A stretch of 50,616 nt of DNA from a virus, in the IMG/VR virus record IMGVR_UViG_3300005613_004910, positions 1-50,616 of that record; one strand, given 5' to 3'. Positions 1 through 50,616 of the stretch are shown here, piece after piece. Both the position numbers and the translations under genes were made by a program. Each line of letters starts with the position of its first letter. Position 1 is the first letter of the stretch. Under the pieces are notes generated by a model. It saw nothing but the letters and a program-made list of their open reading frames with translations. It was not told the origin of the DNA and ran no database searches.

Positions 1-1
1 T

Positions 2-1882
2 GACGGATGTCTACCATGTACCGTATCAGGTCAAGGCAATCCAACTGCTTGTTGGTTTTGTAAAATTGAACGGTGTCCTTCTCATTCTGAATATGATGGT
101 CAGGAAGTTCCTCTTTGTTCTGATCTTTTCACTTCAGAAGATATTGTAAGAACTATTCTTAGATATTATGATGGAGGAAGACTTTCTTTTGATAGTTCTT
201 CAGGTAGATCAAAACTTGTAAATGTAGTAAAAGCTAAGATTGAAGATAAAAAGCCTTGGTCCTTTGATGCTAAAGAAGTTGTGAAGGCTCCGTATGGATT
301 TGAATGGGGTGGTGGATCTATCACAGATCGGGACTGGGCTTTTATTAGTTCTGTGATAAAAGACAGGGGAGTAAAAACTGTTCTTGAGTTTGGCGCTGGG
401 CTTTCTACTTTACTTCTAAATGGTTTGGGGATTGATGTTATAACATATGAAGATCGACAAGGTTGGATTGATAAGATATGCGGGCTTAATCCAAAATGTA
501 AGATAGTAAAATGGGATGGTATAAATGTTCCGGATTTGCTTCCAGATGATCAAAAACCAATTTATGATTTCGCCTTTGTAGATGGTCCAGCCGGTGGTTC
601 TAATAGAGAGTTTTCAACTAAGTACGCTGCCAGTCATGCGAAGTATGTAATAGTTCATGATGCCGGAAGGGAGTGGGAAAAGAAATGGCAAGCGGAGTAT
701 CTTGAGCCTAATTTCGAGTTAGTTTCTAAAGGGGGACATCGTTGTCACTTTTGGGAAAGATCGGTAAAGGAAGAAATCAAAAAGGAAGAAATCAAAAAGG
801 AAGATGCCCCCACGGAAAAACTTGGTCCTTGTGTAATAGCCTCCCCGTTTTCTTCTGCGTCAAAAATTATTAATGTGGTATTTAATGGTAGAGGAGATGG
901 CGGAGCTGAGAGATCTGTTTGCTGGATAATGGCAAAGTTTGTAGAAGATGGGTGGGTAGTTAATTATATTTCTCCGAATGAAAGTCCATGCGGGACGTTC
1001 AGAAGTAACCCAATAAAAGGAGTTACTTTTATGAATGATTTAACTCGTATTAAGGATGCCTGTGATATCTTGTTCTTGTATACCAATGATTGGGTATGGG
1101 AATTTCCAAAGCTCCAACTTTGGTTTAGTGGATTTTGCGCTAAAAGGAAAGTTATGGCAGTGAACTATAAGGCTGGGAAGATTGCTCAGCTTCCTTGGAC
1201 TCAGAACTGGGACACCTACATCTTTCTTAATAGCGAATTACGAGAGCTTTGTGGACAAGAAGAAGATGGGGTAATTTTAGCTCCTCCCGTTGATCTTACT
1301 GACTTTCTAAAAATCAAACCAGATTATAGAGGTGACCTTCGTATTGTAAGACATAGTAGTCAAGGTGATGCTAAGTATCCGAAGGATTTTAATATGATGT
1401 TGGAAAGAATATTTGAAATTCCGGGGGTAGAGGTTGGATTAATGCCAGCTCCGAGTTTTCTTCATTATGATAGGTTTGATAGCAGACTTCATACTTTTAA
1501 ACGCAATGTACCACCTGTTAAATCTTTTTTATATTTCGGGAATTGTTTTTGGTATACATTGCCTGGGGCATATACTGAAGGTGGTCCAAAGGTTATTATG
1601 GAAGCACAAGCAGCAGGTCTTCCAGTTATTGCTGACGATCATAGTGGGGCAAGGGATCGGCTGCGTTATACATGCGGAACTTCTGGATTTTTATGTAAGA
1701 ATTTTGAGGAGCAGTTTTCTGCTATAAAAGAGTTATCGAAAGATATCAATCTTAGAAGAGCGTTGGGCACAAATGGAAAACTTCACGCTAAGAAAATGTA
1801 TGACCCTCAATTGTGGATTAATGAAATAACTGGTGTGGGGGTTGAGAGAGTAAAAGGAGGTTTGATTGATGAAATCGGATGA
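2..1882 (+). CDS. Methyltransferase-like / GT-B glycosyltransferase fusion (5' partial)
   Basis: The frame is open from the first full codon of the window, so the true start lies upstream; the GTG at 281 is only an internal candidate. The visible N-terminus has a Cys-rich stretch (CWFCKIERC). From about nt 290 to 760 a Rossmann-type segment resembles SAM-dependent methyltransferases (FGAGLSTLLL, later FAFVDGP and IVHDAG). A Lys/Glu linker with repeated KEEIK follows. From about nt 860 to 1850 the protein resembles group 4 GT-B glycosyltransferases: GRGDGGAE in the N-lobe and an EX7E-type signature in TEGGPKVIMEAQAAGLPV. It probably transfers a nucleotide-activated sugar; the acceptor is unknown. 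It overlaps the next gene by 14 nt. The glycosyltransferase call is fairly sure; the methyltransferase half is weaker and may be degenerate. Confidence 0.75.
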   Translation, partial: DGCLPCTVSGQGNPTACWFCKIERCPSHSEYDGQEVPLCSDLFTSEDIVRTILRYYDGGRLSFDSSSGRSKLVNVVKAKIEDKKPWSFDAKEVVKAPYGFEWGGGSITDRDWAFISSVIKDRGVKTVLEFGAGLSTLLLNGLGIDVITYEDRQGWIDKICGLNPKCKIVKWDGINVPDLLPDDQKPIYDFAFVDGPAGGSNREFSTKYAASHAKYVIVHDAGREWEKKWQAEYLEPNFELVSKGGHRCHFWERSVKEEIKKEEIKKEDAPTEKLGPCVIASPFSSASKIINVVFNGRGDGGAERSVCWIMAKFVEDGWVVNYISPNESPCGTFRSNPIKGVTFMNDLTRIKDACDILFLYTNDWVWEFPKLQLWFSGFCAKRKVMAVNYKAGKIAQLPWTQNWDTYIFLNSELRELCGQEEDGVILAPPVDLTDFLKIKPDYRGDLRIVRHSSQGDAKYPKDFNMMLERIFEIPGVEVGLMPAPSFLHYDRFDSRLHTFKRNVPPVKSFLYFGNCFWYTLPGAYTEGGPKVIMEAQAAGLPVIADDHSGARDRLRYTCGTSGFLCKNFEEQFSAIKELSKDINLRRALGTNGKLHAKKMYDPQLWINEITGVGVERVKGGLIDEIG

Positions 1883-2558
1883 TTATCATATTCAGTATGA
1901 GGAAAATAGAATTTGGGAAACCACTACCTGGTTTGGAGTTCCTGCGTGGAAACTTCCTCTTGATGCTTGGATAATTCAAGAGTTGATCTGGAAGGTTAAG
2001 CCAAAGTTAATTATTGAAACTGGATCTGGCAAGGGAGGATCGGCTCTATTTTATGCTTCTTTGATGTTTTGCATGAGGGAGGAACCAACCGAGATTCCTC
2101 TTGTTGCGGATACGTCGCGGAGTGAATCGTTTGTTATCTCAATAGATAAAGCACCTGTCGATATTCATAATTTTAAAAATGTCAATCCAGTTATTTTGCA
2201 GAAGATAATCTTTTTTAGCAAAAACAGCGTAGACCCAATGACAGTTGAGTTTGTGGAGAAATACGTAAGACACTTCTCTCCGGTTATGATCATGCTTGAT
2301 TCGTGGCACTCAAAGGAACATGTTTTAGAGGAGATGAAACTATATGCTCCATTTGTATCTGTTGGATCTTATCTAATAGTAGAGGATACTCATGTTGGGG
2401 GTAATCCAGTCCCGTGGGATTATGGTGAGGGACCTATGGGCGCAGTAAAAGAGTTTCTCCTTGAGAATAATAATTTTATTATAGATAAAAGTTGCGAAAG
2501 GCTCGGTATGACATTCAATCCAGGAGGGTATTTAAAAAAGGTCAGAAATATGGTATAA
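1869..2558 (+). CDS. CmcI-type class I methyltransferase
   Basis: A 229-residue protein resembling the cephalosporin hydroxylase/CmcI family, which has a SAM-binding Rossmann fold and is often found in sugar or antibiotic tailoring clusters. The SAM-binding region is IIETGSGKGGSALFYASLM near residue 50. An acidic strand end (ISIDKAP), LDSWHSKEHV and the VEDTHVGG motif follow in the order seen in this family, the last close to PWDYGEGPMGAV. The ATG at 1869 is chosen over the adjacent TTG because AGGAGG (1855-1860) is 8 nt upstream. It overlaps the end of the glycosyltransferase gene, so the two are probably co-translated. Substrate unknown; a sugar O-methylation is the simplest guess. Confidence 0.78.
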   Translation: MKSDDYHIQYEENRIWETTTWFGVPAWKLPLDAWIIQELIWKVKPKLIIETGSGKGGSALFYASLMFCMREEPTEIPLVADTSRSESFVISIDKAPVDIHNFKNVNPVILQKIIFFSKNSVDPMTVEFVEKYVRHFSPVMIMLDSWHSKEHVLEEMKLYAPFVSVGSYLIVEDTHVGGNPVPWDYGEGPMGAVKEFLLENNNFIIDKSCERLGMTFNPGGYLKKVRNMV

Positions 2559-2564
2559 ATTCCA

Positions 2565-2646
2565 TTTAAAAACCCGTTTTAGTCGGGCTAAGAACGCCTA
2601 CAGTAGACGATCTTTTCAAAGGGCAGGGAAAGGTAAGGGTTTTAAA
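2565..2646 (+). ncRNA. Structured intergenic RNA element, copy 1
   Basis: The core at 2568-2639 is repeated at 21589-21660 with only two substitutions in 72 nt. CCCG (2573-2576) can pair with CGGG (2584-2587). A second hairpin, CGCCTA-CAG-TAGACG, follows with one C-A mismatch. The ends are closed by TTTAAAA/TTTTAAA here but by CGCCC/GGGCG in the other copy, so the closing helix changes sequence while keeping pairing. It lies directly after one stop codon and before the next ribosome-binding site. I do not recognise the family; no known riboswitch or ribozyme core was found. Confidence 0.55.
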
Positions 2647-2669
2647 AAATAAAGTTGAGGGAGGCTAAA

Positions 2670-3776
2670 ATGAAGAAAAACATAGTTTTATTTAAAGTAG
2701 CGATGAGTGAGGAAGTTGGTGATCCATTGCTTGAAGTTGTTTATTCTGGTTGGATTGGTCAAGGTCAAAAGGTAAAAGATTTTGAATCAATTCTCTCCGC
2801 CAAATTTAACAATAAAAACTGTCTTACATTATCTGCCGGAACTCATGGATTGAGCTTATCCTTAAAGTTGGCTGGAGTGGGACCTGGCGATGAAGTGATT
2901 TGTACCCCATTGACTTGCACTGCTACTAACATGCCAGTTTTATCGAGGGGAGCGGATATTGTATGGGCTGATATTAAGAAGGATATTAATATCGATCCTG
3001 ATTCTATACGGAAATGTATTACAGATAAGACCAGAGCTATTTTGTTAGTTCATTGGGGAGGGTATCCTGCTGATCTGGAAGAAATTTATACAATTGCCAA
3101 AGAAAAAAATATATCCATCATTGAGGATGCTGCTCACTGTTTTGGAAGTACTTATAAAGACTCAGTGATTGGGGATTGTAAATACTCTGATTACTGTATG
3201 ATAAGTTTTCAGGCAATCAAGCACTTAAATTCCATTGATGGTGGAGTACTTTTCTTATCCGATTCAGATCTTTGTGATCGGGGGAGACTTCTTCGATGGT
3301 ATGGAATTGACCGGGAAAGTCCAAGAACGGATTTTCGTTGTGAGGAGGATATAAGAGAGTTTGGGGATAAATGGCATATGAATGATGTGTGTGCTACTGT
3401 TGGAATAGCAAATTTTGAAATGGCAAAGAGAAATGTTGAGTTGGCAAGAAGTAATGCTCAATATTATGATTCGGAGTTATCCAAAGTTGATGGTATTGAA
3501 GTGGTTCAAAATTCTCCGGACAGATTATCTTCATATTGGCTTTACACGATCTTGGTTGAGAAGAGATCTGACTTTTGTTCTATGATGGCTAATAGAGGTG
3601 TTGCAGTCTCAAGGGTTCATGAAAGAAATGATAAACATACTTGCTTTGCAAAGTTTAAGAAAGACTTGCCAATGCTTGAGCGAGTTATGCAACGTTATAT
3701 TTCGATACCCGTAAACTGGTGGGTTACAAAAGAAGATCGTGAATATATAGTATCTTGTATAAAGAAAGGTTGGTAA
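2670..3776 (+). CDS. DegT/DnrJ/EryC1/StrS-family sugar aminotransferase
   Basis: A 368-residue PLP-dependent fold-type I enzyme of the family that transaminates nucleotide-linked keto-sugars. The N-terminus has SGWIGQGQKVKDFE, then AGTHGLSLSLKLAGVGPGDEV, the cofactor-binding TPLTCTATNM, and IIEDAAHCFG with the PLP-ring Asp. The Schiff-base lysine is most likely K184 in SFQAIKHLN, followed by the family's GG turn. Length is typical. The ATG at 2670 is preceded by GAGGGAGG (2657-2664); an upstream in-frame TTG at 2655 lies inside that site and is rejected. With the flanking methyltransferases it suggests synthesis or remodelling of an amino- or methylated sugar. Confidence 0.88.
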   Translation: MKKNIVLFKVAMSEEVGDPLLEVVYSGWIGQGQKVKDFESILSAKFNNKNCLTLSAGTHGLSLSLKLAGVGPGDEVICTPLTCTATNMPVLSRGADIVWADIKKDINIDPDSIRKCITDKTRAILLVHWGGYPADLEEIYTIAKEKNISIIEDAAHCFGSTYKDSVIGDCKYSDYCMISFQAIKHLNSIDGGVLFLSDSDLCDRGRLLRWYGIDRESPRTDFRCEEDIREFGDKWHMNDVCATVGIANFEMAKRNVELARSNAQYYDSELSKVDGIEVVQNSPDRLSSYWLYTILVEKRSDFCSMMANRGVAVSRVHERNDKHTCFAKFKKDLPMLERVMQRYISIPVNWWVTKEDREYIVSCIKKGW

Positions 3777-3778
3777 AT

Positions 3779-4516
3779 ATGATAATCATTACTGGACTTG
3801 GTCGTTGTGGAACTTCCTTTTTAACATCTTTATTTAAGAATCTCAATTTTGGGGTAGGAAGAACCTTGCGTTATCATGAAGAGTACAAAGCTGGAATGGA
3901 ATTAGCTCCCGCCTATGCGATAAGTAGGGATATGTTCACAGATTATATTTGTCAGAGAGACGATAACAATGTTGAGATTTATACTGGAGAAGTTCCTTTG
4001 GATCTTAAAGTAAGTGATGATTATTGGGAAGGGGAGGTGTCTTTTAGGGAAAAGATTTTAAGACTTGATAATGATACCCCACCAAGTAGGAAAGAGGGAG
4101 TTGTGGAGGTAATAAAAGATCCTCGTATTACTTGGAATCCTAAAATCATCAGGGCTTGGTGGGAGGTTAGAAAAGATATCAAGTTGATTATACTGCACAG
4201 AAGGCCTGAAGAAGTAATCAGATCCAGGGAATTGGTTGGTGATTATTCTTACGGTGATCTAAATGCATTTAAGGACCCAAAACGTGGAAAGGATATAAGA
4301 CAGTTTAAAGAAGACTTCTCGGATTTTATGACTGAGGTTTTAGCACTTGAGATTCCTTATGTCTTATTTTTCTATCCTAATTTTATGAGTTATCATCCAG
4401 AACTTATTTTTTCCAAACTTTATAATGTTCTCGGAATAAACATGACCAAATATAGGACTGATTTTGAAGATGTTTGGAATGAGCTTTTGGATGAAAGCAA
4501 AATAACTAAATTTTAA
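3779..4516 (+). CDS. Sulfotransferase-like P-loop protein
   Basis: A 245-residue protein that starts with a P-loop of the sulfotransferase type, GLGRCGTSFLTSLF, corresponding to the 5'-phosphosulfate loop that binds PAPS. A second family feature is ILHRRPEEVIRSR near residue 145, matching the 3'-phosphate-binding segment (R and S positions). The ATG at 3779 lies just after the stop of the aminotransferase gene, with AAAGG upstream; an earlier in-frame TTG overlapping the preceding gene is less likely. In this neighbourhood it would add sulfate to a sugar or related acceptor. A kinase-like role for this fold cannot be excluded. Confidence 0.65.
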   Translation: MIIITGLGRCGTSFLTSLFKNLNFGVGRTLRYHEEYKAGMELAPAYAISRDMFTDYICQRDDNNVEIYTGEVPLDLKVSDDYWEGEVSFREKILRLDNDTPPSRKEGVVEVIKDPRITWNPKIIRAWWEVRKDIKLIILHRRPEEVIRSRELVGDYSYGDLNAFKDPKRGKDIRQFKEDFSDFMTEVLALEIPYVLFFYPNFMSYHPELIFSKLYNVLGINMTKYRTDFEDVWNELLDESKITKF

Positions 4517-4525
4517 GGGAGTAAA

Positions 4526-5110
4526 ATGAGATCTTCCTATATTAAAAATAATTATGGTGCGATATTTGAAAGGCTTGTATATGCTTTCCTACCCAGTGTT
4601 TGTGTAGAACTGGGGGTGTTAGATGGTTATAGTACATTCCATATAGCCAAGGGTATTTTAAGAGCTCATAGATGTCGAGATCACCGATCTCATTTACATG
4701 CATATGATTTATGGGATGATTACGAATTTAAACATGGCAATAAGTCGGATGTAGAAAGTCTTTTGGTTACACATGAATTGGATCAATATGTTCATTTGTA
4801 TAAAGAGAATGCTTATAAGGTTAGTGATTTGTTTTGTGATAAATCTGTATGCTTTTTGCATATTGATATTAGTAATGATGGCGATGTGCTGAAAAGAATG
4901 GTAGAACTTTGGCATCCGAAGTTGACATTCGGAGGGATCATTGCGTTTGAGGGAGGTTCCGAAGAAAGAGATAATGTTGATTGGATGAAGAAGTATGAAA
5001 AGAGAAGTATAAAGGATGAGCTTCATAGAAGTGAGTTTATTCGTAAGCACTTTCGTTATGGAACTTATCTATCATTTCCATCTTTAACAATTTTAATGAA
5101 ACAGGTTTAG
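4526..5110 (+). CDS. Class I SAM-dependent methyltransferase
   Basis: A 194-residue protein with a Rossmann methyltransferase start (VCVELGVLDGYSTFHIAKGI), an acidic end to the second strand (LHAYDLWDD) and a fourth-strand motif (CFLHIDISNDGDVLKRMVELW) followed by LTFGGIIAFEGG. This order fits the Methyltransf_24/macrocin O-methyltransferase type. GGGAG precedes the ATG, which is 9 nt after the previous stop. The substrate cannot be read from the sequence. It is one of several methyltransferase-like proteins in the first 6.4 kb, which argues for a multi-step glycan-tailoring pathway. Confidence 0.7.
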   Translation: MRSSYIKNNYGAIFERLVYAFLPSVCVELGVLDGYSTFHIAKGILRAHRCRDHRSHLHAYDLWDDYEFKHGNKSDVESLLVTHELDQYVHLYKENAYKVSDLFCDKSVCFLHIDISNDGDVLKRMVELWHPKLTFGGIIAFEGGSEERDNVDWMKKYEKRSIKDELHRSEFIRKHFRYGTYLSFPSLTILMKQV

Positions 5111-5123
5111 AAGGGGTTCAATC

Positions 5124-5693
5124 ATGAAAGATGTTTTACATGGTTTTTTAAACTATACCATATACAATCTTATTTACCCTTTGGAAGATCAAGATTGGAT
5201 TGGAGAAGGGAAAGGTTTCTGGTGCCTTGATTGGTGGGTTGTTGAGGTCGCTAAATGTTTGTATGAAGGGGAAGAACGGTATATGGACTTCCCTATTCCA
5301 AAAAGGTTGGAAGGGAATGCAAATTTTTCAAAGGATGATATAGTTGCAGCAGCGAGAAAAAAACAAGAAGTATCAGAAGGTGTTTCCAAATCTGAATGTT
5401 CTAATTTGGTTGTAATTGAGACAAGTAGGGGTCTTGATGTGCTTCTACTTGAGAGATTGAGAGATTGGAAAAATATATATGTTTTTTATTGGTCTAATTA
5501 TCCTCAAGTCGCAAAGAAGACACATGATTATTTAGAAAAGGTAAGAACTGGTGAAATAACCTTTTTGTCTTCTTTGACGAACAATGTTGATATTCAAGAT
5601 TTTGTATTGGTATTGCCAGAAGAAAATAATTGCGGGATTTTATCAAGATCGAAGGAAAGTTATCGAACGTCAAGTTTCAAATGTTTCAAATGA
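5124..5693 (+). CDS. Hypothetical protein
   Basis: A 189-residue protein not assigned to any family. The N-terminal half is rich in aromatic residues (GKGFWCLDWWVVEVAKCLYEGEERY). The middle is a charged helix, and the C-terminal half has alternating strand-like segments (NLVVIETSRGLDVLLLERL, NIYVFYWSNY, IQDFVLVLPE) that could be a small Rossmann-like fold. No catalytic motif stands out. It has GGGG upstream of its ATG and lies between two methyltransferase genes in the same operon, so a role in the same pathway is likely but unproved. Confidence 0.6.
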   Translation: MKDVLHGFLNYTIYNLIYPLEDQDWIGEGKGFWCLDWWVVEVAKCLYEGEERYMDFPIPKRLEGNANFSKDDIVAAARKKQEVSEGVSKSECSNLVVIETSRGLDVLLLERLRDWKNIYVFYWSNYPQVAKKTHDYLEKVRTGEITFLSSLTNNVDIQDFVLVLPEENNCGILSRSKESYRTSSFKCFK

Positions 5694-5703
5694 GGAGGTA
5701 TAA

Positions 5704-6351
5704 ATGGGAGAACATCCGGGGAGTAGAGGAATGTATGATGCTATTGCTCAATGGGGATCTTGTTCTGTAGTTTGGTCAGAGTCTATGAGATGGGACAGAT
5801 TCGGCATCTTAGGAGTTTTAGGTGACTATGTTCTTAGATATGTAAAGGGTGACATTATTGAAATAGGTGTGGGGGAGAGTTCTGTATTTTTAACAAAACT
5901 TGCTGAAAAATACAGGAGAAGAGTATACCACGATGATCTTCAAAATAGTCATATTGTAAACATGAAAACGGTACCGGGAATTTTTCATCAGGCAGGAGTT
6001 GTTTATGCAGGAAGTTCGGATGATTTTTTTGCAAATGTCGAGTTCTCTCCAATAGCTTTGGGATTTATTGACGGAGAACATACGTACGAGCAAGTAAAAA
6101 AAGATTTCTGGAACATCTATAAATTGCTCGTTGAGGAGGGCTATATTTTTCTTCACGACACCTATCCTCTAAATGAAGACTATCTTACCCCAACTACTTG
6201 TGGAGATGTGTATAAATTCAGACAGGAGTTGGAAGTTAGATCCCACGAGGTTGGTGATGTAGAAGTATTTACCCTTCCTCATGGAGCTATGGATGTTGGA
6301 TTAACGATGGTTCGCAGACTTCCTATTGAACGACCGTATTTTCGGAGGTGA
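5704..6351 (+). CDS. TylF/Methyltransf_24-like methyltransferase
   Basis: A 215-residue class I methyltransferase resembling the macrocin O-methyltransferase group. GDIIEIGVGESSVFLTKLAEKY near residue 50 is the SAM loop. ALGFIDGEHTYEQVKKDFWNIYKLL with the DGEHTYE motif, then EGYIFLHDTYP, match the metal- and substrate-binding region of this family. A good GGAGG lies 5-10 nt before the ATG. The stop is directly followed by the ribosome-binding site and start of a putative glycosyltransferase, suggesting translational coupling. Substrate unknown, probably a sugar hydroxyl. Confidence 0.75.
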   Translation: MGEHPGSRGMYDAIAQWGSCSVVWSESMRWDRFGILGVLGDYVLRYVKGDIIEIGVGESSVFLTKLAEKYRRRVYHDDLQNSHIVNMKTVPGIFHQAGVVYAGSSDDFFANVEFSPIALGFIDGEHTYEQVKKDFWNIYKLLVEEGYIFLHDTYPLNEDYLTPTTCGDVYKFRQELEVRSHEVGDVEVFTLPHGAMDVGLTMVRRLPIERPYFRR

Positions 6352-6352
6352 T

Positions 6353-7387
6353 ATGATATCTGATATTGAGAAAAAGCAAGTTACAGGAATACTCCCATTT
6401 AAAAATACTCCGTCGGCGAATGATTATAGTATTCGACCAAACTGGATGGATTTGGAGATTAATTTCAATTCTGCTCCATGTCGTACTGATACAGCAATTA
6501 TCTGTACTTCTTGGTGGGGACATAGACCGTTTTTAAAAGCCACACTTACAAGCTTGCGTCTCACTGGAAAGTTCTTGATTTGCGCCTACGATCCTCCGGT
6601 TTATGCTTGGAATAGTGAGGTTGAGTACAAGAAGCGCATACCTCCTATTGATATTTTTTTGCTTCCTCATGCTTGGGTACATAAACATTTAACATTTGAT
6701 TCTCCTAAACGTAATGGTTGGTTTTGGGATGTAAGATACGCCCAAGGTATTGTAAAGTCATTTCCAAATATTAAATATGTATTTACTGTTAATGGCGATT
6801 GCCCGTGGGAGAAACCACAAGCTATTGATGAATTAATTTCCCTCATGGGGAGTGCAGATTTAATGGCTGTTACATCAGATAGTAAAACGATTCATACGTG
6901 TGCTGTACTATTTGAGGTTGAATCGTTCAATCGGATTATTGACTATATGTATGATTATCATAAAGTGTCAATTCCAGGATCGTACAGTCCAGAATTACTA
7001 CTTTTGGAAGCAGTTAAGCAATTAGGTCTTATCGAAAAAGTAGTTCCAAAACAGCCTATGGAACCAGGAGGTGATAGCGTCGATCACTATAGTCGTTATA
7101 AACAACCAAATACCTGGAACGATATTGTAGGTTATCGCAATATAGGTGCAGAGTTTTTAACAGCAGTAATTGAGCGTTTAGATCCTCCTGAGAAGAAATT
7201 TTTCGACTTCCGTTTTTTTGATGACATTTACTTTCAATATAATAACCATTTGTTGAAGTATTACGAAACTGGGGATCGTCGGTATTTATATATGTGTTGG
7301 GATCAGAACGAAGATAGTTGGTATGATAGAGTCCACTACCCTTTAGAAAGATATGGAGATAAGCCAATTTTTGGAAAAGAGAAATAG
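6353..7387 (+). CDS. Putative GT-A-like glycosyltransferase, paralogue 1
   Basis: A 344-residue protein with a nucleotide-sugar transferase layout: a first strand and turn (TAIICTSWWGHRPFLKATLTSLRL), a strand and putative metal-binding turn (YVFTVNGDCPWEKP), and a conserved acceptor-side segment (SPELLLLEAVKQLGL, NTWNDIVGYRNIGAEF). The same blocks recur in the gene at 7789, so the two are paralogues. GGAGGTGAT (6344-6352) abuts the ATG at 6353; an upstream in-frame TTG start inside the preceding gene is not needed. The family is not one I can name exactly, so the glycosyltransferase call rests on fold-like motifs and context. Confidence 0.55.
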   Translation: MISDIEKKQVTGILPFKNTPSANDYSIRPNWMDLEINFNSAPCRTDTAIICTSWWGHRPFLKATLTSLRLTGKFLICAYDPPVYAWNSEVEYKKRIPPIDIFLLPHAWVHKHLTFDSPKRNGWFWDVRYAQGIVKSFPNIKYVFTVNGDCPWEKPQAIDELISLMGSADLMAVTSDSKTIHTCAVLFEVESFNRIIDYMYDYHKVSIPGSYSPELLLLEAVKQLGLIEKVVPKQPMEPGGDSVDHYSRYKQPNTWNDIVGYRNIGAEFLTAVIERLDPPEKKFFDFRFFDDIYFQYNNHLLKYYETGDRRYLYMCWDQNEDSWYDRVHYPLERYGDKPIFGKEK

Positions 7388-7399
7388 GGAGGAATAGAG

Positions 7400-7594
7400 A
7401 TGACGTTAAAAGAGTTTTTGAGACTCGCTTTAGATCACGACTTGGCGATGAAGGTATTTATGGAAGATAGGGATGGGACTTATATAAGTATTGGTTCCGT
7501 TGTAAGTGTTGATTCTGTTGATATTGGGGAGAAAATAGTTCTTATAAGACATGGAGAATCTCATAATGTTAAAAATAACGATGAAACCGATTGA
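7400..7594 (+). CDS. Small hypothetical protein
   Basis: A 64-residue acidic protein with a clear GGGAGGAA site 9-15 nt before the ATG. It starts with a helix (LKEFLRLALDHDLAMKVFM) and continues with beta-like segments (YISIGSVVSVDSVDIGEKIVLI). Its end overlaps the start of the next small gene in another frame. No function is recognised. Confidence 0.55.
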   Translation: MTLKEFLRLALDHDLAMKVFMEDRDGTYISIGSVVSVDSVDIGEKIVLIRHGESHNVKNNDETD

Positions 7595-7787
7595 GGACAG
7601 TCCGCCATTTATAAATGTTGGTCAGAATGTAAAAGTAGTCGATCTTGAAACTGGGGTCGATCTCAGTAAGGGCGTTCGGAATATTACAGTTTATATTAGG
7701 AAAGATGAATGGGTAACAGCTGTTCTTGAGTGTGAAGTAGGGGAGTTAGACTTGGTTGGTGTTGAACGTATACCAAAGGAGAAATAA
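7566..7787 (+). CDS. Small hypothetical phage protein
   Basis: A 73-residue protein (MLKITMKPIEDSPPFINVG...) containing a compact beta-rich segment, QNVKVVDLETGVDLSKG. The ATG at 7566 is preferred to the one at 7551 because GGAG (7553-7556) lies 9 nt ahead of it. It overlaps the end of the preceding gene by 29 nt and ends just before the next start. The product resembles small phage proteins of unknown role, but I cannot name a family. Confidence 0.5.
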   Translation: MLKITMKPIEDSPPFINVGQNVKVVDLETGVDLSKGVRNITVYIRKDEWVTAVLECEVGELDLVGVERIPKEK

Positions 7788-7788
7788 T

Positions 7789-8706
7789 ATGGGGTTCAAG
7801 GAAAGTATTGTTGATGATCAATATAATAAACAAGATCGTAAAGATTTTTTAGAACTGCTCTACAGGTATAAAGAATGTGATAAGTGGGCTACTAAAATTT
7901 ATGAGGACGTTGGAGTAATTCTGACATCTCATCCAGGTAATCGAGCTTTTCTTAAATCGTCGGTTGAGACACATAAAAAATTGGGTTATTGGATAACCCT
8001 TGCTTATGATAACTATTTAGATCCTGATAGAGAAGATATTACTTGGGATCAGGTAATGCCAAGTAGAGAGGTAATGAGTATGGTGGATACTCTTATAGTC
8101 CCTCATTATCAAACATGGGGCGGAGTATTATATCCTTACTTTTGGCTTCTCAGACTGGCGATGTCAACTATGAGGGATTTCAAATATATCTTTTGTAGTA
8201 ATGGAGATTGTATTCTGGAGAAACCAGAAAATTTCCCTCAGATAATTGAAATGCTTGGTGATAATGATGTCATAGCTTGTGGTTGGGAGAGTGGTAGAAT
8301 TTTTAACTCCACTTCTTTTCTTGCAAGATCTGAAGCAATTGTTGCCATTATGGATCACTTTCAAGAAGGATTTATACCACTCGAAGCTTATGAAAGGACT
8401 GCCCAGGAATATGGTAACTGTGAAGGAAGAATGGGTCGGGCTATATTGGATCTTGGGTTAAAAATTTCTGAGGTTGAGAATCCTAAAAACACTCAGCTCC
8501 ATGAAAAGGGATATGGAACATGGTACGATGTTTTGGGGTTTCGACATATACATGCTGAGTATGGTTTTGCTTATAAATATCATACTATACCTCCTGAGAT
8601 TGAGTATTTTGATAAAAAATATTTTAGAGCGGGTGAGTATGAATTAATTGAGAAGTATTGGAAGACTAAGGATAAAAAGTATCTGGAGGAATGGTGGGCT
8701 AAATGA
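7789..8706 (+). CDS. Putative GT-A-like glycosyltransferase, paralogue 2
   Basis: A 305-residue paralogue of the protein at 6353. It shares the first strand and turn (GVILTSHPGNRAFLKSSVETH), the YIFCSNGDCILEKPENF block that aligns with YVFTVNGDCPWEKP, and the downstream TWYDVLGFRHIHAEYGF block that aligns with TWNDIVGYRNIGAEF. AAAGGAG (7775-7781) supports the ATG at 7789. Presence of two diverged copies in one cassette suggests sequential sugar additions to related acceptors. The exact CAZy family is not recognised. Confidence 0.55.
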   Translation: MGFKESIVDDQYNKQDRKDFLELLYRYKECDKWATKIYEDVGVILTSHPGNRAFLKSSVETHKKLGYWITLAYDNYLDPDREDITWDQVMPSREVMSMVDTLIVPHYQTWGGVLYPYFWLLRLAMSTMRDFKYIFCSNGDCILEKPENFPQIIEMLGDNDVIACGWESGRIFNSTSFLARSEAIVAIMDHFQEGFIPLEAYERTAQEYGNCEGRMGRAILDLGLKISEVENPKNTQLHEKGYGTWYDVLGFRHIHAEYGFAYKYHTIPPEIEYFDKKYFRAGEYELIEKYWKTKDKKYLEEWWAK

Positions 8707-8810
8707 GCACACACTGTTGGGGTCACGATAAGGATGTCCGAATAGAAGTTAATGATGATAATATTATATTGGTAAAGTTCGAGGATAGATTCAAAACTAT
8801 AACTAAATGA
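8703..8810 (+). CDS. Very small hypothetical ORF (35 aa)
   Basis: The ATG overlaps the stop of the preceding gene (ATGA), a typical coupled start. The product begins MSTHCWGHDKDVRIEV and is followed 15 nt later by the next gene's start. GGAGG lies about 12 nt upstream, a long spacing. It is supported only by its position in the operon. Confidence 0.35.
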   Translation: MSTHCWGHDKDVRIEVNDDNIILVKFEDRFKTITK

Positions 8811-8825
8811 TAAAGGAGTTATATT

Positions 8826-9094
8826 ATGAGTTTTGTAATAGATAAAGATCCAAATGCAACACTTGATTATGGTTTTAAATGGGAAGATTGGTTAAATGGG
8901 GATGTTATATCTGAAAGTGAGTGGATTGTGCCCGAAGGTTTAACAGAAGAGTCGTCTTCTTTTCAAATACAATAACTACTATATGGATATCTGGAGGAAC
9001 ACTCGGAGAGATATACACAGTTGTGAATAGAATCACGACAGTTGCTGGTAGAATAGATGATCGCACTTTGAAACTAAAAATGAAACAAAAGTAA
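8826..9094 (+). CDS. Small phage structural-type protein interrupted by a -1 frameshift
   Basis: The first frame runs from ATG 8826 (AAAGGAG upstream) to TAA 8975 and gives DKDPNATLDYGFKWEDWLNGD...SEWIVPEGL, a pattern I know from short phage proteins with a DYGFDWSDWL-type start. Those proteins normally continue with a WLSGGT...YTVTNRI...GR.DDR tail. That tail is present here in the -1 frame (TIWISGGTLGEIYTVVNRITTVAGRIDDRT), ending at TAA 9094. The frames join at the T run 8960-8963 (TCT TTT CAA), where a one-base slip back gives SSSFSNTITTIW. It may be a one-base deletion, a sequencing error in a homopolymer, or programmed slippage. The intact product would be about 89 residues. Its role is probably virion-associated, but this is uncertain. 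Confidence 0.6.
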
Positions 9095-9101
9095 AGAGAC
9101 A

Positions 9102-9548
9102 ATGATTGATACTGCCCGATTCAAAAAGATGGTATATGCCTTTGAACAAAAAATAGTAGTGGAAGGTTTTGTTCGAGAAAGGTTTTCTCAAATTCGGACT
9201 ATTCCAAGAAAAGAAGGTAAACTTTCCAACCAGTCCTTTGGGAAAATGATGGGAGAATTTATAGATACACAGCGTCTTATTACATTAGATTATTATGGGT
9301 TTTTTAAGCGATCCAAAGGGCTGCTAAATCTCATTAAAAAAGAAGATGCAAAGCAAGTAAAGTCTTTTTTTATAAGTTTTGCATCAATCAAAATGGAAGA
9401 TATTATTTTTTTAACCAATGATGTATCTGTTATTATGAATTTCCCAAGTTTGAAAAATGAGATACTTATTCATAGAGGATTTATAAAAAGGAATATGGGT
9501 GAGTTAGAAAAAGGAGGCCGGTTGGGGCAAACCTCCCCCCAAGAATAG
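9102..9548 (+). CDS. Hypothetical protein whose 3' end lies in a repeat
   Basis: A 148-residue, mostly helical protein with no recognised motif (KKMVYAFEQKIVVEGFVRERF, later SFFISFASIKMEDIIFLTNDV). The last residues, GRLGQTSPQE, are encoded inside the 52-nt intergenic repeat that starts at 9519. The natural C-terminus may therefore have been replaced when that element arrived. No strong ribosome-binding site is visible before the ATG (AGAGAC only). It is the last gene before about 500 nt of gene-free DNA. Confidence 0.5.
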   Translation: MIDTARFKKMVYAFEQKIVVEGFVRERFSQIRTIPRKEGKLSNQSFGKMMGEFIDTQRLITLDYYGFFKRSKGLLNLIKKEDAKQVKSFFISFASIKMEDIIFLTNDVSVIMNFPSLKNEILIHRGFIKRNMGELEKGGRLGQTSPQE

Positions 9549-9570
9549 ATCGCCAATCGTAGGCCTTCTG
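9519..9570 (+). repeat. 52-nt intergenic element, copy 1
   Basis: This block is identical over 52 nt to 23811-23862. TTGGGG and CCCCAA can form a stem around a pyrimidine-containing loop, and the 3' part has ATCGCCAATCGTAGGCC. The flanks differ between copies. It overlaps the last codons of the gene at 9102. Function unknown; its structure and intergenic position suggest an RNA element. Confidence 0.6.
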
Positions 9571-10016
9571 AGACGGTTTAAAAACAATTTTACCATGCCT
9601 ATAACACTCCCCAAATATAATCTTTATTCTATATATATACATTCGACTATTCCTGAGAGTTCTACAATATAAAACCCGATTCCCGATACAAATATAACAA
9701 GCCAAAATACTAAATAATAAGCCAAAACAACGCATAATTACCGCAAATTATAAGGCCTATGCTCTAATTACCGCATACAAACGCACGAGAAAGCGGCGCA
9801 CCGGTTTTTTATATATAATTATGCGTCACAGACATATAATTACCGCATACAAACGCATATAAGGGGCACGGGGCAATATCACCGATTTTCGGCTATTTTC
9901 GGCTGTTTTCTAAAATAAACCGGTGTTTTTGGGCTTTTTTCATGCTGTAAAAACAGTAAGTTATAGGGCAAATAGAAAAAAGCGGTAAAACAAGGCGAAA
10001 TAGCCGGTTTTCGGTG
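9571..10016. other. Gene-free AT-rich region with repeats; possible origin or control region
   Basis: No credible gene on either strand. The stretch holds the direct and inverted repeats described separately (9731-9857), several copies of ATTTTCGGCT-like sequence (about 9893-9915), and short poly-T runs. It immediately precedes the promoter of the hammerhead transcription unit. Replication origin, promoter control region and recombination site are all possible; nothing in it decides between them. Confidence 0.45.
9731..9857. repeat. Iteron-like direct repeats with an inverted copy
   Basis: A 21-nt unit (TAATTACCGCATACAAACGC plus A) occurs at 9765-9785 and 9837-9857, exactly 72 nt apart. A partial copy (TAATTACCGCA) is at 9735-9745. 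CGCATAATTA at 9731-9740 has its reverse complement TAATTATGCG at 9816-9825. This spacing resembles iterons or paired operator sites. Confidence 0.55.
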
Positions 10017-10044
10017 TTGCTATAACCCCCAGACAAGGTATAAT
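10017..10044 (+). promoter_or_regulatory. Sigma70-type promoter for the hammerhead transcription unit
   Basis: TTGCTA at 10017-10022 and a perfect TATAAT at 10039-10044 are separated by 16 nt. Transcription would start near 10051, at the beginning of the structured non-coding region. No gene start lies within 900 nt downstream, so the first product would be RNA. Confidence 0.55.
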
Positions 10045-10050
10045 AACTAT

Positions 10051-10964
10051 AGTTCTTTTATATTGTAAGCGTTTTTTGGGGTTGATCGAAGCAACCTCGT
10101 CCGCCGGCGGGACCAGCAATCAGGTCGGCGGAAACCAAAAAAATCTTTGTGTTCTTTTAAACCCACCGGCAAAAGTTTCTGATTTCAAACGTACTAGGCT
10201 GAGTGATCCCTCCCTGACACGAACCAGGGAACAAAGGTTACGGCGATTGCTTAAAGGCAAAAAATGAGACCAAAGGCCGACACGAAGATCAGATAACCCA
10301 AGCCTGGATAAAAAAGAAATTGTTTATCATAGCTGTGGTTCGCTCGATTCTTCTTTTAAAAAATAGTTGAATCGGCTGCCTTTATACGAATATTTCTTTT
10401 ATGGATATTATCCATAATCCAGACATAGCCTCAGGAAAAACAGAATACAATAATTCTAATTGGATAATGGCAATAGCTTTATTGCGATGACTGCCCAGCC
10501 TTTTGGCTTAAAACCTTTTAAGTTTTTGTTTTCTTGACCCTCCGCTAAGGAGTTTCCTCTAATTATAGAAAGATTCAGTTAGCCACCAAGTACCTAAATC
10601 CTACAACCATTTTCTCCATGAAAATAACCGGATTGAATTTTACAGTCCTTAGATAGTTTTCCGACTTTAGATCCTTAACTTCATCGTTAATTTGCTGAAG
10701 TTACACGATGGGCGGGTCGGTTTACTTCCTACTGACAAATGTAAATGTCAAGTAAATCTGCCATGGAATTGTAGAAAGACTGCGATGAATATTTTAAGTA
10801 ATCGTACAGGAAGGTGCATCTCCCCACTAAAGATTTTATTTCTCCGCTGCTATTGGGTGAAGTTCTATCAACATATAAGAGAGCCTGACCAACCGAAAAT
10901 AAAGTCCAGGGGATTCCTCCTCCTTAAAAAGTAAAGCCGAAACCGGAGATTTATTTCTCCGGTC
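10051..10964 (+). ncRNA. Large structured non-coding RNA candidate (about 0.9 kb)
   Basis: No credible coding sequence is present in about 880 nt of an otherwise gene-dense genome. Many local helices are visible: GGTTG/CAACC (10080-10096), TCCGCC/GGCGGA with an inner GACC/GGTC (10100-10132), TCCCTG/CAGGGA (10211-10230), TTATGGA/TCCATAA (10399-10417), GCAATA/TATTGC (10470-10485), AGCC/GGCT (10497-10508), CTCC/GGAG (10540-10552), nested AATCC/GGATT around ATTTTC/GAAAAT (10597-10634) and CATCGT/ACGATG (10682-10710). A promoter sits just upstream, and the first hammerhead would cut at 10964/10965, defining the 3' end. Large ornate RNAs such as GOLLD and ROOL occur in phages, but I cannot assign this one to a class. 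Confidence 0.6.
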
Positions 10965-10996
10965 TGCCAGGGGTTGGTTCCTGGTACTGATGAGGC
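10936..10996 (+). ncRNA. Type II hammerhead ribozyme 1
   Basis: The conserved core is complete: GAAA (10939-10942) and CTGATGA (10987-10993). Stem II is GCC/GGC, open at the ends of the element. Stem III is CCGGAG/CTCCGG, different in sequence from the other copies but fully paired. Stem I is TGCCAGG/CCTGGTA. The predicted cut follows GTC at 10964. It releases the large non-coding RNA from the first mRNA. Confidence 0.88.
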
Positions 10997-11033
10997 AACC
11001 TAAAAATATTAATTTACTACAAGGAGGACTAAA

Positions 11034-11237
11034 ATGAGTCTACTAATCAAATTGTCAAACATTCCAGATGACGTAATACCTGTTTTAAGATCAAATGATC
11101 ATGGTGATATTTATTACAGGGGGATACCTGTAAAATATATTACAATAGCCCCAAAAAGCAGACTCAACGCAAAATACAGGATAACCACAGATAAAGGGCA
11201 ATATAGAATTGATGATGGTCATATTGAAATTTGTTGA
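11034..11237 (+). CDS. Small hypothetical protein
   Basis: A 67-residue protein, the first gene after hammerhead 1, with the cluster's standard leader (CTACAAGGAGGACTAAA) before the ATG. The sequence is beta-rich and basic (DIYYRGIPVKYITIAPKSR, KYRITTDKGQYRIDDG). No motif or family is recognised. Ribozyme cuts on both sides would leave it on its own short mRNA of about 340 nt. Confidence 0.6.
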   Translation: MSLLIKLSNIPDDVIPVLRSNDHGDIYYRGIPVKYITIAPKSRLNAKYRITTDKGQYRIDDGHIEIC

Positions 11238-11274
11238 TTATTTTACCATAAAACACAGGAAGAAGTCTAAACAA

Positions 11275-11333
11275 GCCGAAACTCCCTGTAACAGGGGAGT
11301 CTGCCAGGGATTGGTTCCTGGTACTGATGAGGC
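11275..11333 (+). ncRNA. Type II hammerhead ribozyme 2
   Basis: GAAA at 11278-11281 and CTGATGA at 11324-11330. Stem II GCC/GGC, stem III CTCCC/GGGAG with an extra wobble pair, stem I TGCCAGG/CCTGGTA. The predicted cut is after GTC at 11301. It stands between a stop codon (11237) and the AAGGAGG of the next gene. Confidence 0.92.
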
Positions 11334-11371
11334 AACCTAAAAATATTAATTTACTACAAGGAGGATTTATT

Positions 11372-11677
11372 ATGGAACTAAGAGTTTTTACTAAGACCGA
11401 TTGGGAAGGTTTTGCGGGATGTGAATCCAGAAAACCAATGATTGGAAAAGTATCCATGAAAGATACAGAGGAAGCGGAAGGTATTGTAGAAGGTATTGTA
11501 GTGGTAGACGGACTCAGAGTAGAAATGTATTTCTTAGACGAAAAGTGTATAGATGAAGTTATATATTCAAAAGATTTTATAGATTTTGTAAATGAAGATG
11601 TTATAACAATAGTAAAATCATGGCCAAAAATGATTACCAAGGACTTCGTTGTCAGACGAGGATTTGAAGAATTTTGA
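11372..11677 (+). CDS. Hypothetical acidic protein
   Basis: A 101-residue protein starting MELRVFTKTDWEGFAGCE. The ATG at 11372 follows the conserved AAGGAGG leader; an in-frame ATG at 11327 lies inside the hammerhead core (CTGATGA) and would be destroyed as a start by ribozyme folding, so it is rejected. The middle is acidic and repetitive (EEAEGIVEGIVVVDG), the end is basic. No family recognised. Confidence 0.6.
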   Translation: MELRVFTKTDWEGFAGCESRKPMIGKVSMKDTEEAEGIVEGIVVVDGLRVEMYFLDEKCIDEVIYSKDFIDFVNEDVITIVKSWPKMITKDFVVRRGFEEF

Positions 11678-11691
11678 AGAATATAAATAAA

Positions 11692-11750
11692 GCTGAAACT
11701 CCCTGTAACAGGGGAGTCTGCCCATGATGGTTCATGGGTACTGATGAGGC
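11692..11750 (+). ncRNA. Type II hammerhead ribozyme 3
   Basis: GAAA at 11695-11698 and CTGATGA at 11741-11747. Stem II is GCT/GGC with a U-G pair next to the core. Stem III is CTCCC/GGGAG. Stem I is the second allele, TGCCCATG/CATGGGTA, eight consecutive pairs. The predicted cut is after GTC at 11718. Confidence 0.92.
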
Positions 11751-11784
11751 AACCAATATTAATTTACTACAAGGAGGATTTATT

Positions 11785-12516
11785 ATGACGAAGACAAGTA
11801 AGAGCAAGAAAACTAAGGCACTTCCTAAAGAAGCAATTTCGGCCAAAGAAACAGCTAAGAAGGCTAAGGCCCAAATAGCAGCAAAAGACAAAAAGGAAGT
11901 TACCAAGAAACAGGCTAAGAAAACTAAAGCCAAGGTAGCAAAGAATGCAAAAGTTACCAAGAAAACTGTTAAAACAATTACGACTATTGATCCAAAAGTA
12001 GAAAAAGCGTTGAGAAGAAAACTTTTGAAAAATAGTAGAATGCTCAACGAACTCGAATTGCTTGATATTCCTATAGATCGCAACAGCAATACTGAAGAAC
12101 TTAAAAAGCAGTTCGTAGCGGCCATGCGGGAGATAAATTCGTCGTTTTCCTCAAGCCGTAAACTTGCAGAACTCAGCAAGAGCACCACTAATCTTTTCGA
12201 ATCACTGACCGGTAAGAAAGTAACCAAGGTAGCAAATGTTAAAGACAAAAAAGAAAAAAAAGGAGGGAAGACTATGCCTAACAAGCTGATAAAGAATGTA
12301 GAATCCAATAAGGAACTGAAGTCTAAGGTAACAGAGAGCATGTTGAATCATGAAATATCCAGACTCTGTTCTATGGACGATGATCAGATGAAGGCCAGGA
12401 TCAAAAAAATAAAAAGTCCTGTCAAACTGGAAGCACTCCGGATCGCCTCAATGTGGTGTGGAGTAAGAAAGTTTGCACGGCTGGCTCGCATCAAAAGAAA
12501 CGCTATGATGGTTTAA
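11785..12516 (+). CDS. Lys-rich histone-like protein with an internal start
   Basis: A 243-residue basic protein. The first ~75 residues are Lys/Ala-rich and low in complexity (KETAKKAKAQ, KKQAKKTKAKVAKNAK), similar to histone H1-type or nucleoid tails and likely to bind nucleic acid. A predicted helical segment follows (RKLLKNSRMLNELELLDI). The last 80 residues, beginning MPNKLIKNVESNK, form a separate domain that has its own ribosome-binding site (see the next entry). The ATG at 11785 follows the cluster's AAGGAGG leader; an in-frame start inside hammerhead 3 is rejected. Function beyond nucleic-acid binding is unknown. Confidence 0.65.
   Translation: MTKTSKSKKTKALPKEAISAKETAKKAKAQIAAKDKKEVTKKQAKKTKAKVAKNAKVTKKTVKTITTIDPKVEKALRRKLLKNSRMLNELELLDIPIDRNSNTEELKKQFVAAMREINSSFSSSRKLAELSKSTTNLFESLTGKKVTKVANVKDKKEKKGGKTMPNKLIKNVESNKELKSKVTESMLNHEISRLCSMDDDQMKARIKKIKSPVKLEALRIASMWCGVRKFARLARIKRNAMMV
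12274..12516 (+). CDS. Internal in-frame product of the Lys-rich gene (80 aa)
   Basis: A strong AGGAGG (12261-12266) lies 7 nt before an ATG in the same frame as the surrounding gene. Translation from it would yield the C-terminal domain alone, without the Lys-rich tail. The site could be chance, since Lys/Gly-rich codons make purine runs, but its spacing is ideal. Confidence 0.4.
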   Translation: MPNKLIKNVESNKELKSKVTESMLNHEISRLCSMDDDQMKARIKKIKSPVKLEALRIASMWCGVRKFARLARIKRNAMMV

Positions 12517-12520
12517 TAAA

Positions 12521-12579
12521 GCCGAAACTCCCTGTAACAGGGGAGTCTGCCAGGGATTGGTTCCTGGTACTGATGAGGT
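12521..12579 (+). ncRNA. Type II hammerhead ribozyme 4
   Basis: GAAA at 12524-12527 and CTGATGA at 12570-12576. Stem II is GCC/GGT with a G-U pair, stem III CTCCC/GGGAG, stem I TGCCAGG/CCTGGTA. The predicted cut is after GTC at 12547. The element starts 5 nt after the preceding stop codon. Confidence 0.9.
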
Positions 12580-12616
12580 AACCTAACAATATTAATTTAC
12601 TACAAAGGAGGATGTT

Positions 12617-12883
12617 ATGAAGAAAGAAACAAGAAGAGAAAGAGACAAAGAAATGATTAATGATCCCAGAAAATGGGGAACCTTTCCTTTTCTTCCAGTA
12701 ATGAGAAAGATGAAGGGTAGCGGTGTTGAAGTTGGAATTATTTTGTCGGCAGGAGATCACCTTACAGTTTTTGATTGTAATTTGTTTATGCTTCCGGAAA
12801 AACTCTCCGACTTTGGGGATTTCGATAGATGGGACTACCGATCAATTGAGGATTTATTAGATGACGGATGGACAGTTGACTGA
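12617..12883 (+). CDS. Small hypothetical protein
   Basis: An 88-residue protein with AAAGGAGG before the ATG. It begins with a very basic helix (MKKETRRERDKEMIND) and ends acidic (DFDRWDYRSIEDLLDDGWTVD). No recognised domain. It is the first of four small genes carried between hammerheads 4 and 5. Confidence 0.6.
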   Translation: MKKETRRERDKEMINDPRKWGTFPFLPVMRKMKGSGVEVGIILSAGDHLTVFDCNLFMLPEKLSDFGDFDRWDYRSIEDLLDDGWTVD

Positions 12884-12911
12884 GATAAATTTTCTATTGT
12901 AGGGGAGAAGC

Positions 12912-13100
12912 ATGGAAAAAAGAAGAAAGTTGCTACTACTACAGGCAAAAGAAAAACATCAACCAAACGCAATCCATTTTTGTGGGGTTGCCACAAGTTG
13001 GAGTCAATGTTTCACAATTGAAAATGGAAAACTATGCCTATGGTATAATTTGGAAAATAATACGAAGATGATGTTTGAAGGGGAGAAGCATGGAAAATAA
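12912..13100 (+). CDS. Small hypothetical protein
   Basis: A 62-residue protein with GGGGAG 7 nt before its ATG. It contains CGVATSWSQCF and ends in EGEKHGK. The end overlaps the start of the next gene by 11 nt. The start region (GGGGAGAAGCATGGAAAA) is nearly identical to that of the next gene at 13080-13097, suggesting a small duplication of a translation start. No function is recognised. Confidence 0.5.
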   Translation: MEKRRKLLLLQAKEKHQPNAIHFCGVATSWSQCFTIENGKLCLWYNLENNTKMMFEGEKHGK

Positions 13101-13317
13101 AAAGAAATATCCGTTTGATCACACAACGGCAAACGGGCAAAAACGTCTTATGGCATATTCGAGAGGGTTAGATCCTGAAACATACATAGCCAAGCCTATT
13201 GATGTAACAAAACCAGGAGACTATGGCTGTGATCCGCTTGGAGATAATAAATTTAAAATGGTTCCCAGCGGAGATGTTGTAGATCTCAATGAAATGAGAA
13301 AGAGGTTAAATAAATGA
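13090..13317 (+). CDS. Small hypothetical protein
   Basis: A 75-residue protein starting MENKKKYPFDHTTANGQKR. The ATG at 13090 is preferred over an in-frame one at 13075 because GGGGAG sits 6 nt ahead of it. The pattern GLDPETYIAKPIDVTKPGDYGCDPLG is proline- and glycine-rich and probably lacks a large core. Family unknown. Confidence 0.55.
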   Translation: MENKKKYPFDHTTANGQKRLMAYSRGLDPETYIAKPIDVTKPGDYGCDPLGDNKFKMVPSGDVVDLNEMRKRLNK

Positions 13318-13377
13318 AAAGCCTGATAGAGAAATCAAAAACAGTTAACCATATATGAAGTAAAAGGAAGATTTATT

Positions 13378-13623
13378 ATGGTAAATAAAAGAATCATAGA
13401 AGCAAAGTTAAGAGAAAATTTGATGCTGCTGTCTGATGGTGATGAAGAGAAGGCCAAGGAATTATGGGAGGTATCAAAAGGTGACGATCTAGACGCGCTA
13501 ATGATCAGAACCAAGATTTTTAAGGATCTTGGTTATTGCTTCAAATGCGGTAGAAAGTTGGATTTCGTTGTTGAGACCAATGGCATTCCGCATTGCCTTG
13601 GACCTTGTGAATTATCCCGGTGA
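13378..13623 (+). CDS. Small putative zinc-ribbon protein
   Basis: An 81-residue protein with AAGGAAG upstream of the ATG. The N-terminal half is helical (RENLMLLSDGDEEKAKELWEV). The C-terminal half has CFKCGRKLD and later CLGPC, a Cys4 arrangement suited to one zinc ion. The DNA around the stop codon contains a short duplication (GTGAATTATCCCG twice, 13609-13632). It lies directly before hammerhead 5. Confidence 0.55.
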   Translation: MVNKRIIEAKLRENLMLLSDGDEEKAKELWEVSKGDDLDALMIRTKIFKDLGYCFKCGRKLDFVVETNGIPHCLGPCELSR

Positions 13624-13675
13624 ATTATCCCGAACTTCCTTGGATCTTGTGAATTCAACAAGGAATATAAATAAA

Positions 13676-13734
13676 GTCGAAACCTCCCGTAAAAAGGAGG
13701 TCTGCCAGAGATTGGTTCCTGGTACTGATGAGGC
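13676..13734 (+). ncRNA. Type II hammerhead ribozyme 5
   Basis: GAAA at 13679-13682 and CTGATGA at 13725-13731. Stem II is GTC/GGC, stem III is the CCTCC/GGAGG allele, and stem I is TGCCAG/CTGGTA with one weakened pair. The predicted cut is after GTC at 13702. Confidence 0.9.
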
Positions 13735-13770
13735 AACCTAATTTTAATTTACTACAAAGGAGGATTTATT

Positions 13771-14478
13771 ATGACAAAGAGATACCCAATTAAGTGTTAC
13801 GTGCTAAAGGCAGTCCAAGAAATAAGTTCTGTGTTTATGGATTGTGGAAGAGAAACATTTACTAATGCTGATATCTTTGAAGAACTAAGAAAGGGTGCCC
13901 AATTAAATATCAAACAAAGAGATGTTGCCACCATAATGGCTAGATTTTTCATAAATGGTGGGTTCGTTGAAGAATGCGGAACAGAAATTATTTCTGGTAA
14001 AAGAGTAAAATGCCGAAAATTAACTCAAAAGGGAATCAATACAAACTGGAAAAGGGTCCCATCAGAAAAACAGATTTCAAGAGAAAACAGTTCAACTTTT
14101 GCTGATAATGAGACCGAGAAAGGTCCTGTACAGCCTGTAGATCCTGTACAGGCCATAGATAAAGAATACGGGGCAGCTAAAAGAGATTTAGATGAGTCAG
14201 AAGATGAGAAACCAGAACAAATTGATTTGGCTGAAGCATTGATCAACTACGTTGACGATCTAAAGAAACGAATCTCCCTGTGGGAGATGAAATGTAGAGA
14301 TCTTCAGTACAAACTTGAATCTACCGAAAATGAATGGAGAAGTACAGTAAGAAGTAAAAATAAAACCATAGAGAATCTAAATCAAAAGATTATAGCCTTA
14401 CGAAACAGAATCAACAAAGGTTATAATCTTAAAGAAACAAGGCTATTGAAAGACGTAGCCAAATTCAGGGGAAAATAA
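13771..14478 (+). CDS. Winged-helix-like protein with C-terminal coiled coil
   Basis: A 235-residue protein with AAAGGAGG before the ATG. The first ~95 residues resemble a winged helix-turn-helix module (NADIFEELRKGAQLNIKQRDVATIMARFFINGGFVEEC, then a basic wing KRVKCRKLTQKG). A polar linker with PVQPVDPVQ repeats follows. From residue ~150 a long coiled coil (YVDDLKKRISLWEMKCRDLQ ... NLNQKIIALRNRI) is predicted. This layout fits a DNA-binding protein that oligomerises. Its stop codon (TAA) is fused to the first base of hammerhead 6. Confidence 0.55.
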   Translation: MTKRYPIKCYVLKAVQEISSVFMDCGRETFTNADIFEELRKGAQLNIKQRDVATIMARFFINGGFVEECGTEIISGKRVKCRKLTQKGINTNWKRVPSEKQISRENSSTFADNETEKGPVQPVDPVQAIDKEYGAAKRDLDESEDEKPEQIDLAEALINYVDDLKKRISLWEMKCRDLQYKLESTENEWRSTVRSKNKTIENLNQKIIALRNRINKGYNLKETRLLKDVAKFRGK

Positions 14479-14479
14479 A

Positions 14480-14538
14480 GCTGAAACTCCCTGTAACAGG
14501 GGAGTCTGCCCATGATGGTTCATGGGTACTGATGAGGC
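14480..14538 (+). ncRNA. Type II hammerhead ribozyme 6
   Basis: GAAA at 14483-14486 and CTGATGA at 14529-14535. Stem II GCT/GGC, stem III CTCCC/GGGAG, stem I TGCCCATG/CATGGGTA. The predicted cut is after GTC at 14506. The element starts one base after the preceding stop codon. Confidence 0.92.
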
Positions 14539-14573
14539 AACCAATATTAATTTACTACAAAGGAGGATTTATT

Positions 14574-14774
14574 ATGGCAAAGAAGGTAGAAATCACTTTT
14601 GGAAACGATGGGTCAGTAAGGGTTGAAGCATTTGGTTTTAAGGGAGCCAGTTGTGAAGAAGCAACTGCTTTTCTTGATACCCTATTTGAGATTAAGAAAA
14701 GGAATCACAAAGATTCTTACTACGAGCAGTCTGAAAAAATTGCTGATGGTCTACCAAGCGGATGGTGTGGATAA
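14574..14774 (+). CDS. DUF2997 family protein
   Basis: A 66-residue protein matching the DUF2997 pattern: a strand with KVEITFGNDGSVRVEAFGFKG followed by SCEEATAFLDTLFEI. The family is small and its biochemistry is unknown; in cyanobacteria it is encoded next to DUF1257 (Ycf35) and a Ycf46-type ATPase, exactly the order seen here. The ATG at 14574 follows the AAAGGAGG leader; an earlier in-frame start inside hammerhead 6 is rejected. Confidence 0.8.
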   Translation: MAKKVEITFGNDGSVRVEAFGFKGASCEEATAFLDTLFEIKKRNHKDSYYEQSEKIADGLPSGWCG

Positions 14775-14805
14775 TAACAAAGCCAAAAATAAAAAGGAGA
14801 ACGAA

Positions 14806-15168
14806 ATGAGTCATGTATCAAAATACAGTACGATTATTAGGGATACCAGCCTGTTCTGCAACAAAGCAGAGAAACTTGGCCATGAAGTAATCCAGGGTGA
14901 TCAAATAGTGAAATTGTTTTCAACACTAATTGCCTGTGTTGCATCGGTAAAGGTGAAGGGCTGGTGTTACCCTTTGGCAATTACTGAAGCAGGGGAAATT
15001 CTTTATGATCATTTTGGTTCACAGCAAGGATCCATGGAGAATTTTCACGGGCTTATAAAAGACTATAATGAAGAAATGGTTATTCAAAACATTCCAATTG
15101 ATTTAATTCAGACCTTCTATACTGAAGATATTAAAGAGGGTACAAAGCTCGTGCTTGAATATAAATAA
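14806..15168 (+). CDS. DUF1257 / Ycf35-like protein
   Basis: A 120-residue protein starting MSHVSKYSTIIRD, the typical DUF1257/Ycf35 opening, followed by ACNKAEKLGHEV-like helix text and the family's C-terminal segment (YNEEMVIQNI). AAAAAGGAG lies 8 nt before the ATG. The long upstream extension of the frame overlaps DUF2997 and is not used. Role unknown; conserved linkage with DUF2997 and Ycf46 implies that the three act together. No hammerhead separates it from DUF2997, so both would stay on one processed mRNA. Confidence 0.8.
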   Translation: MSHVSKYSTIIRDTSLFCNKAEKLGHEVIQGDQIVKLFSTLIACVASVKVKGWCYPLAITEAGEILYDHFGSQQGSMENFHGLIKDYNEEMVIQNIPIDLIQTFYTEDIKEGTKLVLEYK

Positions 15169-15169
15169 A

Positions 15170-15228
15170 GTCGAAACCTCCCGTAAAAAGGAGGTCTGCC
15201 AGGGATTGGTTCCTGGTACTGATGAGGC
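15170..15228 (+). ncRNA. Type II hammerhead ribozyme 7
   Basis: GAAA at 15173-15176 and CTGATGA at 15219-15225. Stem II GTC/GGC, stem III CCTCC/GGAGG, stem I TGCCAGG/CCTGGTA. The predicted cut is after GTC at 15196. The stop codon of DUF1257 ends 2 nt upstream. Confidence 0.92.
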
Positions 15229-15265
15229 AACCTAAAAATATTAATTTACTACAAAGGAGGATGTT

Positions 15266-16675
15266 ATGAAGAAAGAAATTATCAATTATCTCAGAGCTGG
15301 TTTCCCTGCAATCTGGCTTCAAACACCAGAACCGAATAGGGTAAGGAAAAATGTCTATACATCTTTACAAGAGTTTGTTCGGAAAGATGGTAAGGGTTAT
15401 AATATCATCGAATGGACTAATACATTGGATCCAAACCCTTTGAAATCAATTCAACAATTGATTAAATCAGATCCATGTACAATATTATTTGCGTACAATT
15501 GGCATTGGTATGCAGATAAGCCACAGCTTATTCAATTACTGCAAGATAACATGCCAATTTGGGCAAGTCAGGCAAAGGCATTTATTGCTGTATCACCGCT
15601 GAACAAAATACCAATCGAATTGGAAAAGGATTTTGTTCTTTTAGATATGCCTTTGCCTGATGGAATTGAGATTGATGAGGCTATTAAAAAGATAGCAATA
15701 AATCAAAATCAAATCCCCAAAGGCAAAGACCTTGCAAGATTGATTTCTTCATGTAGAGGATTAACAAAGGCTGAACTGGACTCGGTTCTGGCATTGTCGC
15801 TTATTAGTAATGGCAATAGTTTTGACAAGAAAATTATTAATAAATATAAAACCATGGCAATCCAGAAAACTGGTTTCTTAGATGTTTTGCCACCGACAAT
15901 GAACTTCTCGGATATAATAGGTTATAATAATATCAAAAGTTTCATTCTGGAAACGATAGATAACCCGAAGGCTAAAGGTATCATGACCATCGGACCTCCA
16001 GGATGTGGGAAGACCTCGCTAATGAAGGCAGTAATTGGAGAGACTGGTAAGTTTGGCCTATCGGTGAATATGGGAAATCTGTTTAGCAAATATCAAGGTG
16101 AGACTGATCAAAATATAAATAAAGTGATCAAGATAATCACTGCTATTGGGGATTGTTTCGTGCTCATTGATGAATTTGAAAAGCAGTTTGCTGGTGCTTC
16201 GAGTGATGGAAGCTTGGATAGTGGCACTACCAGAAGAGCAACAGGGCGTTGGCTTGAGTTTTTGCAAGATAGGCCAAAAGGTGTTTATATCTGTGGAACA
16301 GCAAATTCATTTGCTGGCATTCCCGGAGAATATCTTAGACCTGGACGGTGGGATTCTTCTCCATTCTTTATTGACCTTCCTGCTAAGAAAACCAAATTGC
16401 AAATCCTAAAATACTATCTCAACAAAGCCAACATAAAGGTTACCAGAAAGGAATATCCAGAGATGGATCAGTATACTGGTGCTGAGATAGAAGCATTAGT
16501 ACATATTGCTGATATGCGAAACATGTCGTTGAAACAGGCAAGCTATTGTATTCTACCTCAAGCAAAAACAAAGGCAGAAGATATAACTGCTCTTAGAGCT
16601 TGGGCAAAAGGTAGAACAATCCCAGCCGAGGCAATTCCGCCTGTTGGGAGCATTAAAAGAAACATCGATCTATAA
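15266..16675 (+). CDS. Ycf46-like AAA+ ATPase
   Basis: A 469-residue AAA+ protein. The N-terminal ~200 residues resemble the Ycf46 leader domain (LRAGFPAIWLQTPEPNRV, later DLARLISSCRGLTKAELDSVL). The AAA+ module follows: Walker A GPPGCGKTSLMKAV near residue 243, Walker B CFVLIDEFEKQF near residue 296, sensor 1 GVYICGTANSF and an arginine-finger region (YLRPGRWD), then the helical lid. Ycf46 proteins are conserved in cyanobacteria and plastids with an unclear, possibly photosynthesis- or CO2-related role. In a phage it probably remodels a complex containing DUF1257/DUF2997. It has its own processed mRNA between hammerheads 7 and 8. Confidence 0.85.
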   Translation: MKKEIINYLRAGFPAIWLQTPEPNRVRKNVYTSLQEFVRKDGKGYNIIEWTNTLDPNPLKSIQQLIKSDPCTILFAYNWHWYADKPQLIQLLQDNMPIWASQAKAFIAVSPLNKIPIELEKDFVLLDMPLPDGIEIDEAIKKIAINQNQIPKGKDLARLISSCRGLTKAELDSVLALSLISNGNSFDKKIINKYKTMAIQKTGFLDVLPPTMNFSDIIGYNNIKSFILETIDNPKAKGIMTIGPPGCGKTSLMKAVIGETGKFGLSVNMGNLFSKYQGETDQNINKVIKIITAIGDCFVLIDEFEKQFAGASSDGSLDSGTTRRATGRWLEFLQDRPKGVYICGTANSFAGIPGEYLRPGRWDSSPFFIDLPAKKTKLQILKYYLNKANIKVTRKEYPEMDQYTGAEIEALVHIADMRNMSLKQASYCILPQAKTKAEDITALRAWAKGRTIPAEAIPPVGSIKRNIDL

Positions 16676-16682
16676 GTCAAAA

Positions 16683-16742
16683 TCCGAAACTCCCTGTAAC
16701 AAGGGAGTCTGCGTAAGATTGGAACTTGCGTACTGATGAGGA
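16683..16742 (+). ncRNA. Type II hammerhead ribozyme 8 (most divergent)
   Basis: GAAA at 16686-16689 and CTGATGA at 16733-16739. All three helices differ from the common forms yet stay paired: stem II TCC/GGA, stem III CTCCCT/AGGGAG, stem I TGCGTAAG/CTTGCGTA. The predicted cut is after GTC at 16709. This copy gives the strongest covariation evidence. Confidence 0.92.
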
Positions 16743-16779
16743 CACCTAATCAAAAAATAAAATAAAAAGGAGGAGTACT

Positions 16780-17964
16780 ATGGCAGAAGAAAAACTCACG
16801 TTTGGGAAGTCTAAAATGGGGACAGTACATATTCTTCAAAATGGTAAGGCTAAATGTGACAAAAAAATTGTAACTATAACAAGCGATCCTAAGCTAAAGA
16901 TTAAGGATGTCACATGTAGTAAATGTAGAAAGTATAAGGTTTTTCAACAGCATTTGAAAAATCCAGAAGTGTCTACCGCTGAACATAAACCGGAACCTGT
17001 GTCTGAACCGGAACCTGTGCCTGTGCCTGTGCCAGACCCTGCGCCTGAAGTTAAAGAAAAACCTGAGCCAAAAACTGAGGGAAAGAGAAAAGACATCGGA
17101 ATAAAAACTAAAATAGATAAGTCTAAAGAAATCTCTGAACAGATTGAACATAAACCGGAACCTGTGTCTGAACCGGAACCTGTGCCTGTGCCTGTGCCAG
17201 ACCCTGCGCCTGAAGTTAAAGAAAAACCTGAGCCAAAAACTGAGGAAGTTCCTCTTGGCCCACAATTTATAATAAGGTCAATCAATAGGGGCATGGGTGA
17301 GAATATCTGCATCGTTCATAAGCCAACCGGAAAGTTCTTCTTTGAGGGATTGCATAAGATGGTTGTCTACGATGTAATGAAAGCTTTAAATGGAATAAAA
17401 GATCAATGGTTATCGGAAACAGATCCGATGCCGAAGAACTTTGCCAAAAGATGTAGAAAGGCAATCAGACTTGCATACGAAATCTGTGACATCGACATAC
17501 CATCTGGCTTGAGAAAGTCTAAAGATGGTTCTCGAAGCAAAATCAAAAAACAACGTCAGAAGGAAAAGAAATCTAAGAGAAAGATTAAGCGAAGACCAAA
17601 GGCGAAGATTGAGACAGCACCCAGAAAGATTAAGAGAAGAACAAAGGTAAAACCTGCTGCTTTCCAGGCCAGAAAGATTAAGCGAAGGCCAAAGGCGAAG
17701 AATGAAGTGGTTGAAAAAGAAGTTAATGAGGAAATCATCTCTGAAAAGAAAATTGCAAAGATGGAGAAGATTGTTAGAAAAAAAATAGAGGAAGGATCTA
17801 TCTTTATAGATATGATCCAAAGCATCATCACTATGTTTGATGTGGACGAAACGACTGCAGATAAAATGATAAGACAAACTGTTACTGAAATGACCAGAGG
17901 ACAGGGAATACCCGTTTTTATAGCCCTTGCAAAGACAGTAGAAGACGATTTTTATTCATTATAA
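16780..17964 (+). CDS. Modular protein with Pro/Glu repeats and KIKRR array
   Basis: A 394-residue protein. Residues ~28-50 contain CDKK...CSKCRKYK, a possible small zinc knuckle. A Pro/Glu/Val-rich spacer (PEPVPVPVPDPAPEVK) is present twice because of an exact 100-nt DNA duplication (16981-17080 and 17146-17245). A globular segment follows (IRSINRGMGENICIVHKPTGKFFFEG). Then come three copies of KIKRR followed by P or T and K (SKRKIKRRPK, PRKIKRRTK, ARKIKRRPK). The C-terminal ~70 residues are a helical domain. AAAGGAGG precedes the ATG. Not a recognised family; a scaffold or nucleic-acid-associated role is the best guess. Confidence 0.6.
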   Translation: MAEEKLTFGKSKMGTVHILQNGKAKCDKKIVTITSDPKLKIKDVTCSKCRKYKVFQQHLKNPEVSTAEHKPEPVSEPEPVPVPVPDPAPEVKEKPEPKTEGKRKDIGIKTKIDKSKEISEQIEHKPEPVSEPEPVPVPVPDPAPEVKEKPEPKTEEVPLGPQFIIRSINRGMGENICIVHKPTGKFFFEGLHKMVVYDVMKALNGIKDQWLSETDPMPKNFAKRCRKAIRLAYEICDIDIPSGLRKSKDGSRSKIKKQRQKEKKSKRKIKRRPKAKIETAPRKIKRRTKVKPAAFQARKIKRRPKAKNEVVEKEVNEEIISEKKIAKMEKIVRKKIEEGSIFIDMIQSIITMFDVDETTADKMIRQTVTEMTRGQGIPVFIALAKTVEDDFYSL

Positions 17965-17968
17965 TAAA

Positions 17969-18027
17969 GCCGAAACCTCCCGTAAAAAGGAGGTCTGCCC
18001 ATGATGGTTCATGGGTACTGATGAGGC
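17969..18027 (+). ncRNA. Type II hammerhead ribozyme 9
   Basis: GAAA at 17972-17975 and CTGATGA at 18018-18024. Stem II GCC/GGC, stem III CCTCC/GGAGG, stem I TGCCCATG/CATGGGTA. The predicted cut is after GTC at 17995. It is the last ribozyme; the next transcript end is the terminator at 18942. Confidence 0.92.
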
Positions 18028-18066
18028 AACCTAACAATATTAATTTACTACAAAGGAGGATTTATT

Positions 18067-18936
18067 ATGAAACCAGAACAACTACAGGAAGGGGCTTTCT
18101 GTCAACTAAAAATTGGGCGGTGGGATGCGAGTGTACGTCTTCCAAAAGGAAAACTTGGAGACAAGGTACCAAAGAATATTATAAGAGCAACCCAAGACCT
18201 TATCGATGATAGAACACTCCTTAACGATATTGCTACAATAAAAAGGGCAGCAAAGGGATACCTGGTGAGAAACTCACTTCCGTTTAGTATGGATGGAGTT
18301 TTTTGGGTTAACAAAGAGCAAATTCCTGCGTTGGATGAAAAGTTCAAAGAATTTGAAGTTGAATATAAAAATCGTTTAGACAAACTTGTTAGAAATTATA
18401 TCAAGATGAAAAATGATTTTAGAAAAAAGTATCCAACTTATTACAACGGATCAAAGTATCCGACTGCTTCTAATCTTAGAAGAAAGTTCTATTTTAAGTG
18501 GCAGTTTTTTCAGTTTACTATCCCAGACAAAAAGATGAATATTCTGCCTCCGTCTATCTATAAAAAAGAAAAAGAGAAGATGTTGAATTTAGTGAAAGAT
18601 ATGGAAGAGATGACAATAACGATGGTAGGCAATCTGTTAATCAAAAGGGTTCAGAAGCTTTCAAAGCAATGTGTGACCGGCAAGATTAATGGTAATACAG
18701 TCAACTCCATAGAAAAATTTATGGGTCGTTGGGATACCCTATGGGGGGATTATGTTGATGAAAAGAGAATGAAAACTGCTATGAAAAAGATGAAGGAGGA
18801 AGTCAAGAATATGAGTACAGAGCGACTCAATAATAATGAAGACTTCAGAAACAAAATGGCAGGTAGTTTGGAATCAGTAATAAACCAAATCAAGAATATA
18901 CCAGGATTCGAACTTAAGAGGAAGTTGGACATCTAA
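18067..18936 (+). CDS. DUF3150-like phage protein
   Basis: A 289-residue protein resembling DUF3150: an N-terminal beta segment (FCQLKIGRWDASVRLPKGKLG), a helix pair (LNDIATIKRAAKGYLVRNSLPFSMDGVFWVNKEQIPALDEKFKEFE) and a long helical C-terminal half (NRLDKLVRNYIKMKNDF ... MKKMKEEVKNM). Proteins of this type are found in phages and near Ycf46-like or CbbQ-like AAA+ genes; their function is unknown. AAAGGAGG precedes the ATG. It is the last gene before the terminator, so it probably belongs to the same functional set as the ATPase upstream. Confidence 0.6.
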   Translation: MKPEQLQEGAFCQLKIGRWDASVRLPKGKLGDKVPKNIIRATQDLIDDRTLLNDIATIKRAAKGYLVRNSLPFSMDGVFWVNKEQIPALDEKFKEFEVEYKNRLDKLVRNYIKMKNDFRKKYPTYYNGSKYPTASNLRRKFYFKWQFFQFTIPDKKMNILPPSIYKKEKEKMLNLVKDMEEMTITMVGNLLIKRVQKLSKQCVTGKINGNTVNSIEKFMGRWDTLWGDYVDEKRMKTAMKKMKEEVKNMSTERLNNNEDFRNKMAGSLESVINQIKNIPGFELKRKLDI

Positions 18937-18941
18937 AATTG

Positions 18942-18979
18942 ATACTGGAACGGAATAAAACCCGTTCCAGTATTTCTGT
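18942..18979 (+). terminator. Intrinsic terminator closing the hammerhead unit
   Basis: ATACTGGAACGG and CCGTTCCAGTAT form a 12-bp stem with an A-rich loop, followed by TTCTGTTTT. It lies 5 nt after the stop of the last gene in the cluster. Confidence 0.85.
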
Positions 18980-19065
18980 TTTGGGAGTAATCGAATCTAA
19001 AGGCATATGACTCCTCTACCTTAGAACTTTCCTTAGTCAAAAAAAAATATAATAAGGATTTGGAT

Positions 19066-19599
19066 ATGAAAAATAAACATACCTGCAAATATTGTAAGTA
19101 CTGGACGGAATCAAAAGTGATAAAAAGGGTTAAGGCAAAAACCGGCCCAGATTATTTAAGAAGAAAGTGTAAATATCGAAGAAAACTAATAGATCTAAAC
19201 ACAGAATCATGCAGATTCTTTAACCCTCAAATTTTCTGGTGTAATAATTTCGAGTATAGAGTTGATTTTATAACTTGTCTCCTAAGGCGAAGAAACATTC
19301 TGGAACTTGAAACATGGAAGGTCTGTAAAAAATGTAGGCAATTTGATACAGAAGTAAAAAACATAGTAATTGATTATTGGGTTAATGGAGTAGAAGTAAG
19401 AATCCCAAAAGCAGAAGACATAATAAAACGAAAGACAAGAAAAGAGCTAAGAGAACATGTCAAGAAAAAGATTAAAGATATGGAAGATACAATAGGCAAA
19501 AGGAAGATAAAAAGGAGAAGCAAGATTAAACCTGAGACCAGGAAAATAAAGAGAAGAACGAAAACATCCAAAGTCAGAAAGATTAAGAGAAGATGTTAA
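19066..19599 (+). CDS. Cys-rich protein with C-terminal KIKRR triplet
   Basis: A 177-residue protein. The N-terminal part has CKYCKYW, RRKCKYRR, SCRFF, WCNNF and a later CKKCRQF, which suggests one or two zinc sites. A basic helix (KTRKELREHVKKKIKDM) leads to a C-terminal tail with three KIKRR units (KRKIKRRSK, TRKIKRRTK, VRKIKRRC). AAGGA lies 7 nt before the ATG at 19066; a TTG at 19060 is less likely. The tail is very like the internal array of the protein at 16780. No family is recognised; nucleic-acid binding is probable. Confidence 0.6.
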   Translation: MKNKHTCKYCKYWTESKVIKRVKAKTGPDYLRRKCKYRRKLIDLNTESCRFFNPQIFWCNNFEYRVDFITCLLRRRNILELETWKVCKKCRQFDTEVKNIVIDYWVNGVEVRIPKAEDIIKRKTRKELREHVKKKIKDMEDTIGKRKIKRRSKIKPETRKIKRRTKTSKVRKIKRRC

Positions 19600-19784
19600 A
19601 CAAGAACCAAAAAAAATTCATAAGAAAAAAAGTCAGGATGCTTGGAAGCTTTAAGAAAACAAAATTGTTTTATTGCAGTAATTGTGTAGTAGATAATTTT
19701 GCGAAGGAATATGCGATCAAAATATGGGGAATGAAAAATGCCAAAAAGAAAAAAGAAAAAAAGGAAGAAGGGCAAAAGGGGTAA
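19593..19784 (+). CDS. Small basic protein with CxxC
   Basis: A 63-residue, very basic protein. The start codon overlaps the last codons of the preceding gene, whose KIKRR-encoding purines (AAGAGAAG) double as its ribosome-binding site. It contains FYCSNCVVDNFAKEYA, a single CxxC. The C-terminus is poly-charged (KNAKKKKEKKEEGQKG) and overlaps the next gene by 47 nt. Function unknown. Confidence 0.45.
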   Translation: MLNKNQKKFIRKKVRMLGSFKKTKLFYCSNCVVDNFAKEYAIKIWGMKNAKKKKEKKEEGQKG

Positions 19785-20169
19785 AAGAATATCAGAGCAA
19801 AACTATATCAATGCATATAATATAATGTATGGGCAATGGACAAGTATTGCCCCATGTGATTATATAGAAGGAGAAAAGGATGCTAACGAGCCGAGCTATA
19901 TATCGACGGAAGTTATTATTTCTGATATGGTTTCAGCAGAGGAACAAGTAATCAAAAAACAAGAGTGGCATAATCTATCAGATGAAGCAAAAGAAATAAT
20001 TACTACAATAGTGTTTGGGCCATCAGAAATTCTCGAAATAATAAAAACCCCTCAACGCAAACTACTCACCAAAAAAAGTATAATGAAATATTTTAGACAA
20101 ATTTGGAAAAGTAAATTCATTAGCGGCTATACAATAAAGGAAATAGTCAAGTGGGTAAACCAACTATAA
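19738..20169 (+). CDS. Hypothetical protein with basic N-terminus
   Basis: A 143-residue protein. The first 17 residues are almost all Lys/Arg/Gly (MPKRKKKKRKKGKRGKR). The rest is helical: EEQVIKKQEWHNLSDEAKEII, SEILEIIKTPQRKLLTKKSIMKYFRQIW and a final YTIKEIVKWVNQL. The C-terminal half resembles small phage DNA-associated helical proteins, but I cannot name it. It overlaps the genes on both sides, consistent with coupled translation into the helicase. Confidence 0.5.
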   Translation: MPKRKKKKRKKGKRGKRISEQNYINAYNIMYGQWTSIAPCDYIEGEKDANEPSYISTEVIISDMVSAEEQVIKKQEWHNLSDEAKEIITTIVFGPSEILEIIKTPQRKLLTKKSIMKYFRQIWKSKFISGYTIKEIVKWVNQL

Positions 20170-21557
20170 CGATAATAGATAGTATACATTGTAAGGCGAA
20201 CAAAGAAGCACGGAAGGCTATTCTCCCTGCACTCAAGTATGAGAGCACTGTAACAAAACGTGGTAGATATGGCCGAAGGGTAATAACTAAAAAGGTATCT
20301 TACATGGTAACCGGCAGGGCAGGGACTGCCGGTACCTTCCTGACAGGCTTACTACCAAGAATAAAACTTTTCTGTAAACAAAAAAATATAGACATCTTAA
20401 TCACTGGTGAGGAAAACATCGAAGTTCTACCACCTACAAAAAAGCCAAAGCTAAATGGTATCGTTTTTAGACCAGATCAAAAAAAAGCACTAAGAGCAGT
20501 AAGGAAGTATAATACTGGGAGAGTAGTGTTCCCAACAGGAAGTGGGAAAACAATTATTGCATGCGGCATAATTGCTATGTTTGATGGGTATAGAGTTTTG
20601 TTTCTATGTCATACTAAAGACTTAATAGAACAAACACTTGAGCAATTCAAAAAATATTTTGCAAATAGAGATATATTTATAATTGGTGCTGGCTATAAAA
20701 CAAAATGGGGTACAGTTAAAAAGTCTGAGAGCCCAATACTATTGGCAACAATACAAAGTTTTTCAAAATTAGAACCAAAAGACTACACTGCTTTTTTTGA
20801 TATAACAATAGTCGATGAAGTTCATCATTTATCTTCAAGGAAGAGCCAGTATGGAAAGGTAATGGAAAGAAATTTATCTCCACGCAAATATGGCCTTACA
20901 GCTACTATACCAACCAAGCAAAAAGAGATATTAATTAATGAAGGGTTCTTCGGAGAGACAATAGCTGAGCTAAGTATAAAGAAAGGAGTTAAGAAGGGTA
21001 TAATAGCAAAGCCAAAAATAAATCTAATCCCGGTTCCACCACAGGCATCAATAATAAAAATATCAGGTGGCAAATATAAAAATTACTACATCTATGGGAT
21101 AGTAAAAAATAAAAAGAGAAACATGCTCATTTGTAGAGAAGTACAGAGAAGTTTAAAAAGAGGAGAAACTACATTAATTATAATAGACAGAACAGAGCAT
21201 GGATTCGAGATACAATCCTTACTAAAGCAAAATAAAATACATGCCCCATTTGTTTATGGAGCAACAGATAAGGTAGAAAGAGAAAAAGCAAAAAACAGTC
21301 TAATTAAAAGAAAAACAAAAGTAGTAATTTGTTCAAAGGTATGGAAGGAAGGGATCAATATTCCATCACTAAACCATATAATAAATGCTGCGGGTATGAA
21401 GGAAGAAAAGGGTGTTTTACAAACACTTGGAAGAGGATTGAGAACTACAAAAAATAAAAAAACAGTAAGGCTCACAGACTTTTTAGATTGCTATAAATAC
21501 CTGGCAGAGCATACAGTACAACGGATGCAAGTATATGTTAAACAAGGCTGGATATAG
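20151..21557 (+). CDS. SF2 DEAD/DEAH-type helicase (UvsW/RecG-like repair helicase)
   Basis: A 468-residue superfamily 2 helicase. The N-terminal ~100 residues are an accessory domain. Motif I is FPTGSGKT near residue 130, motif Ia VLFLCHTKDLIEQ, motif II DEVHH at residue 222, motif III GLTATI, and motif VI QTLGRGLRT near residue 430. Layout and size resemble T4 UvsW, which unwinds branched DNA and RNA-DNA hybrids and helps origin-to-recombination switching. It starts at GTG 20151, inside the end of the preceding gene, with AAAGGAAA upstream. It is followed by the second copy of the 72-nt RNA element and the primase. Confidence 0.85.
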   Translation: MGKPTITIIDSIHCKANKEARKAILPALKYESTVTKRGRYGRRVITKKVSYMVTGRAGTAGTFLTGLLPRIKLFCKQKNIDILITGEENIEVLPPTKKPKLNGIVFRPDQKKALRAVRKYNTGRVVFPTGSGKTIIACGIIAMFDGYRVLFLCHTKDLIEQTLEQFKKYFANRDIFIIGAGYKTKWGTVKKSESPILLATIQSFSKLEPKDYTAFFDITIVDEVHHLSSRKSQYGKVMERNLSPRKYGLTATIPTKQKEILINEGFFGETIAELSIKKGVKKGIIAKPKINLIPVPPQASIIKISGGKYKNYYIYGIVKNKKRNMLICREVQRSLKRGETTLIIIDRTEHGFEIQSLLKQNKIHAPFVYGATDKVEREKAKNSLIKRKTKVVICSKVWKEGINIPSLNHIINAAGMKEEKGVLQTLGRGLRTTKNKKTVRLTDFLDCYKYLAEHTVQRMQVYVKQGWI

Positions 21558-21581
21558 ATATTCTAAATATTGGGTAGACCC

Positions 21582-21663
21582 CGCCCATAAAAACCCGGTT
21601 TAGTCGGGCTAAGAACGCCTACAGTAGACGATCTTTTCAAAGGGTAGGGAAAGGTAAGGGGCG
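21582..21663 (+). ncRNA. Structured intergenic RNA element, copy 2
   Basis: Core 21589-21660 is nearly identical to 2568-2639. The inner CCCG/CGGG hairpin is kept, and the outer helix is CGCCC/GGGCG, replacing the A/T-rich helix of copy 1. It lies between the helicase stop and the primase start, about 35 nt before the primase ATG. Confidence 0.55.
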
Positions 21664-21697
21664 AAAAAATATGACCTTTAAATAGGCTATACCACAA

Positions 21698-22618
21698 ATG
21701 AACATAATAGACTTCTTAGAAGATAATGGAATTGAGTTTTGGACCAAAGGTAAAAATGTATCTCCGGGATGGATTAATATCCAATGTCCATTTTGTGATG
21801 ATGGCTCAAACCATCTTGGAATAAAAATAACGGATCTCAGAGTAAATTGTTGGAGATGTGGCGGACACAATATTATTAATCTCATTAAAAAAATAACAAA
21901 TGCTCCATATCCGGAAGTAAAATCTATATTCAAATTATTAAAGCAGAACCTGGGGGCGGGATACATTCCTCCTTTTGAAGATGCCTCATCAACATCAACA
22001 ACTTCGGAAATTGCTATCCTGCCCCCAGAATCTAAAGTGGTATTTCCAAAACCACATCTAAACTATCTCAAAAGCCGTGGTTTTAAATACCCCAAAAAAT
22101 TAATTAAGAAGTATAAACTGCTGGCAACCAATACTGTAGGAGATTATAAGTTCAGAATTATAATTCCTATTTATATAAATAGGAGTCTTGTTTCATTTAC
22201 TTCAAGGGATATAACCGGCCAACAGGATATAAAATATAAAACAGCTACTCCAAAAGAATCAATTATCGATCCAAAAGGGTGTGTTTATAATTATGATACT
22301 CTTACTAAAGGATGTGATGCGATAATTGTCGAAGGACCTGTAGATGTTTGGAAGATGGGGAAAGGTGCAATATCTATTTTAGGGATAAAGCATACTCAAA
22401 AGCAATTAGTTCTTATAAAGAAGAAAAAGATAAGGAATTTATTTATCATGTTTGATCGGGGTAAAAAAGAAAAAAGAGCTGCCCATAATCTTGGTAAGGT
22501 ATTTGCCCCGCTTGTTAAAAAGGTTGAAATTATAACTTTGCGCAAAGTGGGAGATCCAGGAGAACTAAAAGAAGAAGAAGCTAAAGTAATTAAAAAGCAA
22601 TTAGGATTTACTACATGA
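21698..22618 (+). CDS. DNA primase (CHC2 zinc finger plus Toprim)
   Basis: A 306-residue DnaG-type primase, shorter than bacterial DnaG and about the size of phage primases. The zinc-binding domain is at residues 30-56 (CPFCDDG ... VNCWRCGG). A linker leads to an RNA polymerase-like middle (YKFRIIIPIYINRSLVSFTSRDI) and a Toprim motif, IIVEGPVDVWKMG, near residue 208. The usual DxD-containing segment reads MFDRGKKEKRA, a variation that leaves a single Asp. It makes RNA primers for lagging-strand synthesis. The ribosome-binding site is weak, so the upstream structured element may control its translation. It forms a replication block with the loader and helicase downstream. Confidence 0.85.
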   Translation: MNIIDFLEDNGIEFWTKGKNVSPGWINIQCPFCDDGSNHLGIKITDLRVNCWRCGGHNIINLIKKITNAPYPEVKSIFKLLKQNLGAGYIPPFEDASSTSTTSEIAILPPESKVVFPKPHLNYLKSRGFKYPKKLIKKYKLLATNTVGDYKFRIIIPIYINRSLVSFTSRDITGQQDIKYKTATPKESIIDPKGCVYNYDTLTKGCDAIIVEGPVDVWKMGKGAISILGIKHTQKQLVLIKKKKIRNLFIMFDRGKKEKRAAHNLGKVFAPLVKKVEIITLRKVGDPGELKEEEAKVIKKQLGFTT

Positions 22619-22911
22619 ATAAACTTTCTATTATAAAGTATAAAAAAAATATCCCGATAATTGCGAAGCAATTATCCTCTTTTGCGAAGCAAAAGATTAA
22701 AATAAATATAAACATAACTATACTATACATAACCCTCATTTTAAGGATATATATATAAAAAAACCTCTTATTATATATATATACTTCGTATATATAATAA
22801 GGGTTTTTATATATCCTTTTAATTATGTTTTAAATTATGTTTTTTCTCCGCGCGCGCGAGCGCGAGGGTGAAAAACTTTTTGTAATTTTATTTTTGACAG
22901 CAGGTTAAAAA
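22619..22911. other. Gene-free stretch with nested hairpins and a GC island
   Basis: No coding sequence is seen. It holds AATTGC-GAA-GCAATT (22659-22673) and CTTTTGC-GAA-GCAAAAG (22679-22695), a large AT-rich inverted repeat (22743-22818), and a short GC-rich palindromic run CGCGCGCGAGCGCG (about 22851-22864), striking in such an AT-rich genome. It may be a terminator, control region or origin element between the primase and the putative helicase loader. Confidence 0.45.
22743..22818. repeat. Long AT-rich inverted repeat (hairpin)
   Basis: AAGGATATAT at 22743 pairs with ATATATCCTT ending at 22818. Inside it, AAAAAAACC pairs with GGGTTTTT, and a run of TA steps closes on a TTC triloop (22785-22787). 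Slight asymmetry of the TA arms is the only break. The structure would work as a terminator in either direction. Confidence 0.65.
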
Positions 22912-23784
22912 ATGAAAAGAATAATTATACCAAGAGTTGGAGAAAAACTAAAATATCCTTTAGTTGGCTCTGGCAAAATAAAACGTATATTCAAAAAAAA
23001 GAAGAATTTCAAAAAAGATGATTTCCTAAATTTAAAAATAAAGCGGAAGAGAATTTTACCATCGGAAGTAAATAAATCCAAAGAAAGTAAAATATTTTTT
23101 GGGACATCATCTGCTAAGATTATTTTTGAATTTTGGAATACATTAGGGCATCCGTTTGTAAGGCATCGTCCGGTTTGGAGCAGAACAACATCCCTTGCCG
23201 TTGAACGAATAAATACCTATTTAGAAAGAGATGGCAAAGAGAAAATAATTGAAGCGATAAATACCATAAATTTTACATTCAAATCCGGCTGGTTCAAATA
23301 TAAAATTCTTATTGGCAAACAAAAGCTATCTCTGCCTGATTTTTTCTCATACGATAGCAATAGGTATAAAGTTTTTAGCCGACAAATTAAAGACCTCCCG
23401 AGATCTTGGTACAAGGAGTGCCTAAAAGGGAAGGAATTTATGGAGTTAAAATATTCATTCTTGCTTAAAGATAAATATCCGATAATAACAAAAAGGATAA
23501 TTGACATATGGAAACTTTATTCCGATGCTCCTCCAGAAGATAGTGCTAAAACACATAACAAGATGATAGAAATCTCTAAGCGACTACAGGGATTTTGCAA
23601 AGCAAACGATCTCAATTGGATGACAATAGCAGATATCATAGATAAAATGCTTAACGATTGGAGAACTTATAAACCAAAACACTTGGGATATTTGGGAAAT
23701 GATATCTTTTGGCAAGACATATTACCAAAGGAACTTATAAGATACGGATTAGCTGATAAGGGCAAAAAATGGGTAAGAATTTAA
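22912..23784 (+). CDS. DnaD/phage replisome-organiser-like protein (putative helicase loader)
   Basis: A 290-residue basic protein. The N-terminus is Lys-rich (GKIKRIFKKKKNFKK). From residue ~65 it shows a block typical of phage replication proteins: FEFWNTLGHPFVRHRPVWSRTTSLAVERI, then IIEAINTINFTFKSGWFKYKI and LSLPDFF, as in domains that load helicase onto the origin. The C-terminal half is helical. Placement between primase and DnaB-type helicase supports a helicase-loader or replisome-organiser role. Exact family not certain. Confidence 0.55.
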   Translation: MKRIIIPRVGEKLKYPLVGSGKIKRIFKKKKNFKKDDFLNLKIKRKRILPSEVNKSKESKIFFGTSSAKIIFEFWNTLGHPFVRHRPVWSRTTSLAVERINTYLERDGKEKIIEAINTINFTFKSGWFKYKILIGKQKLSLPDFFSYDSNRYKVFSRQIKDLPRSWYKECLKGKEFMELKYSFLLKDKYPIITKRIIDIWKLYSDAPPEDSAKTHNKMIEISKRLQGFCKANDLNWMTIADIIDKMLNDWRTYKPKHLGYLGNDIFWQDILPKELIRYGLADKGKKWVRI

Positions 23785-23810
23785 AGCCTTGTTAGAGGGA
23801 GTTAGACAAT

Positions 23811-23862
23811 CGGTTGGGGCAAACCTCCCCCCAAGAATAGATCGCCAATCGTAGGCCTTCTG
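23811..23862 (+). repeat. 52-nt intergenic element, copy 2
   Basis: Identical to 9519-9570. Here it lies between the stop at 23784 and the helicase start at 23936, and is followed by GCCC/GGGC pairing with TTTTT (23862-23886), which may act as a weak terminator. Confidence 0.6.
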
Positions 23863-23935
23863 CCCCCCATTAAACGGGCTTTTTAAAGATGAGATATGAG
23901 ATATATTACAACCAAATAGGGAGAGGAAGTCAAAT

Positions 23936-25552
23936 ATGATCACAAGGGAAAGAATAAATTTAGAAAATGAGTTTATCATAATGGCATATATGATAATGGA
24001 TCGTGATGTTCTCTCCGCAATATTCAATAGGTATAAATCTGGAGAATTAAAAACAAGACATTTTACACCGGCATTTCAAAGGGTATTTAGGTGGCTTATA
24101 ATATTTTATTCTAAACATAAAAAGCCTCCGAAGAGGACGATTAAGAATCTTTATGATAAATACAAGAAGAATCTAAACAGGGAAACTAAAGAGATCATAG
24201 AAGATTATCTTGATAGGTTATCAGATGAATATGTAAAATTCCAAGAGGAAAACATAGACTTTGACTTCATTAATTCAGAGATAATCCCTGATTTTATACG
24301 TGAGAGGGAAATTGCTGATAGGATAGAAAAAGCACAACTAAATCTTGACAGGGGAGAATTTGAAGAAGCAGAAAAAATTATATCTACCTATTCATCAGTA
24401 TCATCAGAAGTAGAAGATCAAGAACTTGGAACGATTATTCCTTATACGAAAAAAGATGTCAAAAAAAACATGTCTGATAAAATATCGTCAAGACAAATTA
24501 TATATAAATTCGATGGTGATCTTGGGAATCTCATTGGTCCTCTACAACGTGGTTGGCTGGTGGCAATAACGGGAATAGAAAAAGCAGGAAAGAGTTTTTT
24601 ACTTCAAGAGATGGGATATACTGGAGCACTATATCAAAAGCAGAAAGTTTTATATATTAATCTTGAACTCCCACCCTCACTGGCAAGGAGCAGATCATGG
24701 AGAAGACTAAGTACCACCGGGAATAAGAAAGTGTTAAAACATATATACCCAGTTTTAGATTGTGAGAATAACCAAAATGGAACGTGTAAAAAAAGAAAAA
24801 GACCTCTCAATAAAACATCTTTATTTCGGAGTAAAGATGAAATTGTTTATTGGAAGGATAGAAGGAATTGGAAGATATGTCAGAAGTGTCGGTTTGAGAA
24901 CATAAGAAAAAATGCGGCAAGAACTAAAAGATTTATACCGACAATTTGGTTTGACCGAATGAAAGTAAAGAAAGCAACACCGGAGGGTGTTATATCTTCC
25001 ATCGAAGATAATAAAATGATGCGCCTGACAAATTTTAGAATAAAGTGTTTTCCACGATACTCTGTAACCTTTGATCAAATATATGATTACATATTGAGGT
25101 ATATAGAGAAGTCTGCGTGGATGCCAACGATGATAATATTTGATTACTTGGATGTTTTAGCAAAGGAAACAGGTACGACAAACAGAATAGATGATGTTGA
25201 TGTAAAATGGAAGAAAGCATCCAAACTTGCTGGTGAACTTGACTGCCTTGTGATAAATGCAGATCAGGCAGTAAAAGCAGCCAGAACCCAATATGCTTTA
25301 GATCAAATGTCAACAAGTGAAAATAAACTGAAAGATGCGCATCTTGATTTAAGAATTGCGATAAATAAAACGGAGGATGAAAAGGAACTCGGAGTTGCAA
25401 GGATGGGTGTGTTATTTCATAGACATGAAGACTTCAACATGAAAAAAGAAGTGTTAGTTACCCAACGATTAGAAACAGCTCAAGCTATGCTCGACAACGC
25501 AAGACTTTATACAAGAGGAAAAAAGTATCGTGTGGCAAAGAGCGAATTTTAA
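23936..25552 (+). CDS. DnaB-type replicative helicase with Cys-rich insertion
   Basis: A 538-residue RecA-fold helicase. Residues 1-150 form an all-helical N-terminal domain like that of DnaB. The motor domain starts at about residue 195 with Walker A GIEKAGKS (~residue 212), VLYINLELPPS (H1a-type) and Walker B PTMIIFDYLDVL (~residue 399), followed by NADQAVKAA in the H3 region. Between H1a and Walker B sits an insertion with CENNQNGTC and CQKC, likely a zinc ribbon not found in standard DnaB. It unwinds DNA ahead of the fork. GAGAGGAAG precedes the ATG, just after the 52-nt element. Confidence 0.8.
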   Translation: MITRERINLENEFIIMAYMIMDRDVLSAIFNRYKSGELKTRHFTPAFQRVFRWLIIFYSKHKKPPKRTIKNLYDKYKKNLNRETKEIIEDYLDRLSDEYVKFQEENIDFDFINSEIIPDFIREREIADRIEKAQLNLDRGEFEEAEKIISTYSSVSSEVEDQELGTIIPYTKKDVKKNMSDKISSRQIIYKFDGDLGNLIGPLQRGWLVAITGIEKAGKSFLLQEMGYTGALYQKQKVLYINLELPPSLARSRSWRRLSTTGNKKVLKHIYPVLDCENNQNGTCKKRKRPLNKTSLFRSKDEIVYWKDRRNWKICQKCRFENIRKNAARTKRFIPTIWFDRMKVKKATPEGVISSIEDNKMMRLTNFRIKCFPRYSVTFDQIYDYILRYIEKSAWMPTMIIFDYLDVLAKETGTTNRIDDVDVKWKKASKLAGELDCLVINADQAVKAARTQYALDQMSTSENKLKDAHLDLRIAINKTEDEKELGVARMGVLFHRHEDFNMKKEVLVTQRLETAQAMLDNARLYTRGKKYRVAKSEF

Positions 25553-25569
25553 AAACAAGGAGGGATAAT

Positions 25570-25698
25570 ATGGAGATTAAGTATAGATATAAGGGCGAGA
25601 AGCGATGGTTTTATGTTGATTGTTATGGAACCATCATAGATGCCATAAATAAAATTTTAGAACTTCGTAGACAGGGATATGATGCGTATTTGGCTTAG
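25570..25698 (+). CDS. Small hypothetical protein (42 aa)
   Basis: AAGGAGG lies 6-12 nt before the ATG. The product is MEIKYRYKGEKRWFYVDCYG followed by TIIDAINKILELRRQGYDAYLA, a beta hairpin plus helix. The good ribosome-binding site and position 17 nt after the helicase stop make it credible. Confidence 0.5.
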   Translation: MEIKYRYKGEKRWFYVDCYGTIIDAINKILELRRQGYDAYLA

Positions 25699-25752
25699 CA
25701 TTTTGTCAGGTAAATTTATGGCAATAGAAATAAAAAGGTAATGTGATTGGAA

Positions 25753-25776
25753 TATAACATATTATAATATGTTATA
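25753..25776. promoter_or_regulatory. Perfect 24-nt palindrome, probable operator
   Basis: TATAACATAT, TATA and ATATGTTATA form a perfect dyad in the 200-nt leader (25699-25899) upstream of the low-complexity gene. It includes a TATAAT. The leader also has tiny open frames with good Shine-Dalgarno sites (GGGAGGTGATA before ATGAATAGATAG at 25821). No -35 box matches well, so a promoter is unproven. Confidence 0.45.
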
Positions 25777-25899
25777 ACTTGTGAAAAGGTAACTTTAACA
25801 GCAGCACAAGGGAGGTGATAATGAATAGATAGCAATAGCTGTAATTGTAAATAGATAAACCAAATTAATTATTATTTAACCAAAAAGGAGGAAGTAAAA

Positions 25900-26634
<735 letters not shown>

Positions 26635-26657
26635 CCCGGCCACCGGTAATTTATAAA

Positions 26658-26699
26658 TAAAAATAGCTGCTGGCTTAACATTGTCAGCAGCTATTTTTC
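26658..26699 (+). terminator. Intrinsic terminator
   Basis: AAATAGCTGCTG and CAGCAGCTATTT pair around a short loop and are followed by TTTCT. The stem is flanked by A-rich and T-rich runs, so it could work in both directions. It separates the low-complexity gene from the clamp operon. Confidence 0.85.
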
Positions 26700-26734
26700 T
26701 CATCAAATCAAAATCAACCTAAGGAGTAATATAC

Positions 26735-27529
26735 ATGGCATCAAAATCAATTATAAAAACAAAGAATTTTCTAAACACTTTGAAGCGAGTATACCTTGGC
26801 GGTATAATAGAGGAATGTGTTTTAGAAATCAATAAGGGGAAATGTCTTATCGAAGCAGTTGATATGACAAATCACCTTATTGTCCTTATTGAGAAATCCA
26901 TTATGTCAAAGGATGTTGATAAAACTAATCTTGGCATTGGCAATATGGATATTCTAATTAAGTTCCTGGCTACGATAGAGGATGATAAGCTGGCATTTAG
27001 GAAAAGGAGAAATAAAATATTTATGCAAAGGGGAGATCGTAAAAGGTCTCTTGAATATTTGCTAACGGATGAGGAGCTCATATCAACACGGCTTAATATT
27101 GGTGATGGCGGCAAGAAGGAGAAAGAGAATACGAAAAAGAAGATAGCAGAAATGATGGATTATAGTGTTGAGTTAACCCAGTCGTTTATAAAAGACTTTC
27201 TGTCTTATATTGGGTTCCTCAAAACCAAAAGTGTTATGATAAAGTATAACAGCAAGAAGGACCAAGTGTTGTTTACATGTGGCTCAATAAATGATCACAG
27301 GTTTCGGCTGATACTGGACAGCTCTGTGGAAACCAGTGAGAGTGATGACATATTTGGCATTAAGGTTAATGGTGATTACTTGTCCAGGATACTTTCTGTT
27401 ATGAATTTTAGTGGGGGTGAAGATGAACCCCCAACACTTTCTTTTGCAAAGGAAAAACCGATAATGATAGAGTATGAGGGAGCAGTATGGGCATTGCTAC
27501 CTCTTGATCTTGAAGAAGAGGAAGAATAA
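26735..27529 (+). CDS. PCNA-like sliding clamp
   Basis: A 264-residue protein in the size range of PCNA and T4 gp45-type trimeric clamps. It has two similar halves: KSIIKTKNFLNTLKRVYLGGIIEECVLEINKGKCLIEAVDMTNHLIVLIE in the first and YSVELTQSFIKDFLSYIGFLKTKSVMIKYNSKKDQVLFTCGS in the second, with a C-terminal strand typical of the PCNA fold (GDYLSRILSVMNF ... KPIMIEYEGAVWALLPL). The clamp holds the polymerase on DNA. Assignment rests on fold pattern plus its place directly upstream of the clamp-loader genes. It ends in five acidic residues. Confidence 0.7.
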   Translation: MASKSIIKTKNFLNTLKRVYLGGIIEECVLEINKGKCLIEAVDMTNHLIVLIEKSIMSKDVDKTNLGIGNMDILIKFLATIEDDKLAFRKRRNKIFMQRGDRKRSLEYLLTDEELISTRLNIGDGGKKEKENTKKKIAEMMDYSVELTQSFIKDFLSYIGFLKTKSVMIKYNSKKDQVLFTCGSINDHRFRLILDSSVETSESDDIFGIKVNGDYLSRILSVMNFSGGEDEPPTLSFAKEKPIMIEYEGAVWALLPLDLEEEEE

Positions 27530-27530
27530 A

Positions 27531-28478
27531 ATGGGAACCAAGTTATCAGACCTCATTTGGTATGAAAAATATAGACCTACGGATATGGATGATCTAATAT
27601 TGCCTTCAAATCATAAAAAGGCAATAAAAAAATTTACCAAAAAATTAGAGATTCCTCACCTTCTTTTCTTTGGCCCACCTGGTTCCGGCAAAACGACAAT
27701 AGCTATGATCTTAATCAACTCAGTAGCATCAGCAAGATTAATCCTAAATGCAAGCAGTGAAGATAGAGGGATAGATACAGTCAAAAAACGGGTTAAGCAG
27801 TTTGCATCTTCAAAAAAAGGAGGCCGATTGCTAAATGTGGTTTTTTTTGATGAGGCAGATGGGTTAACACCGGATGCACAAAGAGCACTTAAGAATCTGA
27901 TAGAAACCTACCATAAAAATTGCCGGTTCATATTTACGTGTAATGAGATTACCAAAATAACAGATCCAATATTATCAAGATGTATGTCCTTTCACTTTAA
28001 TACTGTCTCAAAAGAAGTTCTAATGTCACATATAGAAAATATTTTAGAAAGGGAAAATATAAAATACAAAGTGAGAGACATTAAAAAGATAATAAATTAT
28101 AGTTATCCAGATATAAGGGCAACGATAAATGACATTGAACTCTGTAGTATTGGTGGCAAACTTGATATCAAAATGCTAAGTAAGATTTTCAATATCAAAA
28201 CTCTTAAATCTTTCAAGAAGTGTATTCAGAAGGGTAAGCTATTTGCCTTGAGAAACATGTGGGCGGGAACAGGGGATTTCACATGGCTTTATAGATATTT
28301 ATTTAACATCTTTTTACCAGAAGTAAAGGGAGATGAGAAGAAAGAAATGGCAATAATAATTGCTGAATATCTTTATAGGGATAGAACAGTAGCTGACAAA
28401 GAAATAAATATGGCAGCATGTTGCATAGAAATAATGAATTTACTTGGGACAGAAATAGATTTTAAAAAACCTTATTAG
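27531..28478 (+). CDS. Clamp loader ATPase subunit (RFC-small / gp44-like)
   Basis: A 315-residue AAA+ ATPase starting MGTKLSDLIWYEKYRPTDMDDL, the RFC/gp44 opening (WYEKYRP). Walker A is GPPGSGKT near residue 47, Walker B VVFFDEADGL, sensor 1 FIFTCNEITKI, and the SRC motif is present as ILSRCMSFHF. It loads the clamp onto primer ends. It starts 2 nt after the clamp stop; an in-frame ATG at 27474 inside the clamp gene is not favoured. Confidence 0.9.
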   Translation: MGTKLSDLIWYEKYRPTDMDDLILPSNHKKAIKKFTKKLEIPHLLFFGPPGSGKTTIAMILINSVASARLILNASSEDRGIDTVKKRVKQFASSKKGGRLLNVVFFDEADGLTPDAQRALKNLIETYHKNCRFIFTCNEITKITDPILSRCMSFHFNTVSKEVLMSHIENILERENIKYKVRDIKKIINYSYPDIRATINDIELCSIGGKLDIKMLSKIFNIKTLKSFKKCIQKGKLFALRNMWAGTGDFTWLYRYLFNIFLPEVKGDEKKEMAIIIAEYLYRDRTVADKEINMAACCIEIMNLLGTEIDFKKPY

Positions 28479-28490
28479 TGGATATGTGGT

Positions 28491-28871
28491 ATGAAAAAGA
28501 CAAACCCATTTGAAGAAGTGCTAAATCTTATAACATCAAAGGAAGATGTTGAAGTGGACAGTCCTTTTTTTGTTAATAAAATATTAAGTTATCAGCCTGA
28601 CAGTGTACTAATGGCAATTGAAATGAATAAATATATTGGCAAAATACCAAAATGGTTAACAGATAAACTATTTAATTTGGGCGTTAAAAAAAGACGTGGC
28701 AAACCATGGTTGAATTATCCAAAGAAGGGTGTTAAGAAAGGGAATCTATTGAGGTCGAAAATATGCAGACACTTCTGTGTGAATAACTATCATGCAGATC
28801 AAATAATAGAACTGCTACGAAATTATGGGGAGGAACCAGAAAAATTCTTTGGGTTGAAGAAAGGGGAGTAA
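28491..28871 (+). CDS. Clamp loader accessory subunit (gp62-like)
   Basis: A 126-residue protein. NKYIGKIPKWLTDKLFNLGV near the centre resembles the T4 gp62 clamp loader subunit, as does its size and position directly after the gp44-like subunit. It has no ATPase motif, as expected. The C-terminal half is basic (KKRRGKPWLNYPKKGVKKGN). It would join four copies of the ATPase subunit to form the loader. Its stop overlaps the next start (TAATG). Confidence 0.65.
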   Translation: MKKTNPFEEVLNLITSKEDVEVDSPFFVNKILSYQPDSVLMAIEMNKYIGKIPKWLTDKLFNLGVKKRRGKPWLNYPKKGVKKGNLLRSKICRHFCVNNYHADQIIELLRNYGEEPEKFFGLKKGE

Positions 28872-29269
28872 TGAGAGATATTACACAGTTTATAAAAAAG
28901 CGGTCCCATGAGGAATCATTGATAAAGAAGTTCATTTCTCTTTCCAAGAAAGTAAAATCAAAAAAAGAATTAAGGGAATTAGAGATGAAGCTATTGCGAC
29001 CGAAGCCAATTCCAAAATACATGGGTCAGAGAACTTCAGGCCGGTCGCCCTTTAAAAAAAGATCCATAATCATAACATTCCCTAATGAAGGATATATTGA
29101 CAAGATTTCAAAAATATGTAGGGTTGGAAAATATATTGAGAATAACACAAGTGATTCAGGATTTATAGTTGAAATTCTCAATTTGTTTGAGTCCGGAAGG
29201 CTTGTTTGGGATAAGAAGAAACAGAAATATTATTTAAAAACAAGAAGGGGAAGAATGTTAAGAATATAA
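28871..29269 (+). CDS. Hypothetical basic protein
   Basis: A 132-residue basic protein with a helical N-terminal half (HEESLIKKFISLSKKVKSKK) and a C-terminal strand-helix segment (RSIIITFPNEGYIDKISKICRV). It ends in TRRGRMLRI. Translation is coupled to the clamp loader accessory gene by TAATG overlap, which suggests a replication role. No family recognised. Confidence 0.5.
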   Translation: MRDITQFIKKRSHEESLIKKFISLSKKVKSKKELRELEMKLLRPKPIPKYMGQRTSGRSPFKKRSIIITFPNEGYIDKISKICRVGKYIENNTSDSGFIVEILNLFESGRLVWDKKKQKYYLKTRRGRMLRI

Positions 29270-29282
29270 CAAAGGAGTCATA

Positions 29283-29750
29283 ATGTTTGAAAAGACTAAA
29301 CTATATGAGGAGATTATAAAAGATTGCAAGGATTTTGTAAAAAGTAATAAGGGTATGAAGATAGATGGGAATAACCCAAGAGCATACACATATCTAAGCC
29401 CGAGAGTCAGCTCGGAGTATATGGATTGCAGCATGCCGTTAACGTTTGACAGCTATTCTCATTGCCATCCGGCTGGCACTTTGGTAGAAACACCTAACGG
29501 AAGAATACCCATTGAAGATATCAATATTGGAGATGAAGTTATTTGTTTTTCAGTCAAAGATAACAGTACAGAAATATCCGAGGTTATAAATAATTTTAAA
29601 AGGGAAGTTACATCTACGATATTGATAGAAACAGAAGATGGAGACATGTTGGAATTAACGGAAGACCATCCGGTGTTTGTTATTAATCAAGGGTGGATAA
29701 TGGCAAAAAGATTAACAGAAAATGATGTTATTCTAAAAATAGAGCGATAA
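29283..29750 (+). CDS. Radical SAM N-extein plus split intein N-half
   Basis: A 155-residue protein. Residues 1-60 are the N-terminal part of a radical SAM enzyme, ending DSYSH. From Cys61 (nt 29463) an intein begins: CHPAGTLVETPNGRIPIEDI is block A and ELTEDHPVFVINQGW is block B with the His used in splicing. The frame stops at 29750 after block B, so this is only the N-half of a split intein. AAAGGAG precedes the ATG. It would join in trans with the product of the gene at 30629. Confidence 0.85.
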   Translation: MFEKTKLYEEIIKDCKDFVKSNKGMKIDGNNPRAYTYLSPRVSSEYMDCSMPLTFDSYSHCHPAGTLVETPNGRIPIEDINIGDEVICFSVKDNSTEISEVINNFKREVTSTILIETEDGDMLELTEDHPVFVINQGWIMAKRLTENDVILKIER

Positions 29751-29754
29751 ACAT

Positions 29755-30675
29755 ATGAAGAAATTATCAGTGATCCATAAAAATAATATATCTAAAGGAT
29801 TAAGAAGAAGTGAAAAGCATAGAATGTCCCAAATGGATAAAAACGTATATGGAGAAAATAATCCGAATTGGAGACCAAAAGTTATATACCAATGCCCTGT
29901 TTGTAATAAAAAATTATTGGTTACTGAGAAAAAATTTTTGTACATGAAAAAGAAAGCTCGTACATGCTCAAGACAATGTGGTAATATAATAGGAAGAGAG
30001 AAGATCAGGGGCAAAAGTAGGCCAGATGTTTCAGAAAGAATGAAAAGGGACAACCCGATGTTTAACCCGTCTATTGCTTTAAAGATGTCAATATCTCTAA
30101 AGAAAAGATTTGCTTCTGGAGATCTTGACAATCTCAAAAAGAAATTAGTTATATCAGGGAGAAGGAACAGGATTAAAAGTAACAAGAAGATAAGGAATAG
30201 AAAGAAAACTGCTATCAGAATGAAAAAAAACAATCCAATGTTTGACAAAGAAGTAGCTAAAAAAGTTTCGAGATCTCTAATTTTAGGATATAAGAATGGA
30301 AGTATTACTCCACCAGAACTTTCAGGAAGCAGGTTTAAGAGGGGATATTTTATAGACAGGTATGGGAGCACACATCATTACGATAGTGGGTGGGAATTAA
30401 AGAGGATGGAGTTTCTTAATAGTTTTAGAACTATAAATTGGGAGAAAAACAAAAGTTTTAAAGTTGGTTATTTGTTGAATGGAAAATATAAAAATTACTT
30501 TCCAGATTTTGTTATTAGCAGAAAAGGCTCAAATAAAATAATCGTAGAAGAAATTGGATTGTGGATAGGCAATAAAGAGGTCAAAATAAAAAGAGCAGAA
30601 AAATACTTTCAAAGGAAAGGGATAAAATATGTCGTATTGTCAAAAAAATCAGAATTACAAAACAAGACATGGTAA
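29755..30675 (+). CDS. Free-standing Vsr-like homing endonuclease
   Basis: A 306-residue protein lying between the two intein halves. Zinc ribbon CPVCNKKLL ... CSRQCGN, then NUMOD3-type DNA-binding repeats (ENNPNW, MKRDNPMF, MKKNNPMF). The C-terminal domain has YGSTHHYDSGWELKRM, KYKNYFPDFVI and IIVEEIG, matching the Vsr/EDxHD PD-(D/E)XK type nucleases reported in fractured genes with split inteins. It likely cuts an intact copy of the gene and drives mobility of the split intein. It starts 4 nt after the upstream stop and overlaps the next gene by 47 nt. Confidence 0.8.
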   Translation: MKKLSVIHKNNISKGLRRSEKHRMSQMDKNVYGENNPNWRPKVIYQCPVCNKKLLVTEKKFLYMKKKARTCSRQCGNIIGREKIRGKSRPDVSERMKRDNPMFNPSIALKMSISLKKRFASGDLDNLKKKLVISGRRNRIKSNKKIRNRKKTAIRMKKNNPMFDKEVAKKVSRSLILGYKNGSITPPELSGSRFKRGYFIDRYGSTHHYDSGWELKRMEFLNSFRTINWEKNKSFKVGYLLNGKYKNYFPDFVISRKGSNKIIVEEIGLWIGNKEVKIKRAEKYFQRKGIKYVVLSKKSELQNKTW

Positions 30676-32056
30676 GGAATTGAGAGAAGTCAAAATAAAG
30701 AGAATTACATTTAAGAAGAAAATAGTAAATGTATATAACTTCCGAGTCAAATACCCATATGAAAATTTCTTTGCGAATAAAATCCTGGTTCATAATTGCA
30801 GCTTGTCTTGTTGTTATTGTTTCTCCTATATGCAGAAAACTAACAATCCAAGTTTCTCAGTTAAACTCCATGCTGTAAATCCAAAAAAAATGATAGAAGC
30901 AATGAGCGGGAAATCAACAGATAGAAGAGGAAAGATGTTCTATGATCATTTTTATAAGAAAAGATTTTTACTTCATTGGGGCGGGTTGTCTGATCCATTT
31001 TGTAATTTTGAAAAAGCAAATGGCATCAGTTATTCGATCATTGAGTATCTGGCAAAGGAAGCATACCCAACGCTGTTCAGTTTCAAGGGGAGTGCAATAT
31101 TTAGACCCAAATTCAGGAAGCTATTTGGGAAGTACTCACACCAAAAGAACTTTGCATTTCAGACCTCGATAATATCTCCATCTGATGAAATGAGCAGGAA
31201 AATAGAAATAGGTGTACCGATAACAAGTAGAAGATTAGATGCAATTAAGATGCTTAGCGATATGGGGTATTACTGCATACTCCGATTGAGGCCTTATATT
31301 ATCGGGATAACAGATGATGGTATCGATGAATTACTGCATAGGGCTAAGGAGGCAGGGATCAGTGCAGTATCAACGGAATTTTTGGCTCTTGATCTCAGAA
31401 CTAATGAAAATATAATGAAGAGATATAAATGGATAGGGGAACTTATAGGTACCGGATCAAAAGACATTCTAAAATATTTTAAAGCACTAAGCCCGTCTAA
31501 GAGGGGAGGGTATCTGCGTCTAAATAGACTTGTAAAGGAACCCTACATCAAAAAAATCTATAAGTTTTGCATAGATAATGATCTTGTTTTTGGGTGTAGT
31601 GATCCGGATTATAAGGAGCTGTGTACTTCTGGGAGCTGCTGTGCTATGCCCGATAAATACCCTGAGAACAAGGAATTGCAGAACTGGACAAAAAATCAAC
31701 TAACCTATCATATAAAGGAAGCGAGAAGATTGTATCACCTTGAGGGGAGAACAGTAAAGCTTAGATTTAAGAACGTATTTAAACCTAATGTAGATACCTA
31801 CCTTGATGAGCATGATTTTATTTATGACAATGTTGCAATAACAACCAGAACTGCTGCGGAAATATCTATCAGCAGATACATTGACTTTGCAAAAAAAACG
31901 TGGAATAATTTGAGATCGCCTGGTAACCCGAGGAATTATTTTCATGGGAAGCTTATGCCAGCACGTATGGATGAAGATGAGAATTTAGTTTTCAACTATA
32001 CGCCGAGTGAATATGAGGCACGTTGGAATAAAGAAGGAATCTTGCTGACAAAATAA
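30629..32056 (+). CDS. Split intein C-half plus radical SAM C-extein (SPL-like)
   Basis: A 475-residue protein. Residues 1-56 are the intein C-half: VNVYNFRVKYPYENFFANK is block F and ILVHN ends block G. The extein starts at nt 30797 with Cys+1, in CSLSCCYC. This Cys is also the first of the CX3CX2C motif that binds the radical SAM iron-sulfur cluster, so splicing is needed to join the cluster motif to the N-extein. The rest is a radical SAM domain (HWGGLSDPFCNFEKANG, LLHRAKEAGISAVSTEF) reminiscent of spore photoproduct lyase/SplB-type enzymes. The spliced protein would be about 479 residues. Its substrate is unknown; the neighbours suggest DNA or nucleotide modification. AAAGGAAAGG lies before the ATG. 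Confidence 0.82.
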   Translation: MSYCQKNQNYKTRHGKELREVKIKRITFKKKIVNVYNFRVKYPYENFFANKILVHNCSLSCCYCFSYMQKTNNPSFSVKLHAVNPKKMIEAMSGKSTDRRGKMFYDHFYKKRFLLHWGGLSDPFCNFEKANGISYSIIEYLAKEAYPTLFSFKGSAIFRPKFRKLFGKYSHQKNFAFQTSIISPSDEMSRKIEIGVPITSRRLDAIKMLSDMGYYCILRLRPYIIGITDDGIDELLHRAKEAGISAVSTEFLALDLRTNENIMKRYKWIGELIGTGSKDILKYFKALSPSKRGGYLRLNRLVKEPYIKKIYKFCIDNDLVFGCSDPDYKELCTSGSCCAMPDKYPENKELQNWTKNQLTYHIKEARRLYHLEGRTVKLRFKNVFKPNVDTYLDEHDFIYDNVAITTRTAAEISISRYIDFAKKTWNNLRSPGNPRNYFHGKLMPARMDEDENLVFNYTPSEYEARWNKEGILLTK

Positions 32057-32066
32057 AAAGGTAAAT

Positions 32067-32324
32067 ATGAATAGAAAAATAAAGAATAAATTGATGCTGA
32101 GAGTGCTAAAGGAGATACAAAATCTTTCGGTAGATCTTGGTACTCCTGTATATGAGATAGAAGAAGGGTGGGCCAGATTCGATTTTGTGAAGGGGGGAAT
32201 AAGGCTAACATTAATGACACTCGATCCTTTTGAAAAGGTATCCAAAACAAATTGGAGTAAAGAAAAAAGGATAATTAAGCGTAGAACATCCAAGAAGAGA
32301 AGGATCAAAAGGCGAAAGGTATAA
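32067..32324 (+). CDS. Small hypothetical protein with KRR tail
   Basis: An 85-residue protein. A short mixed domain (LKEIQNLSVDLGTPVYEIE, ARFDFVKGGIRLTL) is followed by a basic tail with two units (RIIKRRTSKK, RRIKRRKV). The tail is similar to that of other proteins in this window. AAAAGG lies before the ATG. Function unknown. Confidence 0.5.
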   Translation: MNRKIKNKLMLRVLKEIQNLSVDLGTPVYEIEEGWARFDFVKGGIRLTLMTLDPFEKVSKTNWSKEKRIIKRRTSKKRRIKRRKV

Positions 32325-32335
32325 AATACTAAAAT

Positions 32336-32836
32336 ATGAAAGAATCCGTAAGATTTGAAAACGATGTAACAGGAGAGTTAGAAGAATTTTTTGAGAATTG
32401 CAGGAGTAAATTTTTCCCGTTACTTGCAGATGCATACATACATTACATATTTAGAATATCAAAAAAAACAGATGATGAAGGCATGTTAGTAATAGGCGAA
32501 GCCAGAAAATTATCAAACAGAGAGCGTGATATATATGACTATGATTTTGAAATATGTGTGCATAAAAAGACATGGCAAGATGCAAATAGGAGAAGGAAAG
32601 AAAGAATTGCATGGCACGAATTAAATCATTGTATAGTTATTTTCAACAAAATAGATAACTCTCCAGCAATTAATAAATCAGGAAGATTAAAAATAAGGAT
32701 AAAGCCTCATGACATAGTAATAAAAACATTTGAGGAAGAATTATTCCTATTTGGCCCTGACAGTCACCAAACTACTGCAATAGAATCTATCAATAAATAT
32801 CTAAGAAGAAAGAGAAAGATTAAGAGGAGAAGATGA
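32336..32836 (+). CDS. Putative phage metallopeptidase with KIKRR tail
   Basis: A 166-residue protein with a zinc-peptidase-like motif, AWHELNHC (HExxH form HELNH), resembling the putative phage metallopeptidase family. An upstream strand (DFEICVHKKTWQDANRRRKERI) leads into the motif as in that family. It ends RRKRKIKRRR. Catalytic activity is unproved: a third zinc ligand is not obvious from sequence alone. The purine-rich codons of the tail (AAGAGGAGAAG) also serve as the Shine-Dalgarno sequence for the next gene. Confidence 0.6.
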   Translation: MKESVRFENDVTGELEEFFENCRSKFFPLLADAYIHYIFRISKKTDDEGMLVIGEARKLSNRERDIYDYDFEICVHKKTWQDANRRRKERIAWHELNHCIVIFNKIDNSPAINKSGRLKIRIKPHDIVIKTFEEELFLFGPDSHQTTAIESINKYLRRKRKIKRRR

Positions 32837-33457
32837 ATGTGTGGAATAATAGGATTCTACTCTGAAAGGAAAAGACCAGGCGAAATAAAAATTCTAAGCA
32901 AACTGATGGAGGAGTCATCTATTAGGGGCATACATAGTTTTGGTGCTGCATATTTTTCTGGGAACAAAATAAAAATAAAGAAAAGTAGGGTGCTAACCCG
33001 ACCAGAACTAATTAATGGTTTTGTTAGTGATGAAAAATCAAACAGATTTATATTTCATTGTAGATACTCTACCAGTGGTGATTTTGAGAATATGGATAAC
33101 AATCCACCAATATACGCCAATGGGGCAGCAATAGTAATGAACGGTGTAATCTCAATGAAAAAGAAAAGGGGATTTGAAAAAGAGTTTAAAGTAAAGTGCA
33201 AAACAGAGAATGATTCTGAAATAATACTCCGGAAAGATTATCTAACATTCTTAAAAACTAATCCAAAAATGTCTTTTGCAGGAATTATTTTGAAGGGTAA
33301 TAAACTAAACATCCTAAGAAATAATAAAAGACCTTTATATAGGTTTGATTATTATGGTGCAACCTTTATTGTCTCTACAGTAGACATAGCATATAGGTCA
33401 GGAATACCTATCGAGAAAATTATACCAATCCAACAAATGAAGTTAATTACAATCTAA
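32837..33457 (+). CDS. Class II glutamine amidotransferase domain protein
   Basis: A 206-residue protein starting MCGIIGFYS, with the catalytic Cys as residue 2 after Met removal. Family motifs follow: RGIHSFGAAYF, FHCRYSTSG, NNPPIYANGAAIVMNGVIS and ETND-like CKTENDSEIIL. It hydrolyses glutamine to supply ammonia or, in some members, cleaves gamma-glutamyl bonds. There is no fused synthetase domain, so the partner is probably a neighbouring ligase such as the amidoligase at 34466. It starts 3 bases after the metallopeptidase stop, and its own stop overlaps the next start (TAATG). Confidence 0.88.
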   Translation: MCGIIGFYSERKRPGEIKILSKLMEESSIRGIHSFGAAYFSGNKIKIKKSRVLTRPELINGFVSDEKSNRFIFHCRYSTSGDFENMDNNPPIYANGAAIVMNGVISMKKKRGFEKEFKVKCKTENDSEIILRKDYLTFLKTNPKMSFAGIILKGNKLNILRNNKRPLYRFDYYGATFIVSTVDIAYRSGIPIEKIIPIQQMKLITI

Positions 33458-34473
33458 TGAATATATTGAGCTATATAGAAAAGGGCGAGAAAAAAAGTAA
33501 TCTAAATCTATTTGTGGATTACTATAAGTTATTTATGAACAGTGGTGATTGTGATCCTGCATTTCCGGCACTAAATTATATATGTGATCGGTTCGAGCTC
33601 AACATAGAGCAGCGGTATTGGATTGCGTTTTTATACGGAACAAATTATTGTGCACCAACTGTTTACTACATATATAATGAGTTCCCTGACTTTGAAAATG
33701 TGAATATTTCAAGAATGAGAAGATGGTGGAAAGACAATAAAGAAAAAACACTATTTCAAACTGACAGAGCCAAAGTAAAAAATTTTGATTTCTTTGTGAA
33801 GATAGTTAAATCGTATATAGAGTTAATAGGAAGCTCACAAGAAGACTCCATCTGCTCAACAAAGTCATACGAAGAACTTTATAAGCTCTCATCAAAAATT
33901 TTTTATTTTGGGAGGTTCTCTATATTTAATTATACACAAGCATTGTGGGAGTTGACGAACACAAGGCTTATACCAACATTTTTTGATCTAAAGCAAGCCG
34001 AGAGCTGTAGAAATGGGTTATGTTATGTATTCGACAGGAAGGAATTTATAACAAAAAAACAAAAGGCAAAGATCAATTATGGGGTATTGGATAAAGATTT
34101 GGAAGACCTCCTTTTGGATCTAAAGAAGCGAACTAATCTACCAGTAAATATGTGGAATGTTGAGACTGCACTTTGTGCCTATAAAAAGTTATTTTGGGGA
34201 ACAAGATATTTATTCTATTATATTGACAGACAACAAGAGGAAATCTCAATACTACAGAAGAAAGTAAAACAAGGTGTTAATTGGAAACCACTTTGGGATT
34301 TCAGAAAAGAGTTCTTTGATAATAGCATCATTGGAGAAATCAATAATTGGGATGGCATAAGAAAAAACAGAATGAACATATTTAGATATAGAAGAGTATT
34401 TGGGAATGCAAAGAGTTTTGATACATATAAAAGAAAAGTAAACTTCATCAACTCAGGTAAATGTTATGAATGA
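33457..34473 (+). CDS. Alpha-glutamyl/putrescinyl thymine pyrophosphorylase-like protein
   Basis: A 338-residue protein whose pattern I associate with the aGPT-PPlase (clade 2-like) family of phage DNA hypermodification: YYKLFMNSGDCDPAFPALNYICDRFELNIEQRYW, FLYGTNYCAPTVYYI, and the C-terminal VNMWNVETALCAYKKLFWGTRYLFYYIDR. The family has a DNA-glycosylase-like helical fold and joins amines or amino acids to pyrophosphorylated hydroxymethyl-thymine in DNA. Recognition is from memory of the family and has not been checked by search. The GATase, amidoligase, kinase-like and radical SAM genes around it support the call. Confidence 0.6.
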   Translation: MNILSYIEKGEKKSNLNLFVDYYKLFMNSGDCDPAFPALNYICDRFELNIEQRYWIAFLYGTNYCAPTVYYIYNEFPDFENVNISRMRRWWKDNKEKTLFQTDRAKVKNFDFFVKIVKSYIELIGSSQEDSICSTKSYEELYKLSSKIFYFGRFSIFNYTQALWELTNTRLIPTFFDLKQAESCRNGLCYVFDRKEFITKKQKAKINYGVLDKDLEDLLLDLKKRTNLPVNMWNVETALCAYKKLFWGTRYLFYYIDRQQEEISILQKKVKQGVNWKPLWDFRKEFFDNSIIGEINNWDGIRKNRMNIFRYRRVFGNAKSFDTYKRKVNFINSGKCYE

Positions 34474-35443
34474 TTTTACATACGGTGTAGAATTAGAATA
34501 TGCTGATGTCTATAGGTTTGATAAGTTGCCCATAGGGTGCAAGTGGTGCAATAAAGATAATACTATAGTAAACTCAACTGGAGTAGCAAATGACCCACTT
34601 GCAAAGCTTTGGGAATACGGTGGGGAGATAAATACCAGGCCAACAAGTTCAATTATATCTCAAGTTGATTTGATCAAAAAAATTAAAAGCAAGCTTACTA
34701 TTGACCCATGGATAAATTACAGGTGCAATCTCCATATACATATAGGGGTGCCGGACTTAAACAAAGATTTGAAGATGCTAAAAAAACTGATGCAATACAT
34801 ACATAAAAATCAAAAGGAAGCTTTTAAAATAGTAGAACCAATACCTAAACCAGTAAGGATAGATTTTTCGCCTGAGGATAGTTTTAAGGGTGCGTTACTG
34901 AGATATAGAAGAAGATTAGTATCGCATCAATATTGTGTGAGAGATGAGTTAGTAAAAAGAATAATGAAATCAAAAACTCCGGAAGAATTTTTCAATAATC
35001 ATGCTAATCTTGGGAAGGATGGAAGAAGGCAGTGGTTTATAACACCACGTGCTGGGATAAATCTCCGACAATTATTTAATGAAACTGATACAGTAGAATT
35101 TAGACATTTCCCAGGAACAATTGATGATGATGAAATGTTCTGTTGTATCAGTTGGTGTAATGACTTTATGGAACAGGCTTTGGGGATGCAAAAACCACCG
35201 AGTGCTATATACAAAAATAAAACATTTTGGCAATTCCCAAAATTCAGGAGGTATGATCATAAGATAGATCTAATATGGAGAATTACGAATCTCAAAAAAA
35301 ACAAAAGGGTAGAAGTAAAAGCAAATATCAGAAAGCTCATTAATGAAAAGAGATTGTTAAATATAGGCGAATCAAGAAAGAGAAGTAACAGGATTGAAAG
35401 TGGGTATAAAATAGAAGGGGGGATCAGTCATTATTTTAGATAA
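34466..35443 (+). CDS. Amidoligase (COOH-NH2 ligase, glutamine synthetase-like fold)
   Basis: A 325-residue protein with the amidoligase pattern: FTYGVELEYADV at the start, LWEYGGEINTRP, NLHIHIGVPD, and TVEFRHFPGT in the C-terminal half. These carry the acidic and His residues that bind ATP-Mg in the GCS-like ligase fold. The family forms amide bonds between carboxylates and amines and is known in phage operons with class II GATases. Overlap by 8 nt with the upstream gene shows co-translation. Substrate unknown. Confidence 0.8.
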   Translation: MNDFTYGVELEYADVYRFDKLPIGCKWCNKDNTIVNSTGVANDPLAKLWEYGGEINTRPTSSIISQVDLIKKIKSKLTIDPWINYRCNLHIHIGVPDLNKDLKMLKKLMQYIHKNQKEAFKIVEPIPKPVRIDFSPEDSFKGALLRYRRRLVSHQYCVRDELVKRIMKSKTPEEFFNNHANLGKDGRRQWFITPRAGINLRQLFNETDTVEFRHFPGTIDDDEMFCCISWCNDFMEQALGMQKPPSAIYKNKTFWQFPKFRRYDHKIDLIWRITNLKKNKRVEVKANIRKLINEKRLLNIGESRKRSNRIESGYKIEGGISHYFR

Positions 35444-35924
35444 GGTTTTATTCATATGTTTAGGGAATGTAAACAGGTCTCCTGCTGCTGAACTAATATG
35501 GAAGATGGAAATAGGTGGGGAGGTGGACTCGGCTGGTTTTAGAGGAGGAAACAAACCAATAACAAAAAAGATGAGGGGTGTTTTAGAAAATTTAGGTATA
35601 AAAAAGAAGCTAATTGAGTCTCACAGATCAAAAGAAGTTACAGTAGATCTGATAAGAAGATCAACGGTTATTTTTTGTATGACACCAAACCACTCAAGAA
35701 AATTATATAGTAAGTATCGTTCTGAATGTAAAAGTCTCAGCCAAAAAATAGTAGTTCTCCCCTTATTTATAGGGCAAATGAGGATAGCAGACCCTATGTT
35801 TAGTTCGGATATCAAGAGTTATATTAGCTGTGTTGAGAATATTCAAAACTCAATTCTATTCATAAAAAACAGATTAGAATCAAATGGGATAAGAAGAAAA
35901 ATAGATATAAGGGAATGGTTATGA
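35430..35924 (+). CDS. Low-molecular-weight protein tyrosine phosphatase-like, ATT start
   Basis: The family signature CX5R-S is present as CLGNVNRSP, preceded by the strand KVLFI, and the general-acid loop as IADPMF near the C-terminus. Between the in-frame stop at 35412-35414 and the active-site Cys there is no ATG, GTG or TTG. AGAAGGGGGG (about 35413-35422) precedes ATT codons at 35430 and 35433, so an AUU start is the best fit. An ATG at 35505 would remove the active site. The family also includes arsenate reductase-like and nucleotide-acting members. It overlaps the amidoligase end by 14 nt and the next start by ATGA. Confidence 0.7.
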   Translation: MILDKVLFICLGNVNRSPAAELIWKMEIGGEVDSAGFRGGNKPITKKMRGVLENLGIKKKLIESHRSKEVTVDLIRRSTVIFCMTPNHSRKLYSKYRSECKSLSQKIVVLPLFIGQMRIADPMFSSDIKSYISCVENIQNSILFIKNRLESNGIRRKIDIREWL

Positions 35925-36532
35925 AGATAATAGCAATTGGTGGTGAGCCTGCTACTGGCAAAACAGAAATTATAAGGAAGATAAGGGAAAATGAGAATAA
36001 GCCAAAGGTGAAGTCTTTTGGATTGCTACAATATGAAGTTGTAAGGTCGAGGAAGACAATTTATCTTGGCAGGTACAAAGGCCATAAATTCGACGGGACA
36101 GATAGATTGAGCATGGCAGTACAAGGTGATGCAAAAAAATTTATGAAGATTGCTGAGAACAGATACAGTGGGTATACTATTATCTTTGAAGGGGACAGGT
36201 TATTCAACAAATCCTTTCTAACATTCCTTTTTAAATATCAGCCGGTTATTATAATAGTAGCAACAAGTGAAAAGATTGCCAAAAGCAGACATAAAAAAAG
36301 AGAGGATACTCAAAAACAAACATTTCTAAAGAGTAGAAAGACAAAGATACTAAATATTGCTGCTAAGTTCCCGTATATAAGGGTTTATAATAATAATAAA
36401 GAGGATCTTAAGAATATCGTAAATCTAATCAATACGCTAATTAAAGTAAAGAAAAGGGATTTTATAAGTATTTTTAAAACTGAAAGGGAAGTAGGTTTAA
36501 GAGCGTTATCCAAGAAACATAAATTCTGGTAG
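35921..36532 (+). CDS. P-loop nucleotide/DNA kinase-like protein
   Basis: A 203-residue P-loop protein with Walker A GGEPATGKTEI at residues 7-17 and a Walker B-like TIIFEGDRLF. RHKKRED may be the lid. Its size and the neighbouring pyrophosphorylase-like and amidoligase genes fit a 5-hydroxymethyl-uracil DNA kinase or a related nucleotide kinase, but no diagnostic residue can be named. The ATG at 35921 is preferred to 35915 since ATAAGGGA sits at proper spacing. It shares ATGA with the upstream stop. Confidence 0.6.
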   Translation: MKIIAIGGEPATGKTEIIRKIRENENKPKVKSFGLLQYEVVRSRKTIYLGRYKGHKFDGTDRLSMAVQGDAKKFMKIAENRYSGYTIIFEGDRLFNKSFLTFLFKYQPVIIIVATSEKIAKSRHKKREDTQKQTFLKSRKTKILNIAAKFPYIRVYNNNKEDLKNIVNLINTLIKVKKRDFISIFKTEREVGLRALSKKHKFW

Positions 36533-36540
36533 GTGAAGAT

Positions 36541-37182
36541 ATGATAAGAATATTGGCAAACCCGAGATCAGGCACAATGTCAACAGCTAAATCGCTGCAA
36601 AATCTTGGTCTTGATGTCCGGCATGAGGCAGTTGGTAAGGATGGTACAGTTTCATGTTTTTTCTTTATTGACAGTAGTTATTATCCTGAGGGGAAAAACA
36701 AAGGCAAAAAAATTTTTCCGCACAGGGGAGACGGAGTTCCATCGGATTATGACTGGAAGATAAGTATTCATTTAGTGAGAAATCCGATTGACTGTATCCC
36801 TTCCATGTGTAGTATTGTTTCAAAGAATCACAAAAAATGGCTTTTAGAAATGGGGATTATTGAACTTGCTCATGCTAAAAAAAAGATTTTGGCATGTATG
36901 AGTGCTTACTATGAGCAGAACGAAATATTTGAAAAGATATGTGGCCATAGAATAAAGCTTGAGGATAATGGTAAGGAGCTTATGAGAATTTTAAGATTAA
37001 AAGGTAGTTACCCTGTTCTTCATGTTAACAAGACCCCTCCTGCTTGGAAAGTGGAGTGTAGTTGGGAGATTTTATATAACTCAGATTATTATCTTGCTGA
37101 GAAGATAAGAAAGCAAGCAATAAAATATGGATATGAAGCTCCTAAAAACAAAAGGGTAGGAATACGAGATTTAATGCGGTGA
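36541..37182 (+). CDS. Sulfotransferase-like P-loop protein 2
   Basis: A 213-residue protein starting MIRILANPRSGTMSTAKSLQNLG, a P-loop of sulfotransferase type. SIHLVRNPIDCIPSM fits the 3'-phosphate-binding segment (R and P-C positions). It is shorter than most sulfotransferases. AGGTGAAG precedes the ATG. Located in the proposed modification operon, it could transfer sulfate or phosphate to a modified nucleotide. It is related in type, but not clearly a recent copy, of the gene at 3779. Confidence 0.55.
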   Translation: MIRILANPRSGTMSTAKSLQNLGLDVRHEAVGKDGTVSCFFFIDSSYYPEGKNKGKKIFPHRGDGVPSDYDWKISIHLVRNPIDCIPSMCSIVSKNHKKWLLEMGIIELAHAKKKILACMSAYYEQNEIFEKICGHRIKLEDNGKELMRILRLKGSYPVLHVNKTPPAWKVECSWEILYNSDYYLAEKIRKQAIKYGYEAPKNKRVGIRDLMR

Positions 37183-37190
37183 ATTTTATT

Positions 37191-37688
37191 ATGAGAAAAA
37201 TTAAGAGAAGAAAAACTATGCCCTGGATAATCCCAGTTAAAAGACTTGTACATAATCCTGTAGTGAGGGATTGGTGTAGACTTCCGTATCCAAGACATCC
37301 AAAGGGATGCCCAAATTATGGGCAAAAAGATTACTGCCCTCCTAAATGCCCATATATCACCGATGTACTCAACTTAAAGAAACCAATTTATATGGTTGTA
37401 TCTGAATTTAATTTAGAACAGCACATGAAAAATATGAAAAAGAAACATCCAAATTGGTCGGAAGCGCAGTTGAGAAATGTGCTATATTGGCAGGGGACAT
37501 CGAAAAAGATATTAAAAGAGAGAACAGTAATTGCCCAACGCCTAATTAAGACAAATATAATTTGTTATTTGCCTGAGGCTTATGGGGTGAATGTCTATGC
37601 AACAGCATTTCACTCTGGATTGAAATTGGAGAAGATTAAAAACATCAAAATAAACCGGCACATCTCAATCATTGGTTTTGGAAAATGA
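37191..37688 (+). CDS. Cys-rich metal-binding protein with N-terminal KIKRR tag
   Basis: A 165-residue protein. It starts MRKIKRRKTMPW. The core has DWCRLPYPRHPKGCPNYGQKDYCPPKCPY, four closely spaced Cys suited to an iron-sulfur cluster or zinc, resembling DUF2284-like metal-binding proteins. The C-terminal half has YAT and helix segments without known motifs. A start at the second Met (37218) would drop the tag, and the purines encoding KRR could then be its Shine-Dalgarno sequence, so the true N-terminus is uncertain. Confidence 0.55.
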   Translation: MRKIKRRKTMPWIIPVKRLVHNPVVRDWCRLPYPRHPKGCPNYGQKDYCPPKCPYITDVLNLKKPIYMVVSEFNLEQHMKNMKKKHPNWSEAQLRNVLYWQGTSKKILKERTVIAQRLIKTNIICYLPEAYGVNVYATAFHSGLKLEKIKNIKINRHISIIGFGK

Positions 37689-37704
37689 GAAAATGTTTTA
37701 GAAA

Positions 37705-38406
37705 ATGAGAAAAATCAAGAGAAGAAAAATTATAAAGCCATATTACGAAACGAAATTAGGCAAGCTATATCATGGTGATTGTCTTGAGATAATGCCTCAC
37801 CTTGAGCCTGTGGACTTGGTTTTTGCTGATCCACCGTATTTTGTTGGATTTAAATATGAGAAAAAAGACACGGAAATGAAAAGAATAGAACCTAAAATAT
37901 TGTACAACATGTCAATGAAAATATCCCCATTGTTTTTAATAACACCTGGAATGAAAGAATACCCATATTGGTCAACATTTGAACCTCTTTGGCAGTTTGG
38001 ATGGTTTAAGCCCGGAAGTTCGAGACAAAGTCGTTTAAGGGGATTTAATACATGGGAACCTGTTTTAATATTTGGTAAAATATCAAAACCTGTTTGGCAA
38101 GATGCAATAAGATTGCCTGATGTTACCAATCACGTTAAAAGCAAATGTGAGCATCCATGCCCAAAGCCTATGGCACTATTAATGTCTTTAATTGAAGATT
38201 TCTCAAGCATAGGACAATGTGTTTTAGACCCCTTCCTCGGTTCCGGCACAACTGCCGTAGCCTGTGAACGCCTAAACCGCCGATGGATAGGCATAGAAAT
38301 AGAAGAAAAATACTGTGAAATCGCAGCTAAGAGAATTGAACAGGAAGTGAAACAACGTGATCAAAGACAAAAACGTGGTGAAAAGATACGTAGATATTTA
38401 GATTAA
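37705..38406 (+). CDS. DNA methyltransferase (N6/N4 type) with N-terminal KIKRR tag
   Basis: A 233-residue DNA amino-methyltransferase of the beta-type order: catalytic DPPY (FADPPYFV) near residue 40, and the SAM-binding FLGSGTTAVACERLNRRWIGIEIE at the C-terminus. The target domain between them is short. It would methylate adenine N6 or cytosine N4 in phage or host DNA. The first residues MRKIKRRKIIK precede the usual family start (KPYYETKLGKLYHGDC), and no alternative Met lies close after the tag, so the tag is a real N-terminal extension. Confidence 0.88.
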   Translation: MRKIKRRKIIKPYYETKLGKLYHGDCLEIMPHLEPVDLVFADPPYFVGFKYEKKDTEMKRIEPKILYNMSMKISPLFLITPGMKEYPYWSTFEPLWQFGWFKPGSSRQSRLRGFNTWEPVLIFGKISKPVWQDAIRLPDVTNHVKSKCEHPCPKPMALLMSLIEDFSSIGQCVLDPFLGSGTTAVACERLNRRWIGIEIEEKYCEIAAKRIEQEVKQRDQRQKRGEKIRRYLD

Positions 38407-38427
38407 ATAAATAAAAAGGAAACAAAA

Positions 38428-41400
38428 ATGAGTTTTTGCCATCTACATGTTCATACGGAATACAGCCAGCTGGACGGTTTTGGGAGTACTGAGAAGTATG
38501 CTAAGAAAGCATCAGAGCTCGGGTTTGAATATCTTGCGTGTACAGATCACGGGAATATTGATGCACTCATTAAATTTCAAAAGTCATGTGAAGATTATGG
38601 AATAAAACCAATTCTCGGGTGTGAAGGATATATAATTCCTGATGTTGAGGATATTCAGGAACGTAAAAAACAAAAACCAGACAGGGGTCATATCTGTCTA
38701 TTTGTTAAAAATCAAAAGGGATTCCATAACCTCTGTAATATACTGACATTCGCTAATCTACAAGGTTTTTACTATAAACCAAGAATTACTTTTCAGGTGT
38801 TATTAGACAATATAGAGGGATTAGTTGTCTCGACGGCGTGCGTGCAATCTTTTGTTAATAAATTCAATGGAGAAGGACTTAAGTTTTTTTATAAGCTTCA
38901 CGAAATTTTAAAAGATGATCTCTATTGTGAGATTATGCCTCATAAGATGAAAGCTCAAATCAAAACAAATAAACTAAAGATAAAGCTTGCTCAAAGAGTT
39001 GGTTGTAAGGTTATAGCAACGAACGATTGTCATTATGTTAACAGAGGGGATCATAAAGCGCATGAAGTATTGCTGGCGATTCAGAGAAAAGCTAAATGGG
39101 ATGATCCAAAAAGATGGAAGTTCGGCATAAAAGGGCTTTACCTGAGATCGACAAAAGAGATGATCAAGGAACTCAAAAGAATTGGTTTTTATAAAAAGGA
39201 ATACTTGTCCAATACAATAGAGGTTGCAGAGAAGTGCTCTGATTTCAGAATACCTAAGAGAAAAATAAACCTGCCGAGGGTTAAGGGTGTTTCGGTAGTA
39301 CCAAGAAGGGAACAGCAATTTCTATGGGACCTTTGTGTTAAACGATATAGAGAGATTTTTGGGCACCCAATTAAGAAAGATGATGTTTACTACAAGAGAT
39401 TAACAACAGAATATGATCTCATAACAAAGAAAAAATTTCATAGGTATTTCCTAATTGTCTGGGAATTAGTAAACTGGTGTAGGGAGAATGATATACTCAC
39501 CGGACCAGGGCGGGGATCGTCATCAGGGTCTTTAATTTCATATCTTCTAAACATTACTACAGTAGATCCAATAAAGCACAAACTTATATTTGATAGGTTT
39601 ATCAATAAGGATAGAATTGACTATCCAGATATTGATATTGATTTTGAAAAAACCCAAAGACATCTTGTTAGAGAGCATCTTGAGGGCACATATGGCAGAG
39701 AGAATGTTGCCGGCGTTAGCAGTTTTAATAGAATGAAAGCAAGAGCAGTGGTAAAAAATGTTGGCAGAGTTTTTGATATTCATCACAGCGAAGTCAATGA
39801 ATTTACAAAATATATTGAGGACAATAAAGAAGGGACTGGAATAAAAGATGCTATTAACACATGGGGGAAGTGTAGTGAATTTGCAGAGAAATATCCAAAA
39901 GTTATTAAATATTCAAAAGCACTTGAGGGCACTGTCTACGGCTATTGTGTTGCTGGAGATACAAGAGTTCTTCTCGAGCCATTCAAAGATGGGTATGGAA
40001 AGGTAAGGCCAGCAAAAGTTAAAAATTTATTTAGGAGAAATTTTATAGGTAAAATCAGATCATACAATTTCAAAACAAATAAACTATATTTTGATGATGT
40101 AGTAAAGATAAGCTATAGTGGCAAAAGATTAATATTTGAAATCCAAGTAGGAACAAAGAAACTTAAACTAACAAAAAATCATAGAGTACTAACTCAACGT
40201 GGATGGGTTGAGGTTGGAAATCTAAATATTAAAACAGACAAAATTGCCATAAACGGAACGTCAGGTTCATTTAAAAAGGGGAATATACCATGGAATAAAG
40301 GAACAATAGGTCTGCAAACTGCCTGGAATAAGGGACTTACAAAAGGTGATCATCCATCAATAAGAAAGTCATCTTTAAGATTTATAAAAAATAATCCTGG
40401 GGAAAAATTAATAAATAGAATAAAAACAGCTAAACGACATAAAATTCATGGAAGGCAAACAAAATACTATAAGAATTTACTAAATAAATTCCCTATTTGT
40501 CAGAAGTGTGAGAAAAGAAAAAGTACAGATAGACATCACATCGATGGCGATAGGTACAATGGGGGTAGAAGTAATTTACAAGCACTATGTCAAATATGTC
40601 ATAGACAAGAACATTATCTAAAAGGTGCAAAACTTCTTAAAAACCAAACTATCTATTTCTTCAAATTAAGGTCTGTTAAATACGTAGGGATAGAAGACAC
40701 CTATGATATAGAAATGAAAAGCTCAAACCAAAATTTTATTGCAAATAGAATGGTCGTACACAATTCGCAGCACGCAGCAGCCCTCGTACTCTCAAAGGAA
40801 AAGATAGGCCAAAGCGGTAGATGCAACCTAATAAGGCGTGAAGATACGCTTTTAGTGAACTGGGAAAAAGACGATGCTGAATACGTTGGTCTTATGAAAA
40901 TAGATGCGTTGGGATTAGAACTTTTGTCTGTTTTGTCAGAAGCAAAAAGACTCATAAAGGAAAATCAAAACAAAAAAATTATTTTCGAGGAAATCAATTT
41001 AGAAGATAAATCAGTACTAAAGGAAATAAATGATGGCAATACGGTTGGCCTATTCCAACTTAGCACATATGCTACTACGAATCTTATTAAAGATATGGGT
41101 GTTCAAAATTTTAATCATATCTGTGATGCCGTAGCCTTAGTACGTCCAGGACCTTTACATTCAGGAATGGCAGAAAATTATATAAGAAGAAAACATGGGA
41201 GAAAATGGGAACCCCATCACAAAATATATGAAGGGATAACAAAAGATACCCAGGGAATATTGGTTTATCAAGAGCAGATAATGGAAGTAATTTACAAGGT
41301 AGGGGGATTGCATTATAGCGAGGCAGATAAAATAAGGAAAATTATTGGCAAGAAAAGATCAGTTGAGGAGTTTGAGCCATATAAAAAAAAATTTATAAAT

Positions 41401-43077
41401 GGATGTAGGAAAACTAAAATATTTAATGAACAAGAAGCGGAAGAATTTTGGGAAGTACTTAAAGAACATGCAATGTACAGTTTTAATAGGTGTCTAACTG
41501 GAGATACTATTGTTCAAAAGGGAGCATCCAATATTACAATTGAAGATGTTTATAATATTTGGGGGCCGACGAGTTTTTCCATAATGCAAATGGGTGAAAA
41601 TGGTAGGTGTAGATTTGCAAGAATAAAAAACATAGTGTTTAATGGTCTAAAGCCAGTATATGAAGTAAAAACATTGGAAGGCCATTGTCTAAAAGCAACA
41701 TATAATCATAGACTATTCACCAGGAGTGGATATAAAAGAGTAGGAGACTTGACAATAAAAGACCACTTAGGAATAATGGTAGAAACAGTTTATCTTGATC
41801 GAATAAAATCAATAGAATACGTTGGGGTAGAAAAGGTATATGATATTGAGATGGACAAGAATCACAATTTTATTGCTAATGGGATAGTAAGCCATAATAG
41901 CCACAGCGTTGCTTATGCGACATTAGCATACTACTGCGCTTGGTTAAAGAAATATTATCCGACAGAATTTTTATGTGCTTCTTTGACTCACAGTTCTAAA
42001 AAGAACAAACCACAATTGGTTAATGAAGCAAGAAGATTAGGTTTGAAAGTAATCTTGCCAAAGGTTAACAAAAGCGATCCCATAAAATGGATTGCAAAGA
42101 AGAATAAGCTGTATGTGCCGTTTATAGAAATAAAGGGAGTTGGGGAGGTTAAAGCATTAGAAGCAGCAGTGTTAGGTGAGCCAGGGATAAGAAAAATCTT
42201 TTCTCCAAAAAATAAAAAGGACGAGATAACTCAACACAAAGGCGCATTAGGAATGCTGCTTAAAGGTATTGGGGCATACGATAAAGATGAAAATTTTAAT
42301 CTTCCTGAAGACAAAAACAATTTATTTGATTTCAGAGTTTTTAGTGAGCCTAACGAAGAATACAAAAATTTATATAGAGTGTTCGAGATCGCCGGAATAA
42401 GACTGAGGGACGACCTTGTAAATTTAGCGTTAACAGGCTCTCACAGGCTGCTCAAGGGCCTAAAAAATAAAAAGGGGGTAGTTGGTAGGGTTAGTTTTGA
42501 AGGCCATAAAAATCTCAGTGAGTGTAAGTTATGTGATTTAAGATATGAGTGTAGCCTTCCAGTCCCACCAAGTGCTGGTATGTGGAATATTGCTATTGTA
42601 GGTGAGGCCCCAGGACCTCAGGAAGATAAATATGGAATAGGGTTCTATGATAAAGCGCCAGCAGGGAGGCTACTTTGGAAGTCGTTAGGTAAAAAGTATC
42701 CAAGAAAGCTATTTCACATAACTAATATTTGCCGTTGCTTCCCCAAAGAAAGCCGTAAGCCAAACAAAGAACAAATAAAGATATGTGGCAATAAATATTT
42801 AAAAAAAGAGCTAACAGAAATTAAACCAATAGTTACCATTGCATTCGGCAATACAGCGAGATATTTCTTTACTGGTGAGTCTTCTGGAATACTGCAAAAT
42901 AGCGGGAAGATTGAGTGGAGTGAAGAATACTCAATGTGGATAGTATGGTGTGTTCATCCTGCGGCAACCCTTCATAACCCCGACAATCTCCCTTATTATA
43001 AAGAGGGGATTAAACAATTTAAGAAATTGCTACGCACCTTGGCACCTATTGTCAGGGTTAAAAAGAGGTATAATTAG
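38428..43077 (+). CDS. dnaE: DNA polymerase III alpha (DnaE) with two inteins and a C-terminal UDG domain
   Basis: A 1549-residue precursor. It begins with a PHP domain (FCHLHVHTEYSQLDGF, CTDHGNIDAL). The C-family polymerase palm has GPGRGSSSGSL near residue 360 and the catalytic PDIDIDFE near residue 400. Inteins occupy residues 507-779 and 1022-1157. After their removal about 1140 residues remain. The C-terminal ~170 residues are a family 4 uracil-DNA glycosylase: CKLCDLRYEC cluster ligands, motif GEAPGPQEDKYG, NICRCFP and CVHPAAT. DnaE copies the genome; the glycosylase could remove or sense uracil at the fork. AAAAAGGAAA precedes the ATG. The beta-clamp-binding tail usual in bacteria was not seen. 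Confidence 0.9.
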   Translation: MSFCHLHVHTEYSQLDGFGSTEKYAKKASELGFEYLACTDHGNIDALIKFQKSCEDYGIKPILGCEGYIIPDVEDIQERKKQKPDRGHICLFVKNQKGFHNLCNILTFANLQGFYYKPRITFQVLLDNIEGLVVSTACVQSFVNKFNGEGLKFFYKLHEILKDDLYCEIMPHKMKAQIKTNKLKIKLAQRVGCKVIATNDCHYVNRGDHKAHEVLLAIQRKAKWDDPKRWKFGIKGLYLRSTKEMIKELKRIGFYKKEYLSNTIEVAEKCSDFRIPKRKINLPRVKGVSVVPRREQQFLWDLCVKRYREIFGHPIKKDDVYYKRLTTEYDLITKKKFHRYFLIVWELVNWCRENDILTGPGRGSSSGSLISYLLNITTVDPIKHKLIFDRFINKDRIDYPDIDIDFEKTQRHLVREHLEGTYGRENVAGVSSFNRMKARAVVKNVGRVFDIHHSEVNEFTKYIEDNKEGTGIKDAINTWGKCSEFAEKYPKVIKYSKALEGTVYGYCVAGDTRVLLEPFKDGYGKVRPAKVKNLFRRNFIGKIRSYNFKTNKLYFDDVVKISYSGKRLIFEIQVGTKKLKLTKNHRVLTQRGWVEVGNLNIKTDKIAINGTSGSFKKGNIPWNKGTIGLQTAWNKGLTKGDHPSIRKSSLRFIKNNPGEKLINRIKTAKRHKIHGRQTKYYKNLLNKFPICQKCEKRKSTDRHHIDGDRYNGGRSNLQALCQICHRQEHYLKGAKLLKNQTIYFFKLRSVKYVGIEDTYDIEMKSSNQNFIANRMVVHNSQHAAALVLSKEKIGQSGRCNLIRREDTLLVNWEKDDAEYVGLMKIDALGLELLSVLSEAKRLIKENQNKKIIFEEINLEDKSVLKEINDGNTVGLFQLSTYATTNLIKDMGVQNFNHICDAVALVRPGPLHSGMAENYIRRKHGRKWEPHHKIYEGITKDTQGILVYQEQIMEVIYKVGGLHYSEADKIRKIIGKKRSVEEFEPYKKKFINGCRKTKIFNEQEAEEFWEVLKEHAMYSFNRCLTGDTIVQKGASNITIEDVYNIWGPTSFSIMQMGENGRCRFARIKNIVFNGLKPVYEVKTLEGHCLKATYNHRLFTRSGYKRVGDLTIKDHLGIMVETVYLDRIKSIEYVGVEKVYDIEMDKNHNFIANGIVSHNSHSVAYATLAYYCAWLKKYYPTEFLCASLTHSSKKNKPQLVNEARRLGLKVILPKVNKSDPIKWIAKKNKLYVPFIEIKGVGEVKALEAAVLGEPGIRKIFSPKNKKDEITQHKGALGMLLKGIGAYDKDENFNLPEDKNNLFDFRVFSEPNEEYKNLYRVFEIAGIRLRDDLVNLALTGSHRLLKGLKNKKGVVGRVSFEGHKNLSECKLCDLRYECSLPVPPSAGMWNIAIVGEAPGPQEDKYGIGFYDKAPAGRLLWKSLGKKYPRKLFHITNICRCFPKESRKPNKEQIKICGNKYLKKELTEIKPIVTIAFGNTARYFFTGESSGILQNSGKIEWSEEYSMWIVWCVHPAATLHNPDNLPYYKEGIKQFKKLLRTLAPIVRVKKRYN
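39946..40764 (+). mobile_element. DnaE intein 1 with HNH endonuclease
   Basis: A 273-residue intein from Cys1 (CVAGDTRVLLEPF, block A) to VVHN, with Ser as the +1 residue. Block B is LKLTKNHRVLTQRGW, and the C-terminal block F is YVGIEDTYDIEM. The middle contains repeats (GNIPWNKG, TAWNKG) and an HNH nuclease (CQKCEKRKSTDRHHIDGD ... NLQALCQICHRQEH). It interrupts DnaE just before SQHAAALVLS. Confidence 0.92.
41491..41898 (+). mobile_element. DnaE intein 2, mini-intein
   Basis: A 136-residue intein from Cys1 (CLTGDTIV) to VSHN, +1 Ser. Block B is LKATYNHRLFTRSGY, block F is YVGVEKVYDIEM. No endonuclease domain remains. It splits the conserved YSFNR/SHSVAYA site of the polymerase, a known hot spot for DnaE inteins. 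Confidence 0.92.
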
Positions 43078-43159
43078 ATTAGGGAAAAGGTTTCAGAAAC
43101 ATAGGGAAAAGGTTTCAGAAACAAATGTTGAAAACAAATAAATATGGAAGAATTTAAGT

Positions 43160-43639
43160 ATGCCGTTAAAAGAACTCAAAATAAATATCCATAAGCTTGA
43201 TGAGGAAATTATACGCCAACCTCAGTTGTATTATACATTTGCAATTAGGGTGGAGAATGCAGTTTCTGAGAAAAAAATTGTTGAGAATGAGCTTGAAGTT
43301 TTAAAAAATAGACTTGAGAAGAAAGTAAGAAAGAACCCTAAGAAATATGGTATTGATGGGAAACCGACAGAGGGGGCGATCAAATCAGTTATAAATAATA
43401 ATAAAAAGATAAGACAAAAAACTGTAGATGTAATAAATCTATCAAGCAATGAGAGGATGGCTCAAAAGGTTGAGAATGCTCTAAAACAAAAGCAAAGAAT
43501 GTTGGAAGCACTTGTAAAGTTGAAAACTGATCTTTGGTATTCAGATGTGAAGACGACCCATAATTATCAAGAAGGAAAGAGAAAAGGATTTAAGAATGAA
43601 GTTGTTAAATCTCTCGGGAAGATAAAGAGACGGCGATGA
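43160..43639 (+). CDS. Coiled-coil phage protein with KIKRR tail
   Basis: A 159-residue, highly helical protein (AVSEKKIVENELEVLKNRLEKKVRK ... MAQKVENALKQKQRMLEALVKL) with a strong coiled-coil signature. Similar small coiled-coil proteins lie next to SSB and recombinase genes in other phages, but no biochemical role is known to me. It ends GKIKRRR; the purine-rich codons also serve as ribosome-binding site for the next gene, which starts by ATGA overlap. GGAAG precedes its own ATG. Confidence 0.6.
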   Translation: MPLKELKINIHKLDEEIIRQPQLYYTFAIRVENAVSEKKIVENELEVLKNRLEKKVRKNPKKYGIDGKPTEGAIKSVINNNKKIRQKTVDVINLSSNERMAQKVENALKQKQRMLEALVKLKTDLWYSDVKTTHNYQEGKRKGFKNEVVKSLGKIKRRR

Positions 43640-43824
43640 ATCATCTATTCAATATAGTATCTATAATATCAAAGACAATATTTATTATTGGTGCAATACT
43701 AATAGGCTTAGTTTTGGTGTATGTGACCTTTAGATTAATTGGTTTGGCAGTTGCAAAGTCGTGGAGACAGGCAAATGAATCAAATATAATAGAAGGAGAA
43801 GAAAATGGCAAAAAAGAAAGGTAA
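43636..43824 (+). CDS. Small membrane protein
   Basis: A 62-residue protein with one transmembrane helix (IIGAILIGLVLVYVTFRLIG, about residues 17-36) and a charged C-terminus, overlapping the start of the SSB gene by 20 nt. Coupled to the gene upstream by ATGA. Function unknown. Confidence 0.55.
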   Translation: MNHLFNIVSIISKTIFIIGAILIGLVLVYVTFRLIGLAVAKSWRQANESNIIEGEENGKKER

Positions 43825-44995
43825 AGGCAAGGGTAAGGGCGCATTGTCAAGAAACAGGGCAAGAAGATCTTTCAAAAGCAAAGACCTTGAGAAAAGAATC
43901 CAGAGAAGTAGTGAGCGTTCCAAAGGTGGCAAAAACGTATTTAAATCAGACCTCGATATTCCTGTCTGGAGATCTGGGGATGGGGAACATATAATTGATA
44001 TTATCCCCTATTTTGCTGGTAGTAAAGATCCCAATGAGGAAAAAGGAGGGCCGACCTATACTTTTGAATATATGGTGCATACCAGGGTGGGACCATCGAA
44101 TCTTATGATTATCTGCCCGTTGGAAATGTATGGCAAGCCTTGTCCAATATGTGAGCATAGGCAATCCCTTATTGAAAAAGATAAGAAGGGTAAAAATAAA
44201 AATGAATGGGTAAAGTTATTCCCAAGAAAGAGAAATCTTTATAACGTAGTCTCATACGATAAAAAAGAAAAGGGGAAGGGTGTTCAGGTGTGGGACGTGA
44301 GCTGGCATTACTTTGAGAAATTCTTAAGCAAAATAGCTAAAGAAAGAAACAGAAAGACTGGACACGAAACCACAATCCCGTTTCCTCATCCAGAGAAAGG
44401 GAGATCAATAAGGTTTGAAGTAGAACCGGCAAAGAGTGTAGATGACTATCCGGAATATCTTGGGCACAAGCTTGAGAAGAGAGGTTATAAAATTGATGAT
44501 GAGATCCTGGATTCAGTGTTTACGCTTGATGAGATTGTTTCGTTGCCATCGTATGATGAGATTAGTGATGCCTATTGGGCAGCGACAAAAGATGTGAAAA
44601 CATCAAAAGGTAGTGATGAAGATGAAATTGATAAAGAAGAAATATCAGATCTTATTGATGAGTTAGAAGATATAGATGATTTTGAGGATTTGAAAGAATT
44701 TATTGATGAAAATGATATTGAAGTAAAAATCAAGAGGAAAGATGATTTTGATGATGCAAAAGAAAAGGTTGAAGATTATCTCAATGATCTCAAAGACGAG
44801 GAAGATGAACCTGAAGAAGAGGATGAAGAAGAAGGTGAGAATGAATATACTTTTGATGAAATAATGGATATGAAGAAAAAGGCATTAAAAAATCTTATTA
44901 AGGAAGAAGACCTTGATGTAGATCCAGATGATGCCGATGATATTGATGAACTTAGAGAAATGGTAGCTGAGGAGCTTGGTATTGATAGCGAATAG
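43805..44995 (+). CDS. gp32-like single-stranded DNA-binding protein
   Basis: A 396-residue protein resembling the T4 gp32 SSB family. The N-terminus is basic (MAKKKGKGKGKGALSRNRAR). The OB-fold core includes a zinc-site-like CPICEHR, then LFPRKRNLYNVVSYD and VQVWDVSWHYFEKFL, in the order of gp32-type SSBs. The last ~130 residues are very acidic (DEEDEPEEEDEEEG), as expected of SSB tails that bind partners and regulate DNA access. AGAAGGAG precedes the ATG. It lies next to the recombinase and polymerase, its expected partners. Confidence 0.78.
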   Translation: MAKKKGKGKGKGALSRNRARRSFKSKDLEKRIQRSSERSKGGKNVFKSDLDIPVWRSGDGEHIIDIIPYFAGSKDPNEEKGGPTYTFEYMVHTRVGPSNLMIICPLEMYGKPCPICEHRQSLIEKDKKGKNKNEWVKLFPRKRNLYNVVSYDKKEKGKGVQVWDVSWHYFEKFLSKIAKERNRKTGHETTIPFPHPEKGRSIRFEVEPAKSVDDYPEYLGHKLEKRGYKIDDEILDSVFTLDEIVSLPSYDEISDAYWAATKDVKTSKGSDEDEIDKEEISDLIDELEDIDDFEDLKEFIDENDIEVKIKRKDDFDDAKEKVEDYLNDLKDEEDEPEEEDEEEGENEYTFDEIMDMKKKALKNLIKEEDLDVDPDDADDIDELREMVAEELGIDSE

Positions 44996-45074
44996 CATAA
45001 AGTTGAGTGAAGATTATACTTATAAAGTTGGGTAGATATTGGTTGTCATACTAATAATTGAGGTTGCGTAAAAT

Positions 45075-47561
45075 ATGAGAAAAATAAAAAGGAGAAAAAA
45101 TAAAACAAGACGAGTTATCAAAAGGCGATATCAGAGTCAATCCTTTACAAAGGAGTTTATAAGTAGTAACAAGAAGGGTAAAGATATAAGGGTTGAATTT
45201 CTAAGCTCTGGATGTATTACTGCGAATCTTGCCCTATCTGGAAAGGGAAGAGATGGGGGTTGGGCAAGGGGAAGAGTTAGTAATATTGTTGGGGATGGTT
45301 CGAGTGGTAAATGTGTTAAAAACTGTTATATTCTATCAGAAAATGGAATGGTTAGATTAGATGACCTTGGCAAAACACGACCAGTAGGCATTTCTGAGTT
45401 CAATCAAAATTTGTCAAATAATAGAAAATCGGTTGAGAATGCATCTCATTTTTATAAAGAAAGGGTCAAATATACATATAAAATTAAAACAAGGCATGGA
45501 TATAATGTTGAGGGGACGGCAAATCATCCAATTGCAGTTTGGGGCTCAAATTGTAAAATAGAAATGAAAAAGTTAAAAGATGTTAAAGAGGGAGATATAT
45601 CCATAATAATAAGAGGATCTTCATTTTTCCCAACAACAGATCAGCATATATCATTTTCTTTTGAGAAAAAGAAGAATGACTATAGCAGTGTTATTCCTGC
45701 AATACCAAATAAAATCGATAAAGATTTTGCTATGCTGTTAGGGTATATAACAGCGGGTGGTAATTTAGGCAAAGGGTGTATTCATTTAAGCAAGAGCAAA
45801 AAATGGTTTAAGGATGATATTGATAATATCAGAAGAAAATGGGGGATATACTTCAGTCAATCGCAAAGTGGTATATCTAATGTATATCTATGTAAGTTGA
45901 TAAAAGAGTTATTTAATAATCCAAAAAAATTCAGAGCAAAAAATAAATTTGTTCCAGATTGTATTCTTAAGTCTACAGAGACTATTCAAAGAGAATTTTT
46001 AAGGGCGTTGATAGATTGTGATTCCTATTTTGGTTCATTGAAAGATACCAGAATGCCAAGAGCAATAAATTACTATACTGCATCTGTCAAATTAGCAAAT
46101 CAAGTACAACTAATGCTTTTAAATTTTGGGATAATAACCAGTTGTAAAACAAGCTATGGTGCATATATAGGGGATGTTTTTTATGACAAAAATTATTATT
46201 CTGTATCTATAAATGGGGCTGATGTTTCTACTTATTTGAGAAAGATAGGCAGTAAAAGATTTACAGGGGTATTAAGAAAATGCCATCGCAAATCTCAATA
46301 CGATTCCATCCCGTATTTAAAAGAAAAAATGTGTAGGGATATAGAGTTATTAAGAAGGAAAGTAGGGTGGTGTCGAAATGGGAAAATAAAAAAATATCCG
46401 AATAGAAGATTTCCCAGATTTTTACTTAATGATACAGACCAAATAACTTATGAAAGGCTAAATCTGTTTGTTGATAAATTTAATGAGTTTAAAAATGATA
46501 TTGATTTGTCAATCTATAAAAATATTTTATTCCATAAATATCATTTTGACCCTATCGTAGAACATAAAAAAAGAAATCGTCCAACATTTGTATATGATGT
46601 TCATATTCCTAATTCTCATTTATTTTGGGGCAATGGGTTCTTAAATCATAATACACTTTTGGCACTTGAGTTTTGCTTCTGGTGTTATAAAAACATTAGG
46701 AGAATCAAATCAAAAATCTTTCCAAAAGTGAAAAAGCTAATCATTGTTTATAACAATGTTGAGGGGGTGATGGATTTTCCTTTAGAAAAGATGTATGGAA
46801 AAGATTTTGTAGAATTTGTTGAGTGGAGCAATACAAAAGACATAGAAAAATTCGGGCGTCATTATACAAAAAAGTTAAACTCACTTAAAAAGGGTGATGC
46901 ATTAGTATATGTTGTTGATACCTGGGATGCATTAGGCTCATTTGTGGGGACAGAGAATTTTGAGAAGAGTGTTGAAGGGGATGAAGAACTTGCCAAAGGG
47001 TATCATTTAGAAGCACAGAAATATGCTAATTTATTTTTCAAAATGATCTGTGGCAAGATGGATCAAAACAAAAAAGATGCAACACTTCTTTTAATCTCCC
47101 AAGTAAAAACAAAAATAGGTATTACGTTTGGCAAAAAAATATATCGTGGTGGTGGAAAAGCACTTGATTTTTTTACTCATCAAGTAGCTTGGATAAGGGA
47201 GTTAGAACGCCTCGCAAAAACAATCAAGAAAGAAAAAAGAACGTACGGAATAAGAAGTGAAATAAAGATTGAGAGAAGTAAAGTTGCTAAACCATATAGA
47301 GATAGTGTTTTTACTATCCTTTATGATTATGGACTTGATGACCTTTCGTCCCAGGTGGAATTCCTTTGGGGAAATAAAAAAGGAAAAATAAAAGGGGAAA
47401 TTGTTTTCAATGGAAAAAGATTCAAAACAAAATCAACTTTTATAAAATATATTGAGAAGAATAATTTGGAGGATAGTCTTGCTGAAAAAACCGAAAAAAG
47501 ATGGCAAGAAATTGAATCAAATTTTGAAAAGGAAGTTAATAAAAGGAAAAAGAGATATTAG
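45075..47561 (+). CDS. RecA/UvsX-type recombinase with intein and N-terminal KIKRR tag
   Basis: An 828-residue precursor that becomes about 381 residues after splicing. The N-terminus, MRKIKRRKNKTRRVIKRRYQ, carries two KRR units. The Walker A motif is built by joining GDGSSGK to TLLAL across the intein (residues 80-526). Walker B is ALVYVVDTWDAL, and LLLISQVKTKIG marks the region before loop 2. A C-terminal helical extension ends in KRKKRY. It would catalyse strand exchange for recombination-dependent replication together with the SSB. The ribosome-binding site is weak (GAGG), so translation may be limited. Confidence 0.85.
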   Translation: MRKIKRRKNKTRRVIKRRYQSQSFTKEFISSNKKGKDIRVEFLSSGCITANLALSGKGRDGGWARGRVSNIVGDGSSGKCVKNCYILSENGMVRLDDLGKTRPVGISEFNQNLSNNRKSVENASHFYKERVKYTYKIKTRHGYNVEGTANHPIAVWGSNCKIEMKKLKDVKEGDISIIIRGSSFFPTTDQHISFSFEKKKNDYSSVIPAIPNKIDKDFAMLLGYITAGGNLGKGCIHLSKSKKWFKDDIDNIRRKWGIYFSQSQSGISNVYLCKLIKELFNNPKKFRAKNKFVPDCILKSTETIQREFLRALIDCDSYFGSLKDTRMPRAINYYTASVKLANQVQLMLLNFGIITSCKTSYGAYIGDVFYDKNYYSVSINGADVSTYLRKIGSKRFTGVLRKCHRKSQYDSIPYLKEKMCRDIELLRRKVGWCRNGKIKKYPNRRFPRFLLNDTDQITYERLNLFVDKFNEFKNDIDLSIYKNILFHKYHFDPIVEHKKRNRPTFVYDVHIPNSHLFWGNGFLNHNTLLALEFCFWCYKNIRRIKSKIFPKVKKLIIVYNNVEGVMDFPLEKMYGKDFVEFVEWSNTKDIEKFGRHYTKKLNSLKKGDALVYVVDTWDALGSFVGTENFEKSVEGDEELAKGYHLEAQKYANLFFKMICGKMDQNKKDATLLLISQVKTKIGITFGKKIYRGGGKALDFFTHQVAWIRELERLAKTIKKEKRTYGIRSEIKIERSKVAKPYRDSVFTILYDYGLDDLSSQVEFLWGNKKGKIKGEIVFNGKRFKTKSTFIKYIEKNNLEDSLAEKTEKRWQEIESNFEKEVNKRKKRY
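45312..46652 (+). mobile_element. RecA intein with LAGLIDADG endonuclease
   Basis: A 447-residue intein from Cys1 (CVKNCYILSENGMV) to FLNHN, +1 Thr. Block B is YNVEGTANHPIAV. The two LAGLIDADG-type helices are MLLGYITAGGNL and FLRALIDCDSYFG. It is inserted between the Lys and Thr of the P-loop, a site where only precise removal restores ATP binding. Confidence 0.92.
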
Positions 47562-47565
47562 TAAA

Positions 47566-48474
47566 TTGTCTCCGACTATTCTGATAGACTGTTCAGGGGT
47601 TGTTTACCAATCCCTATATACTATGGGACATCTATCGTATAATGGAATTGAGACTGGTGTTATATTCGGATTTCTTAAAAAAATTTTGTCCATGGCAAAG
47701 AGGTTTGACACAGATGATTTTATATTCTGTTGGGATTCTGGTAAAGGGTATAGAGATTTAGTCTATCCAAACTATAAGATTCACAGGTTAAAAAAAAGAG
47801 AATCATATACTCAGAGTGAGGTGGAAGAATATCATTCTCTTTTATCTCAATCAGAGGAGTTGTATAAAACGGTATTGCTGAATCTTGGTTTTATGAATAA
47901 TTTTAGACAGAGAATGTATGAAGCAGATGATCTTCTTGCGTATTGGGCAAATAAACTTAGAAATAAACAAAATCGGACTATAATGGTTACATCTGATGTT
48001 GATATGTATCAGTGTCTTGATTATTGTGATATATGGAGCGATACCAAAAAAAAATTTATGACAAAAAAGATACTAAGAAAAGATTTTGGAGTTGAACCGT
48101 CTCAATGGGCTATGGCAAAGGCTATTGGTGGATGTAGCAGTGACGGAGTTATAGGGATAGTTGGTGTATCAGATCCAAAAAATAAATCTTCAAAATCATT
48201 GAAGTATTTACAAGGCAAACTAAAAGATGGGAAAATAAAACAAAAGATCGAAAGTGAAGAGGGGCAAGCAATTATAAAAATAAATTTGCCTATTGTTACT
48301 ACCCCATACAGGCCAGAGTTAATGAAGCGCATGATAAAAAGAAAGAACAAATACAGTAGAAAAAAGTTTGTTAGGGTCTTTGACAAGTATCATTTCAAAT
48401 CCTTTCTAAGTAATCTCAATGAGTGGGAAAACTGCTTTTTAAGTGAGAAAGGGAATCAAAATGGTTTTAATTGA
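47566..48474 (+). CDS. 5'-3' exonuclease / flap endonuclease (T4 RNase H-like)
   Basis: A 302-residue FEN-family nuclease. Acidic motifs occur in order: ILIDCSGVVYQSLY, FIFCWDSGKGYRDLVYP with YKxxR, MYEADDLLAYWA and MVTSDVDMYQCL. It removes RNA primers and flaps. No ATG lies between the recombinase stop and the first motif; TTG 47566, 5 nt after that stop and downstream of AAAAAGAGA, is the most likely start, although in-frame TTG codons further upstream cannot be excluded. The C-terminal half is basic, as in T4 RNase H. Confidence 0.78.
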   Translation: MSPTILIDCSGVVYQSLYTMGHLSYNGIETGVIFGFLKKILSMAKRFDTDDFIFCWDSGKGYRDLVYPNYKIHRLKKRESYTQSEVEEYHSLLSQSEELYKTVLLNLGFMNNFRQRMYEADDLLAYWANKLRNKQNRTIMVTSDVDMYQCLDYCDIWSDTKKKFMTKKILRKDFGVEPSQWAMAKAIGGCSSDGVIGIVGVSDPKNKSSKSLKYLQGKLKDGKIKQKIESEEGQAIIKINLPIVTTPYRPELMKRMIKRKNKYSRKKFVRVFDKYHFKSFLSNLNEWENCFLSEKGNQNGFN

Positions 48475-48661
48475 TGACAATGACAGAGGGAAAAGATATG
48501 TTGAGATAGAGGCGATGGTAGAACATATAACTGAAGATGCAGTTCTTCTTGATGATGGAACATGGATACCGATCTCCTGTTTGGAAGATTGGCCAGATGT
48601 TGGTGAAACAGGAATAGTAATGGTAGAAGAATGGTTTGCAATTAAGAAGGAGATTGTATAA
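48461..48661 (+). CDS. Small hypothetical protein
   Basis: A 66-residue acidic, beta-rich protein (VEIEAMVEHITEDAVLLDDGTWIPISCLEDW). The ATG at 48461 overlaps the exonuclease end and has GAAAGGGAA upstream; an earlier GTG is not needed. It ends in TAATG overlap with the next small gene. The layout resembles small OB/SH3-like phage proteins but is not assigned. Confidence 0.5.
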   Translation: MVLIDDNDRGKRYVEIEAMVEHITEDAVLLDDGTWIPISCLEDWPDVGETGIVMVEEWFAIKKEIV

Positions 48662-48789
48662 TGGCTTTTGATCCGTCTCAAAATGGGGATGAAATATTCT
48701 TAACCAATGTCAAAGTGTTTGTTTTTGGGTTTTTGTGTGGAGTTATGTTTGGATATGCATGGTGCTGGATTGCACTCACTGGGAATTGA
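48661..48789 (+). CDS. Small membrane protein (42 aa)
   Basis: It starts in TAATG overlap with the preceding gene. The product has one hydrophobic helix (VKVFVFGFLCGVMFGYAWCW) after a polar N-terminus. Too short for family assignment; the coupled start and clear helix make it credible. Confidence 0.5.
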   Translation: MAFDPSQNGDEIFLTNVKVFVFGFLCGVMFGYAWCWIALTGN

Positions 48790-48791
48790 TC

Positions 48792-49451
48792 ATGGCAAAG
48801 GGGCAGAACTTTCAATGGAAGATTTGTAAAAAACTTAGCAAATGGTGGAGTGATAGCCAACGAGATGATATATTTTGCCCGACTTCTCAATCTGGTGGCA
48901 GAAGTACTACAAGAACTAAAACAGGGATAACAACAGAAAATTCAGCGGGAGATGTCGGGTATCTTGATGCAATAGGCAAGCCGCTTATCGATATTGTTTG
49001 TATAGAGGTAAAGAGAGGATATTCAAAAAGAATAAAATATCTTAATATTATTGATGGGAAGGGAGCAGAGACATCTATAATTCTGAAGTGGTGGAAAAAA
49101 TTATTGGGAGAAATGATCTCCGTTAACAGGTTATACCCATTGATGATATTTAAAAGAGATTATAAAGATATATGTATTTCAACCAATAAAAGATTTCTAT
49201 CTGAGTTAGAAAAATATAACGGAAATTTTTCAGGTGATTACATATTACTTAGTGTAAAAAATAAAAAAGCTCAATTGTATACATTCAATTTCTATGAGTT
49301 TATAAGATGGTGTAACAGGGAGACTGTCGAATTGATATGGAGGGATAAATGTAAATGCACTCTAGAACAATCACAGAACTCAATAGAATCAGGAAAGCAG
49401 TTAAGACAATTAAAAAAAATAAGGAGAAGAAGGATAAAGAGGCAACAATAA
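48792..49451 (+). CDS. Probable PD-(D/E)XK nuclease with basic tail
   Basis: A 219-residue protein. The nuclease-like core is GDVGYLDAIGKPLIDIVCIEVKRGYSK, matching a D-(X)n-E-X-K pattern (IEVKRG), preceded by a basic, Gly/Ser/Thr-rich segment (SGGRSTTRTKTG). It may act as a Holliday junction resolvase or repair nuclease. The tail reads KKIRRRRIKRQQ, a variant of the recurring KRR tail. The ATG at 48792 lies 2 nt after the previous stop; longer in-frame versions overlap the membrane protein. Confidence 0.6.
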   Translation: MAKGQNFQWKICKKLSKWWSDSQRDDIFCPTSQSGGRSTTRTKTGITTENSAGDVGYLDAIGKPLIDIVCIEVKRGYSKRIKYLNIIDGKGAETSIILKWWKKLLGEMISVNRLYPLMIFKRDYKDICISTNKRFLSELEKYNGNFSGDYILLSVKNKKAQLYTFNFYEFIRWCNRETVELIWRDKCKCTLEQSQNSIESGKQLRQLKKIRRRRIKRQQ

Positions 49452-49717
49452 TGACAATGGAATATGTTGAGCATGAGTTCTCTCCAGATAGTATATTAGA
49501 CAGCTTTAAAGTAGAGCTTATAAATAAATCAAATTTAGAGAAATTCATAATTTTAAAAATAAACTCTCCAAAAAACCAGAAAATCCTTAAAGGGTGGATT
49601 GATCACTTTAGAGGGATTTTCAATGGTAAAACTCTTAAGTACCAAACACCATACATAATTACTACAAGCAAGTGCGGGAAGTTTGTAACCCTATGGATAG
49701 AGATGAAATCGTACTAA
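49451..49717 (+). CDS. Small hypothetical protein
   Basis: An 88-residue protein (MTMEYVEHEFSPDSILDSFKV ...) with a beta-rich core (EKFIILKINSPKNQKILKGW, PYIITTSKCGKFVTLWIEM). The ATG at 49451 overlaps the upstream stop by TAATG and has AAAGAGG ahead. A longer in-frame start at 49355 would add a Lys-rich segment that mirrors the basic tail of the upstream gene in another frame. Family unknown. Confidence 0.5.
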   Translation: MTMEYVEHEFSPDSILDSFKVELINKSNLEKFIILKINSPKNQKILKGWIDHFRGIFNGKTLKYQTPYIITTSKCGKFVTLWIEMKSY

Positions 49718-49727
49718 AGGAGATAAG

Positions 49728-49988
49728 ATGAAAAAGACATTAGAACAATGTTGTGTAATGAAAATAGATAATGATGGCACACTTTTAACAGAGGAAGATT
49801 TGTATATGTTTGTAAGAAAGGGAACACCAGTTTTGGAACTTCCCTATGGTTCTTTGATCTATACGGGTGAAGTAGTAAAAGGGCCAGGCGGATTCCCTCA
49901 TGCGGTTTTTGGGGTGTGGAAGCGAGAGAATACAATAAAGGAGAAAAAGCTAATCTTTTTAAAAAAGAAGGAGAAAGAAAATGGCTAA
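49728..49988 (+). CDS. Small hypothetical protein
   Basis: An 86-residue protein with AAAGGAG 5 nt before the ATG. The core (VLELPYGSLIYTGEVVKGPGGFPHAVFGVW) is beta-rich, and the C-terminus is basic (KEKKLIFLKKKEKENG). It overlaps the next start by 8 nt. No family recognised. Confidence 0.5.
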   Translation: MKKTLEQCCVMKIDNDGTLLTEEDLYMFVRKGTPVLELPYGSLIYTGEVVKGPGGFPHAVFGVWKRENTIKEKKLIFLKKKEKENG

Positions 49989-50244
49989 GATAGAATTGGT
50001 AGATAAAGATCGTCCAGGGCCAGCAACTGCTATCTGTCCAAGATGTGGAAGAAAAATGATATTTAGTATTGATATGTTTAGGGATAATATTACTAAAATA
50101 GTGGAATCAAAATGTCCATATTGTAGTGGTAAACTATTCTCCTGTATTTTGATTTTAACTAATACAAATATGCCAAAACTCTTAGATCAATTAAAAAGGG
50201 TAATAACCTCGGCAAAAGGAGAAAATAAAATTATAAAGATGTAA
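49981..50244 (+). CDS. Small zinc-ribbon protein
   Basis: An 87-residue protein with a Cys4 zinc ribbon, CPRCGRKM at residues 19-26 and CPYCSGKL about 25 residues later, each in a beta-hairpin setting. The C-terminal part is a basic helix (MPKLLDQLKRVITSAKGE). AGAAGGAG precedes the ATG. Such ribbons in phages often mediate nucleic-acid or protein contacts; no specific role can be assigned. Confidence 0.6.
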   Translation: MAKIELVDKDRPGPATAICPRCGRKMIFSIDMFRDNITKIVESKCPYCSGKLFSCILILTNTNMPKLLDQLKRVITSAKGENKIIKM

Positions 50245-50263
50245 AACTGGAGGAGGAGAATAA

Positions 50264-50464
50264 ATGAATGAGGCCATGGAAAAATACAATAACGATTCAA
50301 TTTTTTCTGCTATAGTAGATGTGTTGGTCAGTTTTCTTGAAGACTCTTTAATTACACCTTCAGAAGTAAAATTAATTACACCTTCAGAAATGAAAAAAGG
50401 AGTGGAGTTAGCTTGTGAAATATATAGAGAAAAACAAATATTAATGAATGAACCGCCCTACTAA
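50264..50464 (+). CDS. Small hypothetical protein
   Basis: A 66-residue helical protein with GGAGGAGGAG before the ATG. It contains a short internal duplication (LITPSEVK, LITPSEMK) encoded by a near-perfect DNA repeat (50350-50391). No family recognised. Confidence 0.5.
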   Translation: MNEAMEKYNNDSIFSAIVDVLVSFLEDSLITPSEVKLITPSEMKKGVELACEIYREKQILMNEPPY

Positions 50465-50501
50465 CCATTTCAGTTAAATCACACGTTGGACATTATTAAA
50501 C

Positions 50502-50616
50502 ATGGCTATAAAATCACTACTAATTAAAAATCTTGAATCCCATGTAAAAACCATACTCCGTTTCCACAGAGGAGTAAATGTAATTGTTGGAGATACTGAT
50601 GCTGGCAAATCTGGGA
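50502..50616 (+). CDS. SMC/Rad50-type ATPase (gp46-like), 3' partial
   Basis: The window ends inside this gene. The 38 visible residues, MAIKSLLIKNLESHVKTILR..., lead into a Walker A (VGDTDAGKSG). The pattern of a first strand, FESH-type turn and GVNVIVGDTDAGKS is typical of SMC, Rad50 and T4 gp46 recombination ATPases. It would work with a gp47-like nuclease expected downstream. No good ribosome-binding site is visible. Confidence 0.65.
   Translation, partial: MAIKSLLIKNLESHVKTILRFHRGVNVIVGDTDAGKSG

Follow-up and report, generated by a model that had tools for sequence, protein, structure and literature searches.

The operon described here very probably gives rise to a polycistronic phage transcript that is cut in cis, at most of its gene boundaries, by a self-cleaving ribozyme, and selection seems, to judge from the sequences compared, to keep the cut between cistrons rather than any one ribozyme class. 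The operon lies on a viral contig from an environmental metagenome (IMGVR_UViG_3300005613_004910), the whole 50,616 nt of which constitute the window analysed here.

A covariance search of the window with the Rfam type II model (Hammerhead_II, RF02276; gathering cut-off 37 bits) returned nine hammerheads, all of them above the cut-off at 39.9–56.4 bits and all at the places where the original prediction, made by reading the sequence, had put them (Table 1). They span 7.1 kb, lie on the plus strand throughout, and are joined by no further match to this model in the rest of the 50.6-kb contig. A strict parser, which found zero hammerheads in 1.65 Mb of shuffled sequence, placed the first base after each cut exactly where it had been predicted, identical to the base. 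Parser and Rfam model also agree with the predicted type II order and core, CTGATGA, GAAA and the GTC cut site being kept in all nine (expected: CUGANGA, GAAA and NUH). Stem II is open and loops close stems I and III; three forms of stem III and three of stem I occur, alongside the stem II variants GCC/GGC, GCT/GGC, GTC/GGC, GCC/GGT and TCC/GGA, so that the helix sequences do vary while pairing is retained, as had been claimed. Stem I of HHR5 contains a mismatch, and in HHR8 loop I and the 3′ tail form only a weak pseudoknot. From stem II of each element it is 34–39 nt to a start codon that has a strong Shine-Dalgarno sequence. With their intact core and with helices and pseudoknot that covary across relatives (see below), the elements look like active hammerheads.

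Table 1. Features of the operon in the window (HHR, type II hammerhead; cut, first base after the predicted cleavage site)
Feature	Position	Strand	Evidence and remarks
Candidate sigma70-type promoter, TTGCTA-16-TATAAT	10017-10044	+	Consensus scan, 10/12 match
Long leader, no convincing ORF	10046-10934	+	Would become a separate RNA via the HHR1 cut
CU-rich run, TTCCTCCTCCTTAAA	10916-10930	+	Complementary to the operon's Shine-Dalgarno sequences
HHR1	10935-11004	+	Rfam 48.8 bits; cut before 10965
g1, 67 aa, no assigned function	11034-11237	+	ORF with Shine-Dalgarno
HHR2	11274-11341	+	Rfam 55.2 bits; cut before 11302
g2, 101 aa, no assigned function	11372-11677	+	ORF; G014 orthologue preceded by hammerhead
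HHR3	11691-11758	+	Rfam 50.9 bits; cut before 11719
g3, 243 aa, lysine-rich, no assigned function	11785-12516	+	ORF
HHR4	12520-12587	+	Rfam 51.7 bits; cut before 12548
g4-g7 (88, 62, 75, 81 aa), four small genes, one putative cleaved unit	12617-13623	+	ORFs
HHR5	13675-13742	+	Rfam 44.5 bits; cut before 13703
g8, 235 aa, no assigned function	13771-14478	+	ORF
HHR6	14479-14546	+	Rfam 50.9 bits; cut before 14507; first base directly after g8 stop codon
g9 (66 aa) and g10 (120 aa), pair conserved in lineage	14574-15168	+	tblastn across relatives
HHR7	15169-15236	+	Rfam 51.5 bits; cut before 15197
g11, AAA ATPase, 469 aa	15266-16675	+	PF00004, E 9.8e-18
HHR8	16682-16749	+	Rfam 39.9 bits; cut before 16710
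g12, 394 aa, basic repetitive protein	16780-17964	+	ORF; G014 orthologue preceded by pistol ribozyme
HHR9	17968-18035	+	Rfam 56.4 bits; cut before 17996
g13, DUF3150 protein, 289 aa	18067-18936	+	PF11348, E 1.4e-7; G014 orthologue preceded by pistol ribozyme
Intrinsic-terminator-like hairpin, operon end	18941-18974	+	13-pair stem

How would such an array act? Each ribozyme starts at or just past the upstream stop codon and ends shortly before the next Shine-Dalgarno sequence, and the nine cuts would release the leader as an RNA of its own and leave nine mRNAs, two of them polycistronic because g5, g6, g7 and g10 lack a ribozyme of their own. By the known chemistry of hammerheads, the downstream message would begin with a 5′-OH at the stem I hairpin, and the upstream message would terminate in the stem III hairpin and bear a 2′,3′-cyclic phosphate. 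These ends probably protect and isolate each cistron; we infer an influence on stability and translation, and with it effects on mRNA decay or relative expression. The predicted placement between a coding region and a Shine-Dalgarno leader holds with stop-to-Shine-Dalgarno precision, save for HHR1, upstream of which no ORF with a Shine-Dalgarno sequence occurs over about 1.4 kb. As for the one promoter and one terminator that were thought to bracket the set, the terminator is a good one, whereas promoter-like sites in the region are as frequent as expected by chance (26 versus 25.2 ± 4.6 in a consensus scan), so the single promoter is only a guess.

The 0.9-kb leader was also considered as a large ornate RNA and set aside (no Rfam match, no sequence homologue, a weak fold z-score of −1.84), as was a hairpin motif suspected by eye, which failed to hold in a search. 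Most relatives with a covered leader sequence have a CU-rich run similar to that of the window ahead of their first junction element; no such run precedes the hammerhead arrays of other phages. This run is a candidate regulator of the hammerheads, equally readable as a Shine-Dalgarno sequence of the opposite strand; in G003 and G004, ORFs of about 125 aa on the opposite strand begin at it.

The array is not confined to the window. The strict parser found 75 hammerheads in eleven contigs (the window and ten others), with arrays of 7–14 in most relatives, occupying the same gene block. Their stems differ widely in sequence, and the helices covary, as does the pseudoknot between loop I and the 3′ tail, whose mean Watson-Crick helix over the hammerhead set is 3.86 bp versus 3.13 ± 0.10 when shuffled (0/2000 shuffles). 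A start codon was found downstream of 69 of the 75, at a median of 34 nt, and 42 begin between −1 and +5 nt from a stop codon. Such tight spacing raises the question of whether a ribosome halted at the neighbouring stop codon keeps the ribozyme from folding, in which case cutting would report on upstream translation. This would refine, rather than oppose, serial cutting of the message; it would also suit unclassified elements of two relatives (L224 and L226, described below), the first strand of which often begins within the stop codon. However, genome compaction likewise predicts tight packing and about 40% of the hammerheads lie further from the stop codon, and we consider regulation of this kind unlikely.

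Could the elements instead be recombination or mobile regulatory cassettes, each a ribozyme with its Shine-Dalgarno leader, that spread between genes while cleavage is tolerated or incidental? T4-type phages carry mobile promoter/stem-loop cassettes, short regulatory modules that recur between genes and are shuffled along with them; these, however, contain promoters and stem-loops and not self-cleaving RNA, whereas the elements of the window are hammerheads. Copies inside one genome are often nearly identical, as spreading cassettes would predict (six of seven in G005), and two alleles of stem III are each combined in the window with both of two stem I alleles, so that copies recombine. Moreover, gene order varies among relatives, yet an element stands ahead of each gene. 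Against this, core, helices and pseudoknot remain intact with compensatory changes, and cassette spread alone does not explain why some boundaries in one relative carry another ribozyme class (next paragraph); incidental cleavage of this sort appears very improbable. Beyond the lineage, a megablast search of GenBank phages with the operon gave no match, and a distant blastn search with one hammerhead cassette returned weak phage matches, including the isolates CRP-7, R22Y and Dulem virus 39 (one to three hammerheads); RcTiptonus and ZHS, phages chosen by protein, have zero hammerheads.

A pointer to selection for the cut comes from the relative G014, the operon of which contains five pistol ribozymes over threshold (RF02679; 38.6–57.1 bits versus a cut-off of 34.5) interleaved with hammerheads. 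The pistols possess the P1-loop pseudoknot (loop pairs such as UUUGAG/CUCAAA and UCAUAG/CUAUGA) and the AUAAA(C/U)A segment. Pistol is a proven self-cleaving class whose members are known to occur close to phage genes and to other ribozymes (Harris et al. 2015, PMC4604425); it does not occur in the window, whereas in G014 it alternates with hammerheads at the same kind of junction. Pistols precede the G014 orthologues of g12 and of the DUF3150 gene, which in the window follow HHR8 and HHR9, and no ribozyme precedes either orthologue in G009. The apparent replacement of one RNA class by another at orthologous gene boundaries within one phage lineage is a new result. Since the lineage tree is unrooted, with several weak nodes, its direction is left unstated. 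Selection would thus act on the boundary cut and not on a ribozyme family, because relatives place other self-cutting or unclassified RNAs at the same junctions, be they hammerheads, pistols or other structured elements that are putative ribozymes. Might it be the hairpins that matter, the boundary elements serving as mRNA stabilisers or translational insulators? Every cistron is flanked by strong hairpins, several of them within reach of a terminating ribosome, and the unclassified elements, which on this reading would not be ribozymes, have no Rfam match. Yet hammerhead and pistol have only self-cleavage in common, not their fold, and still swap at orthologous junctions, and their catalytic nucleotides are conserved, which simple hairpins would not need; a role for the hairpins without the cut seems quite improbable.

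Four members of the lineage (L223, L224, L225 and L226) show no hammerhead or pistol match and no Rfam ribozyme family at E ≤ 1. At the same junctions between stop codon and Shine-Dalgarno sequence they have repeated structured RNAs of other kinds, which are candidate new self-cleaving ribozymes. A pseudoknotted design, in which a 5′ strand, often beginning within the stop codon, pairs with a 3′ hairpin loop and a second hairpin lies between, is found in L224, L225, L226 and at two G014 junctions, with strong covariation in L224 and L225. The elements of L224–L226 have a common architecture; a single class is not supported, for with a covariance model of the L224 form L226 scores no better than E 0.21 and L225 is missed altogether. 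Only the L224 and L226 contigs contain the exact core pattern of L226, and a joint alignment of the elements of these two gave no consensus structure, MAFFT having misaligned the 3′ hairpin; the L224 form alone works. That the pseudoknotted elements represent one or more unknown self-cleaving classes, replacing hammerhead or pistol at orthologous boundaries, is a tentative proposal to which we give somewhat under an even chance. If the elements of these four contigs do not cleave, then cutting would not be universal in the lineage.

The original prediction held a serial array of this kind to be undescribed, which was too strong. Perreault et al. (2011, PMC3088659) described prophages in which several hammerheads, many of them of type II, stand beside individual genes or short runs of genes, and proposed that long phage transcripts are thereby processed into mRNAs for an operon or for one gene. 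In the same work, phage-type hammerheads in tandem cut themselves in vitro, and one triple arrangement did so in Escherichia coli. In the window, too, several hammerheads flank consecutive phage genes, all on one strand. The arrangements tested then were small (about 2 kb, at most three ribozymes; PMC3088659), as against 7–14 per operon here, and the present arrays, unlike those clusters, are conserved throughout a diverged phage lineage in which the same boundaries also bear RNAs of other classes. In haloviruses HF1 and HF2, the HHphage hammerhead sits directly ahead of a start codon, and the polycistronic early transcript that contains it has its mapped 5′ end at most 3 nt from the cut site (PMC3088659); it is a single element with a variant core, unlike the array of the window. 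What is new here is the scale, together with the conservation of arrays in a single phage lineage and the replacement of one RNA class by another. Core, covariation, junction position, arrays in diverged relatives and the G014 pistols all fit the predicted serial processing of the transcript, which stands shorn of its claims to a single promoter and to being undescribed.

What does this mean for phages? The role of their self-cleaving ribozymes has been an open question since 2011, and a cut that is seemingly conserved across a change of ribozyme class would, of all comparative evidence, speak most clearly for mRNA dicing itself as the selected function; an operon of this kind would make the question testable in one construct. 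In addition, junction position, rather than similarity, singles out specific RNAs as candidate new ribozyme classes. If the pseudoknotted elements are indeed new ribozymes, the phage operon would be a natural trap for such RNAs.

The Rfam type II hammerhead model (RF02276; cut-off 37 bits), applied to the whole contig, returns nine matches, all on the plus strand, all above threshold and all where the original prediction had placed them, with no tenth match anywhere else in the 50,616 bases. A strict parser demanding the core, an NUH cut site and helices of at least 4 (I), 2 (II) and 4 (III) pairs finds these nine as well, agreeing with the predicted cut sites to the base, and found 0 hammerheads in 1.65 Mb of shuffled sequence. 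The ribozymes (HHR1-HHR9) and operon genes (numbered g1 onward) run in the order leader, HHR1, g1, HHR2, g2, HHR3, g3, HHR4, g4-g7, HHR5, g8, HHR6, g9-g10, HHR7, AAA ATPase, HHR8, g12, HHR9, DUF3150, terminator. After every hammerhead but HHR8 comes a near-identical leader with CTACAA(A)GGAGGA at its end, then a start codon. Of the single promoter and single terminator proposed to bracket the set, the terminator is convincing, but promoter-like sites in the operon region are no more frequent than chance. Two alleles of stem III combine with two of stem I in every possible way (HHR2/4, 3/6, 5/7 and 9), so the cassettes have recombined with one another.

The window is a complete IMG/VR contig classed as linear, and because it encodes a helicase, a primase, a DnaB-like helicase, a DNA polymerase and a UvsX-like protein (PHROG profiles), it represents a phage genome, whole or in large part; comparison with GenBank phages found none near its operon region. 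Outside the operon, a thymine pyrophosphorylase homologue suggests that the phage DNA may carry hypermodified thymine, and the polymerase and UvsX-like protein have in common extra segments of intein-like appearance.

Ten further contigs, obtained through a pattern scan and an AAA-protein search, all contain hammerheads by the Rfam model. With the window, the strict parser counts 75 (G010, 13; G008, 11; window, 9; G001 and G009, 8 each; G003, G004 and G005, 7 each; G007, 3; G002 and G006, 1 each), and a slightly looser one raises G010 to 14 and G005 to 8. A start codon with a Shine-Dalgarno sequence lies downstream of 69 of the 75, at a median of 34 nt past stem II, and 42 start between -1 and +5 nt from a stop codon. 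The final hammerhead precedes DUF3150 in G005, G008 and G010, with none within the helicase-primase genes downstream; the G009 array ends earlier, before AAA, and that of G004 extends three junctions further. The AAA frame of G010 seems interrupted around codon 330, as tblastn matches it in two pieces that lie in different frames; the break is either a sequencing error or real. The pairing of loop I with the 3' tail, a pseudoknot, covaries across the set, averaging 3.86 bp versus 3.13 +/- 0.10 when shuffled (0/2000 shuffles), a test that ignores the relatedness of the hammerheads; stronger evidence therefore comes from pairs within single genomes, such as those of G001 (ATAGTCT/AGACTAT, TGACCT/AGGTCA, TTGTCT/AGACAA).

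A generic hammerhead pattern matches in viral contigs and in bacterial genomes, the latter with 41 stretches, often from Clostridia; of 155 stretches parsed among the matches listed, 18 hold at least four hammerheads (maximum 10). Hammerhead arrays thus recur among phages, the window's being at the large end. Nor are they undescribed, as had been supposed: like the window, prophages were found to have genes flanked by multiple hammerheads, the same transcript processing was proposed for them, and tandem arrangements cleave (Perreault et al. 2011; PMC3088659). In haloviruses HF1/HF2 a mapped 5' end lies within 3 nt of the hammerhead cut (PMC3088659), and pistol was discovered by searching near phage genes associated with hammerhead and twister (PMC4604425). 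Our literature search, mostly without subscription papers, returned nothing on arrays this large or on ribozyme classes replacing each other in the same operon.

Such replacement is seen in G014 (IMGVR_UViG_3300033146_004708), where the operon is the same. Hammerheads lie upstream of its AAA and g2 orthologues; these two score 34.5 and 33.4 bits, just under the Rfam cut-off, with intact cores, and the parser recovers a third. Its g12 and DUF3150 orthologues, by contrast in class, are each preceded by a pistol ribozyme, and three additional pistols lie within the array (38.6-57.1 bits; cut-off 34.5). Two more junctions, the gaps between a stop codon and the next Shine-Dalgarno sequence, hold a third kind of element, unclassified and pseudoknotted.

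What occupies the junctions when neither class is present? Four contigs (L223-L226) carry the same genes as the window operon (AAA 43-62% identical), and neither hammerhead nor pistol was found in them; other repeated structures, which no Rfam ribozyme family fits, fill their stop-to-Shine-Dalgarno junctions. Those of L224, L225 and L226 are built alike: the loop of a 3' hairpin pairs with a strand on the 5' side, and a second hairpin lies in between. For 16 elements from L225 and G014, in segments picked by eye, this pairing averages 7.5 bp versus 4.63 +/- 0.34 (0/5000), and an automatic parse of all junctions gives 4.92 versus 3.75 +/- 0.13 (0/500). Across 11 L224 copies, pairing in the named structure reaches 97.9%, and 14 of its pairs have both partners changed (0/500 shuffles), versus 28-47% when slid out of register; the pseudoknot columns are nearly invariant. 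As a covariance model of the L224 form gave no convincing match to the L225 or L226 forms, we claim for the three a common architecture and not a single family. The L223 element is a separate form, two adjoining hairpins, some with GCGAACTGGGA, a motif present nine times in the locus. The tree pairs L223 with the hammerhead-bearing G004 as sisters (98.9/95) and puts L224, L225, L226, L238 and G014 in one group (100/100). There is a serious chance that some of the replacing elements are new ribozymes, and we regard them as candidates.

Leaders of most relatives with leader sequence carry, upstream of the first junction element, a CU-rich run resembling ATCCTCCTCCTTT, which is complementary to the operon's Shine-Dalgarno sequences; the L225 and L226 version, CCTAT, matches their own ATAGGAGG, and none was found in L223. 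The run could be the Shine-Dalgarno sequence of a divergent ORF.

Positions of individual features in the window and in other contigs
Feature	Contig	Position	Remark
ATCCTCCTCCTTT-like run	window	10916-10930	
ATCCTCCTCCTTT-like run	L225	3142	
ATCCTCCTCCTTT-like run	L226	3599	
ATCCTCCTCCTTT-like run	L242	4100	reverse strand
ATCCTCCTCCTTT-like run	G003, G004, G005, G008, G009, G010		in leaders
Junction elements, examples	L223	before genes at 6537 and 9989	no Rfam match
Hammerhead-like element	L238	~870-930	upstream of DUF3150; core UUGAUAA for CUGANGA; C3-G8 apparently U3-A8; three helices still feasible by eye
Type II hammerhead, single	Roseobacter phage CRP-7 (L217, MK613349)	570-633	1.7 kb upstream of MoxR-family ATPase gene
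Methyltransferase pieces	window	4526-6351	neighbouring ORFs, each matching part of a single DNA methyltransferase profile; the gene may be split or decayed
Thymine pyrophosphorylase homologue	window	33457-34473	annotated alpha-glutamyl/putrescinyl in Escherichia and Klebsiella phages (~150 kb)
DNA polymerase	window	38428-43077	1549 aa; HNH-endonuclease matches
UvsX-like protein	window	45075-47561	828 aa

CRP-7, being cultured, is a possible laboratory model. What the analysis establishes concerns sequence, structure, covariation, position, synteny and replacement; by known chemistry, hammerhead and pistol cleavage both leave 2',3'-cyclic phosphate and 5'-OH ends. Because two unrelated self-cleaving folds exchange at orthologous junctions, the cut itself is probably what is used, and the exchange would be hard to explain otherwise; the phage would employ its ribozymes to produce separate messages with a hairpin at each end.

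Follow-up and report, generated by a model that had tools for sequence, protein, structure and literature searches.

What occupies the 1.5 kb without credible genes between the genes at 9102–9548 and 11034–11237 of a 50.6-kb IMG/VR virus record (the window, that is, the whole stretch of DNA analysed)? A preliminary description, made from the letters alone, had proposed for positions 10051–10964 a giant structured RNA with its own promoter and a ribozyme-made 3′ end. Comparison with related phages makes it very likely that this tract encodes a structured RNA. The reading that we favour, and consider reasonably probable, is that of a large structured non-coding RNA (ncRNA) that heads the early operon as its first product and whose 3′ anti-Shine-Dalgarno (anti-SD) element acts on translation. 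The features on which the argument turns are the following.

10051–10964, + strand: proposed large structured ncRNA, from promoter to hammerhead cleavage site (non-coding; elements shared with relatives; folding)
10017–10044, + strand: sigma70-like promoter TTGCTA-N16-TATAAT, expected start near 10051 (10/12 matches)
10052–10065, + strand: boxA-like element GTTCTTTTATATTG at the RNA 5′ end (second-ranked word in an unbiased shared-word search)
10150–10160, + strand: second boxA-like copy TGTTCTTTTAA (from the sequence)
10597–10634, + strand: nested symmetry AATCC/GGATT around ATTTTC/GAAAAT (from the sequence; inner helix in the MFE fold)
10781–10806, + strand: GAA/AGUA (bulged-G/loop-E-like) hairpin TGCGAT-GAA-TATTTTA-AGTA-ATCGTA (exclusive; stem covaries; covariance model)
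10914–10926, + strand: anti-SD element TTCCTCCTCCTTA near the RNA 3′ end (top shared word)

The claim that some 900 nt here lack credible coding holds. Two open reading frames of more than 60 aa are present in 10051–10964, at 10076–10267 and 10692–10934 (TTG start), with lengths of 63 and 80 aa, and a PHROG search matched neither (best E 0.19); the strong GC skew typical of the coding sequences of this phage vanishes over 9500–11100. A DNA similarity search against phages and plasmids returned nothing useful for 10051–10964, and in an Rfam scan of 9550–11100 with hits up to E ≤ 10 allowed, only the hammerhead reached a meaningful score.

Searches with the AAA ATPase encoded at 15266–16675 retrieved about 15 related uncultivated phages, and those with the helicase at 20151–21557 retrieved more. 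In 12 records, the window and 11 relatives, a non-coding tract of 0.5–1.3 kb lies ahead of the early genes and upstream of the ATPase, with its elements in the strand-specific order boxA, module, anti-SD; in L009, L021 and L040 the end of the record cuts off the tract position, and L020 is an uncertain candidate. Further candidates from the helicase search were rejected as members, their anti-SD-like words occurring only in coding or antisense-SD contexts. Exact-pattern scans of IMG/VR with the hammerhead-SD block and with two conserved words from L033/L035 yielded no further members, and a scan of genome contigs found distant AAA ATPases only, with no host link. As far as seen, the family is confined to one group of uncultivated phages. 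Two records carry features of their own. In L020, positions 660–1600 comprise a boxA-like TTGATCTTTTAAAAATAGC, then 0.9 kb without clear genes, then TATCCTTTTCCTTTTAAAG, the stretch being full of repeated AAGGGGCTT words, so that this may be a divergent member with an altered anti-SD. In the ncRNA of L022, a relative free of hammerheads, the hairpin-flanking motif GAAGAGTAAC..GTGAAAAAA occurs three times, at 2452, 2682 and 3186.

The 3′ end of these RNAs is marked by the anti-SD. An unguided search for shared words placed ATCCTCCTCCT first (total score 109 vs 83 for the null), near the 3′ end, and an anti-SD AUCCUCCUCCUUU stands in that position in 10 of the 12 tracts, followed by a strong hairpin. 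With patterns that, like those used below for the module and for strict boxA, were picked after the sequences had been inspected, CCTCCTCCT is found in 8/12 RNAs against 0.007 expected in shuffles, and TCCTCC in 10/12; the element is absent in L031 and degenerate in L035. In six family genomes ATCCTCCTCCT occurs once per genome, always within the ncRNA. Predicted folds leave the anti-SD only partly unpaired (0.17–0.86). Its predicted pairing with nine SD sites of hammerhead genes amounts to −12.9 to −16.0 kcal/mol, and that of a generic 16S tail, which may not be the host's, with the same sites to −11.2 to −12.2 kcal/mol; the modelled gap is small and does not decide for SD pairing. That the RNA acts through SD/anti-SD contact is a tentative proposal to which we assign somewhat less than an even chance. 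Since bS21 and RtcB genes are not encoded in these phages, such partners would be host proteins.

At the other end of the tract, the TATAAT promoter noted in the preliminary description is present at 10017–10044 and is plausibly functional; promoter hits of this kind are not commoner in the sequence than in shuffles (4 vs 5.0), and similar −10 boxes can be seen by eye ahead of several relatives' tracts. A boxA-like TGTTCTTTTA lies near the 5′ end of most of the 12 tracts and ranked second in the unguided search against shuffles. Neither this element nor the anti-SD figured in the preliminary description. A strict boxA pattern matches 5/12 RNAs against 0.1 in shuffles, with looser matches in more, and among the 12 RNAs compared a clear boxA was not found in L022, L023, L034 and L035. 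BoxA is the key element of rRNA antitermination (PMC10250234), and it relieves the Rho-dependent repression that a long non-coding leader otherwise causes (PMC4807359). A long phage RNA that is not translated has that need, which a boxA-like word where the RNA begins would fit.

Between the two ends, the family shares a hairpin module consisting of an outer stem, GAA, a short inner part, AGUA and the closing strand of the stem. Textbooks give GAA/AGUA as the combination typical of the bulged-G (loop E) motif. The pattern (stem of at least 6, GAA, N2–8, AGUA, stem) has nine copies in the 12 RNAs against 0.013 in shuffles, and across 721 kb from 18 phage sequences, searched on both strands, 7/7 copies lie in ncRNAs and on the sense strand. 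In an alignment of nine copies, made with N-padded loops since MAFFT alone misaligned such short modules, 6/6 stem pairs change on both sides; the copies were chosen by complementarity, and their 100% pairing is not independent of that choice. With a covariance model of the module every hit at E<2 falls in an ncRNA, and the copy in G002 was found though left out of the building.

The nested symmetry is located at AATCC 10597–10601/GGATT 10630–10634 and ATTTTC 10609–10614/GAAAAT 10620–10625, and of this nested pair the MFE fold of 10051–10964 contains the inner helix ATTTTC/GAAAAT only. The nested hairpins described at the outset are thus present in the sequence, whereas the stability of the fold is only modestly above chance: z is −2.7 for the window RNA (other runs −2.1 to −2.9), +0.5 to −2.3 for coding controls from the window, and between +1.5 (G005, positive) and −5.8 across the family. 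With z values so modest, richness in hairpins is by itself a weak argument, and it is the comparative evidence that lifts the case above chance. Outside the modules and the motifs at the two ends, the 12 RNAs cannot be aligned with one another, so that a claim of common descent for the whole RNA is restricted to L033 and L035, the only alignable pair (mean column identity 73%). Their consensus energy is −131, against −87 ± 6.5 in column-shuffled alignments, and two-sided pair changes number 63, against 42 ± 7 in column shuffles; the covariation spans the full length, and conserved words separate the changing stems, a pattern seen in structured RNAs. The covariation among homologues to which the preliminary description had looked is therefore found in this pair and in the module stem; the window RNA has no close, alignable homologue, and covariation within it rests on the short module.

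A hammerhead stands directly behind the window RNA, and it is the first of an array.

10935–11004, + strand: type II hammerhead 1, predicted cleavage after C10964 (48.8 bits vs Rfam threshold 37)
11274–11341, + strand: hammerhead 2, upstream of the gene at 11372–11677 (covariance match)
11691–11758, + strand: hammerhead 3, upstream of the gene at 11785–12516 (covariance match)
12520–12587, + strand: hammerhead 4, upstream of the gene at 12617–12883 (covariance match)
13675–13742, + strand: hammerhead 5, upstream of the gene at 13771–14478 (covariance match)
14479–14546, + strand: hammerhead 6, upstream of the gene at 14574–14774 (covariance match)
15169–15236, + strand: hammerhead 7, upstream of the AAA ATPase gene at 15266–16675 (covariance match)
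16682–16749, + strand: hammerhead 8, upstream of the gene at 16780–17964 (39.9 bits)
17968–18035, + strand: hammerhead 9, upstream of the gene at 18067–18936 (covariance match)

The element at 10935–11004 agrees with RF02276 in its catalytic core and in the order of its stems; its self-cleavage is a prediction, and the predicted site, after C10964, is exactly the end point first proposed for the tract. Even so, a ribozyme-made 3′ end would apply to no more than four members, this phage included, and is not general in the family. Among eight members from hammerhead phages, four (the window, G004, G005 and G006) have a hammerhead directly after the RNA, and in G002, G003, L031 and L034 at least one gene without a hammerhead intervenes before the first ribozyme. 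Four further members (L022, L023, L033, L035) come from records without any hammerhead, which makes the ribozyme an optional add-on and not the general route to the 3′ end. In most members that end is marked by the anti-SD and a strong hairpin. Stem III of the hammerhead supplies this hairpin in the window and G005, where it follows the anti-SD immediately; G004 and G006 have an independent hairpin, with a T run in G006, between the anti-SD and the hammerhead.

Nine records, the window among them, carry arrays of 3–14 hammerheads, each hammerhead ahead of a gene's Shine-Dalgarno; there are two hammerheads in L031, one doubtful copy in L043 and none in the other relatives. Cleavage would leave a 5′ leader of 64–71 nt containing stem I, the Shine-Dalgarno and the start codon, as predicted for the seven of nine window hammerheads that a simple core pattern caught. 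The array at 10935–18035 would in this way yield single-gene mRNAs with a hairpin-led 5′-OH leader. Known type II and tandem bacterial hammerheads share the motif and the intergenic placement; those occur two to three in tandem and were active when tested (PMC3088659), whereas the phage records carry 3–14, each ahead of a Shine-Dalgarno. The literature searched contained no report of such phage arrays, which at this scale are apparently undescribed. One hammerhead-array relative, L040 (IMGVR_UViG_2740891992_000001), ends inside its array; its identifier resembles those of genome or single-cell records, not those of metagenomes, and the record could reveal the host. The protein predicted from 16780–17964, behind the eighth hammerhead, combines a long Pro/Glu-rich internal repeat (present twice) with a basic Lys/Arg-rich part and has no family match.

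Must such a tract give a discrete RNA at all? It could instead be a long untranslated 5′ leader acting only in cis, in which boxA-type antitermination and structure control read-through into the early operon. Its place between promoter and first early gene in every member, the boxA-like motif near its 5′ end and the strong hairpins near its 3′ end before the first gene would all suit that role. A length of 0.5–1.3 kb, however, far exceeds what antitermination needs, and the covariation along the whole of L033/L035, like the anti-SD and the GAA/AGUA modules found only in these ncRNAs, fits a structured product better; in the window phage, moreover, the ribozyme would cut the RNA off the mRNA. 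We consider a cis-only leader unlikely, and release of the RNA as a discrete species, as far as sequence can indicate it, fairly likely.

If the tract does encode a discrete RNA, the obvious comparison is with GOLLD and ROOL, large phage ncRNAs that are distinct in sequence, both form nanocages and are often found near tRNA islands (PMC12286853). Like GOLLD, the RNAs described here are large (many GOLLD RNAs exceed 800 nt), phage-borne and of complex fold, with a function that is unknown and a more conserved 3′ part; ROOL is comparable in size and occurs in phages and prophages. The tract was not recognised at first as either, and Rfam scans and dedicated models, OLE included, bear this out. 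The GOLLD covariance model (RF02032) reached at best 4.7 bits, against 150, over 13 records, and the ROOL model (RF03087) matched neither these RNAs nor the controls, which included no positive one and leave that result weak by itself; full Rfam scans gave no match either. GOLLD often lies near tRNA islands, whereas the window has no tRNA, and the GOLLD literature consulted mentions no anti-SD tail, boxA-like signal or link to hammerheads. The RNA might still be a cage or scaffold of the GOLLD/ROOL kind without being either, its anti-SD secondary: size and phage habit match, sequence-distinct RNAs can both form nanocages, and ribosomes are reported bound to GOLLD in pull-downs (PMC12286853). 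Set against the missing model matches, the lack of a tRNA and an anti-SD that is the most conserved element, this strikes us as quite improbable.

Other RNAs resemble the family in part. OLE RNA is likewise large and structured with a CCUCCU anti-SD mimic, a feature shared by the phage family, and that mimic was shown experimentally to be required for bS21 binding (PMC12054373); OLE is, however, a host RNA of ~600 nt in Gram-positive bacteria with its anti-SD inside the paired helix P6 (PMC12054373), whereas the phage anti-SD lies near the 3′ end, and Rfam scans of two members, with E ≤ 10 allowed, gave no hit to the OLE model (RF01071). A 5′ boxA-like element together with an anti-SD near the 3′ end recalls 16S rRNA and the rrn leader, yet the phage tracts, of 0.5–1.3 kb, have no SSU rRNA match (E ≤ 10, two members scanned). 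Phage ICP1 produces an abundant ORF-less transcript of ~0.8 kb from gp139–gp140 (PMC7567579), a phage RNA of similar size, which we rejected as a relative for want of sequence similarity, anti-SD and GAA/AGUA module. With no GOLLD or ROOL model match, no tRNA in the window and a dissimilar ICP1 RNA, the phage tract RNAs would constitute a family of their own, with distinctive ends, within the broad class to which GOLLD and ROOL belong.

Just 5′ of the promoter, 9734–9857 and 9799–10016 between them contain iteron-like repeats, ATAATTACCGCA three times and TAATTACCGCATACAAACGCA twice, together with imperfect inverted repeats of 18–30 nt, possibly a replication origin or operator region. These direct and long inverted repeats, with replication genes among the neighbours, could suggest that the tract itself is a DNA element, a replication origin or a packaging region, in which repeats give the look of RNA structure. 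We hold this very improbable, for the repeats lie upstream of 10051–10964 and not inside it, the shared motifs are strand-specific and ordered, and G-U pairs, like the two-sided changes, point to RNA. A decayed coding region, which would have undone the original proposal, is hardly credible: its two reading frames are open, but PHROG protein matches, DNA matches in phages and plasmids and the coding skew are absent, and the relatives' tracts are non-coding too.

We return to the large structured ncRNA with its 3′ anti-SD. Transcription would start at the promoter, and the boxA-like signal would load NusB/NusE and spare the polymerase from Rho, as in rRNA operons. The RNA would fold into many hairpins, among them the comparatively supported GAA/AGUA modules, and its 3′ end would be formed by hammerhead cleavage after C10964 or, in relatives, by the hairpin after the anti-SD. 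In the least certain step, the 3′ AUCCUCCUCCUUU tail would mimic the 16S rRNA 3′ end and act on translation, either by pairing with Shine-Dalgarno sequences or by capturing a 30S factor such as bS21, a mode tested for OLE RNA. Further along the same transcript, the downstream hammerheads would release mRNAs of one gene each, with short 5′ leaders. On sequence grounds, this is probably a new family of large phage ncRNA directed at translation by mimicry of the 16S 3′ end, with rRNA-style antitermination. A more ambitious version, in which boxA, loop-E-like modules and anti-SD make up a ribosome mimic that captures 30S components or SD sites and redirects host translation, with the hammerhead array coupled to it in some phages, is possible, though on the doubtful side.

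The functions of the giant phage ncRNAs GOLLD and ROOL are unknown, and the present family offers a concrete handle in its conserved anti-SD tail, an element of the kind through which OLE RNA binds bS21, and in its putative rRNA-type antitermination signal. Translation control by giant phage RNAs thereby becomes directly testable through one short motif. The arrays of up to 14 hammerheads placed before genes would represent an unusual mode of operon processing. If the proposed reading is true, these RNAs may give phages a new means of handling the translation machinery of the host.
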